This document shows positions 1 through 64,000 of a DNA stretch of 64,000 nucleotides, in pieces. The notes beneath the pieces were generated by a model that saw only the letters and a list, made by a program, of their open reading frames with translations, had not been told where the DNA came from and did no database searches. Numbering within the stretch: the first letter of the stretch is position 1; each line of letters starts with the position of its first letter. Both the position numbers and the translations under genes were made by a program. This stretch comes from Alphaproteobacteria bacterium (GTDB lineage Bacteria > Pseudomonadota > Alphaproteobacteria > Micavibrionales > UBA2020): contig JAIOQI010000064.1 of assembly GCA_021413445.1 (NCBI GenBank), forward strand, positions 1 through 64,000, written 5' to 3'.

Positions 1-3000
1 GCCCGTGCGGGATGGTGCCATTCGCATCGGCGGCGAAGGTGAAGACGTAGTCGCCAAAGGCATCAATCACCATCTTGCCGCCCTGGAGTTCGATTTCCAT
101 CTTGCCGGGGATGACTTCCGTGGTCGTGTAGGTGTCCACCAGGCGCCATTGGGAAATAAACTTCTGTTCTGCATAAATGACAGCTTCAGGCAGCTTCAGA
201 TCGGTGAACAAGGTAGATTGGGCGTTTCTGATGTAGTCCACGCCGCCTATCTCGGTAAAGCGGATAAGCTGGTCTGCGATGCTCATTCCCGCGACATCAC
301 CCATTTCATAGGCCGCCTTTTCCAGGACATGGATGATCTGGGCTTGGTATTCCCGCGCCAGGATCAGCTGCTCCTGGTTCAGGACGCCGTCGGCGCCATA
401 CAGCCCGTTGAAGATGCCGTTCACCAGTCCTTCGTATTGGTGGATCAGCGTATCGGCCTGATGCGTCGTGGTGATGGTCTCGCTCGGGAGATTATTCAGG
501 ATTTCCCGGGTTACAGCGATGCCGTTGATCGCGACGAGGCCGAGGGTGTCGAGGCGGTCGGTATCCGTGTCATTAGCCGCCAGGTTAAATACATTCCCGT
601 TTGCCGTCCCTTCAGCCGCGGCGATGGTGTCGGCCACCGGCGTCGGGTTTTCGTTGGTGGCGAACATATCGACAGTGACATTGCCGGACGTCTTGTTGCC
701 GAGGTGGTCGGCGAAGGTGGCGACCATGCCCAGGGTATCGCTCTCCCCTAAGGACATCGAGAGCGAGTTGGCGGCGTCGAAGTTGTACTTGCCTTCAGCG
801 GTGAAGGTGCCGACGACATCGTTCGCAAAGTGGATATGGCCATGGGAGTGGTGACCGCCAATTGTAAACTCAACCAGGTTCGCCGTTTCTATGTACCCCT
901 CGTATATTCCTTTGGTATGCGCCATGCCTTCCCCGGCCTCTTTAATAGCCGCATTGGCAAGATCGACATTGTGGTTGGCGGTATCAAGTATAGCCTGCTG
1001 TTCGCCATATACAGCGTCAAGGTGGACGATCTTGTCATTGACGGCATTCAGTTCCGTCATCATTTTTTCCCGCTCGGTCAGGAGGGGTATCCACGGTTCA
1101 CGGAACTTTTCCTGAGCCAGGGCAAGGTCTGTGTTAACCGCGGCAAGTTCCTTGGTGTACATCTCTATGCCAGCCGTGTCCCCTTTCGCCGTGGCTGCGG
1201 CCAGGGCCTGGGTAAGCTCGTCTATTTCGGGCTGGAATTTTGCCGCGATATCGGTGAGGCCTTGATAGAACTCGACAAGTTTCGCATCATAGCCCTTGAT
1301 AGCAGACGCATATTTGTCCACCACGTTCAAGAGATCGGCCCTGTCAACAACATACCCCTTGTAGAAGCCGTCAAAGGTCTCTTGCGTCATCTTGGAGGCC
1401 ATGACGGAGCTTTCCAGATCCTTCTGAAGGATTTCCATGTTGGCGGCGAAGGCTTTTTCGGCAAGCGCGAGCTGTTCTTTAAACATGATGATCTGGTCTT
1501 CAGTACTCATGCTGAGGTCTTGGATAAAGGCGTCGATGGCCCCCGCATCGGCTTTGTAAGCCGCTTCAACGATGGCAAAGTCATTAGTCAGCTGGTCAAC
1601 AACCGCCTGGGCGTCATGGACAGCCGTGTCATACCCGGCCAGCTGGGTGTTGAGGTCAAGGATTTTTGCCTCAAGTCCGGCATGTTTTTCAACAAGACCC
1701 GTGTAATCGTTCCAGACCGACCCGGCCCTTGCTTCGATTCCGGCGATGGTCTCGATATACTTCGCATCCAACTCCTTGATTAGCCCGAGTATCATGTCCA
1801 CGGCTTTTTCGTCGCCGGCCGCCTGGGCTTCGGCGAGCTTATTGTTAAGGTTATTCGTTTCGTCATTGTACCATGTCTTGGTCTTGTCGCGGGTGCGCAG
1901 GGTTTCCATGATGACCGGGTCGTTTTCATATTTTTCCAGCATCGTGCTGATGTTCGCCAGTTCGGCACTGATCTTCTCGACAGTGGGGATATAGGTTCCC
2001 TTGTAGAAGTAGTTATAAGCTTCCGATGCCTTATAGAATATCACCGAGGCTTCCTTGATCCTGCCGGCGAACACATCTGACTGATCTTGGAAAGTCGAGT
2101 CAACCGACTTGCGCTCTTCAAGGGCGTTCTCGATATGCCACTTGACATTCAGCGCGCCTCTGTCCACTGCGATCTGCTCCAGCACCGCGCTTTCCTGGAT
2201 GCCGTCTTTGCTGATATCGGGATCATGGGCGTCGAACTTGCCCTCAACCCTCTTGCCTTCCCAGAGCTCGACGCGGGTGTCATTGACGACGACCTGGTCG
2301 TCAACGCCGTCCACGACGTAAGAGACCTTGCCGGACGTAACGCCGTCGAAGCCGTCTTTAAAGGAGACTATCATGTCCGTGCTGAATTGGTCGCCCGCGG
2401 CCACCGAGTTCATATTCGTGGTATCGGAGATATATTTCCCGAATTGATCGTACACCAGCGTCGCGCCGACCAGGAAGATGATCTTCTGCCCGGCAAAGAA
2501 GTCAACCGTCTCGCCGGCGTTGGCGAGGGCGTCGATCTGGGTCCTGAGCCACTCCGTGTTATGCGTAAAGTCGGCCTTGAGGGTTTCAAATTTATGCTGC
2601 AACTCGACAAGGATTGCGGAATCGTTGTTGTAGGCATCCTGAGCCGGGGCGACAATCTCCTGATAAAGCTTGTCGAGGATTGCCTGATCGGTGTTGATAG
2701 CCTCCTGTGTTTTCGCTATCGCATCAAAGACGTCCCGATACTGGCTCTGCAGGCCGTCCATCGCCTTGGTGAACTCTAAGTTGACCGAGTCAAGTTTCGC
2801 CGAGAGTTCTTTCACCCGAGTCCAGTCTTGTTTTGCGGTCGCCTCCTCTATGGCCTTGTTCAGCTCCAGGATCGTGGGCTCGTACTTGGCGTTAAGCTCG
2901 GGGAGCTGCTTGTAATAGCCGCGGTCCGCCAGTTGCCGATCGAGGCTGACAAGCTGCTCGTTGAGTTTGTTCATATCCTCCGTCAGCGAACGCGCAGCCC

Positions 3001-5560
3001 CGTCGTATTTCTTATGAGCTTCGTCGAGGATAGCCGCATCTTCTTGGATGCGCTCCTGATAGAAGTTCATTTTCGAAGAGAGAGCACTCGCGACTTTTTT
3101 GAAATTTCTCTCCAGCATGGCAAGGTCCTGCTTGTCGTGCTCGATCATCACCGCGATATCCAGCACTTTGGTGGCGATCGTGACCCTGTCGAATGCGACA
3201 GCATCATTGGCATCCAGCTCCTTGACGGCCAGCGTGTTGGACCAGTATTCGCCTTCCCGGCCCTCTATAGCTTGCCCGCCGATGAAGATCGGGGCGGTGT
3301 TGACGCCCTCCGTCTCGATCGTGACGAAGCCCTTGTCGGTCACGGCGCCGCCCGCGTCGACAAGCTGGACTGAGAATCCGTCTTTGCCCGTCATGCCGAC
3401 GCCCAGACTGGTGTCGGTGCCGGCTGCGTCGTAGATGAACTCACCACTCTTGAACAGGGTGACATGCCCGCCCGATGCGAGTTGGAAGACCAGGGAATCC
3501 GGGCTGCCGCCGCCGGCGCTTGCGTCGATCTTGGCGACGACCTTGTTCAGACCCTCTATTGCGTTCGTGTCCATCTTCGCGAAGGCCTCAAAGTTCTTGA
3601 AGTAACTGACCATGTCAGCCGCGCGATCAAGGGTACCACCCAGTTTCTCCAGCATCGCCTTGACGTCAAGAGACAAAAGGAACTTGTCCATTTCGCCGAA
3701 CCCGGGCAGGTCGATGTTGTTGGCAAAATATCCCTCGATCGTCTTGAAGGCCGTGAGGGTATCAATTGCCTGGGCGCCGCCGGCGGCTTTATCGATCTCT
3801 GCGACAGTTTTGTCGAGGATTGCCATCGTTTCCGTGGACAGTTTCATGAAGAGATCAGAGCCCTTCATATAGACGATCAGGTCTCTGGCCGACGAGATGG
3901 TGTCGCCGAGGGCCATCAACATCGCCTCGCCGCTGTAACTGCCCAGGACCGCCCTGTCGGTGTCATCATCGAAACCGTCGCCGATGGCGGCCGCTTTCAG
4001 TTTCGCAAAGGCCTCAATCGTGTCAATCCTGGCGCTCGAACCCCAGACCACTTTTTGCCCGTCGATGGCATAGACCTGGAACGTGTCGTTCATGTCAACG
4101 GGGGCGGCCATATCCAGCAGGTTGCCCTTGACCACATGCCCTTCCAGTGTCGGGATGTTGATGTCCCTGATGCCGTCCTGGCTGTTATGGCCCGTGACGC
4201 TGACTGTATAACTGTCACCGATAGTATCACCGAATTGATTGGTTGCCTTGAAACCGCCTTTGATCTCCAATGTCCAGCCATCGGCCAGGGCATCAACCCC
4301 TTTCTCGCTGTTCAGGCTGACGAGGCCGGTCGCCCGGTCAAATTTGATGAGTGAACTGGTGTCTATCCTGTCCATCCACAGTTTGGAATCCACCAGCCTG
4401 CCTTCGGCGTCATAGACGGCGAACTGGGGCTCGCTCAAATCAAAGCTGTAAAAGTCATAACGGTCCGCATCTTTGACGAAATCATGCATATCAAACGAAA
4501 GCGCCTTGCCTTCTTCGGCCCTCAGGTCGATGGTAACGGTTGTGCCCCTTTGATCCGTCCCGTTAATGAAAAGAGTCGTCGTGGAGGTGTCTTCGCTGAA
4601 GGAAGTAGCATCCTTCAGGTCGGCCGCCCTGACGGAATAGACCAGGTTTTGGCCGATGATTTCCCTCAGTGACATCGAAGTGGCGTCTTTGCCCATCAGG
4701 GTGGCGGTACCGTCGGCGTTGACGGTGATTCTCGTCCCTGTCTTTTCATCAAAGATAGCCGTTTCACCGGCCTTGTGGTAGGTGTCGCCCAGTTTCCATG
4801 TGGTGATTGTGAGTGAAGCGGCGCCATCCATGGCCGCCCTTGCGTCTTTCAGGAGGTCGAAGGTAATGCCCCTGTCAACAGAGGTGTCGTCAAAGCTCAT
4901 GACGGAATTCTGCGCATCGACCAGTTTCGTGCTGGTGACTTCCACCAGCTTGGAGCTGTCGCCGCCGGTGACACCAGAAGACGTCAAGCGCACGCCCATG
5001 CTTTGGCCGCTGACATCCTTCAGGGTCAGGGCGCGCAGGGAGCTGTCAAGGCGGAAGCTGAAGCCGGTGTAAAAGTCATGGCCGGCCCCGGAAGTCCCGA
5101 TCTCAGCGCCGAGGTCGAATTTGGTTTGCGTGCCGGTCATGGTCGTATCGCTGCTGCCGACTTTTGTGATGCTGTCGCTGCCATAGGCCGTGGCGGTGAG
5201 GGCGCCGCCCGTCAGGTCAGTCATTTTCAGCGTGCCGATCAGCGCGGAGTCGGCCACGCTGGCATAAAACGCGCGCAAGTCGCCATCGGGCGCGGCTTTG
5301 GTGTCTTCCCAGATTTTAAATTCCAGGCCGTTCTTCGATTCGGTGATCCTGACCCAGACGTCAACGCGCGCGCCATTGATCAAGTCGTTGACCAGGAAGG
5401 TCATGCTTCTTTCGCCAATGGTTTTCTGTGCTATTGCGAGCAGTTCTTTTGCCATCATCTGCTCTCGCGCGAGCATTTCTTCAAAAACCTTCGAGGGATC
5501 TTCGGGGCCATAAACGGTTTGTGTTCTGAGGAGTTCTTCTTCTGTGAGAATCGGTTCCAT
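1..5560 (-). CDS. giant adhesin-like surface protein, N-terminal part (cut by window edge)
   Basis: The minus strand is open without a stop from an ATG at 5560 to the left edge: at least 1853 residues, C-terminus outside the window. An AAAGG ribosome site lies about 10 bases before the ATG. There is no Sec signal, which fits type I secreted giant adhesins whose export signal is C-terminal (family knowledge; that end is not visible). The first ~700 residues are Asp/Gly/Thr-rich beta-type sequence. After that, cadherin/VCBS-like segments (for example around nt 3240-3330, 2200-2340 and 540-680, the last with a VADTIAAAEGT-type motif) alternate with long charged heptad-rich coiled-coil blocks around nt 3190-2510, 2120-1400 and 1480-850. 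The blocks look like diverged copies of one module. The likely role is cell-surface or biofilm adhesion. The exact family and ligand cannot be told. Confidence 0.8.
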   Translation of the reverse strand, partial: MEPILTEEELLRTQTVYGPEDPSKVFEEMLAREQMMAKELLAIAQKTIGERSMTFLVNDLINGARVDVWVRITESKNGLEFKIWEDTKAAPDGDLRAFYASVADSALIGTLKMTDLTGGALTATAYGSDSITKVGSSDTTMTGTQTKFDLGAEIGTSGAGHDFYTGFSFRLDSSLRALTLKDVSGQSMGVRLTSSGVTGGDSSKLVEVTSTKLVDAQNSVMSFDDTSVDRGITFDLLKDARAAMDGAASLTITTWKLGDTYHKAGETAIFDEKTGTRITVNADGTATLMGKDATSMSLREIIGQNLVYSVRAADLKDATSFSEDTSTTTLFINGTDQRGTTVTIDLRAEEGKALSFDMHDFVKDADRYDFYSFDLSEPQFAVYDAEGRLVDSKLWMDRIDTSSLIKFDRATGLVSLNSEKGVDALADGWTLEIKGGFKATNQFGDTIGDSYTVSVTGHNSQDGIRDINIPTLEGHVVKGNLLDMAAPVDMNDTFQVYAIDGQKVVWGSSARIDTIEAFAKLKAAAIGDGFDDDTDRAVLGSYSGEAMLMALGDTISSARDLIVYMKGSDLFMKLSTETMAILDKTVAEIDKAAGGAQAIDTLTAFKTIEGYFANNIDLPGFGEMDKFLLSLDVKAMLEKLGGTLDRAADMVSYFKNFEAFAKMDTNAIEGLNKVVAKIDASAGGGSPDSLVFQLASGGHVTLFKSGEFIYDAAGTDTSLGVGMTGKDGFSVQLVDAGGAVTDKGFVTIETEGVNTAPIFIGGQAIEGREGEYWSNTLAVKELDANDAVAFDRVTIATKVLDIAVMIEHDKQDLAMLERNFKKVASALSSKMNFYQERIQEDAAILDEAHKKYDGAARSLTEDMNKLNEQLVSLDRQLADRGYYKQLPELNAKYEPTILELNKAIEEATAKQDWTRVKELSAKLDSVNLEFTKAMDGLQSQYRDVFDAIAKTQEAINTDQAILDKLYQEIVAPAQDAYNNDSAILVELQHKFETLKADFTHNTEWLRTQIDALANAGETVDFFAGQKIIFLVGATLVYDQFGKYISDTTNMNSVAAGDQFSTDMIVSFKDGFDGVTSGKVSYVVDGVDDQVVVNDTRVELWEGKRVEGKFDAHDPDISKDGIQESAVLEQIAVDRGALNVKWHIENALEERKSVDSTFQDQSDVFAGRIKEASVIFYKASEAYNYFYKGTYIPTVEKISAELANISTMLEKYENDPVIMETLRTRDKTKTWYNDETNNLNNKLAEAQAAGDEKAVDMILGLIKELDAKYIETIAGIEARAGSVWNDYTGLVEKHAGLEAKILDLNTQLAGYDTAVHDAQAVVDQLTNDFAIVEAAYKADAGAIDAFIQDLSMSTEDQIIMFKEQLALAEKAFAANMEILQKDLESSVMASKMTQETFDGFYKGYVVDRADLLNVVDKYASAIKGYDAKLVEFYQGLTDIAAKFQPEIDELTQALAAATAKGDTAGIEMYTKELAAVNTDLALAQEKFREPWIPLLTEREKMMTELNAVNDKIVHLDAVYGEQQAILDTANHNVDLANAAIKEAGEGMAHTKGIYEGYIETANLVEFTIGGHHSHGHIHFANDVVGTFTAEGKYNFDAANSLSMSLGESDTLGMVATFADHLGNKTSGNVTVDMFATNENPTPVADTIAAAEGTANGNVFNLAANDTDTDRLDTLGLVAINGIAVTREILNNLPSETITTTHQADTLIHQYEGLVNGIFNGLYGADGVLNQEQLILAREYQAQIIHVLEKAAYEMGDVAGMSIADQLIRFTEIGGVDYIRNAQSTLFTDLKLPEAVIYAEQKFISQWRLVDTYTTTEVIPGKMEIELQGGKMVIDAFGDYVFTFAADANGTIPHG

Positions 5561-5838
5561 TTGGTTTCTACCTTTTCCGGCCTTGTGTGGCCCCTTGTTG
5601 TCGCTTGACTTATATAGCTGTCTGTTGGTTGAAATTGTTGAACGACGATGACGGAGGGTCTTTGGTCATAAAAGAGCCCTATCTCTCCAAGGTACGCTAT
5701 TCTGGTTAATGAATTATGAATATAAATTCGCGAATATGAAAATACTCAAAAAAATCAACTCTTTGATAAACATATAAAATCTGACAAATTCTGTATTGCT
5801 CATGCTGAAAATGATTCTTTTTAGGGAGGAAGGTTAAC

Positions 5839-7458
5839 GTGAGTCCGGTTGAAACAGGTTTGGCCTTTATCGAAGGGCTGGCGCTGATTTTTTCGCCTTG
5901 TATTCTGCCGGTCTTGCCGCTGGTTTTGTCCGCCTCGGCGGACGGCGGCCGGCAAAGGCCCTTCGGGATTATCATCGGTTTTGTGCTGTCGTTCAGCCTG
6001 TTCGCTTTTGCGGCGCGGAAAATCGTCGGCGCTTTCGGCATCGATCTCGACGTGCTTAAAAATGTTTCGCTGCTGCTGCTCTTTCTGTTCGGGCTGGTGC
6101 TGGTGTTTCCCCGGCTGTCGGACAAATTCAGCCAGTGGACTCAAGGTCTTGCGGCTTTCGGCGCCAGGGTTTCCGCATCGGGCAGGGACGGCCTGGTCAG
6201 CGGCATCATGATCGGTGCGCTGATCGGCTTGGTATGGACGCCCTGCTCCGGACCGATTCTGGCAACGGTGCTGGTGCAGGTGATTCGCCAGCAGAGCGAC
6301 TTTGCCGGCTACCTGATTATCCTTTCTTTCGCCATCGGCGCGGGCGTGCCGATGCTCATCATCGCTGTGGCGGGAAGGGAGATCATGACCTCGCTGGGAT
6401 TTTTCAGCCGGCATGCGGAGGCTTTGCGCCGGGGCTTCGGCGCCGTCATCATCGCCGCGGTCGTTTTTATTTTCTCCGGCGTTGATGTGCAGACGCTGCT
6501 GGCCGGAAGAAGCGGCACCAGCGAACCGCGCGGCGAGATTACGCAGCTGGAAAACGGGTTGAACAATCCTTATCCCGCGCCGGACTTCGTTGGCATCGAC
6601 TCTTGGCTCAATTCGCCGCCGCTGACGATGCAGGGTTTAAAAGGAAAAGTGGTGCTGGTCGATTTCTGGACGTACTCCTGCATCAACTGCGTGCGCACCC
6701 TGCCGTATCTCACCGGCTGGGATAAAAAATATCGCGATCAGGGGCTGGTCATAGTCGGCGTGCATGCGCCGGAGTTCGAGTTTGAGAAAAAAGCGGATAA
6801 CGTCAGCGCCGCAATCGCGCACCATGGCATCCGCTATCCGGTGGCGCTCGATAATTCCCTTTCGACATGGGCCAACTTCAACAACCGCTATTGGCCCGCG
6901 CATTATCTCATCGACCGCGCGGGAAAGGTCGTCTATACCCATTTCGGCGAAGGCGAATACGATGTCACGGAAAATAATATCCGCTACCTGCTCGGTCTGA
7001 AGGGCAAAGTCGAGACTGTTGAACGGGAACCGGCTGGTGCCGGCGTTCAAACGCCGGAAACCTATCTTGGCTACGCGCGGGCGGGCGCCGGCTTTCAGGG
7101 GCAGAACCAGCTGGTCCGCGACCAGCAAAGCGCTTACCGCTTTCCTGAATCCTTGCCGGACGATCACTGGGCCTTGAGCGGCGCATGGAATATCCAGTCT
7201 GAAAAAATCATCTCCGGTGAAAAAGATGCGGCGCTGCGGCTCCATTTCACGGCGCGGAAAGTGTTTCTCGTCCTCGGCACTGCCACGGGCAAGCCGATGC
7301 AGGTCACCATTTCATTGAACGGCTCGGTTGTCAGCACCCTGAGCATCGACCGCCATACGCTCTATGAGCTTCTTGACCAGAAAGCCGCTGCCAGCGGCCT
7401 GCTGGAAATAAAAGCCGGTGCGGCAGGGCTGGAGGCTTACGCGTTCACCTTCGGCTGA
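5839..7458 (+). CDS. dipZ: DipZ/CcdA-type thiol:disulfide transporter with periplasmic thioredoxin domain
   Basis: A 539-residue protein starting at GTG 5839 behind a strong AGGGAGGA site. Residues 1-230 form a CcdA/DsbD-like membrane domain with the paired cysteine motifs F-S-P-C (Cys21) and T-P-C-S-G-P (about residue 135), which carry electrons across the membrane. Residues ~245-390 form a TlpA/thioredoxin-like periplasmic domain with the redox motif C-I-N-C at 281-284. Residues ~400-539 are a beta-rich C-terminal domain of the type that follows thioredoxin in DipZ proteins. Role from the family: passing reductant from cytoplasmic thioredoxin to periplasmic substrates such as oxidised proteins or cytochrome c maturation partners. 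It is divergent from the adhesin gene, and its last 22 bases overlap the convergent ATPase gene. Confidence 0.88.
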   Translation: MSPVETGLAFIEGLALIFSPCILPVLPLVLSASADGGRQRPFGIIIGFVLSFSLFAFAARKIVGAFGIDLDVLKNVSLLLLFLFGLVLVFPRLSDKFSQWTQGLAAFGARVSASGRDGLVSGIMIGALIGLVWTPCSGPILATVLVQVIRQQSDFAGYLIILSFAIGAGVPMLIIAVAGREIMTSLGFFSRHAEALRRGFGAVIIAAVVFIFSGVDVQTLLAGRSGTSEPRGEITQLENGLNNPYPAPDFVGIDSWLNSPPLTMQGLKGKVVLVDFWTYSCINCVRTLPYLTGWDKKYRDQGLVIVGVHAPEFEFEKKADNVSAAIAHHGIRYPVALDNSLSTWANFNNRYWPAHYLIDRAGKVVYTHFGEGEYDVTENNIRYLLGLKGKVETVEREPAGAGVQTPETYLGYARAGAGFQGQNQLVRDQQSAYRFPESLPDDHWALSGAWNIQSEKIISGEKDAALRLHFTARKVFLVLGTATGKPMQVTISLNGSVVSTLSIDRHTLYELLDQKAAASGLLEIKAGAAGLEAYAFTFG

Positions 7459-9947
7459 CCGGCGATGGCCTTGCGCCAGAATATTTTGGCCAGCTCCAGC
7501 GCCGCCAGCAGGACCGCGCCGGCCCCGGCGGCGGCGGCCACATCATGGCCGTGCAGGGGCCCGAAATGGAACAGGCTTTGCGCCGGCGGCCATGACAGCA
7601 ACAGGCTGAAAACGGCGATCACCAGCGGAATCCCCTTCCACAGAAAGGGATTGGGCCGCCGGAACGCCGTCAGCAGGGAGGCGCTGAAAGAGCGGTTGGC
7701 CAGGATCAGCGCGAGATTGATCGTCATCAGCGCCGCAAAAACCAGCGAGCGGATCTCATCTTCGGGAAGCCCGCGCTTCTGCGCAAAAATCCACAAGCCC
7801 CCCGCCATGACAAACGCCAATACCCCCTGCGTCAGCCCGAGGCCAAGAATACCGGCGGAGAGAATGGGGGCTTTCGGGTCGCGCGGCGGGCGGGTCATGA
7901 CGTCTTTTTCCTCTTCCTCGGCTTCCAGCACGATCGAGCAGGTCGGGTCGATGACCATTTCCAGCAGGGCGATGAGCAGCGGGGTCAGGATCAGCGGAAA
8001 TCCGGAGAGTATCGTCAGGACGGCGAACCCGGCGATCGGGACGTGCACGGCGATGATATAGAGGAAGGCCTTTCTCAGGTTGTCGTAGATGCGCCGCCCG
8101 AGGCGGATCGTCCTCACCAGCGAGGTGAAATCGTCGTCGAGCAGGACGATCGAGGACGCCTCGCGGGCGACATCCGTGCCGCGGCTGCCCATGGCGATGC
8201 CGATGTGCGCGGCCTTCAGGGAGGGCGCGTCGTTCACGCCGTCGCCGGTCATCGCCACGATCTCGCCGTTGGCTTTCAGGGCGTTGACGATGCGCAGTTT
8301 CTGCTCGGGCATGATGCGGGCGAAAACAGAGGCCTGGTTGACGGCGGCGCGTAAGCTTTCATCGCTCATTTTTTCCAGCTCCGCGCCGGTGATGATGTTT
8401 CCCGCGGCCAGGCCGGCCTCTGCCGCGATGGCTTGGGCGGTGGCCGGATAATCGCCGGTAATCATGATGATCCTGATGCCGGCGCCCTGCGCCTCCCGGA
8501 CCGCTGCCGGCACCGTGCCGCGCAGGGGATCGGCAAATCCGGCCAGTCCCAAGAATTCAAATGAAAAACCTTCCGGCGTTTCCGGCAGCGCCCCGGCGGG
8601 GGCGGCAGCCTTCGCGATGCCCAGCACGCGCATCCCCTGCGCCGCCAGGGCATCCACGGTATGGCGCAGTTTTTCCATGCGGGCGGCGTCAAACCCGCAG
8701 ATCCGGCCGACGGCTTCCGGCGCGCCTTTGGCGGCGACTGAATAGCGGTCGTCCTGGTCGTAAACATTCGCCATGACCAGAAGTTCCGGCGTCAGGCCGT
8801 AATGATGCACGGGTTTCGCCGCCGGTATTTGCCGCAGGCCGCAGAGCGCCAGATCCATCGGGTCGTAGGAGTCTTTCTGGCTGGACAGGATGCCTGTGGT
8901 AACAAGTTCCGCCAGCGCCTCCGGAATCGGCAGGCGGGATTTTTCTTCCCACCGGACATCGCCCTGCAGGAGGCAGGCGACCGACATTTTGTTTTGGGTC
9001 AGCGTGCCGGTTTTGTCCGTGCACAGGACGGTGGCGGAGCCGAGCGTTTCGATGGCGGCGGCGCGGCGGGTCAGGACCCTGGCTTTCGAGATGCGCCAGA
9101 CGCCCATGACCATGAACACGGCAATGACCAGGGGGAATTCTTCCGGCAGCAGCGACATGGCGAGCGCGATGCCGCCCAGGAATGCCGAGAGCCAGTTGCC
9201 GTGCAGCAGGCCGTTGATGAGGACGGTGGCGACGCATAACGCAAGGGCGATGATGGCGAAGATGCGCACAAAATTGCGTGTTTGCCGGCGCAGGCGCGGC
9301 TGTTCGGTCTCGATCGAAGACAGCGCCTGCCCGATCCTGCCGATCTCGCTGCGGAGCCCGGTGGCGAGCACGATCGCCCGCCCGTTGCCGCGGACGATCA
9401 GGGTCCCGGCGTAGATATAGGGCAGGCCGTCGCCTCCCGGGCGCGGCACGGTGTCCGGAATATCCTGCGCCTGGTTTTTTCTCACCGCCACGGATTCCCC
9501 GGTCAGCAGGGATTCATCGGTCAGCAGGTTGCTGCCGGAAACGACCAGCGCGTCGGCGGGAACGCGGTCCCCTTCTTTCAGGATCAGCAGGTCGCCGCGC
9601 ACGACATCCCGTCCGGCGATGCGCACCGGCTGGCCGTCGCGGATGACCAGCGCGCGCGGGCTGGTCAGGTCGCGTAGGGCGTCGAGCACGCGCTCGCTGC
9701 GGATTTCCTGCACCACCGTGATCAGCACCGAGAAGGTCAGGAAAACCACCAGCACCACGGCTTCGCGCAGGTCGCCGAGCAGCAGGTAAACTAGCCCTGC
9801 GCCGAGCAGCAGGGCGAACATCGGCTCCGTCACGACCTCGCGGATGATCTTCCACGGCGTGCGCTTTCCTGCGACGGGCAGCTCGTTCGCCCCTTCGGCT
9901 GCCAGCCGCGCCGCCGCTTCCTGCTGTGACAGGCCGTGACTGTTCAT
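7437..9947 (-). CDS. P2-type cation-translocating P-type ATPase
   Basis: 836 residues, the usual length for calcium/magnesium-type P-ATPases without N-terminal metal-binding domains. Visible in order: N-terminal cation-ATPase domain, two membrane helices, actuator loop with T-G-E-S (149-152), helix 4 with P-E-E-F-P (about 268-272) where P2 pumps have the ion-binding PEGLP motif, the phosphorylation site D-K-T-G-T-L-T (Asp311), nucleotide-binding domain, M-I-T-G-D and G-D-G-V-N-D-A-P hinge motifs, and four C-terminal helices. It couples ATP hydrolysis to cation transport. The PEEFP variant occurs in PacL/CtpF-like bacterial pumps whose ions are poorly defined, so the substrate is left open. 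Its start overlaps the stop of the upstream ABC ATPase gene by 4 bases (ATGA), so it is the distal gene of the exporter operon. Confidence 0.9.
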   Translation of the reverse strand: MNSHGLSQQEAAARLAAEGANELPVAGKRTPWKIIREVVTEPMFALLLGAGLVYLLLGDLREAVVLVVFLTFSVLITVVQEIRSERVLDALRDLTSPRALVIRDGQPVRIAGRDVVRGDLLILKEGDRVPADALVVSGSNLLTDESLLTGESVAVRKNQAQDIPDTVPRPGGDGLPYIYAGTLIVRGNGRAIVLATGLRSEIGRIGQALSSIETEQPRLRRQTRNFVRIFAIIALALCVATVLINGLLHGNWLSAFLGGIALAMSLLPEEFPLVIAVFMVMGVWRISKARVLTRRAAAIETLGSATVLCTDKTGTLTQNKMSVACLLQGDVRWEEKSRLPIPEALAELVTTGILSSQKDSYDPMDLALCGLRQIPAAKPVHHYGLTPELLVMANVYDQDDRYSVAAKGAPEAVGRICGFDAARMEKLRHTVDALAAQGMRVLGIAKAAAPAGALPETPEGFSFEFLGLAGFADPLRGTVPAAVREAQGAGIRIIMITGDYPATAQAIAAEAGLAAGNIITGAELEKMSDESLRAAVNQASVFARIMPEQKLRIVNALKANGEIVAMTGDGVNDAPSLKAAHIGIAMGSRGTDVAREASSIVLLDDDFTSLVRTIRLGRRIYDNLRKAFLYIIAVHVPIAGFAVLTILSGFPLILTPLLIALLEMVIDPTCSIVLEAEEEEKDVMTRPPRDPKAPILSAGILGLGLTQGVLAFVMAGGLWIFAQKRGLPEDEIRSLVFAALMTINLALILANRSFSASLLTAFRRPNPFLWKGIPLVIAVFSLLLSWPPAQSLFHFGPLHGHDVAAAAGAGAVLLAALELAKIFWRKAIAGQPKVNA

Positions 9948-10618
9948 GGCGCGGCGATCTTTCCATCGACGATGGTGATGACGCGGTCGGCGGTTTTGGC
10001 GAAATGGGTGTCGTGAGTGACGACGGCGATGGTGCGCCCCTGGCGGGCGAGGTCTTTCAATATCTTCTGCACATTGGCGCTGGAGGCGGTGTCGAGATTG
10101 CCGGTCGGCTCGTCGGCCAGGATCAGCAGGGGGTCGTTGGCGAGGGCGCGGGCGATGGCGACGCGCTGGCTTTGCCCGCCAGAGAGCTGCCGGGGCAGTT
10201 TGTGCATCTGGTCGGCGAGCCCGAGGCTGTCCAGCAGTTCTTCCGCATGTTTCCTGATTTTCGCGCCGGACAGTTTGCCCAGCCGCCGCATCGGCAGCAT
10301 GACGTTTTCCAGCGCGGTGAATTCCGGCAGCAGGAAGTGGAACTGGAAGACGAAGCCCAGCTCCGCCAGCCGGATGTCGGCCAGCCGGTCTTCGCTGTAG
10401 GAGGAGGTTTCCGTGCCGTTCAGCCAGATTTGCCCGCTGGTCGGCACGTCCAGCAGGCCCAGAAGATAAAGCAGGGATGATTTGCCCGAGCCGGAGGGGC
10501 CGGTGATGACGATGAATTCCCCTTGCCGGATTTCAATGTCGGCGTTTTCCACCAGGGTGACGGGCACTTCCCCTTCCAGCCGCCGCGTCAGCTGCGTTGT
10601 TTTCAGGACCACCGGCAT
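9944..10618 (-). CDS. ABC transporter ATP-binding protein, LolD/MacB type
   Basis: 224 residues with all nucleotide-binding motifs: Walker [10 protein letters not shown] (about 39-47), Q-loop (F-V-F-Q-F), signature L-S-G-G-Q, Walker B L-L-I-L-A-D-E-P with the T-G-N-L-D continuation typical of the LolD/MacB/FtsE family, and the switch histidine in V-T-H-D. It is the cytoplasmic motor for the permease encoded immediately upstream (1-base overlap). With the membrane fusion protein upstream again, the trio forms a MacAB-like or LolCDE-like exporter acting on lipoproteins, peptides or small molecules. Which one cannot be decided from sequence. Confidence 0.9.
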
Positions 10619-11862
10619 CAGGAGCCCCCGCGCAGGATGTCCACCGGCTGCACATGCGCCGCCTTGCGCGCCGGCAGCAGGGCGGCCAGTATCGAGGCGG
10701 TCATGGCGAAGGCGGACGCGATGGCGAACTGCAGCCAGCCCCAGTCGATCGGCATCTGGATGATTTCCGTGGCTCCCGGCGGCTTGAAGCGGATCTGCAT
10801 CATGCCGGACATGATGGCGCTGCCGAGCGGCAGGCCGATCAAGGTGCCGACCAGCCCGAGAAGAATTCCCTGGATCAGGAATATCCGCCGGATGTCGCGG
10901 GCATAGAAGCCCATCGACTTCAGGATCGAGATGTCGCGCAGTTTTTCCATGACGACGGTGGAAATCACGTTGTAAATCCCAAAGGCGGCGACGATCAGGA
11001 CCGCGCTGACGACGGTGTACATGATGGTGTTGCGGATGATGAGCGTGTTCATCAGGTCTTCGGAGGCTTCCTGCCAGGAGAGGCTCTTGTAGCCGATCCG
11101 GCTTTCGATGTCGGCGGCCACCTGCCGCGCCTGATAGGGGTCCTGCAGCTTGACGACGATGCTGTTGATCCGGTTCGGGCGGTTGAGCAGCGCCTGCACG
11201 CGCTTGAGGGAGACGAAGGCCTGTCCGGAATCGTAATTGGCGCGGCCGGTGCGGAAAATGCCGAGGATTTTGAAAGTGCGGGACTGCCCGGCGGTGGAGG
11301 AAACGGTGATGTTTTCCCCTTTGACCAGGGCCAGTTTTCGCGCCAGCTCCTGCCCGATGACGATGCCGTCCGGATTGGCGAGCAGGTCGTCGATGGTGCC
11401 GTCGATCATGTATTTTTCGATGGTGGAGACGTTCCTGATCTCCGCGGGGATCATGCCGTTCAGGGTGACGCCGAGGTCTTTGCCGGCAAAACTGACCAGG
11501 GCCTGCCCGGCCAGCATCGGCGACGCGATCACCCCGTTCATGGGGCGGATTTGCTTCAGGATCTGCTCGTAACCGCGGATGCCGCGTATTTCCGTGACCG
11601 GCTTGACCCGGCGTATCTCCACCGCGCCGTGCGGATAAAGCAGGAGGGCGGGCTGCCGGCGGGGATTGCGGAATTCGTCGGAAATGGTGATGTGCGGCGA
11701 ATTATCAACTAGGCGCTTGATGAAATCCTTTTCGGAGCCCCGCATCAGCGAGGCAATGGCGAGAAAAAAAGCCACGCCGAGGATGATCCCGAGCAGGGAA
11801 ACGATGCTCTGGCGCTTGCGCGCCAGCAGGTGCTTCAGGGCGATGAAGATCAGGAGACGCAT
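10618..11862 (-). CDS. ABC transporter permease, FtsX/MacB-LolC family
   Basis: 414 residues with the four-helix FtsX-type layout: one helix near residues 15-40, a large periplasmic (MacB-PCD-like) domain up to about 270, and three C-terminal helices. The periplasmic stretch includes the S-L-M-R-G-S and R-I-N-S-I-V-V-K-L patterns of this family. Proteins of this type do not pump through the membrane; they use ATP-driven bending of the periplasmic domain to move lipoproteins or push substrates into an outer channel. Start and stop overlap the neighbouring ABC ATPase and fusion-protein genes by one base each, which indicates translational coupling. Confidence 0.88.
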   Translation of the reverse strand: MRLLIFIALKHLLARKRQSIVSLLGIILGVAFFLAIASLMRGSEKDFIKRLVDNSPHITISDEFRNPRRQPALLLYPHGAVEIRRVKPVTEIRGIRGYEQILKQIRPMNGVIASPMLAGQALVSFAGKDLGVTLNGMIPAEIRNVSTIEKYMIDGTIDDLLANPDGIVIGQELARKLALVKGENITVSSTAGQSRTFKILGIFRTGRANYDSGQAFVSLKRVQALLNRPNRINSIVVKLQDPYQARQVAADIESRIGYKSLSWQEASEDLMNTLIIRNTIMYTVVSAVLIVAAFGIYNVISTVVMEKLRDISILKSMGFYARDIRRIFLIQGILLGLVGTLIGLPLGSAIMSGMMQIRFKPPGATEIIQMPIDWGWLQFAIASAFAMTASILAALLPARKAAHVQPVDILRGGS

Positions 11863-12893
11863 CAGCGCCCCGGCGGAACAAGTTTTGTCCGCACTTTCCG
11901 TCCGGCTTCCATTTCCGGTTTGGGTTTGAGAACGGCCTGGTCTTCCATCGCCAGACCGCCGAGAATTTCAGTCTGTTCGGGCCCCCGGGCCCCGACGGCG
12001 ACCGTCTGTTCCGCCAGGACGCCGTTTTTGACCAGGAAAACCTGATTGTTTTGCGTGAGGGCGCTGTTGGGCAGCAGCATCGCGTCGGGATGCGTGCGGA
12101 TGACGATGTTGGTTTCCGTCGTCATGCCGATTTGCAGCGGGGTGTCCTCGGTAAAGGTGATGCGCACGCGGTAACTCCGCGCGATGGGGTCGCCCTTGGG
12201 GGTGATGGCCTGCACCGCGCCGTGAAAAACCTTGTCCGGGAAAGCGTCGGCGCGGATGAGCACCTCTTGCCCGGTTTTCACTTCCGCAATGTCTTCCTCG
12301 TCCACTTCGGCGCTGATCCGCAAGGGCGCGCAGCAGGACAGCCAGAATACCGGCTGGTTGGCGGCGATCATCTGCCCGATCTCGCCATCGCGCCTGATGA
12401 TGCGGCCGTCGGCCGGGGCGGTCAGTTTCATGAAATCGGCCTCGGCCGCCGCGCGGGCGACGGCGGCCCGGGCGGCGCTCCAATCCGCCTGCGCCAGGTC
12501 CAGCGCGGCTTTGGTTTCGTACCCTTGTTTTGCCAGCGCTGCCTTGCGGGCATAATTTTTCTCGGCGAAGTCCTCGCGGGCCTGAACTTCCTCCAGCGTT
12601 TTTTTCAGGTTTTCGTCTTCGAGGCGCGCCAGCATCTGGTCTTTGCTCACCGCGCTGCCTTCATCGGCGTTCATTTCGACGAGGCGCGCCGCGCTGCGCG
12701 CCGCAATCGGCACCATCACCGTCGCTTCCACCGTGCCGGTGGCATAGACCGCCTGCAGCGCCGGGCCGCGCACGGGGTGGACGACCTCGACGAAGAGGGA
12801 TATGGGCGGATGCAGAAAAAACCACGCTCCCGCCAGCAGCAGGATGAAGACAATCCCCCAAAGAATGCGCCCGATCTTGATATTCGTCTCCAT
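11862..12893 (-). CDS. HlyD-family periplasmic membrane fusion protein
   Basis: 343 residues: one N-terminal membrane anchor (about 11-30), then a biotinyl-lipoyl-like half domain, an alpha-helical hairpin (about 95-150, rich in Ala/Glu/Lys heptads), the second lipoyl half (P-A-D-G-R-I-I-R-R-D-G-E), a beta-barrel and a membrane-proximal domain. This is the MacA/HlyD adaptor layout, linking an inner-membrane transporter to an outer-membrane channel. It is the first gene of an overlapping operon with the FtsX-type permease, ABC ATPase and P-type ATPase. No outer-membrane channel gene lies nearby. Confidence 0.85.
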   Translation of the reverse strand: METNIKIGRILWGIVFILLLAGAWFFLHPPISLFVEVVHPVRGPALQAVYATGTVEATVMVPIAARSAARLVEMNADEGSAVSKDQMLARLEDENLKKTLEEVQAREDFAEKNYARKAALAKQGYETKAALDLAQADWSAARAAVARAAAEADFMKLTAPADGRIIRRDGEIGQMIAANQPVFWLSCCAPLRISAEVDEEDIAEVKTGQEVLIRADAFPDKVFHGAVQAITPKGDPIARSYRVRITFTEDTPLQIGMTTETNIVIRTHPDAMLLPNSALTQNNQVFLVKNGVLAEQTVAVGARGPEQTEILGGLAMEDQAVLKPKPEMEAGRKVRTKLVPPGR

Positions 12894-12919
12894 ATTTGGT
12901 TCTGATTAAGAAACGCCAA

Positions 12920-13471
12920 TCACTTGGTTATGCGATCCACGGCAATGCCGGGGCTGAGGAAATCGAAGAAGGTTTTGCTGGATGATCCGTTCACGATGCC
13001 GCCGGTGACCAGCGGTTTTTCAAAAAGCATGCCTTGGTAGAAGATAAGTGTCACGGTGTAATCAAAACCCTTTTCATCTGTCCTGATCCGGATCAGGGAA
13101 CTGAAGCCATGCCGGCGCTTGACGATTTTGTAGTTCAGTTTGTAGCCGTAGAGATCGTGCAGGATGTTCTCCCGCGTGGCATCGTCATCGAACGTGACAA
13201 TGCTGGACCCTAACAGGGCCGTCATGATTTCATTCCGCCTGAGGAGGTTCAATTCCTCTTCCCTCCGCCCCATCTTGGCCAGGACCTCTTTTTCGGGCAT
13301 GCCGGGATCGATGCCGCTCAGGCGCGACAGAAAATCCTCTTTCGTGCTGTAGTAGGAGGGATTGACGGCATCTGTCCCGCCGGGGACGGGTGCATAATCC
13401 GCGCAGCCGGCAAGAAACAGCAGGAAGACCATCAGGCCGACTCTTAGAGTGTGGGGAACCATTTTTCTCAT
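12920..13471 (-). CDS. predicted lipoprotein of unknown function
   Basis: I place the start at ATG 13471, giving 183 residues; an in-frame TTG at 13492 is the longest alternative. A hydrophobic leader ends in the lipobox L-A-G-C, so the mature protein should be lipidated at that Cys. The rest is soluble, with a segment G-M-P-E-K-E-V-L-A-K-M-G that resembles the short helical motif of SmpA/BamE-like lipoproteins (weak similarity, seen by eye). It lies 26 bases upstream of the membrane fusion protein gene in the same direction and may be the first gene of the exporter operon. No specific function is recognised. Confidence 0.7.
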   Translation of the reverse strand: MRKMVPHTLRVGLMVFLLFLAGCADYAPVPGGTDAVNPSYYSTKEDFLSRLSGIDPGMPEKEVLAKMGRREEELNLLRRNEIMTALLGSSIVTFDDDATRENILHDLYGYKLNYKIVKRRHGFSSLIRIRTDEKGFDYTVTLIFYQGMLFEKPLVTGGIVNGSSSKTFFDFLSPGIAVDRITK

Positions 13472-13626
13472 CTTTTTTGTATTTACAAGCAATACGAACA
13501 GCCTACCATATAATGGTTTTTGTACGAATATTTTCAGGCTTTACAGAATGAATTAATAAAAGTTTAAGCAATTGCCCTTAGGGTTGCAGATGTGCTTTTT
13601 TGAATCACGAAACGGGGGTTTTATTG

Positions 13627-14406
13627 ATGGCGGACATTGAAAATCATACCGGGCAGTTTTTGAGCGAGTTGCCGTTTTTCTCCAATCTTCCCGAACCCGA
13701 CCTGGCGGCCTTCATAAAGGCGGCGCTGCTGCGCAGTTACGGCAAGCAGCAGCGGCTTTTTTTGCACGGCGACAGGGCTGACCGGTTTTTTGTCATGATC
13801 AGCGGCTGGGTCAAAATACATAGGGAAACCCCGGAGGGCGAGGAGGCGGTCGTGGCGCTGTTCACGCGCGGGGACGTTTTTGGCGAGGCGGCGATCTTCG
13901 GCGGCGCCGATTACCCGTTTTCCGCAGAGGCGGTCGAGGAAACGCGCGTCGTGGAGATTTCAGCGGCGGTGCTGAAAACCATGGCGCAGAACAACCCGGA
14001 GATCATGCGCCGCGTCATGGATTCGATGTACCGCGAAATACGCCACCTCCAGATAGAAAGCGAACATCTCGCCCTGATGAGCGCGCCGCAGCGCGTCAGC
14101 TGCCTGGCGCTGAAGCTTTCCGCCGACATGATCGGCGGCGGCGGCAAATTCACCTTTCCTTACGATAAGTCCCTGGCGGCGGTGAGGCTGGGCATGAAGC
14201 CGGAAACTTTTTCACGCGCTTTCGCCCAGCTGAAACCCGTCGGCGTCACGGTCAGGGGCACGGAAATCCGCATCGACAGCTTTGACCGGCTGGCGGAATT
14301 CAGCTGCAGCCATTGCTCCGCCCAGCCCGGGGAATGCAAAGTCTCCCGCACTTTCTCGCGCGGCGAAAGCATCGCTACGGGGAAAAAGTGCAGGGCCGTC
14401 TCTTAA
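13627..14406 (+). CDS. Crp/Fnr-family transcription regulator with C-terminal Cys cluster
   Basis: I prefer ATG 13627 (259 residues), preceded by a G-run ribosome site, over an in-frame TTG at 13600. The N-terminal half is a cyclic-nucleotide-binding-like beta-roll (G-D-R-A-D-R-F-F-V-M-I-S-G-W-V-K), followed by a long dimer helix and a winged helix. The recognition helix reads K-P-E-T-F-S-R; the E-x-x-S-R pattern is the one by which FNR-type proteins read TTGAT half-sites. It lacks the N-terminal cysteines that hold the Fe-S cluster in FNR. Instead the extreme C-terminus has C-x2-C-x6-C, a possible metal or redox site. TTGAT-N4-ATCAA-type boxes occur at three places in the following 6.6 kb, so it may control the local stress cluster. 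Its 3' end overlaps the convergent gene by 4 bases. Confidence 0.88.
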   Translation: MADIENHTGQFLSELPFFSNLPEPDLAAFIKAALLRSYGKQQRLFLHGDRADRFFVMISGWVKIHRETPEGEEAVVALFTRGDVFGEAAIFGGADYPFSAEAVEETRVVEISAAVLKTMAQNNPEIMRRVMDSMYREIRHLQIESEHLALMSAPQRVSCLALKLSADMIGGGGKFTFPYDKSLAAVRLGMKPETFSRAFAQLKPVGVTVRGTEIRIDSFDRLAEFSCSHCSAQPGECKVSRTFSRGESIATGKKCRAVS

Positions 14407-14912
14407 AACCAGACGATATCCGCCAGTTCTTTCAGCAGGGAGGCTTCATCGTGCTTGGTCAGCTCTTTGTTGACTTCCGCCACGATGCGGGTATGCACCT
14501 CTTTACTCATGGTCTTGCGCAGGTCGCCCAGGATATGGGGCGGCGCCACGAGGACGAAGCGGTCGAAGGCATCTTCCTGCACGGCCTTCTCCAGCCAGTC
14601 GGCCAGGGCACGGGCAAAAGACAGTGACTCCTGCTGGCTGGCATCCATGTGCGGCTCGTATTTGTGATGCACGGAACCGCCGCTGGAGCTGACCACGCGG
14701 CCCACGGACTTGTTGGTGGGGTCATCGTGAACGATCTCCGGCACGGCATCGCCGAGAAATTCCAGATGCTCGCCCTTTTTCCTGAAAATTTTGGCGATGT
14801 GCTTGTCGGCGACGAGTATCCAGATGCGGGGGATTTTTTTGGCGCTGTCATCGGCCAGTTCCTTGCCGATATTCTTCAGGCTTTCCTGCGCTATTTTCCC
14901 GGTGAACTTCAT
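14403..14912 (-). CDS. host-attachment-type protein (eRF1-like fold family)
   Basis: 169 residues resembling the family annotated as 'protein required for attachment to host cells' (AtsE-like). The N-terminus has the I-W-I-L-V-A-D-K-H-I-A-K-I-F pattern, the middle a Gly/Ser-rich loop (V-S-S-S-G-G-S-V-H-H), then F-A-R-A-L-A-D-W-L and F-V-L-V-A-P-P-H-I-L-G-D-L-R-K. Members are small cytoplasmic proteins related to the bacterial eRF1 (baeRF) group, and the attachment role is known for few of them. It sits downstream of Hsp20 in a stress-gene neighbourhood, but a terminator-like hairpin separates the two. A ribosome stress or translation-linked role is equally possible. Confidence 0.8.
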   Translation of the reverse strand: MKFTGKIAQESLKNIGKELADDSAKKIPRIWILVADKHIAKIFRKKGEHLEFLGDAVPEIVHDDPTNKSVGRVVSSSGGSVHHKYEPHMDASQQESLSFARALADWLEKAVQEDAFDRFVLVAPPHILGDLRKTMSKEVHTRIVAEVNKELTKHDEASLLKELADIVWF

Positions 14913-14933
14913 GTTGTTTCCTTCTGAAAGAAG

Positions 14934-14973
14934 AAAAGGCCGGGTGCGCGCCGAAGGGCGGTCCCGGCCTTTT
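14934..14973 (-). terminator. terminator behind Hsp20 gene
   Basis: Perfect 11-base inverted repeat AAAAGGCCGGG (14934-14944) and CCCGGCCTTTT (14963-14973) with an 18-base loop. On the minus strand it is followed by CTTTTCTTCTTTC. It lies 11 bases after the Hsp20 stop. The A/T ends make it potentially active in both directions. Confidence 0.75.
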
Positions 14974-14984
14974 CAGGTTAATGG

Positions 14985-15500
14985 TTAGGCTACTTTCTTG
15001 ATTTGCAGTATTTTCGGCTGTAGCACCGCTTCGGCTTTTTTCGGCACTTTGACGGTGAGGATGCCGTTTTTAAAGGAAGCCTCCGCCTTGTCGAAATTCG
15101 CCGTTTCCGGCAGGGCTATCTGGCGGTAGAAAGATCCGTAGGAGGATTCATGGCGGATGTAATTTGCATCCTTTTCCTCTTTTTCCTCTTTCTTCTCGCC
15201 CTTGACGGTCAGGTAGCCGCTGGTGACGGAGACTTCGACGGCTTCCGGCGGGATGCCCGGCAGTTCCGCTTCGACGCGGAAAGAATCGCCGTTCTCGATG
15301 ACGTTGATGGCGGGGGCCATGAGCGACATTTCCTTCTCCCACTTGGTCAGGTACAGTTCCGAACCCTTGTAGAAATGCTCGAACAGGCGGTTCATTTCTT
15401 CCTGCAGCGCCGAGAAGGACGGAATCATCTGCTGGCCGCCGCTTTTACGCACGTTGATGCCGAAAGGACGTTCCCAGTTCATAAGATCACGTAATGTCAT
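14985..15500 (-). CDS. Hsp20/alpha-crystallin small heat-shock protein
   Basis: 171 residues. After a ~55-residue N-terminal arm (with W-E-R-P-F-G-I-N-V) comes the alpha-crystallin domain: P-A-I-N-V-I-E-N-G-D-S-F-R-V, A-E-L-P-G-I, G-Y-L-T-V-K-G-E-K, and the closing F-K-N-G-I-L-T-V-K-V-P-K. It is an ATP-independent holdase that binds unfolding proteins in the cytoplasm. An FNR-type box lies about 90 bases upstream (15587-15600) and a strong terminator follows the gene, so it is probably a single-gene transcript. Small Hsp20 genes in such clusters are often induced by low oxygen or stationary phase. Confidence 0.93.
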   Translation of the reverse strand: MTLRDLMNWERPFGINVRKSGGQQMIPSFSALQEEMNRLFEHFYKGSELYLTKWEKEMSLMAPAINVIENGDSFRVEAELPGIPPEAVEVSVTSGYLTVKGEKKEEKEEKDANYIRHESSYGSFYRQIALPETANFDKAEASFKNGILTVKVPKKAEAVLQPKILQIKKVA

Positions 15501-15586
15501 GCTATATCTCCTGATTAAAAGTTAGGGGTTAAAGGGGTAGGGGTTAGTAACAGGGATGATTGAACCACGAAAAACCAAAAAGGGTT

Positions 15587-15600
15587 TTGACAAAAATCAA
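15587..15600. promoter_or_regulatory. FNR/CRP-type box upstream of Hsp20
   Basis: TTGAC-AAAA-ATCAA, nine of ten positions of the FNR consensus TTGAT-N4-ATCAA. It lies 87-100 bases before the Hsp20 ATG and overlaps the last bases of the phosphoribosyltransferase gene. Confidence 0.5.
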
Positions 15601-16253
15601 GAAAGCTTATTTTTCCCGTAGTGGCCGAGAATCTCCTGCACTTCGTCGTCGCTGGTTTGCGAAAAATCCATGTACCATTGCCCGACGCCGTAAAAGGGCT
15701 CGGGCATATGCAGGCAGACGACGTCGTCTGCGATAGACGACAGCGCCGCGCAGGCGGAAGCCGAGCCGACGGGAACGGCGACGATGATGCGTTCCGCCTG
15801 CAATTGGCGCAGCGATTCCACCGCGGCGCGCATCGTGGCCCCGGTGGCGAGCCCGTCATCGACGACGATGATTGTTTTTCCCTTCACCTGCGGCACCGGC
15901 AGGCCGTGCCGGTAGAGGGCGTTGCGGCGCTGCAGCTCGGCTTCCTCTTTCGCGATCACCTGATCCAGACTCTTTTTGCCGATGCCGCCCATCTCCACGT
16001 ATTCGGGGTTGATGTAACGCACGCCGCCCATGGCGATGGCGCCCATCGCGAATTCCTCCTGACCCGGCATGCCCAATTTCCGCACCAGCCAGATGTCGAG
16101 GGGCAGGGACAGCGCCTTCGCCACTTCATGCGCCACCGGGACGCCGCCGCGCGGCAGCGCGAACAGCAGCACATCCGGCCGGGCTTTGTAAGCGGTGAGC
16201 GCTTTCGCTAGTGCTTCTCCGGCCTCGACCCTGTCCTGGAATCTTTTAAACAT
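15597..16253 (-). CDS. phosphoribosyltransferase-domain protein
   Basis: 218 residues of the stand-alone type I phosphoribosyltransferase group. The PRPP-binding loop is I-I-V-V-D-D-G-L-A-T-G-A-T-M (about residues 118-131), preceded by a flexible hood region with A-L-P-R-G-G-V-P-V-A near residue 35. Proteins of this kind are commonly paired with a dienelactone-hydrolase-like enzyme, as here: the upstream hydrolase gene overlaps this start by 8 bases. The substrate base is not known for the group. The 3' end carries an FNR-type site used in the direction of Hsp20. Confidence 0.85.
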   Translation of the reverse strand: MFKRFQDRVEAGEALAKALTAYKARPDVLLFALPRGGVPVAHEVAKALSLPLDIWLVRKLGMPGQEEFAMGAIAMGGVRYINPEYVEMGGIGKKSLDQVIAKEEAELQRRNALYRHGLPVPQVKGKTIIVVDDGLATGATMRAAVESLRQLQAERIIVAVPVGSASACAALSSIADDVVCLHMPEPFYGVGQWYMDFSQTSDDEVQEILGHYGKNKLS

Positions 16254-16902
16254 GCAGATGCTCCCTGAACCATTCCGCCGCCATCTGCGCCGCGCTTTCC
16301 AGCGTGCCCGGCTCCTCGAACAGGTGCGTGGCGCCGGGGATGATGCTCAGGGTGGAGCGGGGATTCAGTTTCTCCAGCGCCCGCCTGTTCAGCGTCATGA
16401 CTTCGGGGTCGTGCCCGCCGACGATGAGCAGGGCCGGCGCCTTGACGATGGGCAGGAAATCCCCGGCCAGGTCGGGCCGGCCGCCGCGCGACACGACGGC
16501 CCTCACCTTATCCCCCTGCCGCGCGGCGGCGATCAGCGCGGCGGCAGCGCCGGTGCTGGCGCCGAAATAGCCAAGCGGGAGTTTCGCCGTGGCGGCGTTG
16601 TTCTGGATCCAGGCGGTGATGGCTTCCAGCCTTTCCGCGAGCATGGAGATGTCGAAGCGCAGGTGACGCGTCCTTTGGTCGATAACCTCTTCTTCCGCCG
16701 TCAGCAGGTCGGCGAGCAGCGTGGCAAAACCATATTCATTGAGGACGCCGGCGACATAGCGGTTGCGCGGGCTGTGGCGGCCGCTGCCGCTGCCGTGGGC
16801 GAACAGGACCAGGCCCTTGGCGGTTTCGGGAATTGTCATATCCCCTTCCAGGACGGCTTTGCCCGCCGGTATGTGCATGGCTTGTGTTGCGGGGCTGCTC
16901 AT
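16246..16902 (-). CDS. alpha/beta hydrolase (dienelactone-hydrolase-like)
   Basis: Start at ATG 16902 with a GACAGGA-type ribosome site, giving 218 residues. The reading frame stays open to 17643, but that part is antisense to the esterase gene and has no protein-like signal. Motifs: oxyanion region L-F-A-H-G-S-G-S-G, nucleophile elbow G-Y-F-G-A-S-T-G-A (Ser in G-A-S-T-G), catalytic Asp in G-G-H-D-P-E-V and His in G-A-T-H-L-F-E-E. A soluble cytoplasmic hydrolase of unknown substrate. It is translationally coupled to the phosphoribosyltransferase gene. A perfect FNR-type box lies 58-71 bases upstream, between this gene and the divergent erythromycin-esterase-like gene. Confidence 0.85.
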   Translation of the reverse strand: MSSPATQAMHIPAGKAVLEGDMTIPETAKGLVLFAHGSGSGRHSPRNRYVAGVLNEYGFATLLADLLTAEEEVIDQRTRHLRFDISMLAERLEAITAWIQNNAATAKLPLGYFGASTGAAAALIAAARQGDKVRAVVSRGGRPDLAGDFLPIVKAPALLIVGGHDPEVMTLNRRALEKLNPRSTLSIIPGATHLFEEPGTLESAAQMAAEWFREHLHV

Positions 16903-16959
16903 GGTCGTTTTCCTGTCTTCATCCTGATTACAGAAGAGCACGGAAAAAGGACGGATTCT

Positions 16960-16973
16960 TTGATATTTATCAA
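16960..16973. promoter_or_regulatory. perfect FNR-type box in a divergent promoter region
   Basis: TTGAT-ATTT-ATCAA, a full match to the FNR/Anr/FixK consensus, centred between the hydrolase start (16902, minus) and the erythromycin-esterase-like start (17008, plus). It could serve either direction or both. Confidence 0.65.
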
Positions 16974-17007
16974 GAAACCGGACAAAATTCCGGCGTAAGA
17001 TTCCAGC

Positions 17008-18354
17008 ATGGATGTACGCGCCCTTCTGGTGAACGAAATTATCGCCTCTGCCGTGCCGCTGACCGGCGGCGCCGCCGATTATTCTTCCCTGTTCAAGATG
17101 ATCGGCGACGCGCAATTCGTGCTGATCGGGGAAGCGACGCACGGCACCGACGAATTTTACCGTGTCCGCGCCGAGATCACCAAAGAGCTGATCCAGCATC
17201 ACGGGTTTTGCGGCGTGGCCGTGGAGGCGGACTGGCCGGACAGTTACCGGGTCAACCGTTATGTGCGCGGCGATGCCAATATCGCCAACGCGCACAGCGC
17301 CCTGGCGGAATTTACGCGCTTTCCGGCCTGGATGTGGCGCAACGAGGTGATGGTCGAGTTCGCCGACTGGCTGCGCGATTATAACCGCTCCTGCGCGACC
17401 GATCATGAAAAAACCGGCTTTTACGGGCTGGATGTTTACAGCCTGCGGGCCTCGATCAAGGCGGTCATCGCCTACCTGGACGGGGTCGATGCGGAGGCCG
17501 CCCGCCGCGCGCGCGCGTATTACGGCTGCTTCGACAGGTATGATTCGGGCAACCCGCAGGAATACGGCTACGCCAGCGCTTTCGGGCTGACGCCCTCCTG
17601 CGAGCGGGAGGCGGTGCAGCAGCTGGTGGCGCTGCGGCACCACGCTTTTGATTATATGCAGCGCAACGGCTTCGTCGCCGGCGAGGAATTCTTCTGCGCC
17701 GAGCAGAACGCCAAGGTCATCGTCGATGCCGAAAAATACTACCGCGCCATGTTCGCCGGCCGCGCCTCGTCATGGAATTTGCGCGACAAGCACATGGTCG
17801 AGACCCTTTACGCGCTGGCGGACCATCTCGGCAAGCAGCGGGGCGAGCGGGCCAAAATCGTGGTCTGGGCGCATAATTCCCACGTCGGGGATGCGCGCGC
17901 CACGGAAATGGGCGAATCCGGAGAATGGAATATCGGGCAGCTGGTGCGCGAGAGCCGCGGTCGCGATGCGGCGCTGATCGGGTTTTCCACCTGCCGCGGC
18001 ACGGTGACGGCGGCGTCGGAGTGGGACGGCGCGGCGGAGCGCAAGGCCGTGCGCCCGTCGATGCAGGAAAGTTATGAGGCGCTGTTCCATGAAACCGGGC
18101 TGAAAAAATTCCTACTCCAGCTCCGCGACAACAAGACATTGATCCGCCATTTGTCGCTCAGCCGCCTGCAGCGCGCCATCGGCGTCATTTACCTGCCGGA
18201 AACCGAGCGGCAGAGCCACTATTTCTTTTCCCGCCTGCCGGAGCAGTTCGACGCCATCATCCATATTGACGAGACCCAGGCCCTGAAACCGCTGGAACCC
18301 AGCGGATTGTGGCACAAGGGCGAAGCCTTCGAGACCTATCCGACGGGGCTTTAA
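17008..18354 (+). CDS. erythromycin-esterase-family protein
   Basis: 448 residues, typical for the EreA/succinoglycan-biosynthesis-related family. The N-terminal motif G-E-A-T-H-G-T-D-E-F-Y carries the Glu/His residues of the active site. Further family segments are V-E-A-D-W-P-D-S-Y-R-V-N, F-Y-G-L-D-V-Y-S-L, and V-W-A-H-N-S-H-V-G-D-A-R with two more conserved histidines. True macrolide esterases are a small subset, so antibiotic inactivation should not be assumed. In chromosomal stress clusters together with phosphoribosyltransferase and hydrolase genes its natural role is unknown. It is divergent from the hydrolase operon and shares the FNR-type box. Confidence 0.88.
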   Translation: MDVRALLVNEIIASAVPLTGGAADYSSLFKMIGDAQFVLIGEATHGTDEFYRVRAEITKELIQHHGFCGVAVEADWPDSYRVNRYVRGDANIANAHSALAEFTRFPAWMWRNEVMVEFADWLRDYNRSCATDHEKTGFYGLDVYSLRASIKAVIAYLDGVDAEAARRARAYYGCFDRYDSGNPQEYGYASAFGLTPSCEREAVQQLVALRHHAFDYMQRNGFVAGEEFFCAEQNAKVIVDAEKYYRAMFAGRASSWNLRDKHMVETLYALADHLGKQRGERAKIVVWAHNSHVGDARATEMGESGEWNIGQLVRESRGRDAALIGFSTCRGTVTAASEWDGAAERKAVRPSMQESYEALFHETGLKKFLLQLRDNKTLIRHLSLSRLQRAIGVIYLPETERQSHYFFSRLPEQFDAIIHIDETQALKPLEPSGLWHKGEAFETYPTGL

Positions 18355-18378
18355 CCATCCCCATAAAAGGCGTATAAT

Positions 18379-19305
18379 ATGAAACGCATGCTTGTTCGTC
18401 AGACATCATCCGCGCTGTTCCTTTTTGCTTTCCTCTGCCTTTCGCCGCTGCAGGGCCGGGCGCAGATGGTCTATGTGCCGGAGGGCGACGTGGCGGGCAC
18501 GATCGCCCATTACAAGGTCAAGAAAAAAGACACGTTGTACAACATCGCCCGCCAGTTCGATGTCGGCATCGTCGAGCTGCTGGCGGCCAATCCCGGTATC
18601 GACCCGTGGATACCAAAAGCCGGCACAAGATTGACCATCCCCTCCGCCCATGTGCTGCCGGCGGTGAAGCGCGAGGGGATCGTCATCAATCTTTCCGAGC
18701 TGCGCTTGTACTATTTTTATGACCCCCAGACGGTGATGAGTTTTCCCGTCGGGATCGGCATGGATGGGTGGCTGACGCCGACCGGCGCGACCGAGATCGT
18801 AAAAAAACGCAAAGACCCCTCCTGGACGCCGCCTGATTCCATCCGTGAGGAAGACCCCGACCTGCCCGATGTGATTCCGGCGGGACCGGATAATCCGCTG
18901 GGGGCCTATGCGATGAATCTGGGCCTGCCCGGTTATCTTATTCACGGCACCAACCGGCCTTACGGCATCGGCAAGCGCTCCAGCCACGGCTGCATCCGCC
19001 TCTACCCCGAGGATATCTCCCTGTTGTTTAACATCGTGAAGGAAGGCACGCCGGTCACGATCATCGACATGCCTTTCGCCTTGGGATGGCGCGGCGATGA
19101 CCTGTACCTGGAAGTGTCGCCGACGCCGGAGCAGGCGGACAGGATCGCGCAATATAAGCAGGTGGAACTCTTCGATCTTCCGGAGGTCTATTACGCCGTC
19201 GAGCAGGCGGCCGGCAAGCAGGCGAAGATCAACTGGCCTGTCGTGAAGGATGCCGTGATCTGGCGCACCGGCATCCCCGTAGTGGTGGCGACGAAGGAAG
19301 AATGA
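18379..19305 (+). CDS. L,D-transpeptidase with LysM domain
   Basis: 308 residues. N-terminal signal peptide (about 1-29, ending A-Q-M), a LysM peptidoglycan-binding repeat (Y-K-V-K-K-K-D-T-L-Y-N-I-A-R-Q-F, about 48-95), then a YkuD catalytic domain with I-H-G-T-N near residue 190 and the active-site S-H-G-C-I-R-L (Cys near 206). This is the ErfK/YbiS type, which makes 3-3 crosslinks or attaches Lpp-like lipoproteins to peptidoglycan in the periplasm. An Ala-rich Lpp-like lipoprotein gene lies 0.5 kb further on (minus strand), a possible substrate. It starts 24 bases after the esterase-like gene. Confidence 0.92.
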   Translation: MKRMLVRQTSSALFLFAFLCLSPLQGRAQMVYVPEGDVAGTIAHYKVKKKDTLYNIARQFDVGIVELLAANPGIDPWIPKAGTRLTIPSAHVLPAVKREGIVINLSELRLYYFYDPQTVMSFPVGIGMDGWLTPTGATEIVKKRKDPSWTPPDSIREEDPDLPDVIPAGPDNPLGAYAMNLGLPGYLIHGTNRPYGIGKRSSHGCIRLYPEDISLLFNIVKEGTPVTIIDMPFALGWRGDDLYLEVSPTPEQADRIAQYKQVELFDLPEVYYAVEQAAGKQAKINWPVVKDAVIWRTGIPVVVATKEE

Positions 19306-19308
19306 ATT

Positions 19309-19773
19309 TCAAAGTGGCCTTTCAAAACGGCCCATCAGTTCGGCCTGGCCCACGACATGCCCGTCCATGGCGGACAGCACTTCTTCCCTGCCGGCGCCGG
19401 GTTTGAGTTTCAGACTGGTATCGAGGGCGTAGAGCCTGAAAAAGTAGCGGTGCGGGCCGTAACCCTGCGGCGGGCACGGGCCGCCGTAGCCGATTTTGCG
19501 GAAGCTGTTGCGCCCCTGGACGGCATCGTTTTCCGGGTGGTCGGCGGGGGAAATATGCGCGGGCAGGCCGCGCGCGCTGCCGGGGATATTATACACGACC
19601 CAATGCACCCAGACGCCCGCCGGCGCGTCGGGGTCGTCCAGGATCAGCGCGAAGCTCTGGGTTTTTTCCGGCACGCCTTCCCAGGAAAGGTCGGGTGAAA
19701 TATTTTCTCCCTGACAGGTGTATTTTTCAGGGATTTTGCCTTCAGGGCTGAAGGCGCTGCTTTTTATCCGCAT
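19309..19773 (-). CDS. YbhB/YbcL family (PEBP/Raf-kinase-inhibitor-like) protein
   Basis: I start at ATG 19773, which has a GGGAG site and gives the normal family length (154 residues). The frame is open to 19935, but the extension overlaps the next gene. Motifs: Y-T-C-Q-G-E-N-I-S-P-D-L-S-W, D-D-P-D-A-P-x-G-x-W-V-H-W-V-V-Y-N-I-P, Y-G-G-P-C-P-P-x-G-x-G-P-H-R-Y-F-F-R-L-Y-A-L, all characteristic of the bacterial phosphatidylethanolamine-binding-protein fold. The cytoplasmic role is unclear in most bacteria. It is convergent with the L,D-transpeptidase gene (3 bases between stops). Confidence 0.9.
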   Translation of the reverse strand: MRIKSSAFSPEGKIPEKYTCQGENISPDLSWEGVPEKTQSFALILDDPDAPAGVWVHWVVYNIPGSARGLPAHISPADHPENDAVQGRNSFRKIGYGGPCPPQGYGPHRYFFRLYALDTSLKLKPGAGREEVLSAMDGHVVGQAELMGRFERPL

Positions 19774-19834
19774 GGACGCGCTCCCGACATCATTATTGCC
19801 AGAGACAAAAACGGGAAGAAGATAATGGCGATAT

Positions 19835-20116
19835 TTATTTTGCCTGTTGCTGGCGAAAGATCTGGTCGGATTTTTCGGCGCCGGCTTCTGCGGCTTTGGC
19901 AGCCTTGTCAGCATCTTCGCGGGCCGCTTTGGCATCCGCCGCCGCCTGTGCCGCCGCGCTGGCCGCCGCTGCCGCCGAGTTTTTCGCCGCTTCCGCCATG
20001 GAATGCGTGTCCGTCAGCAGTGCGCGGTCTTCTTTGTTAAGTCCTTGATTCGCGCAGCCCGCCAGGGCCATCAAAACAACGCAGGAAATGCCCAGTAATG
20101 CTTTTTTATTCGCCAT
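19835..20116 (-). CDS. small Ala-rich Lpp/OprI-like lipoprotein
   Basis: ATG 20116 with an AGGA site gives 93 residues; longer starts only add sequence without protein character. Signal peptide ending in the lipobox L-A-G-C, then a short acidic linker and an almost pure Ala/Lys/Asp/Glu helical stretch (A-A-A-A-S-A-A-A-Q-A-A-A-D-A-K-A), an alanine-zipper coiled coil as in outer-membrane lipoproteins Lpp and OprI. The C-terminus is Q-Q-Q-A-K, so a terminal Lys is available for crosslinking to peptidoglycan as in Lpp. That makes the nearby L,D-transpeptidase a candidate partner. An FNR-type box lies about 90 bases upstream. Confidence 0.82.
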   Translation of the reverse strand: MANKKALLGISCVVLMALAGCANQGLNKEDRALLTDTHSMAEAAKNSAAAAASAAAQAAADAKAAREDADKAAKAAEAGAEKSDQIFRQQQAK

Positions 20117-20201
20117 GATCATCAATCCTTTTAATAAATGAATGAAAGCCCGGATTGTTTCCGAACCTGTGTCATTAGACCATAAATCTTCGCCTGCAGG
20201 C

Positions 20202-20215
20202 TTGATAATAGTCAA
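20202..20215. promoter_or_regulatory. FNR-type box upstream of the Lpp-like gene
   Basis: TTGAT-AATA-GTCAA, nine of ten consensus positions, 86-99 bases before the lipoprotein ATG. The third such site within 5 kb of a Crp/Fnr regulator gene. Confidence 0.5.
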
Positions 20216-20227
20216 GAATGGTTTTTT

Positions 20228-20803
20228 CTACCACGGCCGGGAGATGCCCTGCAGTCTGAACAGGAGGTCCCACGCCGTCTGGTCGGCAAACAGGATCGCC
20301 ACGGTTATGAATATGGACAGCTGCCAGTTGAGGCGGAAGGAGCGGAACACGATGCAGCCGGTCACGACGTAAAAGTAGCACTGCACAATCACAAAAATCC
20401 GGTCCATTTCCTCCCGCGGCAGCCAGCCGCAGGCGGCGGCCAGCAGCAACGGCAGGCTGACGCCGAACATGGCCAGCGCGGTCCAGTTGCCGGCTTCCAT
20501 GAACAGCCAGAATTTGCCGAGCCGGTTGAAGGCGCGGGCGAGCAGGGCGACCAGCAGTAGAGAAAATACCAGCGACAGCGCGGCCTGCGCCACGACTGTG
20601 GCCAGGATCTGGCTGTAAGGGTAACCGCTTTCCATCCCCTTGGGCGGGTAAAAATAGGTGAACGGCAGGGTCAGGGGAAATAACGCCGCCGGGATGAGCA
20701 GGGAGCGGAGGGCGGCCCGTTTCGCGCCGGAAAAAGCGTTGATCCCCCGGCCGAAAAGAAACAGCAGGTCAAAAGCGCCCGTCAGTTTTGTTTTGATGCT
20801 CAA
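20228..20803 (-). CDS. multi-pass inner-membrane protein, function unknown
   Basis: 191 residues with about four or five hydrophobic segments: near residues 33-50 (L-L-I-P-A-A-L-F-P-L-T-L-P-F), 68-90, 104-127, 136-154 and 161-178. The loops are short and there are no charged catalytic motifs. The pattern is reminiscent of Yip1-type or other small integral proteins, but I do not recognise a family. The gene is the same strand as the Lpp-like lipoprotein gene but separated from it by a stretch holding an FNR-type box. Confidence 0.65.
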   Translation of the reverse strand: MSIKTKLTGAFDLLFLFGRGINAFSGAKRAALRSLLIPAALFPLTLPFTYFYPPKGMESGYPYSQILATVVAQAALSLVFSLLLVALLARAFNRLGKFWLFMEAGNWTALAMFGVSLPLLLAAACGWLPREEMDRIFVIVQCYFYVVTGCIVFRSFRLNWQLSIFITVAILFADQTAWDLLFRLQGISRPW

Positions 20804-20830
20804 GCCTGAAAACTCCTAAATCTCTCTATC

Positions 20831-20859
20831 ATTGTCACCCTGAGCGAAGCGAAGGATGA
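20831..20859. repeat. REP-like hairpin element, single copy
   Basis: TGTCACCCT and AGGATGACA form a 9-base stem with one mismatch around an 11-base loop containing AGCGAAGCGA. Short intergenic elements of this exact style recur in many bacterial genomes, but no second copy is in the window. Confidence 0.4.
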
Positions 20860-20957
20860 CAACAAAAGGGACGCCAGCAAAATTGTATCTACTTTGAATT
20901 GGTTTATCTACTTGAATTTACTAATTTTATTGGCAGAACCCGCCGGTCGCTTTAGAC

Positions 20958-20986
20958 TTGACATATTTCATAAAACCATCTACTTT
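20958..20986 (+). promoter_or_regulatory. possible sigma-70 promoter of ankyrin genes
   Basis: A perfect TTGACA (20958-20963) is followed after 17 bases by TACTTT (20981-20986, weak -10), 42 bases before the ATG of the first ankyrin gene in an AT-rich stretch. Confidence 0.4.
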
Positions 20987-21027
20987 ATGTCTAATTATAA
21001 CCTTTCGCGACAGGCAGGATAAAACGG

Positions 21028-22362
21028 ATGCGCGCACCCGGACATCAATACACCTCCAAGGAACTTGCCGCCGTTATGCGGGGGGTGGAGCTGTTCCGGG
21101 CCGTCGAAGCCGGAAATCCTGCCGCCGTGCGGGCGTTGCTGGCGCAGGACGCCGCTCTGAATATTTCCATCGGCTCGGGCGGCGATACGGCGCTGCTGCG
21201 GGCGCTCAAAAACAAGAATCCCGAGATTGTGAAAATGCTGCTCGACAAGGGCGCGGACGTCAATGCCAGGGACAATGAGGACACCCCGCTGCTGATCTGG
21301 GCGATGCTATGTGCACAAAATAACGTGCAGATCGTGGAACTGTTCCTCTCACGCGGCGCCGACATCAATGCAAAAGACCGCAACGGCGCAACGCCGCTGA
21401 TGTTTGCGGTCAACTGGGGTTATACGGAGGTGGTGCGCTTGCTGGTGGAAAGGGGCGCCGACCTCAGCCTTAAAAACAAGGCCGGCGAGACCGCGTTGTC
21501 TCTTGCGGAAGAAACCGGGCCGCTCCAGGTCATTGACGGCACGGAGATCGCAAAAATTCTCAGGGCCACGACCCAGCCACGGGAAGGTATAGACTTCACG
21601 GCAAATTACTGGGTTGCCAGCAGCTGGTTCAATCCTGTCGAAAAACAGATCAATGATTTGCTGGCGACGGGCGATCCGCTGGCCGGCATCGTTCATGCGG
21701 GGAACGTGGAGAAAGCGCGGGCGTTTTTCAACGAACTTTTCTGGGCGGATAAAAACCGCAAGCCGCAGTGGGAGCATTTGCAACTCGCCCTGCTGACGGA
21801 GAACAAGCCGATGCTGCGGTTGCTCATCACCTGGGGCGCAAGCTGCACGGCGGAAAATATGGGCGAACTGAAGCAGGTCACGGCGGAGAAATATCCCCAT
21901 TATGCCGCGCTGCTGCGCTCAAGCGGGCTGCGCGTAGCGGAGGCCGCGGCTGTCAATGACGCTTCTGCGCCCGCCCGGCCCAAGGTCGGCGACAAGATGC
22001 CCGACGGCACGGTCTATGCGGGCTTTTCCCCGGACACGCAAAAGCCGATCTATGCCGCCGCCGAAGACGCCTCCCTGACGATGACTTTCAATCAGGCGGC
22101 AGAATATGCCGCTAAACTGGAAGTCCACGGCCACACCGACTGGCGCGTGCCGACCAGGGAGGAGTTGAATGTCCTCTACCAGAACAAGGACAAAGGTTTT
22201 CTGAAGGGCACTTTCAGTGAAGTCAGGGGAGACTGCTGGTACTGGTCATCTACTCAGGACTCAGAGGACTCGAAACACGCTTATTACCAGCGCTTCGATT
22301 ACGGGCAGCAAGGCTCATTCTTTAAGAGTAATCGTTTTTTAATTCGCTGCGTGAGGGGCTGA
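21028..22362 (+). CDS. ankyrin-repeat protein with C-terminal DUF1566-like domain
   Basis: 444 residues, ATG 21028 behind an AGGATAA site, no signal peptide. Residues ~15-175 hold about five ankyrin repeats (G-G-D-T-A-L-L-R-A-L, G-A-D-V-N-A-R-D, G-A-T-P-L-M-F-A-V). A middle region around 225-300 contains F-W-A-D-K-N-R-K-P-Q-W and L-L-T-E-N-K-P-M-L-R-L-L-I-T-W-G-A, shared with the next gene. The C-terminus (about 318-444) is a DUF1566/Lcl-like domain (W-R-V-P-T-R-E-E-L-N, W-Y-W-S-S-T, F-L-I-R-C-V-R-G), often found in surface or secreted bacterial proteins. Ankyrin stacks bind proteins; whether this is a cytoplasmic scaffold or an exported effector is unknown. Only 2 bases separate it from the next gene. 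Confidence 0.85.
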   Translation: MRAPGHQYTSKELAAVMRGVELFRAVEAGNPAAVRALLAQDAALNISIGSGGDTALLRALKNKNPEIVKMLLDKGADVNARDNEDTPLLIWAMLCAQNNVQIVELFLSRGADINAKDRNGATPLMFAVNWGYTEVVRLLVERGADLSLKNKAGETALSLAEETGPLQVIDGTEIAKILRATTQPREGIDFTANYWVASSWFNPVEKQINDLLATGDPLAGIVHAGNVEKARAFFNELFWADKNRKPQWEHLQLALLTENKPMLRLLITWGASCTAENMGELKQVTAEKYPHYAALLRSSGLRVAEAAAVNDASAPARPKVGDKMPDGTVYAGFSPDTQKPIYAAAEDASLTMTFNQAAEYAAKLEVHGHTDWRVPTREELNVLYQNKDKGFLKGTFSEVRGDCWYWSSTQDSEDSKHAYYQRFDYGQQGSFFKSNRFLIRCVRG

Positions 22363-22364
22363 AG

Positions 22365-24815
22365 ATGCGCGGAGGCAGGCATAGTTCAACATTTAATGAT
22401 GCGTCCGGGCTTGACCTGATCTCTGCCGTGAAAAAGGGCGACTTTGCGGCCGTGCAGGCGTTGCTGGAAAAGGGCGCCGACGTCAATCAAAAAGGCGAAT
22501 ACGGCTACACGCCGCTGATCCATGCCTGCGCTTATAAGCATGAGAAGATCGTCCGGCTGCTGCTCGACAGACGCATCGACATCGACGTCAAAAACGACTT
22601 CGGCGACAATGCGCTGCTGAACGCGGCGGACTCCGGCTACACCGATATTGTGAAGTTGCTGCTGGAGAAGGGCGCGGCCCTTAATATTAAGAACAACGAC
22701 GGCGTCAACGCCTTTTACCTGGCGCTCAGAAAAGGCCATCTTGACCTTGCGAAAATGCTGCTCGCCAAGGGCGCTGACATCAGTGTGAAAAGAGAAAACG
22801 GTAAGACCCCCCTGCAGATCGCGGCGGGCAAGGGCGATGCGGAGCTGGTGCAACTGCTGCTGGCCAAGGGCGCTGACGTCAACAAAAAAGGCGAATACGG
22901 CTACACGCCGCTGATCGAAGCCTGCGCTTACAGGCAGATGGAGATCATCCGGCTGCTGCTCGGCAAAAAGGCCGACATCGACGTCAAAAACAATTTCGGC
23001 GGCAACGCGCTACTGAGCGCGGCGGAGTACGGTCATACGGAGATCGTGCAACTGCTGCTGGAAAAGGGCGCGGCCCTTAATATTAAGGACAATGACGGCG
23101 CCAACGCCTTTTACCTGGCGCTCAAAAGCAGCCATACGGATCTTGCGAAACTGCTGATCGAGAAGGGTGCTGACGTCAATGTGAAAAGAGAAAATGGCAA
23201 GACCCCCCTGCAGATCGCGGTGAATAAGGGCGATCTGGAATTGGCGCGGCTGCTGCTGGCCAAGGGCGCCGATGTCAATCAAAAGGGCGAGTACGGCTAC
23301 ACCCCGCTGATCGAGGCCTGCTCTTACAAACAGATGGAGATCATCCGGCTGCTGCTCGACAAAAAGGCCGACATCGACGTCAAAAACAATTTCGGCGGCA
23401 ATGCGCTGCTGAACGCGGCGGAGTACGGTCATACGGAGATCGTGCAACTGCTGCTGGAAAATGGCGCGGTCCTTGACGTCAAGGACCGGGACGGCGCCAA
23501 TGCCTTTTTTCTGGCGCTTAAAAACAATCATCTGCCGCTTGCAAAAATGCTGCTCGCGAAGGGCGCTGACGTCAATGTGAAAAGAGAAAATGGCAAGACC
23601 CCCCTGCAAATTGCGGCGAACAAGGGCGATATGGAGCTGCTGAAATTGTTGCTGGCCAAGGGCGCCGACATCAATCAAAAAGGCGAATACGGCTATACGC
23701 CGCTGGTCGAGGCCTGCTCCCGCCGGCAGGTGGAGATTGCGCGGCTGCTGCTCGACAGGCGCGCCGACATTGACGTGAAAAACAATTTCGGCGGCAATGC
23801 GCTGCTGAACGCGGCAGAGTACGGTCATACGGAGATCGTGCAACTGCTGCTGGAAAAGGGCGCGGCCCTTGACGTCAAGGACAACGACGGCAATACCGCG
23901 CTGCTGCTGGCGCTGAAAAACAATCACCCTGCCGGCGCAAAAATGCTGATTGAGAAGGGCGCGGCCCTTGACGTCAAGAACGGGGATGGGAATACCGCGC
24001 TGTTCCTGGCGCTGAAAACCCGTGACCATGCCAGCGTGAAAATGCTGATCGGGAAGGGCGCTGACGTCAATGTGAAAAACAAGGAGGGTTACACTCTCCT
24101 GCAGATGGCGTCAATCTGGAGCCATACGGAGGTGATGCGCCTGATGCTTGATAAGGGCGCCGACATCAATCAAAAAGGCAATGGCGGCAATACAGCGCTG
24201 ATCCAGGCGTGCAGCGGCGGCAATGCCGAGATGGCGCGCCTGCTGCTGGAGCGCGGCGCGGATCTGGGCATCAAAAACAAGGCCGGCGAAACCGCCTTGA
24301 CCGAGGCGGTATCCCGGGGTCGCACAGACATCGCACAAATTTTGACAGAGGTTATTGAGCAGCGCGAGATGGAGGCGCAGAAGCGCACCAAGGCCGAATA
24401 CTGCATCGCCAAGCACCTGGAGTCCCTGCGGGGGATCATGAATCCTACAGACCTTGCTGTCAATTCAGGCGACGTCAGGAAAGTGCGGGCGTTTTTTGAC
24501 CTGCATTTCTGGGGCAATGCCAGCATAAAACCGGACTGGAAGCAGGTGCAACTCGCCCTGTTGACCGAGAACAAGCCGGTGCTGCGCTTTCTCATCACCT
24601 GGGGCGCGGCCTGCACGGCGGAAAACCTCGACGAACTGAAGAAAATAACGCTGGATCAATATCCCCGCTATGTCGCGTTGCTGCACCGCTGCGGCATGGA
24701 TATTCCTGCGGCGGAAAAAAAGATTGCGCAGGGTTTTAATTCCGGCGCGGCGGCAGCGGTCAAATCCCCGCCGCAGCGCCCGATCCCGCCGCCGTCTATT
24801 ACTTTAGGGTGGTAG
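22365..24815 (+). CDS. large ankyrin-repeat protein with internally amplified repeats
   Basis: 816 residues, co-transcribed with the preceding ankyrin gene. From residue ~10 to ~660 it is a continuous stack of about 19-20 ankyrin repeats of 33 residues with the usual G-A-D-V-N-x-K, T-P-L-x-x-A and L-L-L-x-K signatures. Blocks of four repeats (132 residues) recur almost identically, reflecting a 396-bp DNA tandem repeat. The C-terminal ~120 residues repeat the F-W-x-x-x-x-x-K-P and L-L-T-E-N-K-P-V-L-R-F-L-I-T-W-G-A-A-C-T-A-E-N domain of the upstream protein, followed by a Pro-rich tail. There is no membrane segment or signal peptide. The likely role is protein-protein binding; copy number of the repeat probably varies among strains. 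Confidence 0.85.
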   Translation: MRGGRHSSTFNDASGLDLISAVKKGDFAAVQALLEKGADVNQKGEYGYTPLIHACAYKHEKIVRLLLDRRIDIDVKNDFGDNALLNAADSGYTDIVKLLLEKGAALNIKNNDGVNAFYLALRKGHLDLAKMLLAKGADISVKRENGKTPLQIAAGKGDAELVQLLLAKGADVNKKGEYGYTPLIEACAYRQMEIIRLLLGKKADIDVKNNFGGNALLSAAEYGHTEIVQLLLEKGAALNIKDNDGANAFYLALKSSHTDLAKLLIEKGADVNVKRENGKTPLQIAVNKGDLELARLLLAKGADVNQKGEYGYTPLIEACSYKQMEIIRLLLDKKADIDVKNNFGGNALLNAAEYGHTEIVQLLLENGAVLDVKDRDGANAFFLALKNNHLPLAKMLLAKGADVNVKRENGKTPLQIAANKGDMELLKLLLAKGADINQKGEYGYTPLVEACSRRQVEIARLLLDRRADIDVKNNFGGNALLNAAEYGHTEIVQLLLEKGAALDVKDNDGNTALLLALKNNHPAGAKMLIEKGAALDVKNGDGNTALFLALKTRDHASVKMLIGKGADVNVKNKEGYTLLQMASIWSHTEVMRLMLDKGADINQKGNGGNTALIQACSGGNAEMARLLLERGADLGIKNKAGETALTEAVSRGRTDIAQILTEVIEQREMEAQKRTKAEYCIAKHLESLRGIMNPTDLAVNSGDVRKVRAFFDLHFWGNASIKPDWKQVQLALLTENKPVLRFLITWGAACTAENLDELKKITLDQYPRYVALLHRCGMDIPAAEKKIAQGFNSGAAAAVKSPPQRPIPPPSITLGW
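22494..24077 (+). repeat. four tandem 396-bp units coding for ankyrin quartets
   Basis: The anchor GGCGAATACGGCTA, coding G-E-Y-G-Y, starts at 22494, 22890, 23286 (one base changed) and 23682: exact spacing of 396 bp, or four 33-residue ankyrin repeats. The fourth unit diverges in its last part, where an extra ankyrin repeat is inserted. Confidence 0.9.
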
Positions 24816-24818
24816 CCC

Positions 24819-26138
24819 TCAAAGCGCCGCCAGCGCCTCGTCCAGTTTAGCCAGCAGCAGGTCGGCGTTGTCTTTGGAAAAAGTCAGCGGCGGGCGGATT
24901 TTCAGGATGTTCGAGGAAATCCCGGCGGAGCTGATGAGCACGCGCTTTTCACGTAAGGAGTTAACGACGCGTTCGGTCTCGGCGGTGGCGGGCTCCAGCG
25001 TCTTGCGGTCGCGGACGAGTTCGGCGGCGATATACAGCCCCGCGCCGCGCACGTCGCCGATGAGGGGATGCTTGATCGCCAGTTTTTTCAGCCCCTGGCG
25101 CAGATGATGGCCGACCGCTGACACGTTTTCCATCAGCTGTTCGCGCTCAATGACTTCCAGCACGGCCAGGCCGACCGCCGCCGCTACCGGCGTGCCGCCG
25201 AAGGTGTTGAAATAGCGCGACTGGCTGCTGAAGCCTTTGACGATTTCAGGTTTTATCGCCAGCCCGGCCATCGGATACCCCGCGCCCATCGGCTTGCCCA
25301 TGGTGGCGATGTCCGGCACCAGCCCGTGGCGCTCGAAGCCCCACATCTGTTCGCCGGTGCGCCCGAAACCGGCCTGCACCTCGTCGGCGATGAACAGGCC
25401 GCCGGCCTTGCGTATAACTTCCGCGGCCTGCGTTAGAAATCCCGGCGGGTCGGCAAAGACGCCGTCGCTGGCGAAAATGGTATCGACGATCAGCGCGGCG
25501 GGCCTGATGCCGTGCGCCTGCATATCCTGAATGGCGCGCTGGACATGGGCGGCAAAGACGGCGCCGACATCCTGCCCCTGAGCGCGATAGGCATCCGGCG
25601 CGGGGATGAGGCGCACATGCGGCGCGTTTTTGGCGAAGCCGCCGAGAGAGGGGGAAATCTCGGCCGCCACCTTCGTGCCGCCGTGATAGGCAAGCTCGGT
25701 CGCGATGAAGCCGGTGCCGCCGGTATAAACCTCGGCGAAGCGGCAGGCGAGGTCGTTGGCTTCGCTGCCGCTGCAGGTGAACATCACATGACCCAGCTCG
25801 GCGGGGAATGTCGCGAGCAGCTTTTCGGCGTAGTCGAGCACGGCTTCGTGCATATAGCGCGTGTGCACGTTGAGGGTCGATGCCTGCTTCGCCAGCGCGG
25901 CAATCACGTGCGGGTGGCAATGGCCGACGCAGGGCACGTTGTTGTAGGCGTCAAGGTAGGTCTTGCCCCCGGCGTCATAGAGCCAGACCCCTTCGCCGCG
26001 CACGATATGCAGCGGGTGCTGGTACGACAAGCGATAGGCCGGGCCCAGCAGGCGCTCGCGGCGGGCGATGATTTCTTTTTCCTTCGGCGTCAGGTCGGCT
26101 TTTCCGGCTTCGAAAAAATTCACGTTCGGCATCGCCAT
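24819..26138 (-). CDS. class III PLP-dependent aminotransferase / phospholyase-like enzyme
   Basis: 439 residues, full length for class III aminotransferases. PLP-binding features: C-S-G-S-E-A-N-D-L-A near residue 122, a cofactor-ring Asp in F-I-A-D-E-V-Q-A-G-F-G-R-T-G (about 250), and the Schiff-base lysine in M-G-K-P-M-G-A-G-Y (about 286). The sequence style (Y-N-N-V-P-C-V-G-H-C-H-P, N-V-H-T-R-Y) is that of the AGXT2-like group, which includes ethanolamine-phosphate and phosphohydroxylysine phospho-lyases. The next gene upstream is a kinase of the hydroxylysine-kinase/APH type, so the pair may phosphorylate an amino alcohol and then eliminate phosphate. Substrate is inferred, not shown. Confidence 0.88.
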   Translation of the reverse strand: MAMPNVNFFEAGKADLTPKEKEIIARRERLLGPAYRLSYQHPLHIVRGEGVWLYDAGGKTYLDAYNNVPCVGHCHPHVIAALAKQASTLNVHTRYMHEAVLDYAEKLLATFPAELGHVMFTCSGSEANDLACRFAEVYTGGTGFIATELAYHGGTKVAAEISPSLGGFAKNAPHVRLIPAPDAYRAQGQDVGAVFAAHVQRAIQDMQAHGIRPAALIVDTIFASDGVFADPPGFLTQAAEVIRKAGGLFIADEVQAGFGRTGEQMWGFERHGLVPDIATMGKPMGAGYPMAGLAIKPEIVKGFSSQSRYFNTFGGTPVAAAVGLAVLEVIEREQLMENVSAVGHHLRQGLKKLAIKHPLIGDVRGAGLYIAAELVRDRKTLEPATAETERVVNSLREKRVLISSAGISSNILKIRPPLTFSKDNADLLLAKLDEALAAL

Positions 26139-26144
26139 GTCCGG

Positions 26145-27206
26145 TTACTCCATGCCGCAGGCGCGGGCGAAGATGTGCCGCGCCTTTTCGTGCGGCAGGA
26201 CGGCCAGACGCTCCAGCGCCCGCCACTTCTGCGCGTCGTTGCTCATGATGTATTCGGCGTTCTCCGGGTACAGCGCGGCGCGCCAGCCGTTGATGGCCAC
26301 GCCCATCGCCAGGCGGGCGGCGATCAGGTCGAACAGGATATTGATTTCCACCGGCTCCAGCGGCGACACCTTGTGGTAAGCGCCCGTCATCTCGGCGGCG
26401 AAGTCGAGCGGCTGCGGGGAATTGTCGGTGATGTGATACGAGCAGGCGATGGCGAGATCGTTGATCAGCGGCGTATGGACGCAGTCGCCGAAATCGATGA
26501 CGCCGGCCAGGCTGTCATGGTCGGTGGAATAAACCAGGATATTGTCGGGATGAAAATCGCCATGGATGACCTGCGCGCGCAGGCCGGGCAGGACAGGCAG
26601 CGCGTTGTTCTCGAAACCGTTGAGAAAGCGCGTTACCAGCGCGCGTTTGCCGGCATCGGGGATGTGGACCAGCAGTTGCTGCACCCGGCTGGCGTGCTTG
26701 ACGTCCCACAGCAGTTCGTGGCCGGCGGCGGGGTGGAAAAAACCGCGCAGCGCCAGGCCCAGATGCGCCAGGGCTTCCCCCATATTGCGCCGCTGGGCGG
26801 AAGTCCTTTTCACATTCTGGAGAGGAACGCCCTGCATATAAGAGAGTAGGCGGACGGTTTGCGGCGCGCCGTTTCCCAGCGCGATCAGCGGCTCCAGCTC
26901 GCCCGACAGGGCCGGGAAAACACGCGGCACCGGGAATGCCGGGTTGACGGCGGCGATATGCAGCAGCGCCTGTGTTTGCAGGTTGGTCACCTGACGGTCT
27001 TCGGCCGGGTTGGCGATCTTCATCACATATTCCCGACCGTCATCGGCCTTGAGGTGGAAGTTCTGATCCCGTTCGCTGTCGAGGGGGGAAACCGAGACGG
27101 CGGCGACGCCGAAATGCTCCCGCGCCAGGCGTTGCGCTTCCGCCGTGGATATCGGCACGGCCTTTGTCGTCATGACTTCGGTGATACTCTTGTGTTTATT
27201 GGCCAG
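26145..27206 (-). CDS. APH-type phosphotransferase (hydroxylysine-kinase/homoserine-kinase-like)
   Basis: I prefer ATG 27206 (353 residues) with a GAGGA site over the in-frame GTG at 27227. It has the aminoglycoside-phosphotransferase/choline-kinase fold: N-lobe with Y-V-M-K-I-A-N (ATP-binding Lys), catalytic loop H-G-D-F-H-P-D-N-I-L-V near residue 205 and the Mg-binding V-I-D-F-G-D near 228. Kinases of this group adjacent to an AGXT2-like phospho-lyase act on small amino alcohols such as hydroxylysine or ethanolamine. The lyase start follows this stop by 6 bases, indicating an operon. Confidence 0.85.
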   Translation of the reverse strand: MANKHKSITEVMTTKAVPISTAEAQRLAREHFGVAAVSVSPLDSERDQNFHLKADDGREYVMKIANPAEDRQVTNLQTQALLHIAAVNPAFPVPRVFPALSGELEPLIALGNGAPQTVRLLSYMQGVPLQNVKRTSAQRRNMGEALAHLGLALRGFFHPAAGHELLWDVKHASRVQQLLVHIPDAGKRALVTRFLNGFENNALPVLPGLRAQVIHGDFHPDNILVYSTDHDSLAGVIDFGDCVHTPLINDLAIACSYHITDNSPQPLDFAAEMTGAYHKVSPLEPVEINILFDLIAARLAMGVAINGWRAALYPENAEYIMSNDAQKWRALERLAVLPHEKARHIFARACGME

Positions 27207-27379
27207 CATGCATTCCTCACAGCGCACAAAAGGATATAGCAGAGCGTTTTCCCGAGGGCAAGTTTTACAGATTTATGGCTTGGGAGAAATGCGGGAGTTA
27301 TTTTGTTTACGTAATCTCGAGTAGCAAAAAAAAAGAAAACCTGCTAGCCTCAACTTCGTAAAAACATGAGAGGGAAAAC

Positions 27380-28066
27380 ATGAAAAAGATGGTTCTGGTT
27401 GCTCTGGGTCTTCTGGTTATCGTCGGCGTTGTGCTGTTTTTGAATTTGGGCAGCGTGGTTAAAACGGCTATTGAAACGGCGGGCACCCAGGCGGCAGGCA
27501 CGGCGGTGCGCGTCAGCGGACTGAATCTTTCCCTGGCGGATAAAAAGGCGACCCTGCGCGGCCTGACCGTCGCCAACCCGCAGGGGTTCAAGACGGACGA
27601 CCTTTTGAAGGCTTCGGCGATCTCCGTGACGGTCGGCGACATCACGGACAAGGTCGTCACCATCAAGGAAATCGTCGTCGATGGCATGACCGTCGCTTAC
27701 GAGCTTGGGCCCCAGGGAACGAACTTCGACGCCATCCAGAAAAATTTGAAATCGTCCGCGCCGAAAACCCCGGCAGCGGGAGGCAGCAATGCCCCGGGCG
27801 TCATCATCGAGCGGCTCAGGATCATTCATGCGCAGGTCATCCCGACCATTGGCGGCGCGCAGGCGCCGGTCAGCCTGCCGGACATCGTCCTGAACAATAT
27901 CGGCAGCAAGAGCAATCCGGCGACGCCGACGCAGGTCGCAGCCAAAGTGATGAACCAGGTGATGTCCGCTTCATCCGCCGCGGCGATGAAATCCGGCCTG
28001 GCCGCCCCGCTGGACGAAGCCGTGGGCAAGGTCAAAGAAGGCTTAAAAGGTATTTTCTCCAAGTAA
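27380..28066 (+). CDS. AsmA-like membrane-anchored periplasmic protein
   Basis: 228 residues. N-terminal membrane anchor (about 4-26, V-L-V-A-L-G-L-L-V-I-V-G-V-V-L-F), then a periplasmic portion with V-R-V-S-G-L-N-L-S-L-A-D-K-K-A-T-L-R-G-L-T-V-A-N-P and V-T-I-K-E-I-V-V-D-G, patterns common to the first beta-strands of AsmA/DUF748-type lipid-transfer proteins. It is far shorter than true AsmA proteins, so it may be a small relative that helps outer-membrane assembly. GAGAGGGA ribosome site. The next gene starts 19 bases on and also encodes a membrane-anchored periplasmic protein. Confidence 0.7.
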   Translation: MKKMVLVALGLLVIVGVVLFLNLGSVVKTAIETAGTQAAGTAVRVSGLNLSLADKKATLRGLTVANPQGFKTDDLLKASAISVTVGDITDKVVTIKEIVVDGMTVAYELGPQGTNFDAIQKNLKSSAPKTPAAGGSNAPGVIIERLRIIHAQVIPTIGGAQAPVSLPDIVLNNIGSKSNPATPTQVAAKVMNQVMSASSAAAMKSGLAAPLDEAVGKVKEGLKGIFSK

Positions 28067-28084
28067 AGAGGCAGGGTAGATAGG

Positions 28085-28753
28085 GTGGATAAGGTGGATC
28101 ATCCGACGCAAGGCCGCGGTTTTTTCAAGACCCTCTGTCTGGTGATCGTCGTCGTTGCGGTGACTGCCGTCGCGACGGTCCAGCTGACCACCGCCTATTT
28201 GTTCCCTAAATCCTTCAAGCCGGTGGAGCTGAACCACAAGGAACGGCAGGAGCTCGAAGCCAAGCTCAGGAGCCTGAAGTTCGACCTGCGCACAGGTCCG
28301 CCGGCAGAACAAAAGGCCCCGGCGGCGGTTCTTGAGCCGCAGCGGTACAGCGAAGCGGGAGCCTCGCGGGAAGTTAGTTTTTCGGAGCGCGAGGTTAACG
28401 CCCTGATCGCCAACAACACTGATCTGTCTGACAAACTGGCGATCGATTTTTCGCGGGATTTGGTCAGCGCCAGCGTCCTGATGCCGCTGGACCCGGAGAT
28501 GCCCGTGTTCGGCGGAAAGACGCTGAAGCTGGCGGCTGGGCTCGAGCTCTATTACAAGAACGGCAAACCGGTGGTTGTCCTGGAGGGGGTCAGCCTGTGG
28601 GGCGTGCCCCTTCCCAACAGCTGGCTGGGGAACCTGAAAAACATCGACCTGGTGCATGAATTCGGCGATGAAGGTTTCTGGAAGGCTTTTGCGGACGGGG
28701 TCGCCGACATTTCGGTCGGCGACGGCAGCCTGACACTCAAACTCAAGGAATAG
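28085..28753 (+). CDS. single-pass membrane protein of unknown function
   Basis: 222 residues from GTG 28085, preceded by GAGGCAGGG. One transmembrane segment (about 17-38), then a periplasmic domain with Y-L-F-P-K-S-F-K-P-V-E-L, an E-V-N-A-L-I-A motif and an amphipathic C-terminal part ending in T-L-K-L-K-E. Similar small anchored proteins are conserved in several proteobacteria without a proven function. Operonic with the AsmA-like gene; the pair may act together at the envelope. Confidence 0.65.
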   Translation: MDKVDHPTQGRGFFKTLCLVIVVVAVTAVATVQLTTAYLFPKSFKPVELNHKERQELEAKLRSLKFDLRTGPPAEQKAPAAVLEPQRYSEAGASREVSFSEREVNALIANNTDLSDKLAIDFSRDLVSASVLMPLDPEMPVFGGKTLKLAAGLELYYKNGKPVVVLEGVSLWGVPLPNSWLGNLKNIDLVHEFGDEGFWKAFADGVADISVGDGSLTLKLKE

Positions 28754-28761
28754 CTTCGCGC

Positions 28762-29508
28762 TCAGGCGCCCGGCTTGAATTTTCGCGGCCCGCTGGCGGT
28801 ATTGTCGTTGCCGGCCGGCGGAAATTTGGCGCGGACGATGCCCAATGCTTTGTCCAGCGCTTCGGCCGGGTTCAGGCCGGTCGTGTCCAGGATATGGGCG
28901 TCGGCGGCGGCGCGCAGCGGCGAGATCTTGCGGCTGCTGTCGCGGTGGTCGCGCCCGTTAATATCCTTCAATACCGTTTCCTGCGTCAGATTGGGATCGC
29001 GTTTTTTCAATTCCTCGAAGCGGCGGCGCGCGCGCTCTTCCGGCGTGGCGGTGACGAAAAACTTGATGTCCGCGGCGGGGCAGACCACGGTGCCGATGTC
29101 GCGCCCGTCGAGCACCACGCCGGCGGCATTCCCCGGCGGGTTTTTGGTGAAGCCGTCCTGATAGCGGCGCACGGCGGCGCGCACTTCGGGAATCACGGAA
29201 ACCTTGGCGGCGGCTTCCGCCACGGCGGGGCTGCGCAGCGCGGCGTCGGTCAGCGCTGCCGGCGTCAGATGCTTGAGGATCTCCAGCGCCGGCGCGATGT
29301 CTTCAAGCTTTGCCGGGTCGCCGCCAGCTTTCAGCGTGTCCAGCGCCACGATGCGGTAAAGCGCGCCGGTGTCCAGATAGGCATATCCCAGCTGCGCCGC
29401 CAGCGCTTTGGCGAGCGTGCCCTTGCCGCTGGCGGCAGGACCGTCCACGGCGATAACGACGATATGTTTCGGCGGCATATCTGATTTTTTAAACGCATCC
29501 GTGAGCAC
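28762..29508 (-). CDS. cmk: cytidylate kinase
   Basis: About 248 residues. I choose GTG 29508: AAGGAG (29515-29520) is exactly 6 bases upstream of it, whereas the ATG at 29514 touches the same site. A second ATG at 29478 has no ribosome site. The P-loop reads D-G-P-A-A-S-G-K-G-T, followed by L-G-Y-A-Y-L-D-T-G-A-L-Y-R (nucleotide monophosphate binding), L-D-G-R-D-I-G-T-V-V and the lid motif E-R-A-R-R-R. It converts CMP and dCMP to diphosphates. It is convergent with the preceding membrane-protein gene (8 bases between stops). The C-terminal tail G-P-R-K-F-K-P-G-A is an extension beyond the usual core. Confidence 0.93.
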   Translation of the reverse strand: MLTDAFKKSDMPPKHIVVIAVDGPAASGKGTLAKALAAQLGYAYLDTGALYRIVALDTLKAGGDPAKLEDIAPALEILKHLTPAALTDAALRSPAVAEAAAKVSVIPEVRAAVRRYQDGFTKNPPGNAAGVVLDGRDIGTVVCPAADIKFFVTATPEERARRRFEELKKRDPNLTQETVLKDINGRDHRDSSRKISPLRAAADAHILDTTGLNPAEALDKALGIVRAKFPPAGNDNTASGPRKFKPGA

Positions 29509-29590
29509 GGCCATCTCCTTGGGAATTTCCCGAAGCTTAACATAACGCTAAAGCAAAACAAGGGAAAAGATGCGCGGCGGAGGCCCGTAT

Positions 29591-30142
29591 TTATACGACG
29601 GGATAGCTGACGGAGAGCACCTTGAGCGTTTCCGGGCCGGAGCCGACGCGCAGCTGCACCGTGTCGCCCGCCTGCGATTTCATCAGCGCCTTCGCGACGG
29701 GGGAAAGCCAGCTGATCTTGCCTTTCGACACATCGGCCTCATCGGGGCCGACCAGGGTGACGGTATGCTCCGTGCCGTCTTCGCGCGCGTAAGCGACGGT
29801 GGCGCCGAAGAACACCCGCTCAAGCCCCTGCTGTTTTCTGGGATCGACCACCTCGGCGCTCTCCAGCCGTTTGGTCAGGTAGCGCAGGCGGCGGTCGATT
29901 TCGCGCAGGCGTTTCTTGCCGTAGAGGTAGTCGCCGTTCTCCGAGCGGTCGCCGTTGCCCGCTGCCCAGGAGACAATCTCGACGACCTTCGGGCGCTCGT
30001 CGCGGAGCAGTCGGCGCAGTTCCTCCTCCAGCATGGCGAACCCGCCCGGCGTCATGTAGTTCTTGACGTCGGCGGGAAGCTGCTCTTCCGGCTCGTCCAG
30101 ATCTTCTTCTGAATCGGTCTCTGTAGTAAGCCCTTGCGTCAC
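29591..30142 (-). CDS. greB: GreB-type transcription elongation factor
   Basis: 183 residues. An acidic N-terminal extension (E-D-L-D-E-P-E-E) precedes the coiled-coil GreA/GreB N-domain (M-T-P-G-G-F-A-M-L-E-E-E-L-R-R-L) with G-D-R-S-E-N-G-D-Y at its tip, where the acidic residues reach the RNA polymerase active site. The C-domain contains V-F-F-G-A-T-V, V-G-P-D-E-A-D and the I-S-W-L-S-P-V-A-K-A-L pattern that favours GreB over GreA. It stimulates cleavage of backtracked transcripts. It overlaps the upstream secreted-protein gene by 4 bases. Confidence 0.88.
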   Translation of the reverse strand: MTQGLTTETDSEEDLDEPEEQLPADVKNYMTPGGFAMLEEELRRLLRDERPKVVEIVSWAAGNGDRSENGDYLYGKKRLREIDRRLRYLTKRLESAEVVDPRKQQGLERVFFGATVAYAREDGTEHTVTLVGPDEADVSKGKISWLSPVAKALMKSQAGDTVQLRVGSGPETLKVLSVSYPVV

Positions 30143-30690
30143 TTAACCGGCAGCATCAGGTGCTCATACGGCGTCCCTGCCCACATCACATAGGGTTTGG
30201 CCGGATCCGCCTTGGCGTCCCTGGGGTAGCTTTCCAGCATGGCTTTGGCGTCCGATCCCACGATCATCACGTGAGAACCGGTCTTGATCCAGTTATTGTC
30301 GGCGGTTTTTTTGGTGGCGTAAGGATCTGTATTGCTTGCTCCGTTATCGCCTTTCAGCATGTAGATGAAGCCCAGCTTCTGCGGCGCCGGCCCGTGCGTC
30401 TGCCAGGCGTCAACCCATTCCATGGCCGCTTTGTCAGCGCACATCGGGGAGCCGCCCGGGTCCATGCAGGTGAACCCGTTGTCCCCCTGCTGCACGGCGT
30501 GCATCTTGCCATCAGCGCCCATATTCATGACGGTGGCGTGCTCAAGCACATTTTTGGGTGCAGCTTTATTCAGGAGCTTCATAAGTTTCTTGTCGCTGAT
30601 CGTTGCCTGATCGGCATGGGCGGGGTTGGCCAGGGCCATCGCCAATAATCCGAGAGCGGCACAGCAGGATAATTCCAGTTTTCTACGCAT
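30139..30690 (-). CDS. secreted protein of unknown function
   Basis: 183 residues with a clear Sec signal peptide (M-R-R-K then hydrophobic to A-H-A, cleavage near residue 26). The mature part includes F-T-C-M-D-P-G-G-S-P-M-C-A-D-K-A-A-M-E-W (two Cys that could pair), G-F-I-Y-M-L-K-G-D-N-G-A-S-N-T-D-P, H-V-M-I-V-G and M-W-A-G-T-P-Y-E-H-L-M-L-P-V. I do not assign a name. It may share a transcript with greB. Confidence 0.7.
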   Translation of the reverse strand: MRRKLELSCCAALGLLAMALANPAHADQATISDKKLMKLLNKAAPKNVLEHATVMNMGADGKMHAVQQGDNGFTCMDPGGSPMCADKAAMEWVDAWQTHGPAPQKLGFIYMLKGDNGASNTDPYATKKTADNNWIKTGSHVMIVGSDAKAMLESYPRDAKADPAKPYVMWAGTPYEHLMLPVK

Positions 30691-30781
30691 CGGTGACTCC
30701 TTCGTTTGTGTTTAGTGTTATTAATATAATTGGAGCGAAGAACTTTGCAAGGTAACGCTTATTACCCAAATGTTACCGAAG

Positions 30782-30808
30782 AAACAAAAAAGCACCCCAC
30801 GGGGTGCT
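30782..30808 (-). terminator. rho-independent terminator
   Basis: AGCACCCC (30791-30798) and GGGGTGCT (30801-30808) make a 7-8-base stem. On the minus strand it is followed by TTTTTTGTTT. It ends transcription arriving from the right, i.e. from the structured segment at 30.8-31.0 kb. Confidence 0.8.
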
Positions 30809-30973
30809 GTTAAGTATTTGAAAAGCCCTGGGGGATAATCATTGATTGAATAAGTCATTGATGACACAGCCACTATTTCCGGTCCTTCCAATTAGCTACC
30901 CCCACCCGAGGCCCCAGTCCCAAAACATAAATTTTGGGATTCGAACGCCCGTTTATTTCGGGGGTGAGTCGGC
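30782..30973 (-). ncRNA. candidate structured small RNA at left end of the island
   Basis: No coding frame fits this 190-base stretch, yet it lies between a promoter-like sequence (-10 TATAGT at 30980-30985) and a strong terminator (30782-30808) on the minus strand. The predicted RNA has an 8-base hairpin TCCCAAAA/TTTTGGGA around 30919-30940, a GTTCGAATCCC segment like a tRNA T-arm, a G-rich block able to pair with the 5' CACCCCC block, and two direct CATTGAT repeats. I looked for tmRNA, SRP, RNase P and 6S signatures and did not recognise one. The minus frame also reads 35 codons without a stop but has no start codon. Confidence 0.45.
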
Positions 30974-30979
30974 GATATG

Positions 30980-31008
30980 ACTATAGTGGATTTTGCAATC
31001 AATTGCAA
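30980..31008 (-). promoter_or_regulatory. promoter overlapped by TTGCAATTGATTGCAA palindrome
   Basis: On the minus strand TTGCAA (31003-31008), a 17-base spacer and TATAGT (30980-30985). The -35 and spacer are formed by a 9+2+9 inverted repeat TTTTGCAAT-CA-ATTGCAAAA (30991-31010), a likely dimeric operator, copies of which recur near 51.9 and 54.0 kb. Confidence 0.5.
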
Positions 31009-31062
31009 AAAATTGCGGCTCACTTGCTAGAAATGGCCAGAATACAAGCCCTCATAACGAGA

Positions 31063-31533
31063 CTAATGAGTTGCTTTAAGCTGCCTATATTCTTGAGCTA
31101 GCGACGTAAGATTAAGTTGCGCGCCCTTTGGTTGCGACATTACAGGATAAGTAGAATAAACCAATTCGATAAAATCTTTGAAATTAAGATTAGCTGTTAC
31201 CCTTATAATATCATCAATGATTCTAATTTCCCCCGGCGATAGATCAAAAGTTGTTGGCTCTGTTTTAACCCGTACCACTTCCTTAGGGGCACCATACATA
31301 TTGTTTGACAAACAAACCTCAAGACCATCATTCGCCTTCACAGCATTGATTACATCGTCAACGTAGGGACCGTAGTAATTAAACTTCCACTGAATACCCG
31401 TGATCGATCTTTCCTGTTCAATAGCAGCTTTCCAGTCTGCAAGATAAAGTATCTTGTTGAGGCGGGCTTTAGAAAGATCGCTCTTATAAGGATATTTTGC
31501 ACAGACATACAGGATAGAATCTAGTAAGCTCAT
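31063..31533 (-). CDS. Panacea-domain (SocA/DUF4065-like) antitoxin-type protein
   Basis: 156 residues. N-terminal S-K-A-R-L-N-K-I-L-Y-L-A-D-W, then G-I-Q-W-K-F-N-Y-Y-G-P-Y-V-D-D-V-I-N-A, and a C-terminal helix with F-K-D-F-I-E-L-V-Y-S-T-Y-P-V: the pattern of the Panacea/DUF4065 fold (SocA, GepA). These proteins neutralise very different toxins or act as proteolysis adaptors. Its first base overlaps the last base of the upstream membrane/GAF gene, so the two are translationally coupled, as in toxin-antitoxin pairs. AT-rich compared with the chromosomal genes to the left. Confidence 0.78.
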   Translation of the reverse strand: MSLLDSILYVCAKYPYKSDLSKARLNKILYLADWKAAIEQERSITGIQWKFNYYGPYVDDVINAVKANDGLEVCLSNNMYGAPKEVVRVKTEPTTFDLSPGEIRIIDDIIRVTANLNFKDFIELVYSTYPVMSQPKGAQLNLTSLAQEYRQLKATH

Positions 31534-32369
31534 TACAGCCCCCTCTCGCGGTTTTCAGATGGCATTTTGCGTACAGAAATCATTTGAGCAAGGACTTTCC
31601 CCTCTTCTGATTCTAGCATAGTTTTAATTTTTTTCATGCGAAACCCTTCCGGCTGTTTGCTTTCAAACAAGATAATCGCATTACTTCTGGAATTTCCTGG
31701 ATTTTGTGTGCGGACACAATAAAAGGAGCGAGCTTTAAATCTAATCCCGTTAAGCTCGGTATCTGGCAAGGCAATTCCATTACTCATCAAAGCTTGTTTG
31801 TATTCATCTAATGATTTATCTGGATCGGGGAGTTTTTCAACGTAATAGTTATCATTATCGCCCTGCCAAGCTTTTCCAATTACGCCTAAAGCTCTTTGGT
31901 ATAGTGTACGCCCTCCAAACATATAATGGCTGTCCTGATGAAATCTGCCAATCCGATAAAATACATTATCTCCTTCGTCGTATTTATAAACGCTTACTCT
32001 ATGAGCATGATTAAATTTAAACCCCTTTCCTATTATTGAGAGAAGGGTATTCATGTTTTCCTCAGGGCTATTTTCTGAATATCCCCCTAGAATGTCTTCA
32101 TATAAATCTACTTTTTTCTTTAAATCATTTTGATTTTTGTTCACTTGACGATTAGCGTAAAGCAAAAATAGAAAAACTCCAATGGGAAGCCATTGATCAA
32201 CCCCCTGAGCAACATTAGCCCTTAAAAAAGATTTGGCTGAAATTAATTCACTAAACTTCACTGAGAACACAGCCAGTGAACTTAAGAAAATAACACCGCG
32301 AAAAAAATTCACGCGTAGCCAATTAAGGCCAGATTGAAACCAATCTTTGCATACAGTTAAAAAGTCCAA
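31533..32369 (-). CDS. two-helix membrane protein with GAF-like domain (putative partner/toxin of Panacea protein)
   Basis: 278 residues. Two transmembrane helices (about 22-42 and 61-80, V-F-L-F-L-L-Y-A), then a short coiled linker and a soluble domain (about 105-260) with R-V-S-V-Y-K-Y-D-E, G-R-F-H, G-V-I-G-K-A-W and N-A-I-I-L-F-E-S-K, which resembles a GAF-type sensor fold. No enzyme motif is visible. Overlap with the Panacea gene suggests a toxin-antitoxin or sensor-effector pair acting at the membrane. It could also be a signalling sensor regulated by the antitoxin-like protein. No family name is claimed. Confidence 0.62.
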   Translation of the reverse strand: MDFLTVCKDWFQSGLNWLRVNFFRGVIFLSSLAVFSVKFSELISAKSFLRANVAQGVDQWLPIGVFLFLLYANRQVNKNQNDLKKKVDLYEDILGGYSENSPEENMNTLLSIIGKGFKFNHAHRVSVYKYDEGDNVFYRIGRFHQDSHYMFGGRTLYQRALGVIGKAWQGDNDNYYVEKLPDPDKSLDEYKQALMSNGIALPDTELNGIRFKARSFYCVRTQNPGNSRSNAIILFESKQPEGFRMKKIKTMLESEEGKVLAQMISVRKMPSENRERGL

Positions 32370-32512
32370 TTGAGCCTCATGTTCTGCTTAATACCTGTAT
32401 TAGTAGATGAAAAAATAACAGGCATCAAGTCATTAATTAGCAAGTTATATCAAGCATATGACGAATTTTCTTATCAAAAGCAAAGTGTGGCCATGTAAAC
32501 ATAAGATGCCGT

Positions 32513-33814
32513 CTATTCTAAAAACTCTTCCATATCGGGTATGCGCGTAAAGGCAATCTTGGTGCCCGTAAATGACTTTCCCTGATTGGGAGTCATACCT
32601 AGCAGGACAGTGTCTTTACCGAACTTTTGGTTTAACTGATCCATCGCTCTGGATATTTTTTCAGATTTAATGCGCTGTTGTGGCGCAATAGTGGGCGCAA
32701 ACAAATCGCCCTGAATGTGCAGGTCTTTTTCTGGCACCAGTCCATACAAGACAACATTCACTTTTTTAATCCGCGCACCCTTGGCTTCCCGCACTAAATC
32801 CGACCACATCTCTTCCAGCAGGCTCAGAAAAACAAAACTATCTTGTGCAGGTTGGCATACTGCTTCCAGCCCAAGACGGGGGCCATTCTCTACCCTAAAG
32901 GATACCGAGAACCTGCCTGCGCAATACTCCATGCGCCTGAGACGCGCAGTGGCTTTCATTGTCAGGCGTCGGGCAACCTGATAAGCCTGATGCGGTGGCC
33001 GCATATCCGGCGAGAGGACATGGCTATGCCCGACACTGCTGCGTTCCGTTTCTTGATCCGGCAGATCGTAGCCGCGCAGGTAGTACCACATCTTTTCGCC
33101 CCAGATGCTGCCCCAGACTGCACGCATGTGCTTGGGCTGAAGTTTCAGCAACGCATGCATATCATAGATGCCTGCATGATTAAGGCGCTTCTCCATATTC
33201 GCACCGATACCTGGCAGATCACGCAATGACAAGATATGCAGTCGATCCGGCAGTTCCTCCGGCATCAGGATCGTCAGGCCGTCGGGCTTTTGAAGATCGG
33301 TCGCGACCTTGGCAAGGTACTTGCTGGGTGCGATGCCGATGGAACAGCGCACGTATTCGCCGATGTTTTTTGCAAGACCAGACTTGATAGATTTTGCTAT
33401 CGCCGTGACGCGCTCCGGCGACATTTCATTTTTCATCAGCTTGCAGGCCATCTCATCAATCGAGCAAACGGCTGTTACGGGGATATGGCGGTCTATTTCA
33501 TCAAGGATACGCTCATGGAACTCAACGTAATGCTCATGCCGCCCCAGTACGCAGATCAGGCCCGGACACATCTTCTTGGCCTCGTAGACTGGCGTGCCGG
33601 TCTTAACACCAAAGGCTTTCGCTTCATAAGAGGCGGCAATGGCGCAGGTCGCCTCTGTCTCTACCGGAATGACCGCCACAGGCTTACCGCGCAGACGCGG
33701 ATCAAGCTGCTGCTCTACCGAGGCGAAGTAAGAATTAAAGTCTATGTAAAGCCAGCGAAGTTCAGCAGGCGGTGTAAACGCAGTATCTGACGTTATGGGT
33801 AGTTTATCATTCAT
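32513..33814 (-). CDS. Y-family (DinB/UmuC-type) translesion DNA polymerase
   Basis: 433 residues. Catalytic palm motifs Y-I-D-F-N-S-Y-F-A-S-V-E near the N-terminus and C-S-I-D-E-M-A (acidic pair replacing the usual S-x-D-E) are present, as are Y-E-A-K-A-F-G-V fingers, a helix-hairpin-helix (L-P-G-I-G-A-N-M-E-K-R-L) and a little-finger region. It copies past DNA lesions with low fidelity. This subgroup occurs on plasmids and mobile islands in alphaproteobacteria. A GTTC-N7-GTTC SOS box lies 19-33 bases before the ATG, so it should be DNA-damage inducible. Base composition is nearer to the chromosome than that of its neighbours. Confidence 0.88.
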   Translation of the reverse strand: MNDKLPITSDTAFTPPAELRWLYIDFNSYFASVEQQLDPRLRGKPVAVIPVETEATCAIAASYEAKAFGVKTGTPVYEAKKMCPGLICVLGRHEHYVEFHERILDEIDRHIPVTAVCSIDEMACKLMKNEMSPERVTAIAKSIKSGLAKNIGEYVRCSIGIAPSKYLAKVATDLQKPDGLTILMPEELPDRLHILSLRDLPGIGANMEKRLNHAGIYDMHALLKLQPKHMRAVWGSIWGEKMWYYLRGYDLPDQETERSSVGHSHVLSPDMRPPHQAYQVARRLTMKATARLRRMEYCAGRFSVSFRVENGPRLGLEAVCQPAQDSFVFLSLLEEMWSDLVREAKGARIKKVNVVLYGLVPEKDLHIQGDLFAPTIAPQQRIKSEKISRAMDQLNQKFGKDTVLLGMTPNQGKSFTGTKIAFTRIPDMEEFLE

Positions 33815-33832
33815 GAAAATTATTCGCCATCC

Positions 33833-33847
33833 GTTCCTTATTTGTTC
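33833..33847. promoter_or_regulatory. LexA (SOS) box of alphaproteobacterial type
   Basis: GTTC (33833-33836), seven bases, GTTC (33844-33847): exactly the GTTC-N7-GTTC direct repeat described for alphaproteobacterial LexA. It lies directly upstream of the translesion polymerase gene. TTTGTTC and GAACAAA next to it also form an inverted repeat. Confidence 0.65.
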
Positions 33848-33965
33848 TCATTCTGAACAAAGAGTCAAGGGCAAAAAGTCATCTATGGAACGACAGTTTT
33901 TCAACCTTAAAAGGCAGCTTAAAAATGACGTTTTTGCGGCTGGGACGGACGTTGGCTTGGGTGTT

Positions 33966-34631
33966 TCAAAGAAAATAATGTGGGAGTTCAAAACTCAGAA
34001 AAATGCACCTAGTCTTATGCCCGCCCATGATTAGTATATTCTGACTTGCGGGGCCGCTCCATTGATATGATCCATGTAATTTAAAATATGGCTGACATCT
34101 ATTTGGAACCTTGAAGTCATCTTCACTTCCAACATGCCATTCTCCACTTGGGACGATAGGGCCTTTTTTGACGCCGGGCACAACTGCCCCATCCCACCCC
34201 TTGCCGATTGGAAAGCAGCTACCGTGATAATGCGTTTCTAAGAGCAAATCTTGGTTAAGAGTAAAAATAGCTTGAAACTTAATAAGGAAGTTTTTTACTT
34301 TTCCTGTCGAGGTTTTTGAAGGAAACGCTAATCCTTCGGGAAGCCTCACGAATCCTTTCTGCATCGCTGCAAACATGGTTTTGAGAGCACGGTTGAACTT
34401 TTCAAGCCTTTCAATTTTTTCTTTGCTGTTCTTCTCTCTTAAAAACTCAAACTGAATCTGATTTAACGCCTCTTCAAATCCGTTGTCTTTATTATCCCAT
34501 AGCACCTTTTTTAGGTGAGGGTCTTGAAAAATCTCCGGACAAGATAGAAGGTATTCAAATACTTCTTTTCCAAGCCAGCCGCCCCAATTTCTACTAAATC
34601 CCGCTCCTGTTAAAAGTATAAAGTTGGGCAT
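33966..34631 (-). CDS. SIR2-like protein, C-terminally truncated
   Basis: Start at ATG 34631 (GGAAG site) gives 221 residues. The NAD-binding core is visible: L-L-T-G-A-G-F-S-R-N-W-G (6-17), I-F-T-L-N-Q-D-L-L-L-E (about 123), and Y-F-K-L-H-G-S-Y-Q-W (about 182) with the catalytic-type His. SIR2-like defence proteins degrade NAD when triggered. Here the frame stops shortly after I-L-I-M-G-G, where related proteins continue for roughly another 80-100 residues. No continuation is found in other frames of the following 150 bases, so the gene looks cut by a deletion. It is the last gene of the helicase-methylase operon. Activity is doubtful. Confidence 0.75.
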   Translation of the reverse strand: MPNFILLTGAGFSRNWGGWLGKEVFEYLLSCPEIFQDPHLKKVLWDNKDNGFEEALNQIQFEFLREKNSKEKIERLEKFNRALKTMFAAMQKGFVRLPEGLAFPSKTSTGKVKNFLIKFQAIFTLNQDLLLETHYHGSCFPIGKGWDGAVVPGVKKGPIVPSGEWHVGSEDDFKVPNRCQPYFKLHGSYQWSGPASQNILIMGGHKTRCIFLSFELPHYFL

Positions 34632-34645
34632 AGTTATACTTCCAA

Positions 34646-35662
34646 TCAACTCTTACGGTTAAATAAGTCAGGGGTATCTTCATCTTCGCGAGCAGTGAAG
34701 GTCTTAAGCACCTTATTAAGCTCCGAGGTAGACAGGGGCTTAGTGAGTTCGGAGCCGTTATACTCCAGAACTCTAAGCACCCGCGTGTTTTTCCGGATTT
34801 TTCCATCAGCGATGAACGCCCATTGCACCTTCAATTGGTCAAAAATTTTAGGCTTGAGACCATTGTTCTCTACACGACTCCAAAAACCGTCATCATCTAT
34901 CGAGAACAATACGGGTCTTTTATTATCCACCTTGGCTTGCCAAAGCCGCCCATCCCGAATCCATACTGGAGAAGTAACGGTTACCGTTTTAACTTCTGTT
35001 TGCCAGTTTAGATTAGCGTCGTCATCGTCTTTAGGCGGAAGGTCTACAATAAAACGCGGAAAATCCACGCGCTTAATAGGGAATTTCTCTGTATCATCAA
35101 AACCAATCCCCTTAATCTCAGGGTTATTAGAGCAGGTCGTGTAAAACTCGTTCTTTGCTTCGTAAGCCTCGCGGAAATGGCGTTTATCCATGCCAATTTT
35201 TCTAAGTTCGTCGGTATCTTTAGCTAAGAATCCCTTGGCGCATTCTTTCAGAACTACAGATGCGGCTTGTTTCGATTCATTAGTATCTTTCTTAGTAACT
35301 TCATCAATGGCCTTCTTTGTGGCAACGCCAGATTGTTTTGCCCAGTATGCAGGCTCTTGCCCCGTCAAACCGCTAATATAACCTTTGCCAATATCGCTTT
35401 CAGCAAACAACCAGAGCGTTGAAGCTCCCGCTATTATCCAAACGCCTAGGCGACTTTTGAAACTACCTTTCTCCGGAGGCAGAACAACGATTCGATATTT
35501 GAGTTTCCCACCACAGAATTCCTTGTTGAAATTTTCAACAATCGCCCTTGTGTTTTTTGCCGTTTCAATAAATTCGTCCAAAGGCAGATAGTGTTCAGCA
35601 ATATTAAAATGCAGTGGAAGAACTTGAATGAGATGCCCGTCTATTAGATCAATTTGTGTCAT
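34646..35662 (-). CDS. unknown protein in helicase-methylase operon
   Basis: 338 residues; it starts 4 bases after the methylase stop and ends 15 bases before the SIR2-like ATG, so it belongs to that operon. One hydrophobic stretch (about 73-90, G-V-W-I-I-A-G-A-S-T-L-W-L-F-A) may be a membrane anchor or the core of a small fold. The rest is charged, with a central Lys/Glu-rich helix and a C-terminal segment including V-T-S-P-V-W and W-A-F-I-A-D-G-K-I. I do not recognise a domain. The position between methylase and SIR2 suggests a system-specific component such as a sensor or adaptor. Confidence 0.6.
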   Translation of the reverse strand: MTQIDLIDGHLIQVLPLHFNIAEHYLPLDEFIETAKNTRAIVENFNKEFCGGKLKYRIVVLPPEKGSFKSRLGVWIIAGASTLWLFAESDIGKGYISGLTGQEPAYWAKQSGVATKKAIDEVTKKDTNESKQAASVVLKECAKGFLAKDTDELRKIGMDKRHFREAYEAKNEFYTTCSNNPEIKGIGFDDTEKFPIKRVDFPRFIVDLPPKDDDDANLNWQTEVKTVTVTSPVWIRDGRLWQAKVDNKRPVLFSIDDDGFWSRVENNGLKPKIFDQLKVQWAFIADGKIRKNTRVLRVLEYNGSELTKPLSTSELNKVLKTFTAREDEDTPDLFNRKS

Positions 35663-35665
35663 TAA

Positions 35666-38600
35666 TTATGCTGCCTTTTTCTGAGCATCCCTTGTTGCAG
35701 ATTCAATCAGGAATACATCGTCTTCTGAGAGGTCATAAAGTTTATATACTTCAGCATCGATACTCTTTTCCAATTCAGTTACATTCGTATCTGGGTTCTC
35801 TTTCTTTTTCGCTAAAACAGACTTAACGAGCTTTGCAACCTTATCGCGGTTTTTTGCAGGTGGCATTGGGAATGTTTCCATGAACTGAGCAATAAACCTC
35901 ATTCGTCCACCATTCCACGGGTCACCCAAGGGCTGAAACTTGTGCCGTGCATACCAGTCAAACACTGTGCTATTCAAAATCCCCAAGATGGAGAGGTCTT
36001 CTGTGGGTAAGAAGTACATCGTGTTGCCACAGTACACGCTATTTTCGTCATAGGTTGCTCTCATCAGCTTAGCAATGTCAGCATAAACAATTTTAGGTTT
36101 CTCAAACTCCTGCCAATAATCGGCCCCCCAACGCTGCAATGCGTACCATTCGTAACGTACTCCGACTTCATCCTGATTCCGTTTTAACAGCTCCCCTTTG
36201 AATCCAGATATGTATTTATAAATGGCTGGGTATCTCTTTTTGAACGCTTCTTCCGCTTTATTAGAAGGGCCGGATATATCAGCAGACATCTGTAGCGGGA
36301 AGTGCCACGGCAAATAAATAAGCCAGAGGTCGCTATTGTTGCTATACCATCTCTTGACATCTCTGCCGCGTAGCCAAGGCTTAATGACTTCTTTGCTATT
36401 GGCGTCTTCCTCGATCAAACGCTTTTTAGTTGTCCCATCGATAACAAATGCTTCATTCAGCCCCGTTTTGATACCATAGTAAAATTGCCCATTGGCATAT
36501 TTACCTAGAGGTATTCCAACTTTATCCAACTTACGAAGTAAGTCTTTATCTGCGCCGCTGCTAAAGTTCCAGCCTGTCGTCGCCAAGTCAGCTACGAAAA
36601 TCTCTTTTGATGATTTCTTTATACAACTCACAAGATCATTTAAGTCTTCTTTGCGCTTAATAGCTGCAAAATCAATCTTCGTAGTCGGTTTTTCCTTTTG
36701 GAAAAGGATAATTGATGGGTCTGTTCCAGCATCAAAGACTGGCAATTCTCCGAAATCAAGCACCTTCAAAAGCCGCACTTGCTCTGTCATCATTATGCGG
36801 AGATTTTCTCCATAGCCCGCCTTAAAAAATTTATTAGGCGCGATGAAGCAAAGATGTCCCTTAGGTTTCAAAATTTCTACTCCGCGCCTATAAAAATAGG
36901 TGTACAAATCTGCTGTTCCCTTAAAGAAGTCAGGGAATTCAATTTTAAAACCAAGTTTCTGATCTCTAATTTTTTCCTGACGGACATACGGTGGATTGGC
37001 AATGACAATATCAAACCCCCCATCGCCTCCGGCGAAAACGTCGCTAAAGTGAAGCTTCCACAGAAAGTATGGTTTGACGTTTGCCTTTTGCAGTTTTTGG
37101 ATTTCAGTAAGTTTTGCTGTCTTGCTCTGTTCTTTCAGGCTGGTTTCAATAAGCTGCCATTCCAGCTCTTCAATTCTCCCTCGAATCTTTTTCTTATCTG
37201 AGGGGCTGGCAGAACGGAAAAAGTCTGCGTGAAGTTTTTTCAGATGTTCTGCCAATTCACCCGCCTTGCTCTCGATGCTCAACAAAGAAGGGGCTTGCTC
37301 TTTGGAAGTCGTTTCCAGCTTTTTTATATCCCCAGCTTTTTTCTTGATTTCCTCTTCAAGAGCCTTGGTTTGATTTGGCGACATGGCAAAGGACGCGTTG
37401 GCCTTTAGGGTCTGAAGCGTGTTTCGTAGATTATTCAACTCTTCCTGAAGCTGTTTTTTGCGCCGAACGGCGTTATCATGCGTCTTGAGCAGATTTTCTT
37501 TGAAAAGTTTGATGCCCTCATAGCTTTGCAGGAGGCTATTTCCTTGCATGATTTTGTAATCAAGATTGGGCAAAGCCTGAATGTTGTCGAAGCTGTCTTC
37601 ATCTACGACAAGTGAAAGCCACAAGCGGAGCTTGGCAATTTCAATCGCGCCGGGGTCGAGGTCAACGCCATAAAGACTATTATGAATCGTGTCGCGCTTG
37701 AGGTTGTAGTTTGAAATGTCGCCGCCGCAATAAAGAGCCAACACTTTCCGCGCCCTGACAATCTCCATCATCATCCCCACAGGGAAAGCGCCGGAGCCAA
37801 TGGCGGGGTCACAGACCTTTACTTGTGCCAGCGCATCATCAACCGCTTGTAGATTGTCTTGGATAGTTTTGCCAAGGAAAACGTCCTTGTAGGTCGCATT
37901 GGAGCCATCGCGCAGCACCTTGGCATCATGTTCCAGCATGAGGTCGCCGTAGCGGATGAAGTCCTCGACCTCGGTTTTGTCCAATCCCTCTATGTTCGCC
38001 CCAAGATAAGCGATAAGACTTTCCTGACACATATAGTGGACAATTTCGCGCGGAGTATAGAAAGTCCCCTTGTCACCGCGCTCATTCGCGGGTAAGAGCC
38101 TCTCAAAGACCTTCCCCAGCATTTCAGGGTCAATGGCGACTTCACGTTCCAGAGGTTCATCTTCCGCGACAGTAAAGTTATAGCGGTCGAAGACATCTAG
38201 GATGCCCACACCATCGGCACTGAAAAGAGATTTGCCAAGCTTAGAGAATATTTCATTCGGTAATTCAATATCTACGCTATGCCAGTCATAATCGTGGTAA
38301 GCGTCGAATAGGCCGCCGTTGAGAAACGGGATGCGGCTATCAAAAATAGTGTGATAGTGGTCAATATCTGAATGGTCGCGGTTCAAAGCTTCGTAGAAAA
38401 GCTTTTCAAGGTATTCGTTAAAGAAGTTCTGTTTCTGGCTTTTGGCCTTATCGTACAAATCCCGCAGAAATGCTCTTGAGCCTTCGCCCCATTTTTTACC
38501 TTTGGGAACACCAAGCCAGCCCTTCTTCTGCAAGAAATAGAGGAACACTATCTGTCCCAACAGACGCTTGGCGAAGTCTGCGCTTGAAATCTCCCTTTCC

Positions 38601-39265
38601 TCGAAGTGCTTTTTGGCTTTGGGGTTGCCTTTGAGATGGTCGTCGATCTGGTCTTTGACCTTGCCAAAAAGTTCCCTGTATTCATCAAAAAACTCGTCCG
38701 TGACGGTTTCAATATTGAAGGCTTTTTCAAGACTGACCAAGGATGGGCGACTGTCGCTTTCCAGCAGGGGCATAAGTTGGCGTTTCGCTGTGTGCGTCTT
38801 CTCGCCCTGCCCGACAAGGAAGGAAAAGCGGCGGGCCGGGGAAATTTCGTCAAAAGCCTTGGCCTTGCCCTTGGTATTCAGCTTGATGCCAAGTTCCCGC
38901 CGCACCAGCGAAAAGCGCCATGAACCGCTGTCGGGCGCAACGAAAGCTACAAGTGCCGCTTCTTTGCCATGTCCCTTGAGATAACGGGCGATATAATTCC
39001 GCTGGAGCGTCCGCGCACGATCGAGCGACACTTCTTTTTGAAGTGTTACAGCCACGAGATCAATTTCATTACCTTTGTCGTCCTTGATTTTTCCAATACG
39101 ATAGGCTGATTTAATGCCTTCCTTGAAATTATCAGGAATTATGCTGCTTGAATTTCTCTCTTCATAACCTTTGGTCAATTCACGAATAAATGTTTTAAAC
39201 CTGCTCAAGTCAAAGGGCTTGTTGAATGTTTCTTCGATAAGCTTCTTTGCCACCTCTGCCTGCAT
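35666..39265 (-). CDS. Eco57I/type IIG-like N6-adenine DNA methylase, large
   Basis: 1199 residues. The methyltransferase core has the SAM-binding motif C-D-P-A-I-G-S-G-A-F (about 484-493) and catalytic N-P-P-Y-V-R-Q-E (about 757-764), with a long coiled-coil insertion between them (about 590-740). The C-terminal third (H-F-P-L-Q, W-Y-A-R-H-K-F, G-G-R-M-R-F) is a TaqI-type target recognition region. The N-terminal ~450 residues contain E-I-D-L-V-A-V-T-L-Q-K, possibly a degenerate PD-(D/E)XK nuclease. It methylates adenine at a specific site, marking self DNA, and may cut if the N-terminus is active. The helicase gene ends 2 bases before its start. Confidence 0.85.
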   Translation of the reverse strand: MQAEVAKKLIEETFNKPFDLSRFKTFIRELTKGYEERNSSSIIPDNFKEGIKSAYRIGKIKDDKGNEIDLVAVTLQKEVSLDRARTLQRNYIARYLKGHGKEAALVAFVAPDSGSWRFSLVRRELGIKLNTKGKAKAFDEISPARRFSFLVGQGEKTHTAKRQLMPLLESDSRPSLVSLEKAFNIETVTDEFFDEYRELFGKVKDQIDDHLKGNPKAKKHFEEREISSADFAKRLLGQIVFLYFLQKKGWLGVPKGKKWGEGSRAFLRDLYDKAKSQKQNFFNEYLEKLFYEALNRDHSDIDHYHTIFDSRIPFLNGGLFDAYHDYDWHSVDIELPNEIFSKLGKSLFSADGVGILDVFDRYNFTVAEDEPLEREVAIDPEMLGKVFERLLPANERGDKGTFYTPREIVHYMCQESLIAYLGANIEGLDKTEVEDFIRYGDLMLEHDAKVLRDGSNATYKDVFLGKTIQDNLQAVDDALAQVKVCDPAIGSGAFPVGMMMEIVRARKVLALYCGGDISNYNLKRDTIHNSLYGVDLDPGAIEIAKLRLWLSLVVDEDSFDNIQALPNLDYKIMQGNSLLQSYEGIKLFKENLLKTHDNAVRRKKQLQEELNNLRNTLQTLKANASFAMSPNQTKALEEEIKKKAGDIKKLETTSKEQAPSLLSIESKAGELAEHLKKLHADFFRSASPSDKKKIRGRIEELEWQLIETSLKEQSKTAKLTEIQKLQKANVKPYFLWKLHFSDVFAGGDGGFDIVIANPPYVRQEKIRDQKLGFKIEFPDFFKGTADLYTYFYRRGVEILKPKGHLCFIAPNKFFKAGYGENLRIMMTEQVRLLKVLDFGELPVFDAGTDPSIILFQKEKPTTKIDFAAIKRKEDLNDLVSCIKKSSKEIFVADLATTGWNFSSGADKDLLRKLDKVGIPLGKYANGQFYYGIKTGLNEAFVIDGTTKKRLIEEDANSKEVIKPWLRGRDVKRWYSNNSDLWLIYLPWHFPLQMSADISGPSNKAEEAFKKRYPAIYKYISGFKGELLKRNQDEVGVRYEWYALQRWGADYWQEFEKPKIVYADIAKLMRATYDENSVYCGNTMYFLPTEDLSILGILNSTVFDWYARHKFQPLGDPWNGGRMRFIAQFMETFPMPPAKNRDKVAKLVKSVLAKKKENPDTNVTELEKSIDAEVYKLYDLSEDDVFLIESATRDAQKKAA

Positions 39266-39267
39266 AA

Positions 39268-42200
39268 TTAATCAGCCTTTTGATAAAGAGATAAAATGAC
39301 TTCGCGCTTTTCTCGTGTGGTATCCTTGGCAGTCTTACCACTAGGTTTCAGGAATGTCTCATCCACCGCAGAACGCAGGAGGGCCAGCATTTTAAGAATA
39401 TCACCCTTGGCATCTTCCATTTTTTGAACAGCCTTTTGGGCGGTTTTCTTCGGAATAACACCTTTTTCCAGGGCTTCCATTACATCTTTCAGGAAATCTT
39501 GCTCAATATCGGTGAGCCTGTCGTCCTTGCGGATGATCTTGGTAAATTCCCGCAGTCTGGTAAGTGTGCTGCGGCTTCCGGGCATATTGACAGGTTCATC
39601 ATCAATCGGCTCTGTCGCCTTAGCAAAACCTGCCTTATTTTTGTCCAGAAGATCATAAAGATTATCTTGGTCGGATGTTGCAAGGGCGACTGCCTTAGTA
39701 TCCGGTTTGCATTCCATTAGCTTTGCCGCGCCGATAAAATCTAGTTCCTGTGTCCCGCCTTTGCCGCTGGTGATAAATTTGGTCAGATAGCCTTTGCGGA
39801 AGTAGGTAACAAGCTGACTGCCTTTGGCATTTTTTTCCAGACGAGCAGATCGCGCCTTTCTTGGAAGTGTTTTGATTTTCTTGAACAGTTCGGGGTTTTC
39901 ATCCCGAATGGATTGTATAATCCGAAGGTATTTAAGGTCGCTGGCTTCCGCGCCCCCTTCATCTTCCACAGTTTCTTTGGAGTTCAAAATGTCGAACAAG
40001 CCTTTAGGTGTCGCGATTTCATTTTCCGTCAGGAGTTTTGCGTCCGCGCCCAACATTTCAATGAAACTCTCAATCTTCGCCTCCGCTGCCTCCTGCAAGG
40101 CAATTTCGTCATTAACCTCGGCGGTGGGGAAAAAATTGAAAGTGTAAATCTTGTCAAACTTTGTGCCGACACGGTTAATCCGTCCCACGCGCTGCATAAG
40201 GCGGGTTGGGTTCCACGGAATATCGTAGTTAATGATGACATTTGAGCGGTGAAGGTTTACGCCTTCTGCCAAGACTTCGGTGGTCACAAGAATATCAAAG
40301 TCATCCTTCGGCGACCGCGCCTTTGCGTCGAAGTTGTCTATGATGCGGCTCCGGTCATTCGCGGATGAATGGCCAGAAAATGCAATAACGCGCTTTCCGG
40401 TTTCTTTCTCTAGTTGTTTGGCAAGGTATTGCGCCGTCACTTCAGCTTCGGTGAAAATAATCAGCTTCGCATTTTGCAAAACCTTGCGCGATTTTATCTG
40501 TTCCAATAACTCCAATAGTTTTGGATCTCGGTCAACCTTTTCCCACAGCGCGATAATCTGCTTAAGAGTGGCAATATCTCTCTCAAGATCGGGTTTCAAG
40601 TTTTCGTTGAAGGATTTCGCATCGTATTTTTCGGCCTTGCCACTTTCAATGAGTTTTTCAATGTCTTCGTCATTGTCCAGCTCAAGAGCATCAAAAATCT
40701 TGCCCGAATGTTTCGCGCTAAAGTAAACGCTGCCTTGGTTATAGGCTTTTAAGAACATTTCATAGCCGCGCAGAAACCTGTCCAGTGTCTTTCGGAAAGC
40801 TTCGATACTGCTTTCCATCCGTTTGACGAGAAGGATTTTGATAAACCCACGCAAGTTTTTCTGAGCCGTTGCTTCTTGGGGTTTAAGCCCTTCATTGAGG
40901 TAAAGCAGGGCGACATAGCGCGAATAGGTCAAAGTCTTGATAAGTGATACGGTGTCTTTAAAGACTCTTTCCTCGGTTGCATTGAGCTTGTAAAGCAGTG
41001 GCTCCGGCTTTGCAACTTCGGGGAACTTTAAGCCTTGTTGCTCCACGTCCTCTTTGAAATACTGCAATACTTCAGTGCGCGTCCGGCGCACCATGACATG
41101 CTTTAAGATATTTTCTCGCACCTGACGGGCGTTTTCCCGGACGACGCGGATATAGGAGTCGTAATCGGTTTGACGGTCATATTTCTTCGCCTGATTTTCA
41201 AGATGGTTGAAGAAGTGCTGAAGGTTTTTATGGTTCGGAATTGTGCTGTCATGCGGCTTTTGAAACAGCTTCAACAGTGAAAGAATATCGGATGGCCTGT
41301 TGTTGTACGGCGTGGCTGTTACCAGCACGACCTGCTTTCCGTAGCAAATCTGCGAAAGCTTGGCGTAGGTGTCCGTGTCGTCAGAACGGAAGCGGTGCGC
41401 CTCATCAATAAACACGGTCTTATATCTATCCGTACCGGACTCGATAATCTTGTCCAGTTGCCCGATGGACTCATATTTCGCACTTACACCGAAATGATAA
41501 AAGACGTTCGTCCAGGAGCCTTGGTTGTTCCGGTCAAGAAGATGCGGCGGTGCCAACACGAGAATTCTTCCATCCTTATGCAAGCGTTGGGCAAGCAAGG
41601 CCGAAATGTACGTCTTGCCAAGGCCAACAACATCGGACAGAAACACACCGCCGTATTTCTTGATAATCTGGACTGAACTTGTAACGGCCTGATCCTGATA
41701 AGCCAGCTTCATATAATCTTCGGGAATATAGGCGTCCTCGTCGCCTGTCTGGTTGATTTCCTCCTGAAAATACTCATACAAAAGCTTCAGATACAGGTCA
41801 TAGGGGCTGATGCCATCGTTGAGCCACGTTTTTTCATTGACGGTCTGGACGTACTTATCGCTTACGTCCACGGACTTTTCCCAAAGCTCATTGAATTTAT
41901 TTAGGGCATAATCGTAATCGCCCACGTCCTTCAATTCGACGTTCAGTTCCAGATTTCCGGTCAGGCCGGAAACAGAAAAATTGCTGGAACCAGTAACAAT
42001 ACGCCCTTTATCTCGCGCATTTTTGTGAGTCATGATATAGAGCTTGGCATGGAGGTTGCCTTCGGGAAATGCTCGTATTTCTAGCTTTTTCTTTATCAGC
42101 CAGTCTATAAAAGTTCTGACACCGCCTTCGACCTCCTTGCTTTCTTCGACCGCTTCAAGTTCCTTGACGACGGCTTGCGCGTAAACCTCTTTGGTTTCTG

Positions 42201-42462
42201 CATGACTCAGGTTAAGCTCAATCTGCTCACGGCTTTTCTGGATGTGGTCGAAGGTTTTTTGGTCGGTGTTCAGACCAATCAACACCCGAATTTTGTCTGT
42301 CTGTTCAAGCGCGGGGCTGAGCAAATGAAAACCGCTGCTATAGAAATAACCGACAAGGCAATCAAACGCCGTAGTATCGTTGCCAATAAGCGTAATAAAG
42401 CGATCCAATAAGGTTCGCCCCTTTTCATTCGTAATAAATCTAGTATCGGTTGTCATAAACAA
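39268..42462 (-). CDS. SNF2/DEAH helicase with N-terminal phospholipase-D-like domain
   Basis: 1064 residues. Residues ~1-205 are a PLD-like domain with one HKD-type motif (H-A-K at 138-140 and G-S-S-N 158-161), the type used as nuclease or DNA-binding module. Then a superfamily 2 helicase: G-L-G-K-T (280-284), D-E-A-H (353-356), T-A-T-P-Y-N-N, and C-terminal motifs S-G-H-S-S, T-E-V-L-A-E-G-V-N-L and Q-R-V-G-R-I-N-R. The start at TTG 42462 has AGGAG six bases upstream; ATG 42456 is the alternative. With the methylase it forms a helicase-methylase defence operon like those of DISARM- or Hma-type systems, though not identical to any I can name. Confidence 0.85.
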   Translation of the reverse strand: MFMTTDTRFITNEKGRTLLDRFITLIGNDTTAFDCLVGYFYSSGFHLLSPALEQTDKIRVLIGLNTDQKTFDHIQKSREQIELNLSHAETKEVYAQAVVKELEAVEESKEVEGGVRTFIDWLIKKKLEIRAFPEGNLHAKLYIMTHKNARDKGRIVTGSSNFSVSGLTGNLELNVELKDVGDYDYALNKFNELWEKSVDVSDKYVQTVNEKTWLNDGISPYDLYLKLLYEYFQEEINQTGDEDAYIPEDYMKLAYQDQAVTSSVQIIKKYGGVFLSDVVGLGKTYISALLAQRLHKDGRILVLAPPHLLDRNNQGSWTNVFYHFGVSAKYESIGQLDKIIESGTDRYKTVFIDEAHRFRSDDTDTYAKLSQICYGKQVVLVTATPYNNRPSDILSLLKLFQKPHDSTIPNHKNLQHFFNHLENQAKKYDRQTDYDSYIRVVRENARQVRENILKHVMVRRTRTEVLQYFKEDVEQQGLKFPEVAKPEPLLYKLNATEERVFKDTVSLIKTLTYSRYVALLYLNEGLKPQEATAQKNLRGFIKILLVKRMESSIEAFRKTLDRFLRGYEMFLKAYNQGSVYFSAKHSGKIFDALELDNDEDIEKLIESGKAEKYDAKSFNENLKPDLERDIATLKQIIALWEKVDRDPKLLELLEQIKSRKVLQNAKLIIFTEAEVTAQYLAKQLEKETGKRVIAFSGHSSANDRSRIIDNFDAKARSPKDDFDILVTTEVLAEGVNLHRSNVIINYDIPWNPTRLMQRVGRINRVGTKFDKIYTFNFFPTAEVNDEIALQEAAEAKIESFIEMLGADAKLLTENEIATPKGLFDILNSKETVEDEGGAEASDLKYLRIIQSIRDENPELFKKIKTLPRKARSARLEKNAKGSQLVTYFRKGYLTKFITSGKGGTQELDFIGAAKLMECKPDTKAVALATSDQDNLYDLLDKNKAGFAKATEPIDDEPVNMPGSRSTLTRLREFTKIIRKDDRLTDIEQDFLKDVMEALEKGVIPKKTAQKAVQKMEDAKGDILKMLALLRSAVDETFLKPSGKTAKDTTREKREVILSLYQKAD

Positions 42463-42482
42463 AAAAATCTCCTAAGCCTTTA

Positions 42483-42535
42483 AAAAGCTACAGCTTAGGG
42501 GGTACTTTGGCGAGTCAGATGTTTGAAAAGCTACA
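42483..42535. promoter_or_regulatory. direct AAAAGCTACA repeats before the helicase gene
   Basis: AAAAGCTACA occurs at 42483-42492 and 42526-42535, 43 bases apart. A CCTAAGC/GCTTAGG inverted repeat flanks the first copy. They sit in the 124-base gap upstream of the helicase start and could be operator sites. Confidence 0.3.
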
Positions 42536-42586
42536 TAAATTTAATTGCCGATAATTGGGTATTATGGGCAATGGCATTTATCAACC

Positions 42587-43222
42587 CTAAGCGTTCCATA
42601 GCAGGTTATCCAGCTGACGGGGCGTCAGTTTTTGAGAGTATTTTTGTTCAATATCCCTACAGACTCGCAAGCACTTCCCGCAGAATTTCCGGTATTCATT
42701 GTCGGTTTTTGTGTCAGCGTGTACAGCACGGGTAATCTCATCCGAAATCCCCCGAAGAGCTGCAACCGCACGGGTATCAAAGATGAAAAACAGGTGCGGA
42801 AAGTGAAAGTGCAAATATTTTGAAGCCAGAGACCGCTTCTCAAGACCGCTAATTTCTCTGAACAAGCCGGTAAGTTCAAAATGCACGTTCAGAATAACGT
42901 CCAAGCTTTGTTCATTAAGTTCACTGATGCTCTTCAACCTTGAAAACCATGCATCTATCTGCGATTGGCGCATTTTTGGGACAACATTATCGGTATAAAA
43001 TTTTTCTCCCTCGAAAGCCTCATCCGAAGTCTGCCTTCTGCGCTCTATCGCCGCCGCATAAGCCCTGCCGATAAGCCACACTTTGGCATAAATTGCCTGA
43101 TTGTCCGTGTGGTTGGGATGCTTGCTGCAAAGTTCGTACAGTGTCTTATTGCCTAAATCATACATGTACTCCCCAGTAGCGTCTTCAATCATCTGTAGCG
43201 TCAGTTTTTCCATTAAGGCCAC
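42587..43222 (-). CDS. unknown defence-island protein, partner of DUF2779 nuclease
   Basis: 211 residues. GTG 43222 has GGAG six bases upstream, overlapping the end of the DUF2779 gene; this decides the start over ATG 43213. Mostly helical: K-V-W-L-I-G-R-A-Y-A-A-A-I-E-R-R, then G-L-E-K-R-S-L-A-S-K-Y-L-H-F-H-F-P-H-L-F-F-I-F-D-T-R-A near residue 130. This pattern, a conserved Lys-Ser followed by aromatic residues and an F-D-x-R-A, may mark a ligand- or nucleic-acid-binding core. I know no named family. Coupled to the DUF2779 gene and 124 bases upstream of the helicase operon. Confidence 0.6.
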   Translation of the reverse strand: MALMEKLTLQMIEDATGEYMYDLGNKTLYELCSKHPNHTDNQAIYAKVWLIGRAYAAAIERRRQTSDEAFEGEKFYTDNVVPKMRQSQIDAWFSRLKSISELNEQSLDVILNVHFELTGLFREISGLEKRSLASKYLHFHFPHLFFIFDTRAVAALRGISDEITRAVHADTKTDNEYRKFCGKCLRVCRDIEQKYSQKLTPRQLDNLLWNA

Positions 43223-43225
43223 GTT

Positions 43226-44713
43226 TTACTCCATTATTTTTTTGTGCAGAGCATCCGCCAAAACCTTCATGGCACGGGTATCGAGGCCGCAGTATTCGGT
43301 CAGGTCGCGCCAGAGTTTTTCGGTTTCATCCGGCGACAGCTTGCCCTGCATGAAGTCGAGGTATTTCTGCGAGGCGTCCTGGCCGTTGCCGATAGCCATG
43401 CCGTCGTATGACAGGTCAGTAAAGGCCGGGAGGACTTTTTTGATGGTGGCCGACCCGTTCTGGCTGGGGTGGTAGAGCCAGCGCTTCTGGAACGGCACCA
43501 GCAGATCGACCATCCGGGCGTTGATCGCGGCGATTTCTGCGCTGACGGCGGGGTAAGCCAAAATCAGGGCTTCGTTCACGCCTTCCTCGAAAGACTGGTT
43601 ATAAACGATGACACTGCCGTCACTGCCGCACAGCCGTATCAGGGCTTCGATGAAATCCGGGCGCGGGTCTTTGTGGTTTTGGTGCAGGAATGTGTGATGC
43701 CGGAGTTCAGCGCCGGGGCTGTCCTCGATATGCAGGGAGAACTGGAACGGAACGGCCTGGAACGGCCTTGTGCCATTGAAAAGCGGTATCGCGGAGCCGA
43801 CCGTTTCATAGTCGAGATAATAAAGCGGGTATTTCAAGCGCTCCAGAAAACCCCGGATGTTGTCAGGCTCGGCGTAAGTTTCGCCGCTGGTGTAGCTTCG
43901 TACATCCTTCCCCTTGACGCCGCCGGGAATAGCCTGTGCGGGAATGCTCTTGACCTCGTAGCTGCCGAGGCTTTCTACCATCTCGTCGGCTTTTTTGCCG
44001 GAGAAGACGTTGTATATGGAGTAATCGGGAATGCCCTGCCAGCAATGACCGATATAATCGCAGTCGAAGGGCTTGAAGCATCGCGCCCCGATTTTCTCCT
44101 GCGGCTCATCCTTGCCGTCGAGTGTGGTTTTCAGCGCCGGGACCGCCCCGCCGACTTCCGGCTGCTTCGCCAGCACAATGGCGGTGATGTCTTCCAGCTT
44201 GAATAGGCGCTGCGGATCAATCTCTCCGTCCCGCACATATTGATTGTCGATCACCATCATAAAGCATCGGTTGATGCGGTATCCCGCGCCCGTGAAGACG
44301 CGGTACTGGAATGACATATCGTCATGGTGGTAGTCCTTGACGCTGCTCGAACCCTTCACTTCGATCATATCCCAGGCATCCGCGCCGGGGGCTTTTCGCA
44401 GGATGTCGATGCGCGCATGCGTCCCATCCTGCGCGTGGATAGCGGTCGCCTCGAATATCGTGTTATGCCCTGCGGCGATGAGGGCCGCTGTTGCCCCCGT
44501 GCCTTCCTGCGTTTTGTAATAAGGCACTTTTACCTCAACGCCGCCGGGGAAACGTTTCTTCGCCCATTCCCCGACCTCGTTCCCGGCATCAAAGATCGCC
44601 TGTTTCACGGCATCGAACGGGGGCGTCAGGTCTTTGCGGTTCAGGGAAAACCATAGAGCTTTCGAGCACTGGCAGCCTTTGACGTATTGAGACTTGGATA
44701 TAGTAGGTTTCAT
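43226..44713 (-). CDS. DUF2779-family nuclease (Cas4-like plus RNase H-like domains)
   Basis: Start at ATG 44713 with GAGGGA gives 495 residues; an upstream in-frame start at 44752 has weaker support. The N-terminal half resembles Cas4/PD-(D/E)XK proteins: C-x-C-S-K-A-L-W near the start, D-x-I-E-V-K-G-S (catalytic E-x-K, about 110), and a Cys motif C-D-Y-I-G-H-C-W. The C-terminal half carries Y-Y-L-D-Y-E-T-V (DnaQ-like exonuclease Asp/Glu) and V-I-V-Y-N-Q-S-F-E, ending in Y-C-G-L-D-T-R-A-M. Function is not established for the family; a DNA end-processing nuclease is likely. It is divergent from the HTH-GTPase gene, from which 169 bases with operator repeats separate it. Confidence 0.78.
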   Translation of the reverse strand: MKPTISKSQYVKGCQCSKALWFSLNRKDLTPPFDAVKQAIFDAGNEVGEWAKKRFPGGVEVKVPYYKTQEGTGATAALIAAGHNTIFEATAIHAQDGTHARIDILRKAPGADAWDMIEVKGSSSVKDYHHDDMSFQYRVFTGAGYRINRCFMMVIDNQYVRDGEIDPQRLFKLEDITAIVLAKQPEVGGAVPALKTTLDGKDEPQEKIGARCFKPFDCDYIGHCWQGIPDYSIYNVFSGKKADEMVESLGSYEVKSIPAQAIPGGVKGKDVRSYTSGETYAEPDNIRGFLERLKYPLYYLDYETVGSAIPLFNGTRPFQAVPFQFSLHIEDSPGAELRHHTFLHQNHKDPRPDFIEALIRLCGSDGSVIVYNQSFEEGVNEALILAYPAVSAEIAAINARMVDLLVPFQKRWLYHPSQNGSATIKKVLPAFTDLSYDGMAIGNGQDASQKYLDFMQGKLSPDETEKLWRDLTEYCGLDTRAMKVLADALHKKIME

Positions 44714-44781
44714 TATTTCCCTCTTTCTAATGGTTATAGTAAATCTAACCAATTGATAAAAATAGTAAAATAGTAAAATAA

Positions 44782-44835
44782 AAACGTTTCTTAAAAAAAA
44801 TGAAACGTTTCTTTACAAACTATAAAACGTTTCTT
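44782..44835. promoter_or_regulatory. three phased AAACGTTTCTT repeats (operator)
   Basis: AAACGTTTCTT starts at 44782, 44803 and 44825, i.e. spaced 21 and 22 bp, two helical turns, with a palindromic AAACGTTT core in each. They fill the intergenic region between the DUF2779 and HTH-GTPase genes, the position expected for autoregulation by the HTH domain. Confidence 0.7.
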
Positions 44836-44882
44836 ATAGTCATAGCAGTGATTCTTATTTTTTAATCTTTTAGGAGCAGCAA

Positions 44883-47012
44883 ATGAAAAACAACGCCGCA
44901 AGACAGCACGAAATTGGGCACTACTTAACAGAAATTCGTGAAAATGCAGGAATAAAACAAGCAGACCTTGCTCGAAAAATTACCTGGAGTCAGGCGGTGC
45001 TTTCTCGGGTCGAAGCTGGAGAGCGAGATTTAAGCTCGGACGAATTAGAAGCCGTTTTAAAAGCCATTGGCACAAAGGATGCCTTATCCTTATCTGATCG
45101 GCTTAATAGGACATGGGAAATATTGCCAGCACCACCGCTGAACCATCCGGATCAAGATATTCTGTGGGCAGCAGAAGAGGTCGCTAAAGAACTGGCGGCA
45201 CTACGATCAAGGCCGGATATTAAACATGCTTTTGAGCGCCGTCTGACAGAGTATCTGTCTGAATTTCAAAATAATGCAAGTCTGCTCCTCAAACGCACCC
45301 ATCAAATAGCCTTTGTAGGCAGTATAGGTATTGGTAAGTCAACAGCTATATGCCGTTTAACTGGCCTTGAGATAGCCAGCCAAGATGGCGGGCCATCCCC
45401 AGTATTGGAAGCGGGTGCTGGCGGGATTACAATTTGCGAGGTGCAGCTTCAACAGGGGCCTGACTATGGAATCAGAATTGAGCCTCGTAGTGATGAAGAA
45501 ATTCGTGCAGATATTGCCGATTTTGCAGAGCATATCCGAAAAGGCGACTTAGATAACTCATCAGAAACAGACGGTGATTCTCAAGGCATTTCAAAAGAAA
45601 TAGAACGTGCCTTAAGGAACATGACGGGTTTGGGGGTGCGCCGTGAAAAAGATTCCGATGGAAAAACTATACGCCGCGATGAGGCAAGGGAACTCAGCCA
45701 GACATTGAACTCAACAAGAGAACTGATTGTTGAGATGCTTGCAAAAATGGAAATTCACCGGAGGGACCGTCGGGATATTTGGTATCCTGCCAGCGCGGAT
45801 AAGCCCCCCCTTGTCTGGCTTAAAGAGACTTTCGAGCAGATCAATAATGGACGCCATCCTGATTTCACGCTTCCTAAGCGAATTGACGTTATAGTTCCGC
45901 ATGAGCTAGTTAAAGGCTCTGATCTCACAATTCACATTATTGACACTAAAGGTATAGACCGTACAGCGGCCAGAGCGGATTTGGAGGGGCACTTTGATGA
46001 TTCTCACACTCTGTCTGTTCTTTGCTCTGGTTTCAACAACGCACCAGCGGCTGAGGCACGGCTTTTACTAGAGCGGGCAAAGGAAGCTGGTGTCAGGGGA
46101 TTGGAGCTGAATGCCTCTCTATTAGTGTTGCCACGTACAAACGAGGCCCTCGCAGTAAAAGATGAAACGGGCATACGGGTCGAAACCGTTGAGGAAGGCT
46201 ATGAACTCAAGGGAGAACAGGTTGAAATGGCTTTGGAGCCAATAGGCCATAAGTTTTCAATTGGCTTTTTTAATGCTTATGAAGATGACCCGGATAAGCT
46301 GCGTGAATTCTTGATTGGCCGTCTTACTCAAGTAAGACATTCTTTCCGAAAAAAAATGGAAGAAATCACAGACAACGCAAAGAAACTTTTAAACAATCAT
46401 GAGCAAGAACAAACACAAGAAGTTATTCGTCAGGCTGCCAAAAACCTTCAAAGTTGGATTGCGCAAAATGCAAACGTGCCTACATTAAATGCGCATATTC
46501 AAGACAGTTTAATGAATGCAATGTCGAATGTATACGCGAGTACCCTTCGGGCAACAATACGACGGGATGGAGAATGGCAGAACCTAAGCTACTCTCACCA
46601 CCTTGGTTACGGCGCACGTCTTATGGCAGCGGCGTCATTAAGCAGACTTGTAGAAAACTTTACTAGCCTTTGTAAGACGCTGACCGGAAACTCTGAATAT
46701 GCGGATGCGCAAGATTTAATTAATCAAGCTGATCGTGTCTTGCAAACATCTTTTGATGAGCTTCTTCGCAAATTACAACTCATGGGGCAAACTTCTTTTC
46801 GTGAAGCTCTGAAACTTGATGCTGCATTTTGGTCGGGATGCGATAACGAGTGGGGGAAAGGGCCGGGATATAAGAATCGTGTTACAAATCGCAATGAAAT
46901 ATGGTTCAAAGATACAGCAAGGCAAGAACTTGAAAGCGAGGTTCGGGCACTTATAAAGCGTGAATGGTCTCAAACACTGACCCGCGTAAAAAGTCTTTTT
47001 GACACCGAGTAG
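44883..47012 (+). CDS. HTH-XRE domain fused to dynamin-like P-loop GTPase
   Basis: 709 residues, ATG 44883 behind AGGAGCAGCAA. Residues ~9-62 are a Cro/C1-type helix-turn-helix (I-K-Q-A-D-L-A-R-K-I-T-W-S-Q-A-V-L-S-R-V-E-A-G). Then a large P-loop domain: F-V-G-S-I-G-I-G-K-S-T (Walker A, 144-154), a G-G-I-T switch threonine near 182, and I-I-D-T-K-G-I (DxxG, Asp354). No clear N/T-K-x-D motif. The C-terminal ~220 residues are long helices as in dynamin stalks. Such proteins remodel membranes or sense infection; a repressor domain on the same chain is unusual. Three operator-like repeats precede the gene. It could be a self-regulated defence switch. Confidence 0.75.
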   Translation: MKNNAARQHEIGHYLTEIRENAGIKQADLARKITWSQAVLSRVEAGERDLSSDELEAVLKAIGTKDALSLSDRLNRTWEILPAPPLNHPDQDILWAAEEVAKELAALRSRPDIKHAFERRLTEYLSEFQNNASLLLKRTHQIAFVGSIGIGKSTAICRLTGLEIASQDGGPSPVLEAGAGGITICEVQLQQGPDYGIRIEPRSDEEIRADIADFAEHIRKGDLDNSSETDGDSQGISKEIERALRNMTGLGVRREKDSDGKTIRRDEARELSQTLNSTRELIVEMLAKMEIHRRDRRDIWYPASADKPPLVWLKETFEQINNGRHPDFTLPKRIDVIVPHELVKGSDLTIHIIDTKGIDRTAARADLEGHFDDSHTLSVLCSGFNNAPAAEARLLLERAKEAGVRGLELNASLLVLPRTNEALAVKDETGIRVETVEEGYELKGEQVEMALEPIGHKFSIGFFNAYEDDPDKLREFLIGRLTQVRHSFRKKMEEITDNAKKLLNNHEQEQTQEVIRQAAKNLQSWIAQNANVPTLNAHIQDSLMNAMSNVYASTLRATIRRDGEWQNLSYSHHLGYGARLMAAASLSRLVENFTSLCKTLTGNSEYADAQDLINQADRVLQTSFDELLRKLQLMGQTSFREALKLDAAFWSGCDNEWGKGPGYKNRVTNRNEIWFKDTARQELESEVRALIKREWSQTLTRVKSLFDTE

Positions 47013-47090
47013 AGAACCTAAAATTCTTAATATGTGCTGGATATGGCTAGATAGGTTAATTTTCAAACTGACCCACCACCTAAAATTGCC

Positions 47091-48845
47091 TCATGATCTA
47101 AGAACGACGCGGGCGTATCGCTTAATGTCAGTGGTCAACTTCGCCTTTAGTATCCGAGCCACATAACTCTGATTCTTAAAATAGTTCGCGTAGGACAATT
47201 CCTCCCCCTCACGCTTTGAGTAGCTTCGCGTTTCCTTTTTATAAGCCAAAAGAATTTGGTCGATGCATGCTTTCGTCAGCTTACGCCAATTGCTGTGATG
47301 CGCTGAATTATACTCCGTCCATTGTCCGCTAAGCTGTCCGGTTAAATCGGAGTCGCCCCATTTTGCGCCGACCTCCGTCAAAGCTCGAACTACAAGACTA
47401 AAGAGCGCGAAATACTCATAGGTTTTTAAACTTCGGATGTAAACTTTATCCGTCGCCAATCTGCTGCGGCTTTCCCACAACACGTTATCGAGAAAGTAAA
47501 GCTGGAAAGCCAGTTCAGCCGATGTTTCGCGAATTTTTTCGTAAATATCCCCTTCAAATAAATCCGCCACATTTTTTGCAACAGCTGGACCTAAGCGCTG
47601 TTTTGACCAGTAAAAACTTGCAATCAACTGCGTATGCCATTTAATGCTTGTTCCATATTGAATTCCGACACTACGCAGTTCACGACTGCGCTGCCTCCAT
47701 TCGCGGTCGCGCCGCTCATAGAAGTACCCTTTATTGCGGAAGAAGCGGAACAACTCTAATTGGAAGTCATCATTTGAAGCCAAATCCCAACTCTTGATTG
47801 GGTTCTGTTGATTACTGCGCACGGCAATCTTTCCGATGACTTCCTTGCGTTGCTGGATTTTCTGGTCTAGCGCATCGCCACGCGGGGGTTCAATCTCAAT
47901 AACTCGAACCATGACACGGGCGTTGGCCGAAGGATTTGGCACGTCACGGATACTGTGCAGTGTCTGTGACCCATTTACCACTCGTGGGTTATCCAAGGTC
48001 AGTATCTTTCCGCCTGGGTCGTAATGCTGCTTCTCGCAAAGCATTGTGATACCATTGTTACTAAACGCGAACTCCTTAGGGCTCGTCTCGAACGTATGAC
48101 GAATTCCTTGATTTACTTTTGAGCGCGAAACACTGATGGCGACACGCACATTACGATTAAAGAGCAGGTCAAAAGGGTCGCTCTCCATGTACCGGATGAA
48201 ATCTACCAGCCGCGCGAATACGATGGATGTTGCCACCTCCGTGTCGGACTTATCTGCTGGGAGGAGCGCGTGAATCGCATTGAGATGAATTGGGGGTGTG
48301 CGCGGCATCGCGCCATCTATGTCGTCTACAAGGCACTGTATTAGGTCTTCCATGTGGAACACCTTTAGCGCTGGGATGTTTTTTACCTGTTCAAAATGAG
48401 CATCATTGCAACGATGATTGGTGACGAACATCAATTCAGCCGCACCGCTATCGTAACGCTCAAACAGATGCTTGTACCGAGGTCTGAGTTCTGGCTTTAC
48501 GGCTTTTTCCAGGTAGGCGGCGCGGGCAGTGCGGTTTTCAAAAGCCTGCCAAAAATATTTGATTTCTTGATAGAAGGAGGGGGGCGCAATCTTGCTGAAC
48601 TCCTTCGTGAATTTCGTGTTGAGGACGTGATGCAGAACAGTCTTACCGTTGTCTGTAGTAAAGAATAAGTCAATCTTACCGTCTTTTGAACCATCGGACA
48701 CAAAGATGTCACGTGGACTCATAAAGAACAGTTCGGCAAACCATCGACCAAACGCTTGCGGTTCAGCATCAAGATGTTGTTTCTGAGTTTCCTTCACACG
48801 TTTGAGCATGAACTCAAAGAGGTCGCTCTTATGTTGTATTGACAT
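47091..48845 (-). CDS. AIPR-family (abortive infection phage resistance) protein
   Basis: 584 residues. The hallmark AIPR core is present: F-N-R-N-V-R-V-A (about 225), F-A-F-S-N-N-G-I-T-M-L-C, N-P-R-V-V-N-G-S-Q-T-L-H-S-I and V-R-S-N-Q-Q-N-P-I. The N-terminal 150 residues contain G-K-I-D-L-F-F-T ... H-H-V-L-N-T-K-F, similar to a PD-(D/E)XK nuclease active site. Family members were first described in lactococcal abortive infection plasmids. It is monocistronic and convergent with the GTPase gene (78 bases between stops). Confidence 0.82.
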   Translation of the reverse strand: MSIQHKSDLFEFMLKRVKETQKQHLDAEPQAFGRWFAELFFMSPRDIFVSDGSKDGKIDLFFTTDNGKTVLHHVLNTKFTKEFSKIAPPSFYQEIKYFWQAFENRTARAAYLEKAVKPELRPRYKHLFERYDSGAAELMFVTNHRCNDAHFEQVKNIPALKVFHMEDLIQCLVDDIDGAMPRTPPIHLNAIHALLPADKSDTEVATSIVFARLVDFIRYMESDPFDLLFNRNVRVAISVSRSKVNQGIRHTFETSPKEFAFSNNGITMLCEKQHYDPGGKILTLDNPRVVNGSQTLHSIRDVPNPSANARVMVRVIEIEPPRGDALDQKIQQRKEVIGKIAVRSNQQNPIKSWDLASNDDFQLELFRFFRNKGYFYERRDREWRQRSRELRSVGIQYGTSIKWHTQLIASFYWSKQRLGPAVAKNVADLFEGDIYEKIRETSAELAFQLYFLDNVLWESRSRLATDKVYIRSLKTYEYFALFSLVVRALTEVGAKWGDSDLTGQLSGQWTEYNSAHHSNWRKLTKACIDQILLAYKKETRSYSKREGEELSYANYFKNQSYVARILKAKLTTDIKRYARVVLRS

Positions 48846-49144
48846 TTTATTTTCTCACTTATTTCATACTTTAAAGTCTATACATGCCCTGCAAGCAGGC
48901 AAGGAAATAGGTCACGCGCGGCTGTCGGGGCGATTTCGCCGCCGAACAAGCGCGGCACTTAATCAGAAATTATGGAACATTGGCATGTTCAACAAGCCCT
49001 TCAAAGCCGAAATTCAGCTATCCGCCTCCACCGGACGTCGGATTGCATAACATGAAAATCTATTTATAAAAATCCAGATTTTACCCCATCTGAGCGCGGC
49101 GAGTGGTTCCGATAAGTAGGGTTTATCGGTAGCTTTGGCTATAA
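48846..49144. other. 299-base intergenic gap
   Basis: No gene is supported. It holds a 7-base inverted repeat CCGATAA (49109-49115) / TTATCGG (49123-49129) close to the 3' end of the next minus-strand gene, perhaps a weak terminator without a T-run. I see nothing else. Confidence 0.4.
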
Positions 49145-49579
49145 TTATTCCGGAAGGTCGCATCCTTCTTTCGGGTATACCTTATCCTCTGGATACTCCA
49201 TTAAGGGAGGACATTTCTTAAAGCTTTCTTCGGGTCGGCAATATCCGATAAGCCATGTAAGGCTCGCTGCGTCATACGTACTGTCTACTGAGTGAAATTT
49301 ATCTGCTCTAACTACAAAGGTAGCCAGCCTATATGCTCCGTACCCGTTCTTCGCTCTAAGCGTTCCGCATACGGCCTGCCCAAGATGATTAGTTACAACA
49401 AACGCGTCACCAAATTTTGCCGCGTCTGGGTCATCTAGGACTGAACGAATAATATCTTCTGCCTGCTCTATCGTGATAGAGCCAGTTATATGTTTGCCAG
49501 CTTGATAAACGGCCAGTGCAGGCTGCGATATACTCAGCATCGAAACCAAAGCCAAAACTATCATAGTTGATCTACGCAT
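49145..49579 (-). CDS. small secreted protein of unknown function
   Basis: ATG 49579 has GAGAGGG 5-6 bases upstream and gives 144 residues; an upstream in-frame start (49615) would lie inside a terminator hairpin. Signal peptide of about 23 residues ending A-L-A. The mature part begins with a helix (I-T-I-E-Q-A-E-D-I-I-R-S-V-L), then D-P-D-A-A-K-F-G-D-A-F, V-C-G-T-L-R-A-K-N-G-Y-G-A-Y-R, and three further Cys near the C-terminus. This D-P-x-x-A-x-F ... V-C-G-x-x-x-x-K-N style is common in small periplasmic proteins of unknown function. The strong terminator immediately upstream suggests its expression depends on read-through. Confidence 0.68.
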   Translation of the reverse strand: MRRSTMIVLALVSMLSISQPALAVYQAGKHITGSITIEQAEDIIRSVLDDPDAAKFGDAFVVTNHLGQAVCGTLRAKNGYGAYRLATFVVRADKFHSVDSTYDAASLTWLIGYCRPEESFKKCPPLMEYPEDKVYPKEGCDLPE

Positions 49580-49599
49580 TCTTACCCTCTCAGGCTGGT

Positions 49600-49634
49600 T
49601 AAACAAAACGGTCACCAGATTTCTCTGGTGACCG
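49600..49634 (-). terminator. very strong rho-independent terminator
   Basis: An 11-base perfect stem, CGGTCACCAGA (49609-49619) with TCTGGTGACCG (49624-49634), around a GAAA tetraloop on the minus strand, followed by TTTTGTTT. It ends 21 bases before the ATG of the secreted-protein gene. Confidence 0.88.
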
Positions 49635-49815
49635 GGTCGTTGATAACCGTCCGAAGGCGGTGCAGTGTATTCACACTTGCGCGCTGTTGTATTTCACTGC
49701 CGACCCGACCATAAGGTCGAGAGGCAGCACCACACATAACGGCCTGATGCTTTTGGCCGTTCGGACGGGTTATCACACCCGGCAACCCCGAATGGGGTCA
49801 CTGGTTAGACGGTAG
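49600..49815 (-). ncRNA. candidate multi-branched structured RNA / attenuating leader
   Basis: On the minus strand a 14-base stem with one bulged C (GATAACC-C-GTCCGAA near 49778-49764, TTCGGAC-GGTTATC near 49658-49643) encloses three hairpins: ACGGCC/GGCCGT near 49738-49760, CTGCC..CGACC-TTAT-GGTCG..GGCAG near 49697-49728, and AGTGT-GAAT-ACACT near 49664-49677. An ACCCC-ATTC-GGGGT hairpin lies 5' of it and an 11-base terminator hairpin 3'. No coding frame is convincing. It follows the stop of the PD-(D/E)XK gene by about 55 bases and precedes a secreted-protein gene, so it could be a riboswitch-like attenuator or a 3'-UTR small RNA. Confidence 0.6.
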
Positions 49816-49852
49816 CTGGGAATCAGTGTAATTTCAATAAATTAGGGCGATA

Positions 49853-49876
49853 TTACCTGACATTAATGTCAGGTAA
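49853..49876. repeat. 24-base perfect palindrome at a gene end
   Basis: TTACCTGACATT and its complement AATGTCAGGTAA form a perfect 12+12 palindrome that includes the stop codon of the PD-(D/E)XK gene. A protein-binding site or a processing hairpin are both possible. Confidence 0.6.
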
Positions 49877-51050
49877 ACTCACTAAGACCGTGAAGCGGCC
49901 AATGTGCAGGTAGCCCCAGTATTTCAGTTAGAGACTGACCTGCTACAGGCACAAACATATCGTTTTCATAGCGCACAGTTGGTAAACTCTTAAAAATCTG
50001 ATTTGCCGGACGGTTGGCAAAAAGGTTAGGCACATACAATCCTTGTCTGTTTGCTATGGCTTCTGCCGTAACATTGTTAAAAACAAGAACTCCTGACACA
50101 TTCTTTTTTCGAGGTCTGTCGGGATGCCCAAAAACTCCGTCAAGGACGCGCTCATTAGTAACTGTTACAGTGCCGTCGTCGTGCAAGCGCTCTCGCACAC
50201 ACTCCATTCCATAAAGGGCGCTGAGCGTATCATCTCCTATATCAAAGAAAACATCATGCACGTTAATCGCGACAACGTATGGAATATCTAAATCTCCATA
50301 GGCATTTGCTTTGTTCTCAACCGCCTTCCTTACATCTGTATGCGACTCTATAAAACCCCCTTCATGACCATATGTGGTCGACCCAATTATGCGTTCATGC
50401 TCTTGTTCTGCCCTGGGATGAGGATAGGCGTGGAAAGTAAACCTACACCCAGCTTCACTAAAAGAAATCTCTTCGCTGCGTCCGCGACTGATATTTTCAA
50501 GGCCCGCAGCGTGGTTTAAGCCATTGAGCCATGATTGTAACCTTTCGCATAGGCTTCGACCACTAACGTCGGTTGTCGGCAACCCTTCCGTACTGACGCC
50601 AAGATAGTACCTGTTGCTTTTTACTCTGCGGTTGATTGTTTCCAAGACGGTTTCCAGACGAACTATTGCCATGCTTTCCTCTGTCGACCACCCCATTGAT
50701 AACTTTGCCTCAACATATATAGAGGCGCCTTCGCGCTCACACAAGAAATCAGGGACACGCGTTGTACCTGCTATCTGCGGATGAATTTGGATAATCCACC
50801 CATCCCTGAGCAGCAGTTCATGCAAGAAAAGTTCAAAATATGCACTGCTGTGCTGAAAATATCGTGACGATAAAAGGTCCCCGCGTAAACGGTTCTTATC
50901 GTTCTCTGGATAACGAGAGAACCAGTCTTCTAATAGAGTACGTATGCGCTTGCTTGGTTCACGCGTAGAACGGCGGATGTATTCGACCTCAGGCATACTT
51001 TGAGGACGATAGGCGTCATAGTCAGGGGTCTGATTACCGAACAATGTCAT
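49869..51050 (-). CDS. putative PD-(D/E)XK nuclease-domain protein
   Basis: 393 residues. The segment R-V-P-D-F-L-C-E-R-E-G-A-S-I-Y-V-E-A-K-L-S (about 110-130) matches the D ... E-x-K catalytic core of restriction-type nucleases, preceded by a helical region. The C-terminal half contains I-P-Y-V-V-A-I-N-V-H-D and G-V-L-V-F-N-N-V, as seen in uncharacterised island proteins. It starts 5 bases after the recombinase stop and is probably the last gene of the 53.8-49.9 kb operon. A phage-defence or DNA-processing role is inferred only from context. Confidence 0.62.
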   Translation of the reverse strand: MTLFGNQTPDYDAYRPQSMPEVEYIRRSTREPSKRIRTLLEDWFSRYPENDKNRLRGDLLSSRYFQHSSAYFELFLHELLLRDGWIIQIHPQIAGTTRVPDFLCEREGASIYVEAKLSMGWSTEESMAIVRLETVLETINRRVKSNRYYLGVSTEGLPTTDVSGRSLCERLQSWLNGLNHAAGLENISRGRSEEISFSEAGCRFTFHAYPHPRAEQEHERIIGSTTYGHEGGFIESHTDVRKAVENKANAYGDLDIPYVVAINVHDVFFDIGDDTLSALYGMECVRERLHDDGTVTVTNERVLDGVFGHPDRPRKKNVSGVLVFNNVTAEAIANRQGLYVPNLFANRPANQIFKSLPTVRYENDMFVPVAGQSLTEILGLPAHWPLHGLSEFT

Positions 51051-51055
51051 GATAG

Positions 51056-52015
51056 TTATAGTATAGCAGCTGCGTTCCCATGAAACAAAGAGCCATTTCT
51101 TATGTATCTAGCAAGCATGGCGTCCGATTTATGGCCTGTCTGCTCCCGGATTTTAAATGATGATATGCCAGCCATTGCCGCGCTGGTGGCGAGGCCGCTG
51201 CGGAGGCTATGACCGGAAAACTTCTCCGGTGACAATCCCACTTTTCCCACCCGCGCCTTGATGATATTGGCCATTGAGCGGTCGCAGAGGTGCATCTCGG
51301 TGACGATGCCCTTGTCGATGCCCCGAAAGATATACCCGGACGTAATTCCGGAACGCACCAGCCAGTCTTGCAGGATGCGAACGGGGCATATTTTCCCGCG
51401 CCCGAAGGGAACGCCTATCTTCCGGCCTTCGCCTGTCTGGTCCGTCTTGCTGCGGGGAAGGGTCAGGACAAGCCCCTCGGACGTGAACGCTAAGTCCTCG
51501 TGCCGAACGCGGCAAAGCTCCGAGCGCCGTAATGCCCCGCAGAACCCTAGCAGCAGCAAAGCCTTGTCTCTTGCCCCGCGCAGATCGTCGGGCGTATAAG
51601 AAAGCACCAGCAGAAGGTCGTCACGGCACAATGGACTGACCTGTTCTTGGGGTTTGCCATGCGTCCGGCGTATTCCGCGCATCGTCATGCGAATTAGGTC
51701 ATTCGTCGCTGGGGAAGGGTATCCCTGCATGGTATGCGCTTTCGAGATAGCGGCTAAGCGCCTTGTCAGCGTTGCACAGGACAGCAGCCCCGCGTGGGCC
51801 GCGAGGTACTCGGCCAGCATTTCAGGGCTGCATGGAATAGACCCGCCCCATGCCTTGTAATGCTCTAAATCAGCCCGGTACGCCTTTCGAGTGTTTTCCG
51901 ACACTGCCCGGTCAAGGTATTGACTAACTGATTCATTATTTGCAACTGATTGCAATTTTCTATTCGTTTCATGCAATTGATTGCAAGGGCTGTTATCAGG
52001 TCGCACTTCAGTCAT
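51056..52015 (-). CDS. second tyrosine recombinase (XerC/D-like)
   Basis: The start at ATG 52015 overlaps the upstream stop by 8 bases (ATGACTGA), giving 319 residues; the frame stays open to 52072. N-terminal core-binding domain (S-E-N-T-R-K-A-Y-R-A-D-L-E-H-Y-K-A-W), then the catalytic domain: first Arg in G-A-L-R-R-S-E-L, H-S-L-R-S-G (His and second Arg), G-H-K-S-D and the Tyr nucleophile in L-A-R-Y-I-R. This is unlike the P4-type integrase at the tRNA and may act inside the element. Two copies of the TTGCAATTGATTGCAA palindrome lie within its first 80 bases. Confidence 0.88.
   Translation of the reverse strand: MTEVRPDNSPCNQLHETNRKLQSVANNESVSQYLDRAVSENTRKAYRADLEHYKAWGGSIPCSPEMLAEYLAAHAGLLSCATLTRRLAAISKAHTMQGYPSPATNDLIRMTMRGIRRTHGKPQEQVSPLCRDDLLLVLSYTPDDLRGARDKALLLLGFCGALRRSELCRVRHEDLAFTSEGLVLTLPRSKTDQTGEGRKIGVPFGRGKICPVRILQDWLVRSGITSGYIFRGIDKGIVTEMHLCDRSMANIIKARVGKVGLSPEKFSGHSLRSGLATSAAMAGISSFKIREQTGHKSDAMLARYIRNGSLFHGNAAAIL
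51940..51986. repeat. two TTGCAATTGATTGCAA-type palindromes inside recombinase gene
   Basis: TTGCAACTGATTGCAA at 51940-51955 and ATGCAATTGATTGCAA at 51971-51986, 31 bp apart (three helical turns), within the N-terminal codons of the recombinase. Each differs by one base from the copies at 30993-31008 and 53997-54012. Confidence 0.65.
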
Positions 52016-53138
52016 TCTTCGCCTCCGCCGCTGAGAATAAATCCGCTTCTGCCCCGTACAGGCTGCGTTCAAGCTGTTTCAGCCGGAGTTCATTGTATAA
52101 ATCCCAGTGTTTTATCAGGGTGCGGGTGAGAACGGCGTATTCCTGCTGGTCAAGGCCAAGATCGAGCATTAACGCGTGAATGCTGCTCTCCCTGAACCTA
52201 TCCAGAGCATCCGAGGTCAGACGCTGGTCTATATTCTCGCCGCAGATGAAAAACAAGGTTTCGCCCAACTGCGCTGGGGTGTAGCCCTTCAATGCCGGTA
52301 CGGTCTTTTGTAGCTGCCGGACGCTGGCCTGACCTATCCTTGTATATAGCGGGTCGATGGCAAAGGCGGGGACAGTCTCGAACTCCGGCGACGACAATGG
52401 CCGCTCCTGATGCACCCGCAAATCCGTCTTCTGCTGTTCAAAGATTGTCCATGCCAGCGGCATAAAAAGAGGTAGGGGATACGGCATGTCCCGCAGAACG
52501 GCGATACAGGTTTCCGTCAGTTCCGGCGGTGCTGGGAGCCGCCTGAGTGCGTCCGCAGCAACCGCTATATCGCCCGTCCGTGTGAACCCCTTTGCCGGGT
52601 AAGCCTTTGTCCCAGCCAATGCCCAAAGAGCAGTAAAGCGTTCATGCGGCTGCCTGTCTGGGTCGAGTATGATATTACCAAGTTTCTTATTTCCTGCCTT
52701 TTCCGCGCATGTCCGAGCTTTGGCTGTCTCTACGGAGAGGTCGATATAGAACAGCATCTCTGTGAGGTACCGAGATTTGACAGACGCCGCCATTTTTCGG
52801 GCTAGATGCACGGCCAATTCCGTGTCGCCTATTTCACGCCGCCATACCGGACATTTATAGGCAGCTACTACCTCCTGCACCACATCGGGACCACCCATGC
52901 TGCAATCCTCGAATGCTGTGACCAGTAATCTCCGCCATAGCATCCGGCGGTCGGCGTATGCCAGAGGCAATGCGAAGGATGCAGCCAGCTTCTGGTCACC
53001 CCGCCTGATACTTTTCTGCAATCCCGAAGCGGCGACCCATTTATCACAGCCGATAATCGGGATACGTTTCAGGCCGGTAGCGGGAATTTCTGCGGCAAGT
53101 CGGGTTAGGATGGATTGGAAGCTGAAGGATGAAAGCAT
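52008..53138 (-). CDS. unknown island protein with possible RarA/clamp-loader-like helical domain
   Basis: ATG 53138 with AAGGG upstream gives 376 residues; the frame opens at 53168. N-terminal half: L-Q-K-S-I-R-R-G-D-Q-K-L-A-A-S-F-A-L-P, then R-R-M-L-W-R-R-L-L-V-T-A-F-E-D, which resembles the C-terminal helical part of RarA/MgsA-type AAA+ proteins, but no Walker motif is present. The rest is helical with no known motif. It is coupled to the recombinase gene by an 8-base overlap, pointing to an accessory role for DNA recombination or replication restart. Family assignment is tentative. Confidence 0.55.
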   Translation of the reverse strand: MLSSFSFQSILTRLAAEIPATGLKRIPIIGCDKWVAASGLQKSIRRGDQKLAASFALPLAYADRRMLWRRLLVTAFEDCSMGGPDVVQEVVAAYKCPVWRREIGDTELAVHLARKMAASVKSRYLTEMLFYIDLSVETAKARTCAEKAGNKKLGNIILDPDRQPHERFTALWALAGTKAYPAKGFTRTGDIAVAADALRRLPAPPELTETCIAVLRDMPYPLPLFMPLAWTIFEQQKTDLRVHQERPLSSPEFETVPAFAIDPLYTRIGQASVRQLQKTVPALKGYTPAQLGETLFFICGENIDQRLTSDALDRFRESSIHALMLDLGLDQQEYAVLTRTLIKHWDLYNELRLKQLERSLYGAEADLFSAAEAKND

Positions 53139-53220
53139 TTTGTTTCCCTTGTGATTGAGTATGTACACAAGAAAACGTTAACTTCAGACGGCTGTAAGGC
53201 AATGAAAAAACGATTAAAAA

Positions 53221-53814
53221 TTAGTGCCTGATGGTAGCGCCCGTTACCCACAGATCAAATATCTTGTCTGTTTTGCGCTCGTAAGTCCTGCGGTGCATCC
53301 GGAGAGGTCTGGGCGGCATGTTTGTTGCGAAATCACCATCCCCGCCAAGCTCTCTATGTATTTCTTCAGCACGCTCGTAGAGATTCCATTTTGTCCACTG
53401 GAGCTGACTGCGATAGCATAGTCTCCAGCATTTCCGGCACTGCATCGGCGTATCTTTGAATAAGTACAGTGTTGTTGTCCTTTCACTGCATCCGGGGCAA
53501 CAGAACCAGTACCGCGTTCCGCCATAGTGGGGAGTGGTACGTTCTATATGCGCTTGAAAAGGCGCATCATGCGCATGGTGCTGCATGGTTATTACACCCT
53601 TTCCATCCGGCTTGGCTTCTAACGTAAAGGCGGCGCTATGAGTAACCTCACCTCCCATCGACCATGACAGGTCAAAAACGCGCCAATTAAGCTGACCTTC
53701 TGTACATTTCAAAAGCCCATTATCCTTCAAACATTTCGTATTCACAGAACAGAAATGATCGGTTGTCACCCGACGAGAAAATCCTTTACGCCTGCCTGAC
53801 CATCTTCCCCCCAT
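53221..53814 (-). CDS. zinc-ribbon protein of unknown function
   Basis: Start at ATG 53814 (M-G-G-R-W-S-G-R-R) gives 197 residues. N-terminal basic segment with C-S-V-N-T-K-C and a beta-rich middle. The central zinc ribbon reads C-C-P-G-C (105-109) ... C-R-K-C (126-129) after W-F and before W-R-L-C-Y, like transposase- or regulator-associated ribbons. The C-terminus is basic (R-P-L-R-M-H-R-R-T-Y). Likely a small DNA-binding protein. It is the first gene of the recombinase operon, upstream of 52008-53138 by 82 bases. Confidence 0.65.
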   Translation of the reverse strand: MGGRWSGRRKGFSRRVTTDHFCSVNTKCLKDNGLLKCTEGQLNWRVFDLSWSMGGEVTHSAAFTLEAKPDGKGVITMQHHAHDAPFQAHIERTTPHYGGTRYWFCCPGCSERTTTLYLFKDTPMQCRKCWRLCYRSQLQWTKWNLYERAEEIHRELGGDGDFATNMPPRPLRMHRRTYERKTDKIFDLWVTGATIRH

Positions 53815-54145
53815 AGCTATTCTCCTCATCCCTAGGCTGTACAAAATTTACCATTCTTGCCGAAATCATTAAGGAGAGGTCGTTTGAGCGTGCAGATACT
53901 CAGCCTTTCCTGAGTTGATTATACACCCGTTCAGGCACTATATGAATCAAGAAATCCTATAGCTTATTCAGCTTTGCAGAAACAGGTGACGGAATATTGC
54001 AATTGATTGCAAAACACTATTTTTAACCATCACTTCTATAAAAAAGGTTTTGTCAGGCTTTTACCAAGGACACAGGACACCCCCTTAGGGTGTTGTCCCT
54101 GTCTGTCTCCTCTCTTTGGGCGTTTCTTGGTTTCCTGTTTGTCCA
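53815..54145. other. 331-base intergenic region with palindromic site
   Basis: No gene is supported. At 53997-54012 lies TTGCAATTGATTGCAA, followed on the plus strand by AAAACACTATTTT, very like the promoter-operator at 30980-31010, so a plus-strand transcript antisense to the helicase gene's 3' end is possible. Near 54065-54095 an imperfect GGAC-ACCC/GGGT-GTCC hairpin may end minus-strand transcription. Confidence 0.45.
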
Positions 54146-55282
54146 TCATTTGTCCCCCTGTCCATGTATCCAGACGAAATCCTTATGACTTAGTATGATA
54201 CCCTCCTTTTCCAACGTCCCAATGGCTCGCTTTATGGCCTTGTTGACAGCCTCCTCCTTATCAGAAGAGGAAATGCCAGCAGTTTTCAACGCTTCACGGA
54301 AATCACTCATAGAGACGGCAGTGACGGGCATACCCCCAACATGGATATGCTCTTCGCCCTTTTCGGCTATCAGCTCTTCCAGTACATCAAAAGCAAGTTT
54401 GGCTGCGCCCGACAGCTTCGGCTTGTTTGCCGGAGCGACAGTAGGGATGAGAACGCAGGAAGTTATTGCCTCTCCATCCTCATCCTTTCCGATTTCAACA
54501 GGATCAAGGCTGAAGTGAAACTTACTGCCAGTGGGCTTATCCCGCTGTTTTTTGACCTCTGCGGTGACTATATTATTGCTTTTGGTCACTTCTATCTCCG
54601 TATCGACTGCTGCCCGTAATGAGCTATGGCCCCGCGCACCCCGGCCGCTCTCTTTGCCGGAATGATGGATGATCGAGATATGCGCCTTTGTTATCTCCCG
54701 AATTCTGTCGCAGTTAATGATAAAGGCTCCCATATCCTCCGAACTGTTTTCATTGCCGCCGGACATGGCACGGCTCAAGGTATCAATTACAACAAGCACA
54801 ACGTTTTCATGCTTCTGAATTTCCTTGATAAGCTCCAACGTGTCGTTCCCGGACGTGCACAGGTTAATGCCGACATGGATAACGCGGAGAGGAGCATGGC
54901 CTTTCATCCCATGACGGAGCCTGAAAGCCTCCAGACGCTCCTCGATACCAAGGCCACCCTCTGCAGCAATATAGATGACCGTTCCCTGCCGAACCTTATA
55001 GCCGCACCAGTCGCTGCCCAAGGCAACGTGTATGGCAAGGTCGAGCAGCAGGAAGCTTTTCCCACAGTTGCTCTCACCGAACACAACGCTCATAGCTGTT
55101 CTATCCAGCAACTTTTTGACTAGATGCTCTCGTTTCGTGCATTTTTTAAGCTCTGCCCAGGCGACGGATACGATTACCTTCTTTTTGTTATCCTGTTCCA
55201 GAGGAAATGCATTACTGATGCTGTCCTTGACAGCCTGTAGGCCGTGTTTTTGGTGCAGGTCGTTGAAATCCATGCTTTGCAT
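54146..55282 (-). CDS. RepA-like hexameric replicative helicase/ATPase
   Basis: 378 residues. RecA-fold ATPase of the phage/plasmid RepA group: Walker A G-E-S-N-C-G-K-S-F (about 69-77), Y-I-A-A-E-G-G (about 105), Walker B V-V-L-V-V-I-D-T-L-S-R (about 160), and S-I-I-H-H-S-G-K (about 205) followed by R-G-A-R-G-H-S-S. The C-terminal 100 residues look like a winged helix. It unwinds DNA for replication of the mobile element. The upstream toprim gene ends 2 bases before its start, forming a primase-helicase pair. Confidence 0.83.
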   Translation of the reverse strand: MQSMDFNDLHQKHGLQAVKDSISNAFPLEQDNKKKVIVSVAWAELKKCTKREHLVKKLLDRTAMSVVFGESNCGKSFLLLDLAIHVALGSDWCGYKVRQGTVIYIAAEGGLGIEERLEAFRLRHGMKGHAPLRVIHVGINLCTSGNDTLELIKEIQKHENVVLVVIDTLSRAMSGGNENSSEDMGAFIINCDRIREITKAHISIIHHSGKESGRGARGHSSLRAAVDTEIEVTKSNNIVTAEVKKQRDKPTGSKFHFSLDPVEIGKDEDGEAITSCVLIPTVAPANKPKLSGAAKLAFDVLEELIAEKGEEHIHVGGMPVTAVSMSDFREALKTAGISSSDKEEAVNKAIKRAIGTLEKEGIILSHKDFVWIHGQGDK

Positions 55283-55284
55283 GA

Positions 55285-56118
55285 TTATTCCTCCCTTGGG
55301 TATGCGAGAAAGCCGCCGACTGCCGCTACGGCAGCTCTGGCTTGGGTTAGACCGGGGTTGCCGGGGATCTGAGCATCGTTATCAGCACAAATGACGATCT
55401 TAATATCAGGAAATTTGGTCCTGAATGCTTTAGCGACGGGCTGGAGGTTCCCCGTATCGAATGCGACTGCTACGGCATGGCCCACTGCCTCATGAATGCT
55501 AGCTGCAGTTGCATAGCCTTCAGCGATATAAATGGCCTCCGAAGGTTGACCGATAATATAGCAGCATCCTTTCTTCATACCCCCTGAAAGAAATCGTTTT
55601 TCGCCATCAACTCCAATGAACTGTAAGCTGTGCAAAACACCATCCGTATCCTGAAGAGGGATAACAAGCCTTTCCTTGGATTGACGTAAGCCATAGTTTT
55701 TGACCATCTTTTTAGTCAGATAGGAATGGTCATCTGAAGCAGGTGGTGCAGCTTGCCAAATAGAGGCTGCCCTTTCACGGGCTTGCCGTTTTATTTTCTG
55801 GTACTCCTCTTCAAATGCTTTCTGTGCAGCCTCCATTTGCTGCTTCCATTTTTCCTGCTCTTCAGGTGTCATGGAATGTGGATCTTTTGCATACCACCTT
55901 TCCTTGATGCCGCGCCTCCAGCAGCCAAAAATCATCATCTTCACATCACCCCAAAAAATGATATACCAGCCATTTTTGGTGCCAGACTTGTCGCCTTCGA
56001 CATGAAAGCGGTGAAGCTTGCCATCCATATAAAGGCTGCTATGGTTTTTTAAACCGGCTGCCTCCATTACCTGCAGGAACCGTGCAACTTCAGTTACTGG
56101 GAGATTGTTCTCTTGCAT
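55285..56118 (-). CDS. toprim-domain primase-like protein
   Basis: 277 residues. N-terminal region with a G-W-Y-I-I-F-W-G-D segment, a charged helix of about 50 residues, then a toprim domain: A-I-Y-I-A-E-G-Y-A-T-A-A-S-I (conserved Glu near 200) and I-V-I-C-A-D-N-D-A-Q (Asp-x-Asp near 245). This is the small primase type in P4-like satellites and integrated plasmids, working with the neighbouring RepA-like helicase. Gene spacing is 2 bases on both sides. Confidence 0.82.
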   Translation of the reverse strand: MQENNLPVTEVARFLQVMEAAGLKNHSSLYMDGKLHRFHVEGDKSGTKNGWYIIFWGDVKMMIFGCWRRGIKERWYAKDPHSMTPEEQEKWKQQMEAAQKAFEEEYQKIKRQARERAASIWQAAPPASDDHSYLTKKMVKNYGLRQSKERLVIPLQDTDGVLHSLQFIGVDGEKRFLSGGMKKGCCYIIGQPSEAIYIAEGYATAASIHEAVGHAVAVAFDTGNLQPVAKAFRTKFPDIKIVICADNDAQIPGNPGLTQARAAVAAVGGFLAYPREE

Positions 56119-56120
56119 GA

Positions 56121-56750
56121 TTAACCTCCTAAGACTTTGATGCTGTCAGGTTGAACCATGAATGACTCATTAGCGTTTCTAGATATCACTTGCCCGCTAA
56201 TTTCGACCTCGAGAAACCCTTCTGTCTGAAGCAGCCTGTCAAACCCATCAAGTCCGGATGAGATAAATACCAAGGTATTTCCGATATCCATCGATTCATT
56301 CCTCTCCCCCTGGAATGACAGGACACTAAAGCGTGGTTCTTTATCCCAAAACATTGCTCCGCGAAGAGTAATTTCCGGACTGATTTTCGCTTCAAGCAAT
56401 TTCTCTATCTCTTTGCCACCCCTTTTTATCTCCATAATCAAAAGGTTTGCTTTAAGCTCTGAAATTTCCTTGTGTTTACGCTGTGTGGGAAAAGGTATTA
56501 CATTGTCGCTATAGTTTTTGATTTCGCACCCATCTTTCTGGTCTATCTGCGGACATTCTTCCTGTGAATACTCTTCAAGCCAGGGAAACTCCTTTATAGC
56601 CCTTTTCTTAATAGGGGTAGCGGCCAGCCACAGCAGAAACTCTAGTTTCTCTTGAGCCATAGCCTTCTTTTTGGAAGGGGTCTTTGAAGAACACAAAGCA
56701 TTCACGCAATTCCTTATTCCAATGAGAATCTCGGGTTCTTTCTTTTTCAT
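56121..56750 (-). CDS. unknown small island protein
   Basis: 209 residues between AlpA (4-base overlap) and the primase gene. It begins M-K-K-K-E-P-E-I-L-I-G-I-R-N-C, is mixed alpha/beta, and carries L-L-I-M-E-I-K-R-G-G-K-E-I-E-K-L-L and E-G-F-L-E-V-E-I-S-G-Q-V. No recognised motif. It is in a polycistronic unit with the replication genes, so a regulatory or replication accessory function is likely. Confidence 0.55.
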   Translation of the reverse strand: MKKKEPEILIGIRNCVNALCSSKTPSKKKAMAQEKLEFLLWLAATPIKKRAIKEFPWLEEYSQEECPQIDQKDGCEIKNYSDNVIPFPTQRKHKEISELKANLLIMEIKRGGKEIEKLLEAKISPEITLRGAMFWDKEPRFSVLSFQGERNESMDIGNTLVFISSGLDGFDRLLQTEGFLEVEISGQVISRNANESFMVQPDSIKVLGG

Positions 56751-56989
56751 TTTGCACCTCCTTCCTTAGCGTTAGCAGCTTCTTTATGCTTGCGCGTGGC
56801 TTCAGCACATTTCTGAATGAACTGATCAATTTCAGACTTCAACCATCCAACACTTCTGTTGCCTAGCCGGACGTAGCGCGGAAAAGTTCCTTCAGCAATC
56901 CAGGCATATATGGTCGAGCGCGAGAGGCCGACGATTTCCATGACCTCCGCGAGCCTTAATATTCGTTCGTTGATTCGATTGTTGTCCAT
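56747..56989 (-). CDS. AlpA-type MerR-like regulator/excisionase
   Basis: 80 residues: R-I-L-R-L-A-E-V-M-E-I-V-G-L-S-R-S-T-I-Y-A-W-I-A-E-G-T-F-P-R is the AlpA helix-turn-helix with the wing, followed by V-R-L-G-N-R-S-V-G-W-L-K-S-E-I-D-Q-F-I. These proteins switch on the integrase and act as excisionases in P4-like islands. It stands at the head of the primase-helicase operon; the 150 bases upstream contain inverted ACGCTA/TAGCGT motifs that may be its operator. Confidence 0.88.
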   Translation of the reverse strand: MDNNRINERILRLAEVMEIVGLSRSTIYAWIAEGTFPRYVRLGNRSVGWLKSEIDQFIQKCAEATRKHKEAANAKEGGAK

Positions 56990-57142
56990 AGATATCCTCC
57001 TTGATTTGTTGCGGTTTATTAGTGTCCAAGCAAGATAGCTGACGAATCGACAGTTGAAAATTACGCTAGGTAACCTTGCGTATAAGCAAAGTTATTTAGC
57101 GTATGCTAAAATGAGACTATTAACCTCAGGGAACGCTTCTGC

Positions 57143-57739
57143 TTATGCGGCTTTTATTTCTGCACGCAACTTTTCAAAAGCTTGATATGTCTTAGGATTG
57201 TCATCCGGAAATGGTCTTTTAACCCCTAAAAGCCATTCATGTCTTATATTAGAAGATATTTCCCTGATTGCTACAGGATATGCCTTAGTTAACCTTTTAA
57301 GCTCATGGTATGCAGTTCGACAATTAGTCGGCGAAAGCTTGCGCCACTTTGCGAATGTCCGAAACGAAGAATTGGCGCTTGCTCCATGACGAACCAAGCC
57401 GCACATAAAAAGTGCCTCATCGAATTTTATTTCTGCAGTTACAATACGATTTCTTGTAAGTATACGAATATTATGGGCCAAGTCTTGAAGACTTTCTCCA
57501 ATCGGGATTTCCGCTTCTTCGAGAACAATTTCGAGAGCTATCGCAAGAAAATACGACTTATATAATTTAGAAATTTTACTAAGCGCAACATAGTCTCTGA
57601 TTATTGCAGCATTATCCTCACTGTAGGGGGACCATATAAAGTCATCGATTTTTAACTTTGGTTTTTTTATCTTATCCCACATACGGCTATATCTTTTTAC
57701 ATCACTCTCACGAACATTTTTTATATCTTGCGGGTCCAT
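57143..57739 (-). CDS. unknown protein between integrase and AlpA
   Basis: 198 residues with an AAGGAAG ribosome site. Largely helical; a hydrophobic helix K-S-Y-F-L-A-I-A-L-E-I-V-L-E-E-A near residue 70 and T-R-N-R-I-V-T-A-E-I-K-F-D-E-A-L-F-M-C-G-L. No motif is recognised. Its place next to the integrase suggests element maintenance rather than cargo. Confidence 0.5.
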   Translation of the reverse strand: MDPQDIKNVRESDVKRYSRMWDKIKKPKLKIDDFIWSPYSEDNAAIIRDYVALSKISKLYKSYFLAIALEIVLEEAEIPIGESLQDLAHNIRILTRNRIVTAEIKFDEALFMCGLVRHGASANSSFRTFAKWRKLSPTNCRTAYHELKRLTKAYPVAIREISSNIRHEWLLGVKRPFPDDNPKTYQAFEKLRAEIKAA

Positions 57740-57786
57740 AGTCTTCCTTTCGTAGATTTAGTTTAAGAAAGCATAAAATGTTTCAA

Positions 57787-59010
57787 TTATTCTTGCGCAA
57801 ATTTTCCACAGCCAACCTTATTCTCAGCCGCAATACGCTCAATATGATCCGCCCAGTCCTGCATCATCCGGGTACGTTCTTTCAGGTATTTTGCACGATT
57901 ATAGGCGGCAGCAACATCCGTTTTTTTACCATGCGCAAGCTGTACGTCAATCACATCAAAACCATAGTCCAGCTCCTCAAGGATGGTACTCATGGCCAAA
58001 GCCCTAAAACCGTGGCCTGTATGCACACCCCGGTAACCCATTCTGCCTAAAGCCACCAAAATAGCGTTATTAGAGAGATGGCCTAACGGATCACGCTGGC
58101 CGGGGAAGATGTAGGGCCTGTGACCGTTCATCTTCTTCAGTTCTGTGAAAGCAGCCAGAGCCTGACGGGATAGCGGGACAATGTGATCCCGACCCATTTT
58201 CATCCGCTCAGCAGGGAGGTACCACAAGGCTTTTTCGAAGTTTATTTCTTCCCAACGCGACTTGATTAGTTCATTTGTCCGCACAAAGGTCAACATGAGC
58301 AGTTCCATCGCAAGCTGGGTCTGCCGAAACAGTCGGCCTTCGTTTTGATACAACTTGGCGAGGAATGCAGGCAGCTCGGCACTTTCCATCGCGGCAAAAT
58401 GCCCCTTTTTTGGAGCGGCCAGGACATCTTTGGCTTCAACATCGGCGGGATTGTGCAAGATGCGCCCACATACCTTGGCATAGGCCAGCACGTTCCGCAT
58501 AAGGCCAAGGGCGCGGCGTGCCAGTTCATATGCTCCCCGCTTCTCGATGGTCTGGACGGCCAGGGCAATCCGGGGAGGCGTTAGATCCCTGACAGGGATG
58601 TAACCGATGGCCGGAAATACATCACGGCGTAGGCGGGTCATGACCGTATTGGCATTGCTGTCTCTCCAGCGTGGCAGGTTCTTTTTGTACCATTCCATGG
58701 CCACCGCCTCAAAAGTATCGGCAGCGTTTATGGCGGCCATGCGCTTGGCCTCCTGCTTTTCCAGGGAGGGGTCTTTGCCTTCCCTCAAAAGCTTCCGGGC
58801 TTCATAGGTCCTGTCCCGAGCCTCCGCGAGACTTACTTCGGGGTATGGCCCGAAAGAAACTGTCCTTTCCTTGTTATGGAAGTGGTATTTCATGCGCCAT
58901 AGCTTGTTGCCGTTGGGGTTGACCAACAAGTATAGGCCATAGGCATCGCCCTTTTTATAGGGCTTTTCTTTAGGCTTCAGGCTTTTGCAGGCAGCATCAT
59001 TTAATGGCAT
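57787..59010 (-). CDS. P4-type tyrosine integrase at tRNA-Glu
   Basis: The likely start is ATG 59010 (M-P-L-N-D-A-A-C-K-S), giving 407 residues; the frame stays open to 59088. N-terminal arm-binding domain of DUF4102 type (K-P-Y-K-K-G-D-A-Y-G-L-Y-L-L-V-N-P-N-G-N-K-L-W), core-binding helices (A-M-E-W-Y-K-K-N-L-P-R-W), catalytic domain with R-T-N-E-L (first Arg), H-G-F-R-A-L-A (His-x-x-Arg) and A-Y-N-R-A-K-Y (Tyr). Such integrases insert into tRNA 3' ends; the tRNA-Glu gene lies 160 bases upstream in the same direction. Confidence 0.92.
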   Translation of the reverse strand: MPLNDAACKSLKPKEKPYKKGDAYGLYLLVNPNGNKLWRMKYHFHNKERTVSFGPYPEVSLAEARDRTYEARKLLREGKDPSLEKQEAKRMAAINAADTFEAVAMEWYKKNLPRWRDSNANTVMTRLRRDVFPAIGYIPVRDLTPPRIALAVQTIEKRGAYELARRALGLMRNVLAYAKVCGRILHNPADVEAKDVLAAPKKGHFAAMESAELPAFLAKLYQNEGRLFRQTQLAMELLMLTFVRTNELIKSRWEEINFEKALWYLPAERMKMGRDHIVPLSRQALAAFTELKKMNGHRPYIFPGQRDPLGHLSNNAILVALGRMGYRGVHTGHGFRALAMSTILEELDYGFDVIDVQLAHGKKTDVAAAYNRAKYLKERTRMMQDWADHIERIAAENKVGCGKFAQE

Positions 59011-59172
59011 GGGGGTATCGTCCTTTCCTGGTTGAAAAAATGCCCCCGTAGATACCCCCAAATTGGTCGGATTGGGTCGGTTTTCCACGGATCAAGACGG
59101 ACTTCAGATGATCTGAAACCCGTTGTTTTACTAGCGTTTTTGATGAATGCCGGAATATACCGGAAGTATGAA

Positions 59173-59248
59173 TGGCGTCCCCTGGGGGATTCGAACCCCC
59201 GTTACATCCGTGAAAGGGACGTGTCCTAGGCCTCTAGACGAAGGGGAC
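59173..59248 (-). tRNA. tRNA-Glu (anticodon TTC)
   Basis: Cloverleaf on the minus strand: acceptor GTCCCCT/AGGGGAC, D-arm with GTCTAGAGGCCTAGGAC, anticodon stem CGTCC/GGATG around CTTTCAC (anticodon TTC), T-arm GGGGGTTCGAATCCCCC, discriminator G and encoded CCA. It bounds the integrated element, whose integrase gene lies just beyond its 3' end. Confidence 0.95.
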
Positions 59249-59382
59249 GCATACGTTCGAGGTGTATTCTTTTATCCCCCTCGCAAAAGAAAAGCAAGGC
59301 TTTTTTGTCATGCGGCCGCCGATGGGGAAGGAGCCGGGGATAAGTTAAGTGATTGAATATCATATATTTTATTGACGCCCCT

Positions 59383-61008
59383 TCAGGGCTGAACTCCCAG
59401 CGTCTTTAAAAGCAGCAGCATCCATTCCGGTTTTGCCGCGCTGAAGGCGGCGATCAAAAGACCGGCGGCGAGGGAGGCCGGCAAGGCCCAGAGGCCCTGA
59501 GGGCCGGCGGTCGCCAGGTTGTTTTTTCCCGTCTGGATATTATCGGGCAGCAGTTTTCGGAAAGCCTGCGCGGCGATGAACTTGATCGTCACAACGGCCA
59601 CCGCCCATCCCAGCAGCCCGACCGCGATATCGAGCAGGACAATGTGCCGGCCGATGTTGTTTTGCAGCATCGCGTCCAGAATCCGGCTGCGCACGGGCGT
59701 GAGATAATATCCGGCGGCCGGCAGCGTGGCCAGGACGGTGCCGGCCAGCAGGCCCTTGTTGCGGGGCCCCGCGCCGATCGACTGCATCGCCATGTTCGCG
59801 TAGTGGATCGTGGCATTCGCGTACTTGGCCGACAATATGAGGGGATAATCCTTGACCAGTTTTTGATAGACGTTTTTTTTCGAGCGGAGGGTGAGGCCGC
59901 TGAGGGCTTCGCGGATCAGCCTGTATTTGCAGGCGGTGTCGATCAGGTTTTGCGAGGCCATCGGCCCCCTGGACAGGCTTTGCAGCGCCTTGATGCCGGG
60001 CTTGACCAGCGCATCCAGCACGGGATCGATCTTCAGGATGCGCCCGCGCAGGCCGGCCACGGTCGCCGGACAGGATTTCCCTTCGATCGAAAATTCGGCC
60101 TGGGCCACGGGCAGCAGGGCGGTGAAGGGGATGTAAATATGGTCTTCCCGGATCTCCGGCGGCTGCCGGAAAATTTCCGCGTGGCCTTCCGTGGCCAGCT
60201 GTTTGACGCCGAGCTTGCCGATGATCTCCCGGACGTCCGGCGGGATTTGCCGGAGATCCGCCTCGAACAGGAGCGAAGCCTTGTAAGTGACCTGATAGAG
60301 ATGGGTCAGGAAACCGCTCTGGCCGCATTCCGTGCAGCTTATTTTGCACTGTCCCTGGCAGGCGGTGCAGACCATCGTCTTGTAGCCCTGGCAGGAGAGG
60401 CACTGGATTTTTCCGGTGCCCTGGCACTGCGGGCAGGGGGCGGTGCTGCCGTCATGCTGGTGGACCTGCCCGTCGCCGAAACAGGTCTGGCATGGCATGA
60501 AGCCCTGCCCGTTGCAGGCCTTGCAGGGGATCTTGCCCGCGGCGTTGCACTGGCTGCAGGGGAGGAAGGCGTCGCCGTTGCACTTCAGGCACTTGTCGAT
60601 GCTGGAAAATTCTTTTTTCGCCGCGTGCAGGGAAAGCGTCAGCGGCTCCATGCCGAATCCCTGCCCCGGCATTTTTCCCGTGGCCTGAAGGATTTCCTGC
60701 TGGACATCGCGCCCGCCCAGCAGGGCCGCGATCTCGCCCGCGCTGCGCGCCAGCACCGCCGCATGGGAGTCCAGCACCTGTCCCTGCGGATGCCGGCCCT
60801 TGAGCTGGCTTTTGGCGATTTCCGGCTTCAGCCTGACCGTGAGGGCGCCGGGGATCTGGTGCACCAGCGTCTCGTGACGGGCGAGCAGCACCTGCTGCGC
60901 CTTCAGCCCGTTGCCATCGAGCCGGCTGCCGAGGGTGGCGGCCGCTTTCTGGCTGATGGCGAAATGGATTTCCGCCGGTGCCGCTGGAGGGGAGGAGGGT
61001 TCTGTCAT
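59383..61008 (-). CDS. membrane protein with DnaJ-like CXXCXGXG zinc modules
   Basis: I start at ATG 61008 (M-T-E-P-S-S-P-P), giving 541 residues; the frame is open to 61221 but that part crosses the tRNA-Gly gene. A ~140-residue N-terminal region is followed by a tandem array of Cys pairs (C-L-K-C-N-G, C-S-Q-C-N-A-A-G, C-K-A-C-N-G-Q-G, C-Q-T-C-F-G-D-G, C-P-Q-C-Q-G-T-G, C-L-S-C-Q-G, C-T-A-C-Q-G, C-T-E-C-G), the DnaJ central zinc-finger type, about residues 150-250. Three C-terminal hydrophobic segments (about 443-465, 475-500, 515-535) anchor it in the membrane. No J-domain is present. A chaperone-like or zinc-structured scaffold role is inferred. Confidence 0.75.
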   Translation of the reverse strand: MTEPSSPPAAPAEIHFAISQKAAATLGSRLDGNGLKAQQVLLARHETLVHQIPGALTVRLKPEIAKSQLKGRHPQGQVLDSHAAVLARSAGEIAALLGGRDVQQEILQATGKMPGQGFGMEPLTLSLHAAKKEFSSIDKCLKCNGDAFLPCSQCNAAGKIPCKACNGQGFMPCQTCFGDGQVHQHDGSTAPCPQCQGTGKIQCLSCQGYKTMVCTACQGQCKISCTECGQSGFLTHLYQVTYKASLLFEADLRQIPPDVREIIGKLGVKQLATEGHAEIFRQPPEIREDHIYIPFTALLPVAQAEFSIEGKSCPATVAGLRGRILKIDPVLDALVKPGIKALQSLSRGPMASQNLIDTACKYRLIREALSGLTLRSKKNVYQKLVKDYPLILSAKYANATIHYANMAMQSIGAGPRNKGLLAGTVLATLPAAGYYLTPVRSRILDAMLQNNIGRHIVLLDIAVGLLGWAVAVVTIKFIAAQAFRKLLPDNIQTGKNNLATAGPQGLWALPASLAAGLLIAAFSAAKPEWMLLLLKTLGVQP

Positions 61009-61206
61009 TTTCTTCTGCCGGTGAAGGGATGTTGTTTTTATTGTAGGCGACAAAATAAAACTATGCCAGACGTTGTCATTGGTGGCGGGGTCACGGCGGC
61101 GGGCGGGGGCGGGATTTCTCAAAAGCCCCGGAAAAACCGCCGAAAATTTGCCAGAATACGAATCTGTTGGATTCCCGGGCCAAATGCAGTATAAACTGAA
61201 GCGATT

Positions 61207-61280
61207 GCGGGTGTAGCTCAATGGTAGAGTGCTAGCCTTCCAAGCTAGCTATGCGGGTTCGATTCCCGTCACCCGCTCCA
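61207..61280 (+). tRNA. tRNA-Gly (anticodon TCC)
   Basis: Acceptor GCGGGTG/CACCCGC, D-arm GCTCAATGGTAGAGT, anticodon stem CTAGC/GCTAG around CTTCCAA (anticodon TCC), T-arm with GGTTCGATTCC, discriminator T and encoded CCA. A two-gene ATPase-nuclease cassette starts 28 bases after the 3' end. Confidence 0.95.
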
Positions 61281-61308
61281 ATTTTTTCTCCGCAGAGGAC
61301 ATCACACA

Positions 61309-62697
61309 GTGCTTAAATATCTATACTTAGAAAACTTCAAGGGAATTAGAAAGAAAAGATTTGATTTTAAACAAATCAATATTCTTTGGGGACCCAACAA
61401 CTCAGGCAAGTCGTCGGTTCTTAATGCCCTCAATTTGATTGCCCAGACTCTACTCTCAGATTCCCCCGGAGTTTCACTAGCGCTTAATGATAGATTTGAT
61501 GATTTAGGAACATACCAGGATTTGGTTTTTGGTCACAATCCTAGAACAAAAATGATTATTGAGTTCGGCATTACTGTCGGCTCTAACTTATTAACCTTTC
61601 ATTACGAGTTTAAGTATCGCTCACAAAGAAGAGAAATTGAGATTAATCATTTTACCCTAAAAAGAGGGGCAAAGGAACTATATGCATACAGCGTTAAAAA
61701 AGATTCATATAGCATAAAATATCATGGAAAAAGTTCAGAACGGTTTAAGTCAATACTGAACAAAAGGCTTTCCCCAGAATTTCGCGGACTCAAGATTTTT
61801 GATAGGAATCTTGAGCAAGCTATTCTTGCGTTTATACAAAGAAAAGATGCTCAAAAACAACTCGGCGCAGAAGACAAAAAGAAAGCAAACTCTTTACGTT
61901 TGTTGATGACAGTTGTGAATGATTTAAATACTGCAAATTACGCATTGGATAGAACATTTTCTGCTTTTGATTCCCTCGGGCCATTTCGGGAGCGCCCTAA
62001 GCGGACTTATCAGGCTTCAGGAACCAGCCCAGAAACTGTTGGCAAGATGGGTACAAGCGCAATTGATATCCTTGTGTCAGACCTTTCTCGCCGAGGAAAA
62101 GCTAGCAATCAATTTGTTGATCAGACCTCAGCGTGGTTTAGAAAGTCTGGAATGGCTCAGGAAATCAAAATTAAACCTCTGACATCGAGACATTATGAGG
62201 TTTGCCTGATAGATGCCATGAGCAGGGCACATAACCTCTGCGATGTAGGCTTTGGTTGCAGCCAAGTTTTGCCAGTGCTCGTGTCTTTATTTACATTTGC
62301 TGATCAAGCTAAAACTAAGCGTCCCCCTATTCTCATTATACAGGAGCCAGAAATCCACCTCCATCCAAATGCCCAAGCTGAGCTTGGTTCATTATTCGCA
62401 AGACTTTCTCCGTCTCAAGGCCAGCTATTCATTGAAACGCACAGCCCATATTTAATAATACGTATGCAAACTGAAATTGCTAAGGGCAAACTATCGGCGG
62501 ATGCTATAAAATTTTATTACGCCAAAAACAAGAGGTCTTCGTCAAATTTTTACGAGCTAACTGTTGGAAATGACGGAATGTTCGAACAGAAGTTACCCTT
62601 CGGCTTCTTTCCTCAACGGTATGAGGAAACTCTTAACTTGGCTCGTGCAGCGAGTAAGGTTCAGCAACGCAAAATGGATAAAGAGAAAAATGACTAA
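61309..62697 (+). CDS. SMC/OLD-like AAA ATPase of a two-gene defence-like cassette
   Basis: 462 residues starting at GTG 61309 (M-L-K-Y-L-Y-L-E-N-F-K-G-I). Walker A G-P-N-N-S-G-K-S-S (28-36), then a coiled/insertion region, a Q-V-L-P-V-L signature-like segment, Walker B I-L-I-I-Q-E-P-E-I-H-L-H-P (about 343-355) and the H-switch F-I-E-T-H-S-P-Y-L-I. This is the AAA15/AAA21-type ATPase found in OLD, PARIS and Septu systems and in DUF3696 proteins. Its stop overlaps the start of the nuclease-like gene (ATGACTAA), so both are made together. AT-rich compared with both flanking chromosomal genes, a sign of transfer. Confidence 0.8.
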   Translation: MLKYLYLENFKGIRKKRFDFKQINILWGPNNSGKSSVLNALNLIAQTLLSDSPGVSLALNDRFDDLGTYQDLVFGHNPRTKMIIEFGITVGSNLLTFHYEFKYRSQRREIEINHFTLKRGAKELYAYSVKKDSYSIKYHGKSSERFKSILNKRLSPEFRGLKIFDRNLEQAILAFIQRKDAQKQLGAEDKKKANSLRLLMTVVNDLNTANYALDRTFSAFDSLGPFRERPKRTYQASGTSPETVGKMGTSAIDILVSDLSRRGKASNQFVDQTSAWFRKSGMAQEIKIKPLTSRHYEVCLIDAMSRAHNLCDVGFGCSQVLPVLVSLFTFADQAKTKRPPILIIQEPEIHLHPNAQAELGSLFARLSPSQGQLFIETHSPYLIIRMQTEIAKGKLSADAIKFYYAKNKRSSSNFYELTVGNDGMFEQKLPFGFFPQRYEETLNLARAASKVQQRKMDKEKND

Positions 62698-63220
62698 TCC
62701 TAAAGGCGATGCAATCTTTGTTGTTGACGCAAATGCAATAGATGAGTTTTATCAAGAAAAAATACTCGACTCTTCCACAGCAATTTCTGACGCTATCGGG
62801 ATACTCCTCAGTAGGGGTTATATTGTAATAGATGATAAAGACTGGATTTTAACCGAATGGAATGGGCGCGCTTTACGCGGCGATGACACTCTAATGGCCT
62901 GGATTGATATGGGCATTCAGGAAAAATGGATTCGACTTCTCCCGTTTAAACAAAAACCCCATTTAAGAAAAAAACTGCAGCAGCTGGGTATGCCTAATGA
63001 TGATTTAAAATATGTGATTTTCGCTGATCATTTGAAGGGTAAGGCTATTATCACCGACGACATTGATTTTCACGAACCAAAAGAGAAAAATAACCGCAAA
63101 CCTGGAAAAATAGATAGTATAAAAGCATCAAAGAAGGGCTCTGTTTGCAAATATATAACTAAGAAATTATCCATTAATGTCTTAAATTGGCAGGAAGCTT
63201 CTGTAAAATTTAAAGCTTAG
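62690..63220 (+). CDS. PIN-like nuclease partner of the ATPase
   Basis: Start at ATG 62690 inside the ATPase stop, giving 176 residues; the longer frame from 62564 is antisense-free but overlaps the ATPase. PIN-type acidic residues: I-F-V-V-D-A-N-A (Asp13), L-R-G-D-D-T-L near 65, N-D-D-L-K-Y-V-I-F-A (104/105) and A-I-I-T-D-D-I-D-F (123/124), the D ... D-x4-hhA ... T-D-x-D-F pattern of PIN ribonucleases. The ATPase next door probably controls it, as ATPases do the nuclease in two-gene abortive systems. I know no named system with this combination. Confidence 0.68.
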   Translation: MTNPKGDAIFVVDANAIDEFYQEKILDSSTAISDAIGILLSRGYIVIDDKDWILTEWNGRALRGDDTLMAWIDMGIQEKWIRLLPFKQKPHLRKKLQQLGMPNDDLKYVIFADHLKGKAIITDDIDFHEPKEKNNRKPGKIDSIKASKKGSVCKYITKKLSINVLNWQEASVKFKA

Positions 63221-63240
63221 ATAATTTGACCATTCGCCCC

Positions 63241-64000
63241 TCACCCCGTATTCCGCATCCCCGCCGAGATGCCGCTGATGGTGAGGGCGAGGGTGCGGCG
63301 GAGGGCGGCGGGCGGGCGGGGGAGGGCGCGGTATTCCCTGAGCAGGTGCGCCTGCAGGATATTCAGCACATCGACATAGGGCGAGCGGATGCGGATCGAG
63401 CGCGCGAGGACCGGCATCGTCTCGAGGATGCGCCGGCGCCGCATGACCTTGAGTAGGGTCTTTTTCGTCGCGGCGAGGCGCTTCAGGTAATCCCGCGTCA
63501 CCGGCTGCAGCGCGGGCTCCACCAGCAGGGCGGAATAATATCTGGTGACCTGCGCGTCGGCCTTCGCCACCACCATCTCGACCAGGTCGATGACCGACCG
63601 GAAGAACGGCCAGCGGCGGTACATCTCCTGCAGGGTCTTGAGGTTGCCGGCCCTGATCTCGGCGTCCAGCGCCTCGGCGATGCCGAGCCAGGCGGGCAGC
63701 AGGGTGCGTGACTGCGTCCAGCCGAAGACCCAGGGGATTGCGCGCAGGCTCTCCAGCCCGCCGTCCTTGCCGCGCCGTCCCGGGCGGCTGCCGATTTTCA
63801 GCAGGCCGAGCTCGGCGATCGGCGTCAGCTGCATGTAGTGCTTCATGAAGTCGGGCCGCTCATAGACCACCTCGCGGAAGACGGCGACCGAACGGCGGGC
63901 GAGGCGGTCCATCGTCTTTATCCACGCCGCCGGTTGTTTTTGCGGCCGGGAGAGCACGGCCTCGAGGAACCCCGAGAGGTAAAGCTCCATCGTGCGCTCC
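63241..64000 (-). CDS. ppc: phosphoenolpyruvate carboxylase, C-terminal part (cut by window edge)
   Basis: The minus frame ends at TGA 63241 and is open to the right edge, covering the last 253 residues. Typical C-terminal motifs of PEP carboxylase: T-P-I-A-E-L-G-L-L-K-I-G-S-R-P-G-R-R, E-S-L-R-A-I-P-W-V-F-G-W-T-Q-S-R, L-P-A-W-L-G, and the extreme C-terminus G-I-S-A-G-M-R-N-T-G. It carboxylates PEP to oxaloacetate, refilling the TCA cycle. The start is outside the window. Confidence 0.95.
   Translation of the reverse strand, partial: ERTMELYLSGFLEAVLSRPQKQPAAWIKTMDRLARRSVAVFREVVYERPDFMKHYMQLTPIAELGLLKIGSRPGRRGKDGGLESLRAIPWVFGWTQSRTLLPAWLGIAEALDAEIRAGNLKTLQEMYRRWPFFRSVIDLVEMVVAKADAQVTRYYSALLVEPALQPVTRDYLKRLAATKKTLLKVMRRRRILETMPVLARSIRIRSPYVDVLNILQAHLLREYRALPRPPAALRRTLALTISGISAGMRNTG

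Follow-up and report, generated by a model that had tools for sequence, protein, structure and literature searches.

Dynamin-like proteins are known as membrane machines, and dynamins hinge at the helices that precede the G domain. In the bacterial dynamin-like proteins (DLPs) IniA, BDLP, C. jejuni DLP1/2 and DynA, the G domain lies between N-terminal helices and a C-terminal neck and trunk. During phage infection, B. subtilis DynA relocates to the membrane and postpones lysis (PMC8844932); IniA binds lipid via a positively charged loop (PMC6715688). LeoABC (Eleos) represents island-borne anti-phage dynamins. A different group of proteins, the C-proteins known from restriction-modification systems and other XRE autorepressors, acts on tandem palindromes in the promoters of their own genes. 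In the XRE-RES toxin-antitoxin systems, the promoter contains several operator repeats for the system's own repressor complex (PMC12204516); these systems comprise two genes and lack an NTPase.

The window, i.e., the whole 64,000-nt stretch of DNA analyzed here, contains a gene with likenesses to both groups. It encodes an XRE helix-turn-helix (HTH) and a dynamin-fold NTPase on one chain (HTH-NTPase) and, as in XRE autorepressors, tandem palindromes are located in its own promoter. By analogy, the mode of action of HTH-NTPase may be that of an XRE autorepressor to which a dynamin-fold NTPase has been attached. No described HTH-dynamin fusion was found in the open-licence literature.

DNA-binding head and predicted fold of HTH-NTPase

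The HTH-NTPase gene (44883–47012, forward strand, as are all features below unless stated otherwise) encodes 709 aa, is preceded by a good ribosome-binding site (AGGAG, 44872–44876) and has about 120 relatives. Residues 10–68 (44910–45086) form an XRE/Cro-CI HTH, as in XRE-type autorepressors (Pfam HTH_31, E 7.2e-11; HTH_3, E 2.4e-9), with the recognition helix SQAVLSR at residues 36–42. By sequence, the nearest solved structures to this HTH are small regulators, e.g., C-proteins, and the family profile of the HTH also matches HipB-type regulators. The head thus belongs to the same HTH family as C.BclI, the Esp1396I controller and HipB. Whereas C-proteins and HipB are small, with or without a partner toxin, the HTH is joined here to an NTPase of 640 residues.

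The dynamin-like nature of this NTPase part is barely visible from sequence alone, as both Pfam and PADLOC miss it. Pfam Dynamin_N reached E 0.12 and 12.8 bits, below the gathering score of 27, and matched one of ten relatives tested (E 0.047). The PADLOC LeoA profile matched weakly (E 0.045; E 0.0055 in one relative). Among the PADLOC 2.0.0 system proteins no full-length match was obtained, and the HTH alone matched generic HTH models. Membership in Eleos was rejected on the weak LeoA match and the lack of LeoA/LeoBC paired genes: HTH-NTPase is dynamin-like and island-borne as LeoABC is, but is a single gene with an HTH.

The relationship became apparent from the predicted structure. With an alignment of 76 homologues as input, AlphaFold2 returned a model with a pLDDT of 90.2 and a pTM of 0.89, as compared to an unusable model (pLDDT 35) from the single sequence without an alignment. 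In Foldseek searches against the PDB, IniA (E 4.5e-8) and BDLP (E 5.1e-8) ranked highest, and the top group, ranging from 4.5e-8 to about 1e-5, also included the C. jejuni DLP pair and mitofusins. VIA-align gave Z of about 13 for mitofusin/Fzo1 and of 12.9 for IniA; the IniA alignment spanned residues 90–708 with 399 residues at a high rmsd of 8.6. When the G domain alone was aligned by VIA, unrelated G domains and other GTPases reached similar Z. A dynamin-like layout, with a G domain and a helical neck/trunk, is well supported by the predicted model, while strict membership in the dynamins is not supported. The combination of an HTH and a dynamin-like part on one chain, as proposed in a first-pass annotation of this DNA, was borne out by the Pfam match and the AlphaFold2/Foldseek comparison.

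As in bacterial DLPs, the predicted G domain follows N-terminal helices and precedes a C-terminal neck/trunk-like part (residues 470–706, 46290–47000; AlphaFold2 model and IniA alignment), and three of the nucleotide-binding motifs are intact. These are G1 with the P-loop GSIGIGKS (residues 146–153, 45318–45341), the G2 threonine T183 within GGITICEV (45429–45431) and the DxxG motif of G3, DTKG (residues 354–357, 45942–45953). Residues G146, G151, K152, T183, D354 and G357 are invariant in 84 sequences. Unlike in bacterial DLPs, an XRE HTH is present at the N-terminus, about 130 residues are inserted before G3, no membrane-inserting tip was seen and the gene is single rather than one of a pair. 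In addition, the TKxD/NKxD of G4 is replaced by LPRTNEA (residues 416–422, 46128–46148), conserved in the 84 sequences as L (82), P (74), R (67), E (76) and A (76). The G4 motif is a determinant of GTP specificity. Since the LPRxxEA form is non-canonical, the use of GTP is an assumption, and the protein is referred to as dynamin-fold rather than as a canonical dynamin.

The similarity to IniA, BDLP and mitofusin in the predicted fold, together with the behavior of DynA upon phage infection, would fit a membrane-remodelling dynamin of the IniA/DynA kind that works at the membrane during phage attack and whose dose is limited by the HTH. The tip of the predicted stalk argues in the other direction. 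It is a tight turn at residues 600–606, short and mostly acidic across the family, which contrasts with the positively charged lipid-binding loop of IniA, and no hydrophobic stretch was seen in the stalks of the family. The predicted tip therefore gives no support to membrane insertion, and we consider a membrane-remodelling role unlikely.

Promoter operator sites that vary with the recognition helix

A sigma-70-like promoter (TTTACA-17-TATAGT, 44812–44840; 10 of 12 consensus matches) was found upstream of the HTH-NTPase gene. Three exact copies of AAACGTTTCTT accompany it: the putative operator O1 (44782–44792), O2 (44803–44813), which abuts the −35 and overlaps the perfect palindrome GAAACGTTTC at 44802–44811, and O3 (44825–44835) inside the −35/−10 spacer. 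Their starts at 44782, 44803 and 44825 are 21 and 22 bp apart. In the window, seven matches to the repeat with at most one mismatch were counted, as compared to 1.4 expected, and 0 of 100 shuffled sequences reached seven. Thus, the three repeats two helical turns apart described in the first-pass annotation were recovered. Its description was revised in two respects: the unit is more aptly taken as the palindrome (G)AAACGTTT(C), and there is one further site, O4 (GAAACGTTTCTT, 44549–44560), beyond the region it had covered. O4 is located within the coding sequence of the divergent DUF2779 gene and includes an exact copy of AAACGTTTCTT from 44550. The codons under this site are not conserved among DUF2779 relatives, so protein constraint does not explain it.

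The HTH and the operators are real and the head is most like those of C-proteins and HipB-type regulators, which would also fit a conventional transcription factor that governs a wide regulon and whose NTPase part serves only as a ligand sensor. Pattern scanning of the 2.11-Mb genome, however, located paired sites at this locus only and GAAACGTTTC just twice, at 44549 and 44802. As relatives lacking the HTH also retain the NTPase part, a wide regulon appears highly improbable.

Relatives were identified by a pattern scan with one genome per species, using patterns drawn from the NTPase part alone. The scan yielded 119 relatives, of which the best 80 were fetched. The first-pass annotation had named absence of the HTH from close homologues, or of the repeats upstream of them, as findings that would speak against it. 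Although the search patterns came from the NTPase part, the HTH was kept in 76 of the 80 relatives fetched from genomes, and palindromic operators, as expected of XRE-type autorepressors, were conserved in the relatives' own promoters.

Two classes of promoter palindromes were defined after inspection of the upstream regions: G(A/C)AACRTT(G/T)C (class A) in one part of the family and GCATATATGC (class B) in another. When the 150 nt upstream of the gene were searched at 88 loci with G(A/C)AAYRTT(G/T)C, allowing at most one mismatch, class A sites occurred at 43 loci versus 8.4 in order-1 shuffles, and two or more sites at 28 loci versus 0.3. Class B, searched at the same 88 loci with at most two mismatches to GCATATATGC, was found at 33 versus 8.2. 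At 30 loci, 26 strict class A sites lay within 100 nt upstream of the start as compared to 3 in 192,453 nt elsewhere; these loci had been picked for showing class A, which inflates the figure of 26 and leaves the background of 3 unaffected. About a fifth of the relatives on the tree (17 of 83) carry neither class, which counts against autorepression. In its favor, A or B operators are missing from all five HTH-less relatives.

The sites are also ordered relative to each other and to the promoter. Spacings of 11–12, 19, 21–23, 31–32 and 42–43 were observed, with clusters at 11, 21–22, 31–32 and 42–43, and at a period of 10.5 bp the 27 spacings gave a resultant of 0.88 with a phase near zero, a value matched by 0 of 20,000 uniform draws; this is not a strict probability, because shared ancestry and promoter geometry contribute. 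Counted from the first base of the −35, class A sites are located at −10 and at +10 to +12 at many loci, including that in the window. Class B sites lie over the −10.

The operator class followed the recognition helix: SxAVLSR is the helix that accompanies class A, and DQSRVSR accompanies class B. When the HTH region was left out of tree building, the class A label required 6 changes versus 28 after shuffling. Two relatives inside the class A part of the tree, L050 and L051, have the recognition helix SQTVVSR instead, and the operator of L051 is GCATATATGC despite its place there. Judged from these sequences, L051 looks like an independent switch. Operators changed together with the repressor head across many phyla.

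Spread and neighborhood of the gene

Relatives were found in Pseudomonadota, Actinomycetota, Chloroflexota, Acidobacteriota, Planctomycetota, Verrucomicrobiota, Cyanobacteriota and Thermodesulfobacteriota. They are uncommon within the class to which the window belongs: of 289 sampled genomes, 2 have one, the window's own genome included. Nineteen plasmid records and one viral contig carry a relative; none was found in phage records, and the Mangrovibacter relative L019 had no DNA match in the E. coli genomes searched. The tree is at odds with the species, which points to horizontal spread. The relatives L045 and L068, one from a record named Frankia sp. RB7 and the other from a Bradyrhizobium, are nearly identical, reflecting either recent transfer or a mislabelled assembly. 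The relatives lacking the HTH, with starts near or after residue 88, are L008 (from the plasmid collection), L055, L056, L084 and L090.

In the window, the divergent DUF2779 gene (43226–44713, minus strand, likely ATG at 44713; Pfam DUF2779, E 4.5e-42) heads a minus-strand operon (33966–44713), followed by an unknown 211-aa gene (42587–43222), a PLD/SNF2 helicase, a type IIG-like methylase and two unknown genes. The operon looks like a defence system related to parts of DISARM/BREX that is not matched as a whole. An AIPR-family gene (AbiU/MzaE-like, 47091–48845) is convergent with the HTH-NTPase gene. Further away, an Arm-type tyrosine integrase adjoins a tRNA-Glu gene (57787–59248), AAA_25 and Toprim genes are present at 54146–56118, and a second Xer-like recombinase at 51056–52072. 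Together these genes give the region the look of an integrated island; within the window, no att repeat of the tRNA-Glu end was detected. A long array of 99-nt repeats in a large ORF (21201–24299) encodes 33-residue units that are ankyrin-like by eye.

The divergent arrangement suggested that HTH-NTPase could be a regulator of the defence operon next to it (DUF2779, helicase and methylase), in which case the NTPase would receive the signal and self-repression would be secondary. The start region of the DUF2779 gene lies between O1 and the site at 44549, and both genomic copies of the perfect palindrome are at this locus. Other loci speak against this proposal. None of the 88 other loci contains DUF2779, the 211-aa gene or AIPR, helicase and methylase match weakly and at one locus only (L004), and operators follow the HTH-NTPase gene's own promoter. 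DUF2779 relatives also occur without the HTH-NTPase gene: a 55% identical gene in another genome of the class has none nearby, nor do more distant ones on Arcobacter and Hydrogenimonas plasmids. DUF2779 was thus rejected as a general partner, the co-occurrence proposed in the first-pass annotation being seen at 0 of 88 other loci, and a primary role in regulating the operon is improbable. Of the annotation's co-control of the divergent gene, a local form may still apply because of the perfect site at 44549, with the DUF2779 gene as a possible local target only. At a guess, this site might serve as an auxiliary operator comparable to lac O2 and enable co-control of the divergent operon in this strain.

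More generally, no neighbor is common to more than five loci. A conserved downstream effector was sought and none was found: the immediate downstream genes differ (GmrSD, PD-(D/E)XK, OLD-type, L-PSP, TnpB and others). Among the neighbors are Gabija (GajA), Hachiman (HamA), pAgo, a type I methylase and GmrSD, alongside many housekeeping genes. Near and far neighbors matched 201 versus 129 PADLOC families, a weak difference; the link to defence is loose since defence genes also occur further from the gene. With such variable neighbors, defence genes frequently among them, the gene has the appearance of an autonomous module that has spread horizontally.

Individual arrangements include the Pseudanabaena plasmid of L008 (11908–14616), where the HTH-less relative is directly followed by a PD-(D/E)XK/HsdR-N nuclease gene, possibly a two-gene form. 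On two sphingomonad plasmids (L004, 11971–16084; L005, 3149–7262), a GmrSD-type DUF262 gene begins 22–31 nt after HTH-NTPase, and in a Paracaedibacteraceae genome (L029, 2446–3561) the relative is followed by a TnpB-like gene at a distance of 10 nt.

Proposed mode of action

The HTH, the dynamin-like predicted fold, the operators with their phasing and place in the promoter, and the co-change with the recognition helix emerged directly from comparison. From the sequences we infer that operator binding amounts to repression. The gene is very probably autorepressed, because phased palindromes in the promoters co-change with the recognition helix and paired sites occur only here in the genome. 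The same conserved, co-varying operators favor the first-pass proposal that the protein represses its own gene.

Taken together, HTH-NTPase is probably an autonomous, self-repressing dynamin-fold NTPase whose head would bind palindromes in its own promoter and whose NTPase part may be the working end. The XRE head would bind the short palindromes as a dimer, with O2 at the −35, O3 between −35 and −10, and O1 one double turn further upstream. Several molecules lined up along one DNA face would shut out RNA polymerase, so that the protein would be kept scarce and the gene would limit its own dose. The NTPase/helical part is read as the effector because some relatives have the NTPase part alone, and it may be the working end of a single-gene, island-borne module that is possibly anti-phage. 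At the same time, the five HTH-less relatives work, or once worked, without the head, which counts against self-repression as part of the best explanation.

Less firmly, the nucleotide or assembly state might alter DNA binding, and activation would then also lift repression. The direct joining of the HTH to the helices before the G domain would suit such coupling between the NTPase and DNA binding. The first-pass annotation proposed release once the GTPase domain engages membrane or a phage signal; such a release would be speculative, and no sign of either signal was seen. That the NTPase is itself a transcriptional switch, in which assembly driven by nucleotide or target pulls the HTH dimers off the phased operators, so that activation would set the effector to work and at once derepress its synthesis, is conceivable as a tentative reading.

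Here, a dynamin-fold protein carries a repressor head whose operators changed alongside it across many phyla. Should DNA binding depend on the state of the NTPase, the protein would be a dynamin reporting its own status into gene expression by means of one gene. The operator rule, i.e., two palindrome classes, helical phasing and a defined place in the promoter, allows a direct test of the idea and recognition of the family from promoter sequence.

Follow-up and report, generated by a model that had tools for sequence, protein, structure and literature searches.

The window (the whole stretch of 64,000 nucleotides that we analysed) carries on its minus strand, at 49601-49801, a structured RNA, followed by a ribosome-binding site (RBS; GAGAGGG) and the gene of a 144-aa secreted protein (49145-49591, ATG at 49579), which has no match in Pfam or PADLOC. 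The RNA lies in an island in which an integrase adjoins a tRNA gene and which also encodes AlpA, Toprim and AAA proteins and carries genes of defence type, an arrangement reminiscent of a P4-like satellite or an integrative element; the window contains no att repeat of the tRNA 3' end, and Rfam at the gathering cutoff reports two tRNAs only. The integrase, the AlpA regulator and the Toprim primase-like and AAA_25 helicase-like genes occupy 54146-59248 (minus strand), and the defence-type cargo (a PLD+SNF2 helicase, a DUF2779 protein, an HTH protein with a P-loop-like motif and an AIPR/AbiU-like protein) occupies 39268-48845. Upstream of the tyrosine recombinase, two ORFs (52011-53168 and 53221-53844, minus strand) encode proteins with lengths of 386 and 207 aa that match nothing in Pfam or PADLOC.

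The original prediction of a folded minus-strand RNA of about 200 bases was confirmed: the minimum free energy (MFE) of 49590-49830 (minus strand) is -108.2 kcal/mol, as compared to a shuffle mean of -74.4 (z = -7.07, 0/200 shuffles), and the MFE structure contains the internal hairpins and the 5' hairpin that had been described. The plus strand of the same region folds nearly as well (z = -6.5), because inverted repeats fold on both strands; we assigned the RNA to the minus strand since a conserved promoter-like element, the terminator and the downstream gene all fit it. The 14-base closing stem of the prediction exists as 14-15 bp in the MFE structure (UGAUAACC.GUCCGAA with UUCGGACGGUUAUCA), but it is more complex than a single stem: a small hairpin (CGGG-UGUGAUAA-CCCG) contributes its loop as the outer half, and this loop is paired to a downstream strand. 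Further helices overlap (CGGCC/GGCCG with GCAUC/GGUGC, and GGUCGGGUC/GACCCGGUC), which makes this a multi-pseudoknot RNA or else a switching RNA.

From 5' to 3' on the minus strand, the module is preceded by a putative promoter (TTGAAA-17-TACCGT, 49809..49837), to which a generic promoter scan gave no hit; in 14/29 homologues, TTGA precedes the module by 50-75 nt, as compared to 3.4 in shuffles (maximum 8). The RNA starts with the P0 hairpin (GACCCC-AUUC-GGGGUU, 49784..49799, seen in the MFE structure), in the place of which homologues have a variable hairpin; the Rfam c4-a1b1 model aligns over it, with a score (13.5 bits, E = 0.77) far below the 46.7-bit cutoff. The P2 hairpin follows (49766..49781, 99% paired, with compensatory changes), and its loop UGUGAUAA is a1, a candidate decoy copy of the target. 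Next come the b1 strand (GUCCGAA, 49760..49766), which overlaps the last base of P2, and the inner overlapping helices CGGCC/GGCCG and GCAUC/GGUGC (49727..49759, 96-97% paired, with compensatory changes), which form a pseudoknot or are alternatives to each other.

The putative antisense core (C4/Xcc1-like, 49622..49710) folds alone to an acceptor-like stem plus two hairpins, and its processed 5' end is predicted at UAU^GGUC, matching the start of P1 C4. The two strands of the acceptor-like stem (49702..49710 and 49630..49638) covary and are 93-94% paired; in homologues, a segment of the 3' strand (CUCCCCGG) is complementary to the Shine-Dalgarno (SD) sequence. Between them, b' (UUCGGAC, 49649..49655) pairs with b1, and a' (UUAUCAAC, 49639..49646), mostly single-stranded in the folded core, pairs with a1. 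The module ends with an intrinsic terminator (49601..49634; hairpin 49634-49609 of 11 bp with a GAAA loop, tail TTTTGTTT ending at 49601), located 21 bases from the ATG just as predicted, and the predicted order of structured leader, terminator, RBS and gene likewise holds and is conserved across dozens of genomes.

Compensatory changes, which the prediction had proposed looking for among relatives, are abundant. In a 29-row alignment, the 46 pairs of eight helices are 96.0% paired with changes on both sides in 27 pairs, and 0/500 shuffles did as well on any measure. Sliding the partner columns by 1-3 positions lowers the pairing to 30-55%, a control that takes account of the relatedness of the rows, which the shuffle counts ignore. 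Double changes are found in 5/5 pairs of a1 with a' and in 5/5 pairs of b1 with b' (94% paired), i.e. in all 10 pairs of these two helices. The acceptor-like stem, P2 and the CGGCC/GGCCG helix, which are outside our covariance model R1 (built from 29 loci), are 95.6% paired on a 53-row alignment made with R1 (0/500 shuffles). Several helices are mutually exclusive (a1/a' and the free core; the base of the acceptor-like stem and that of the terminator; CGGCC with GGCCG or with the b' side), which is the pattern that a switching RNA would show.

Using blastn, we identified homologues in 36/94 genomes of the order Micavibrionales, and the genome of the window contains a second copy; plasmids, E. 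coli genomes and phages searched by blastn gave no match to the module. R1, whose E-values are rough, finds copies in 96/142 genomes of the order (74/98 good ones, with up to nine copies per genome) and in 43/385 sampled genomes across the class Alphaproteobacteria, including that of the window and three others of its order. Many R1 matches have only 30-80 bits and may belong to a second subtype; those of 60-80 bits (e.g. L031 and L103) probably do, with a different middle domain and several copies per genome. At L096:1178-1362 (minus strand), a second module copy is inverted relative to the first, at a distance of about 140 bases. Of 44 loci, four are near tRNA genes.

At curated cutoffs, the Rfam scan gave no match at 49601-49801, but the 3' part of the RNA matches sRNA-Xcc1 (RF02221) below threshold (45.8 bits, E = 4e-7, as compared to a gathering cutoff of 53 bits) over the full length of the model (positions 1-87 of 87), including the conserved acceptor-like stem and core. 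Among the relatives scanned, 16/18 match this model (38.9-49.7 bits), and sRNA-Xcc1 itself was found in 58/399 sampled proteobacterial genomes. It has been detected as an RNA of about 100 nt, 88 nt by RACE (PMC2996969), and is present in integron cassettes (PMC12444791). Reading upstream of Xcc1 loci, we found that the 88-nt RNA is the 3' part only, preceded by a 5' half outside the Rfam model that consists of GGGG-loop-CCCC, a variable strand and then CCGCA...UGCGGUAUUUUUGUGCC. Of 23 Xcc1 loci on which R1 was tested in turn, 17 match, and in 16 the match spans the whole length from leader to core (E down to 2e-9). The two types share the antisense core with its acceptor-like stem, two hairpins and AAUACAA motif, and, in the full loci, the 5' decoy half and the match to the RBS. 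They differ in the position of the U- or T-run: a U-run between decoy and core is seen in 23/29 Xcc1 loci and in 0/53 loci of the window type, whereas a T-run (T-rich tail) behind the core is seen in 1/29 and 49/53, respectively. Genes downstream of Xcc1 include those of antirepressor-type proteins (Bro-N, KilA-N, Rha, P22_AR) and SymE.

The same arrangement of parts is found in C4 of phages P1 and P7 (RF01695, RF03163), where the order is promoter-a1-b1-C4-a2-b2-gene (a1, b1, C4, a2, b2, icd in the P1 record). P1 C4 and the window core have in common a three-way junction, b' in hairpin 3, a' in the 3' junction and UAU^GG at the 5' end, and the window also has the upstream decoy, its a1/b1 pairing with a'/b'. 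C4 is cut by RNase P, b' hides the RBS and a' gives the specificity (PMC5320573); both UAU^GG and an NCCA after the acceptor-like stem (47/53 homologues) are sequence signs that would fit RNase P processing of the window type. The window differs from C4 in the sequences of the hairpins, in the downstream gene (not icd/ant) and in having a terminator after the core. The C4 model RF01695 has no match in the window at E<=10 (P1 C4 itself scores 68.8). A model of the Xcc1 leader only, run against 38 kb of P7 and P1 DNA, has the c4 leaders as its two best matches (E = 2e-4 and 6e-4) but does not match the window's own module, so that the sequence link from the window to C4 runs via Xcc1.

IsrK of the Salmonella prophage Gifsy-1 (RF01394), whose read-through mRNA is silent (untranslated) until a short terminated RNA from the same promoter activates it in trans (PMC4825925), resembles the window type as a leader RNA with a terminator. 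The terminator of IsrK, however, lies before the antisense region and that of the window type after it; an IsrK-type U-run terminator between decoy and core occurs in 0/53 homologues of the window type, and the Rfam isrK model scores 11.2 on the window (cutoff 50). By description, the P4 CI RNA with seqA/seqC is also alike, with complementary copies up- and downstream of a processed antisense RNA (PMC4825925), but CI works through premature termination, unlike the mechanism proposed for the window type. Taken by its parts, the window type appears to be a C4/Xcc1-type variant, the new element being a predicted terminator of its own between the antisense RNA and the gene. Only C4, c4-a1b1 and c4-2 bore the Rfam clan CL00128 in these scans, and we found no paper joining Xcc1 with C4 in the literature, mostly that available without subscription (the main Xcc1 paper is a subscription paper); one that names both has them as separate annotations.

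The proteins encoded downstream of the module (in homologues, the start codon lies a median of 24 nt after the end of the match) are mutually unrelated, with five similar pairs among 53, and include lipoproteins, HsdM and a hexapeptide transferase. Of the 45 that are <=260 aa long, 35 have a hydrophobic segment, as compared to 22/88 neighbouring ORFs (p = 9e-9), and 14 have a lipobox-like signal (2 in the background; p = 4e-6); by these counts, which use simple hydropathy rules and unannotated background ORFs, the downstream genes are enriched for putative small envelope proteins. Together with the antirepressor-type proteins and SymE behind Xcc1, this suggests, as a speculation, mobile-element cargo that is kept silent, perhaps for superinfection exclusion. 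The downstream envelope proteins of L001, L012, L006 and L030, including the 144-aa protein of the window, share a weakly similar region (dP..a.F ... CG.v.AKN.fG.y) without a Pfam match. Members of a small protein family (..PMQAGLQ..RMMAAGD..Y..FTYISPWIKNIWNAAADIIE) are encoded behind the RNA at L136:7448-8008, L137, L024 and L018. One viral contig, which also carries this family, encodes a LexA/S24-like repressor and a serine recombinase next to the module (protein identities judged by eye).

We compared the antisense strand of each locus with its own downstream RBS and with those of other loci in permutation tests. For 52 Alphaproteobacterial loci, a' plus CUCCCCGG fits the own RBS with z = 4.6 (1/50000 permutations; control region z = -0.4), and CUCCCCGG alone with z = 4.7 (0/50000); in the held-out subset alone, the values are 2.1 and 2.4, respectively. 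The signal in this set is confined to a' and the SD-complementing segment, b' against the RBS not being significant. Among Xcc1 loci, the core 3' strand fits the own leader (z = 9.7) and the own downstream RBS (z = 8.4; control DNA z = -0.3; 0/50000 permutations); in one Xcc1-type example (L061), the core CUUGUUGCGGUUUUCGG faces the RBS CCGAAAAGGAGCAACAAG, with the SD in the mismatched middle. Whole-duplex energies were noisy as a test of pairing (z = -2.7 for the Micavibrionales set), local complementarity on defined segments being clearer. The window copy itself fits its own RBS weakly (rank 7 among 29 targets and 20 among 29 RNAs; not significant alone), and antisense control of the neighbouring gene, supported for the family, is for this copy presumed from its membership.

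The layout of leader, terminator and RBS had led the original prediction to a riboswitch or attenuator of no known class. Such an RNA, sensing a metabolite or a protein, would let a ligand on the conserved core decide whether the acceptor-like stem or the terminator forms, the two having four bases in common on one side; the conserved core motif, the pseudoknots and the terminator directly before the RBS would all suit it. We nevertheless consider it unlikely and the claim unsupported, because the downstream genes form no coherent set and the RNA shares its parts and fold with the C4 and sRNA-Xcc1 antisense RNAs; moreover, the hypervariable strands match the RBS, and Xcc1-type relatives retain the core but lack the 3' terminator. 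A stand-alone sRNA acting in trans on targets elsewhere, with the adjacent gene incidental, seems just as improbable: the promoter-like element, the terminator and the detection of sRNA-Xcc1 as a short RNA speak for it, but homologues stand directly before an RBS and ORF and are complementary to that RBS, and the own genome has no site with <=3 mismatches to the 18-nt target beyond the module itself. Derivation from the 3'-UTR of the upstream recombinase/393-aa operon, also raised in the original prediction, is disfavoured and very improbable; the RNA would start about 67 nt after the stop codon of the same-strand 393-aa ORF, but homologues lie behind differing genes and have TTGA-N17-TA at a fixed upstream distance. 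An attC-like folded single-strand DNA site through which the small ORF behind it would be mobilised as a cassette is scarcely credible, as an RNA is indicated by where promoter, terminator and RBS stand, by the match to the RBS and by G-U pairs among the covarying positions, and no conserved 3' cassette boundary is visible by eye, against which stand the variable but self-complementary outer strands, the many unrelated small ORFs and the occurrence of sRNA-Xcc1 in integron cassettes.

The module observed here, with its structure, covariation, common layout and group-level antisense fit, is probably a C4-type antisense-RNA control module, for which we infer the following steps of transcription, processing, repression and switching. 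Its own promoter would produce an RNA of about 200 nt, the 5' half of which would carry, as a decoy, a copy of the downstream ribosome-binding region (a1/b1), and the 3' half of which would be the core of about 88 nt with its b'/a' strand held by the decoy. Most transcripts would end at the terminator; RNase P would probably cut at UAU^GG and free the core, which would then pair with the SD region of any read-through mRNA and keep the gene off. The gene would be on when read-through occurs while decoy RNA or failed processing keeps the core occupied. Since the terminator lies behind the core, the short RNA would hold decoy and antisense together, and termination would act as the first brake and antisense pairing as the second.

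More tentatively, C4, IsrK and sRNA-Xcc1 may form one superfamily of self-addressed antisense modules, of which the Alphaproteobacterial members would be a portable cassette with a relocated terminator and a private pairing code for each copy, used beyond phage immunity for silencing small envelope proteins until a trigger such as phage infection. If so, sRNA-Xcc1, long annotated as a solitary sRNA with a link to virulence, would gain a direct mechanism, namely control of the adjacent gene, and three RNAs that are kept apart in Rfam would be united. As the pairing code differs from copy to copy, nature may have provided here a collection of RNA switches with low crosstalk, and Micavibrio-type bacteria would possess a large set of small envelope genes that are probably silent.

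Follow-up and report, generated by a model that had tools for sequence, protein, structure and literature searches.

In PARIS, the AriA hexamer holds the effector AriB, which is released upon binding of a phage protein and cuts tRNA (PMC12409363). The cassette analyzed here resembles PARIS in combining an AAA15-type ABC ATPase with a small separate effector enzyme; however, AriB is a TOPRIM protein and the effector of the cassette has a predicted PIN fold. Septu relies on the HNH nuclease PtuB, and Gabija consists of GajA with a C-terminal TOPRIM domain and the UvrD-like GajB, whereas the ATPase examined here has 462 residues without a TOPRIM match and is accompanied by a PIN-type partner. The preliminary description of the locus was right in stating that the nucleases of Septu, PARIS and Gabija are of other kinds. 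It had named a TOPRIM or HNH fold of the small protein as a ground for rejection; structure prediction gave a PIN fold instead.

Combinations of an ATPase with a PIN protein occur elsewhere. A comparative genomics survey (NAR 2026, PMC12839542) describes OLD-type ABC ATPases paired with PIN endoribonucleases near BREX, the same type of pairing as in the cassette, and proposes these pairs as back-up suicidal effectors of BREX loci. HECs were obtained by a guilt-by-embedding approach, and several of them, including HEC-06, showed antiviral activity (PMC12988326); a test of HEC-03 activity was not found in the literature. In the PADLOC candidate PDC-M07, as present in locus L090, an ATPase likewise precedes a small protein whose N-terminus is PIN-like, although this ATPase belongs to a different group. 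HEC-03, Hma-embedded candidate 03 of PADLOC-DB and a little-studied candidate defence system, consists of a DUF3696-like ATPase (HEC-03B) followed by a PIN-type small protein (HEC-03A), in the same order and of the same size as in the cassette. VapC toxins share the PIN fold and the acidic tetrad with the small protein (Z 9-11), but the VapBC partner is a small DNA-binding antitoxin and the sole adjacent partner here is the 462-residue ATPase.

A two-gene cassette at tRNA-Gly(TCC)

The window, i.e., the whole stretch of 64,000 nucleotides that was analyzed, contains the two-gene cassette between tRNA-Gly and ppc, with the following features:

61207..61280, plus strand: tRNA-Gly(TCC), identified by ARAGORN and Rfam; insertion site
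61309..62697, plus strand: ABC/OLD-type ATPase (AAA_15, DUF3696-like), 462 aa, GTG start
62690..62697, plus strand: gene overlap of 8 bases, ATGACTAA, in which the ATPase gene stops and the nuclease gene starts
62690..63220, plus strand: PIN-fold protein, 176 aa, putative ribonuclease, ATG start

Overlap and position were thus as previously described. The sequence AGAGGA is located a few bases 5' of the GTG start, and the 8-base overlap likely results in translational coupling of the ATPase and nuclease genes. The longest open frame comprises 471 codons as compared to a maximum of 169 in 300 shuffles of the same DNA. The next gene after the pair is the C-terminal end of ppc (PEP carboxylase), encoded on the minus strand with its stop end at 63241. 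The G+C content of the pair is 0.393 as compared to 0.608 and 0.673 in the flanks, in agreement with the earlier statement that its composition differs from both sides. The cassette is foreign-looking in composition and has a mobile context.

The tRNA gene beside the cassette is one at which mobile elements often land. A close copy of tRNA-Gly(TCC), 93-99% identical, was found in 13 family-level relatives, and a phage-type integrase gene follows just after it in 6 of these 13, starting about 170 bases past the tRNA. tRNA-Gly(TCC) is an integrase hotspot. By tblastn, these integrases are 44-48% identical to the integrase located at tRNA-Glu in the window. The cassette carries no integrase of its own, an attachment site, which would show as the 3' end of the tRNA repeated in direct orientation, was not detected beside it, and no empty site could be demonstrated in the relatives, where neither flank is syntenic.

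Several further observations concern the neighborhood. A phage-type integrase gene (57787-59088, minus strand) abuts tRNA-Glu (59173-59248, minus strand), which constitutes a further insertion site at a distance of 2 kb from tRNA-Gly; the integrase probably belongs to an integrative element that reaches leftwards and holds AAA_25, Toprim, and recombinase genes. An AIPR/AbiU-type abortive-infection protein is encoded at 47091-48845 on the minus strand (Pfam 5.2e-33; PADLOC AbiU 2.9e-32), in the region that leads up to the integrase at tRNA-Glu and some 14 kb away from the cassette. The gene at 59383-61017 (minus strand) codes for a long protein in which CxxCxGxG-like zinc motifs recur and which is kept in 15 of 17 family genomes, but not beside tRNA-Gly there. 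The C-terminal part of ppc (63241-64000, minus strand) had no match in 7 same-genus genomes and was matched at 72-78% in two other genera of the family; hence, ppc looks patchy in this genus.

Predicted folds of the ATPase and its small partner

The larger protein matched Pfam AAA_15/AAA_21, with an E-value of 5.5e-27 for AAA_15, as expected from its earlier designation as OLD/AAA15-like. It contains a Walker A motif (GPNNSGKS, 28-35), a signature (GFGCSQVLP, 314-322), Walker B (LIIQEPEIHLHP, 342-353), and an H-loop (IETHS, 375-379), all of which are kept across the close clade. Since Walker B reads IIQEPE instead of the usual D/E-E, ATP hydrolysis may be weak. Comparison with PADLOC models gave near-equal scores for NsnB (7.3e-57), PDC-M55A (1.1e-56), and HEC-03B (3.8e-49, over the full length; PDLC04148), with NsnB and PDC-M55A scoring higher than HEC-03B; the AriA model of PARIS followed behind these three at 9.9e-27. 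An AlphaFold2 model (pLDDT 85) matched the heads of Rad50, SMC, PtuA from Septu and retrons, and GajA with Z-scores of 17-20. Neither Pfam search nor the structure model revealed a TOPRIM domain, and the ATPase has no nuclease domain of its own.

The match to Rad50/SMC heads and to PtuA of Septu and retrons would suit a DNA-targeting complex like Septu or Gabija, with the ATPase loading onto phage DNA that would be nicked by the PIN subunit. The PIN fold is also found in DNA-acting enzymes, and FEN-like nucleases possess it.

At E < 0.01, the small protein matched none of the Pfam, PADLOC, NCBIfam, and PHROGs models. A profile search against PDB sequences returned one VapC at E 1.3, its other matches (designed TIM barrels, HisF) being artefacts of composition, and nothing significant was obtained when a viral structure library was searched with the model. 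The AlphaFold2 model, built from 19 sequences, shows PIN topology (pLDDT 83.6, pTM 0.79), and the PDB structures closest to it are those of VapC toxins and related PIN proteins (Foldseek E 1.5e-4), which VIA-align superimposed with Z 9-11 over about 120-134 residues at 2.7-3.8 A. As judged from this model, the small protein is a PIN-fold protein, as previously assumed, and a putative ribonuclease; a PIN fold alone is no proof of activity. The best matches are thus VapC-type ribonucleases and not FEN, which argues against DNA as the target.

An acidic set such as D13/E56/D105/D124 is a hallmark of PIN nucleases. An alignment of 19 sequences, whose identity to the window protein ranges from about 13 to 42% and which include the ordinary PIN protein L012 as an outlier, shows D13, E56, D105, and K107 at every instance and N15 and D124 with few exceptions. 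D13, N15, E56, D105, and K107 are present in 18 of 18 aligned small proteins, D126 is kept within the close clade, and Pfam PIN_3 was matched by 4 of the 19 set members (best 6.5e-12).

A fold nearest to VapC toxins and related PIN proteins would also be expected of an addiction module, with the PIN protein as VapC-like toxin and the ATPase as its neutralizer, selected for stabilization of the element rather than for phage defence; the overlap of the genes, the mobile context, and the occurrence of relatives on plasmids fit as well. An ATPase antitoxin would, however, be an unusual design for PIN toxins, HEC-03 relatives inside BREX/Hma-like loci point to immunity, and addiction and immunity roles overlap. 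We regard a pure addiction function as unlikely. The cassette is probably an antiviral (or addiction) module.

Distribution and co-evolution of the pair

The small protein alone as query gave no relative in plasmids, phages, 93 relatives, genome contigs, or viral contigs; hence, the ATPase had to lead the searches, and relatives of the pair were reached in this way. The same pair was found in an alphaproteobacterial MAG (L002), in Limibaculum (L003), and on an IMG/VR contig (L026), with ATPases 50%, 40%, and 39% identical to that of the window, respectively. The small proteins are 43% (L002) and 30% (L003) identical to the window protein in pairwise comparison and 32% (L026) in the alignment. 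The gene order is common to all of them, with a spacing of -8 to +3 bases, and the three additional cassettes are likewise lower in G+C than their own flanks. The viral contig is phage-like and carries phage-type repressor, methyltransferase, and primase-like genes. The searches thus yielded four members of the window clade, two from other alphaproteobacterial genomes, one from a viral contig, and that of the window itself. The ATPase-PIN cassette is real and conserved, so that a lack of conservation, the other ground for rejection named in the preliminary description, does not apply.

The ATPase tree and the PIN tree, each of 20 proteins, correlate with a Mantel r of 0.93, a value reached in 0 of 2000 permutations. 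In both trees, the four members form a clade of their own (support 1.0) apart from the sampled HEC-03 sequences. The ATPase and PIN genes co-evolve. The weak profile match L012 was rejected as a clade member, being an ordinary PIN protein; L013, also a weak profile match, was not counted as a member.

More distant ATPases, on plasmids and in same-phylum genomes, are followed by HEC-03A proteins. A PIN partner is not universal among related ATPases: that of Pseudoalteromonas (L009) has a different partner of 296 aa, and that of Leclercia (L010) is accompanied by a PDC-M55B protein and no PIN protein.

PIN proteins serve in RNA processing, too, and the two genes could in principle be host housekeeping genes for RNA processing without a role in conflict. 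The pair is missing, however, in 93 relatives and in the remaining 384 genomes sampled from the class; together with the foreign composition, the patchy spread, and the viral and plasmid relatives, this makes a housekeeping function highly improbable.

HEC-03, its RNA ligase and a proposed mechanism

In the window clade, the ATPase gene is directly followed by a PIN-fold gene, as in HEC-03, and the profile of the clade aligned with HEC-03A (hhalign 94.5%, E 7.5e-8). The HEC-03A model (PDLC04147) matched the plasmid and phylum homologues at 1e-8 to 1e-74, but gave no match to the small proteins of the window (P0002), L002, L003, and L026. Furthermore, the window clade differs from HEC-03 in that D126 is followed by a K/R-rich insertion about 24 residues long.

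In 10 of 14 HEC-03 loci examined, the PIN gene ends at or close to an RNA-ligase gene. The loci with this ligase (Pfam PF09414) are L079, L080, L082, L083, L086, and L088-L092; such a gene was also observed in L005 (4928-5629) and in L006 (4910-5509). Plasmids of Aeromonas and Rhodococcus likewise carry an RNA ligase by the PIN gene (Pfam RNA_ligase 2.9e-34 and 1.3e-32), and in Acinetobacter soli plasmids (L007, 4816-5574) an HNH endonuclease gene replaces the RNA ligase after the pair. No PADLOC model matched the HEC-03-associated ligase, and the main text of the 2026 BREX survey makes no mention of an RNA ligase (PMC12839542). In our view, its co-occurrence with most HEC-03 loci is the most interesting by-product of this analysis. 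By the pairs of the window clade, an RNA ligase was not found, the flanks of L003 and L026 being short, nor was one found anywhere in the 87%-complete genome of the window. The window clade is a separate clade beside the sampled HEC-03 sequences and has no RNA-ligase gene.

Since most HEC-03 loci carry an RNA ligase by the PIN gene, RNA is suggested as the target. This argues against the DNA-nicking complex considered above, which together with the VapC-type matches appears quite improbable to us.

HEC-03 cassettes are flanked by Ppl- and BrxHI-type genes in L091 and by methylase and helicase genes of the Hma/BREX-like kind in L080, and in L090 the cassette adjoins PglX and a PDC-M07 pair. In L090, this PDC-M07 pair of ATPase and PIN-like genes (6072-7846) lies two genes from the HEC-03 cassette, beside the PglX gene. 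Because these cassettes sit inside BREX- or Hma-like loci, an antiviral role of the sister HEC-03 group is suggested, and by relationship this may extend to the window clade; none of the four members of the clade was seen inside a BREX or restriction locus.

On balance, we favor the reading that the two genes, for an ABC ATPase and a PIN nuclease, make up a mobile immune module that belongs to a sister clade of HEC-03 and acts by a PARIS-like mechanism. VapC toxins cut tRNA or rRNA. In the mechanism that we infer, the ATPase would oligomerize with ATP bound, bind the PIN protein and keep it restrained, and sense a product of infection; this trigger would free or activate the nuclease. The PIN protein would then cut host RNA, possibly tRNA or rRNA as VapC toxins do, and translation would stop before the phage multiplies, an abortive outcome. 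Such a module would follow the logic of PARIS, with AriA as sensor and AriB as tRNase, and have a PIN effector in place of TOPRIM.

The cassette had been proposed as a possible new variant. This held in so far as it belongs to a divergent clade missed by the HEC-03A model and devoid of the RNA ligase; the ATPase-PIN pairing itself is known from HEC-03 and, according to the BREX survey, from OLD-ABC/PIN pairs (PMC12839542). The cassette is probably a defence system and not categorically new. New here is a small, divergent, ligase-free clade beside HEC-03 that is missed by the small-subunit model of PADLOC; an earlier description of the clade or of the ligase is possible.

For PADLOC, the finding reveals a blind spot, as its small-subunit model misses the whole window clade. 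It further supports the view that nucleases of different types, namely TOPRIM, HNH, and PIN, are joined to one ATPase chassis. That the wider family is linked with an RNA ligase suggests immunity by cutting and resealing of RNA. Tentatively, and with considerable doubt, the ATPase-PIN family may comprise RNA-cutting immune modules, most of them with their own RNA ligase that could reverse the damage, and the window clade may represent a ligase-free, irreversible branch.
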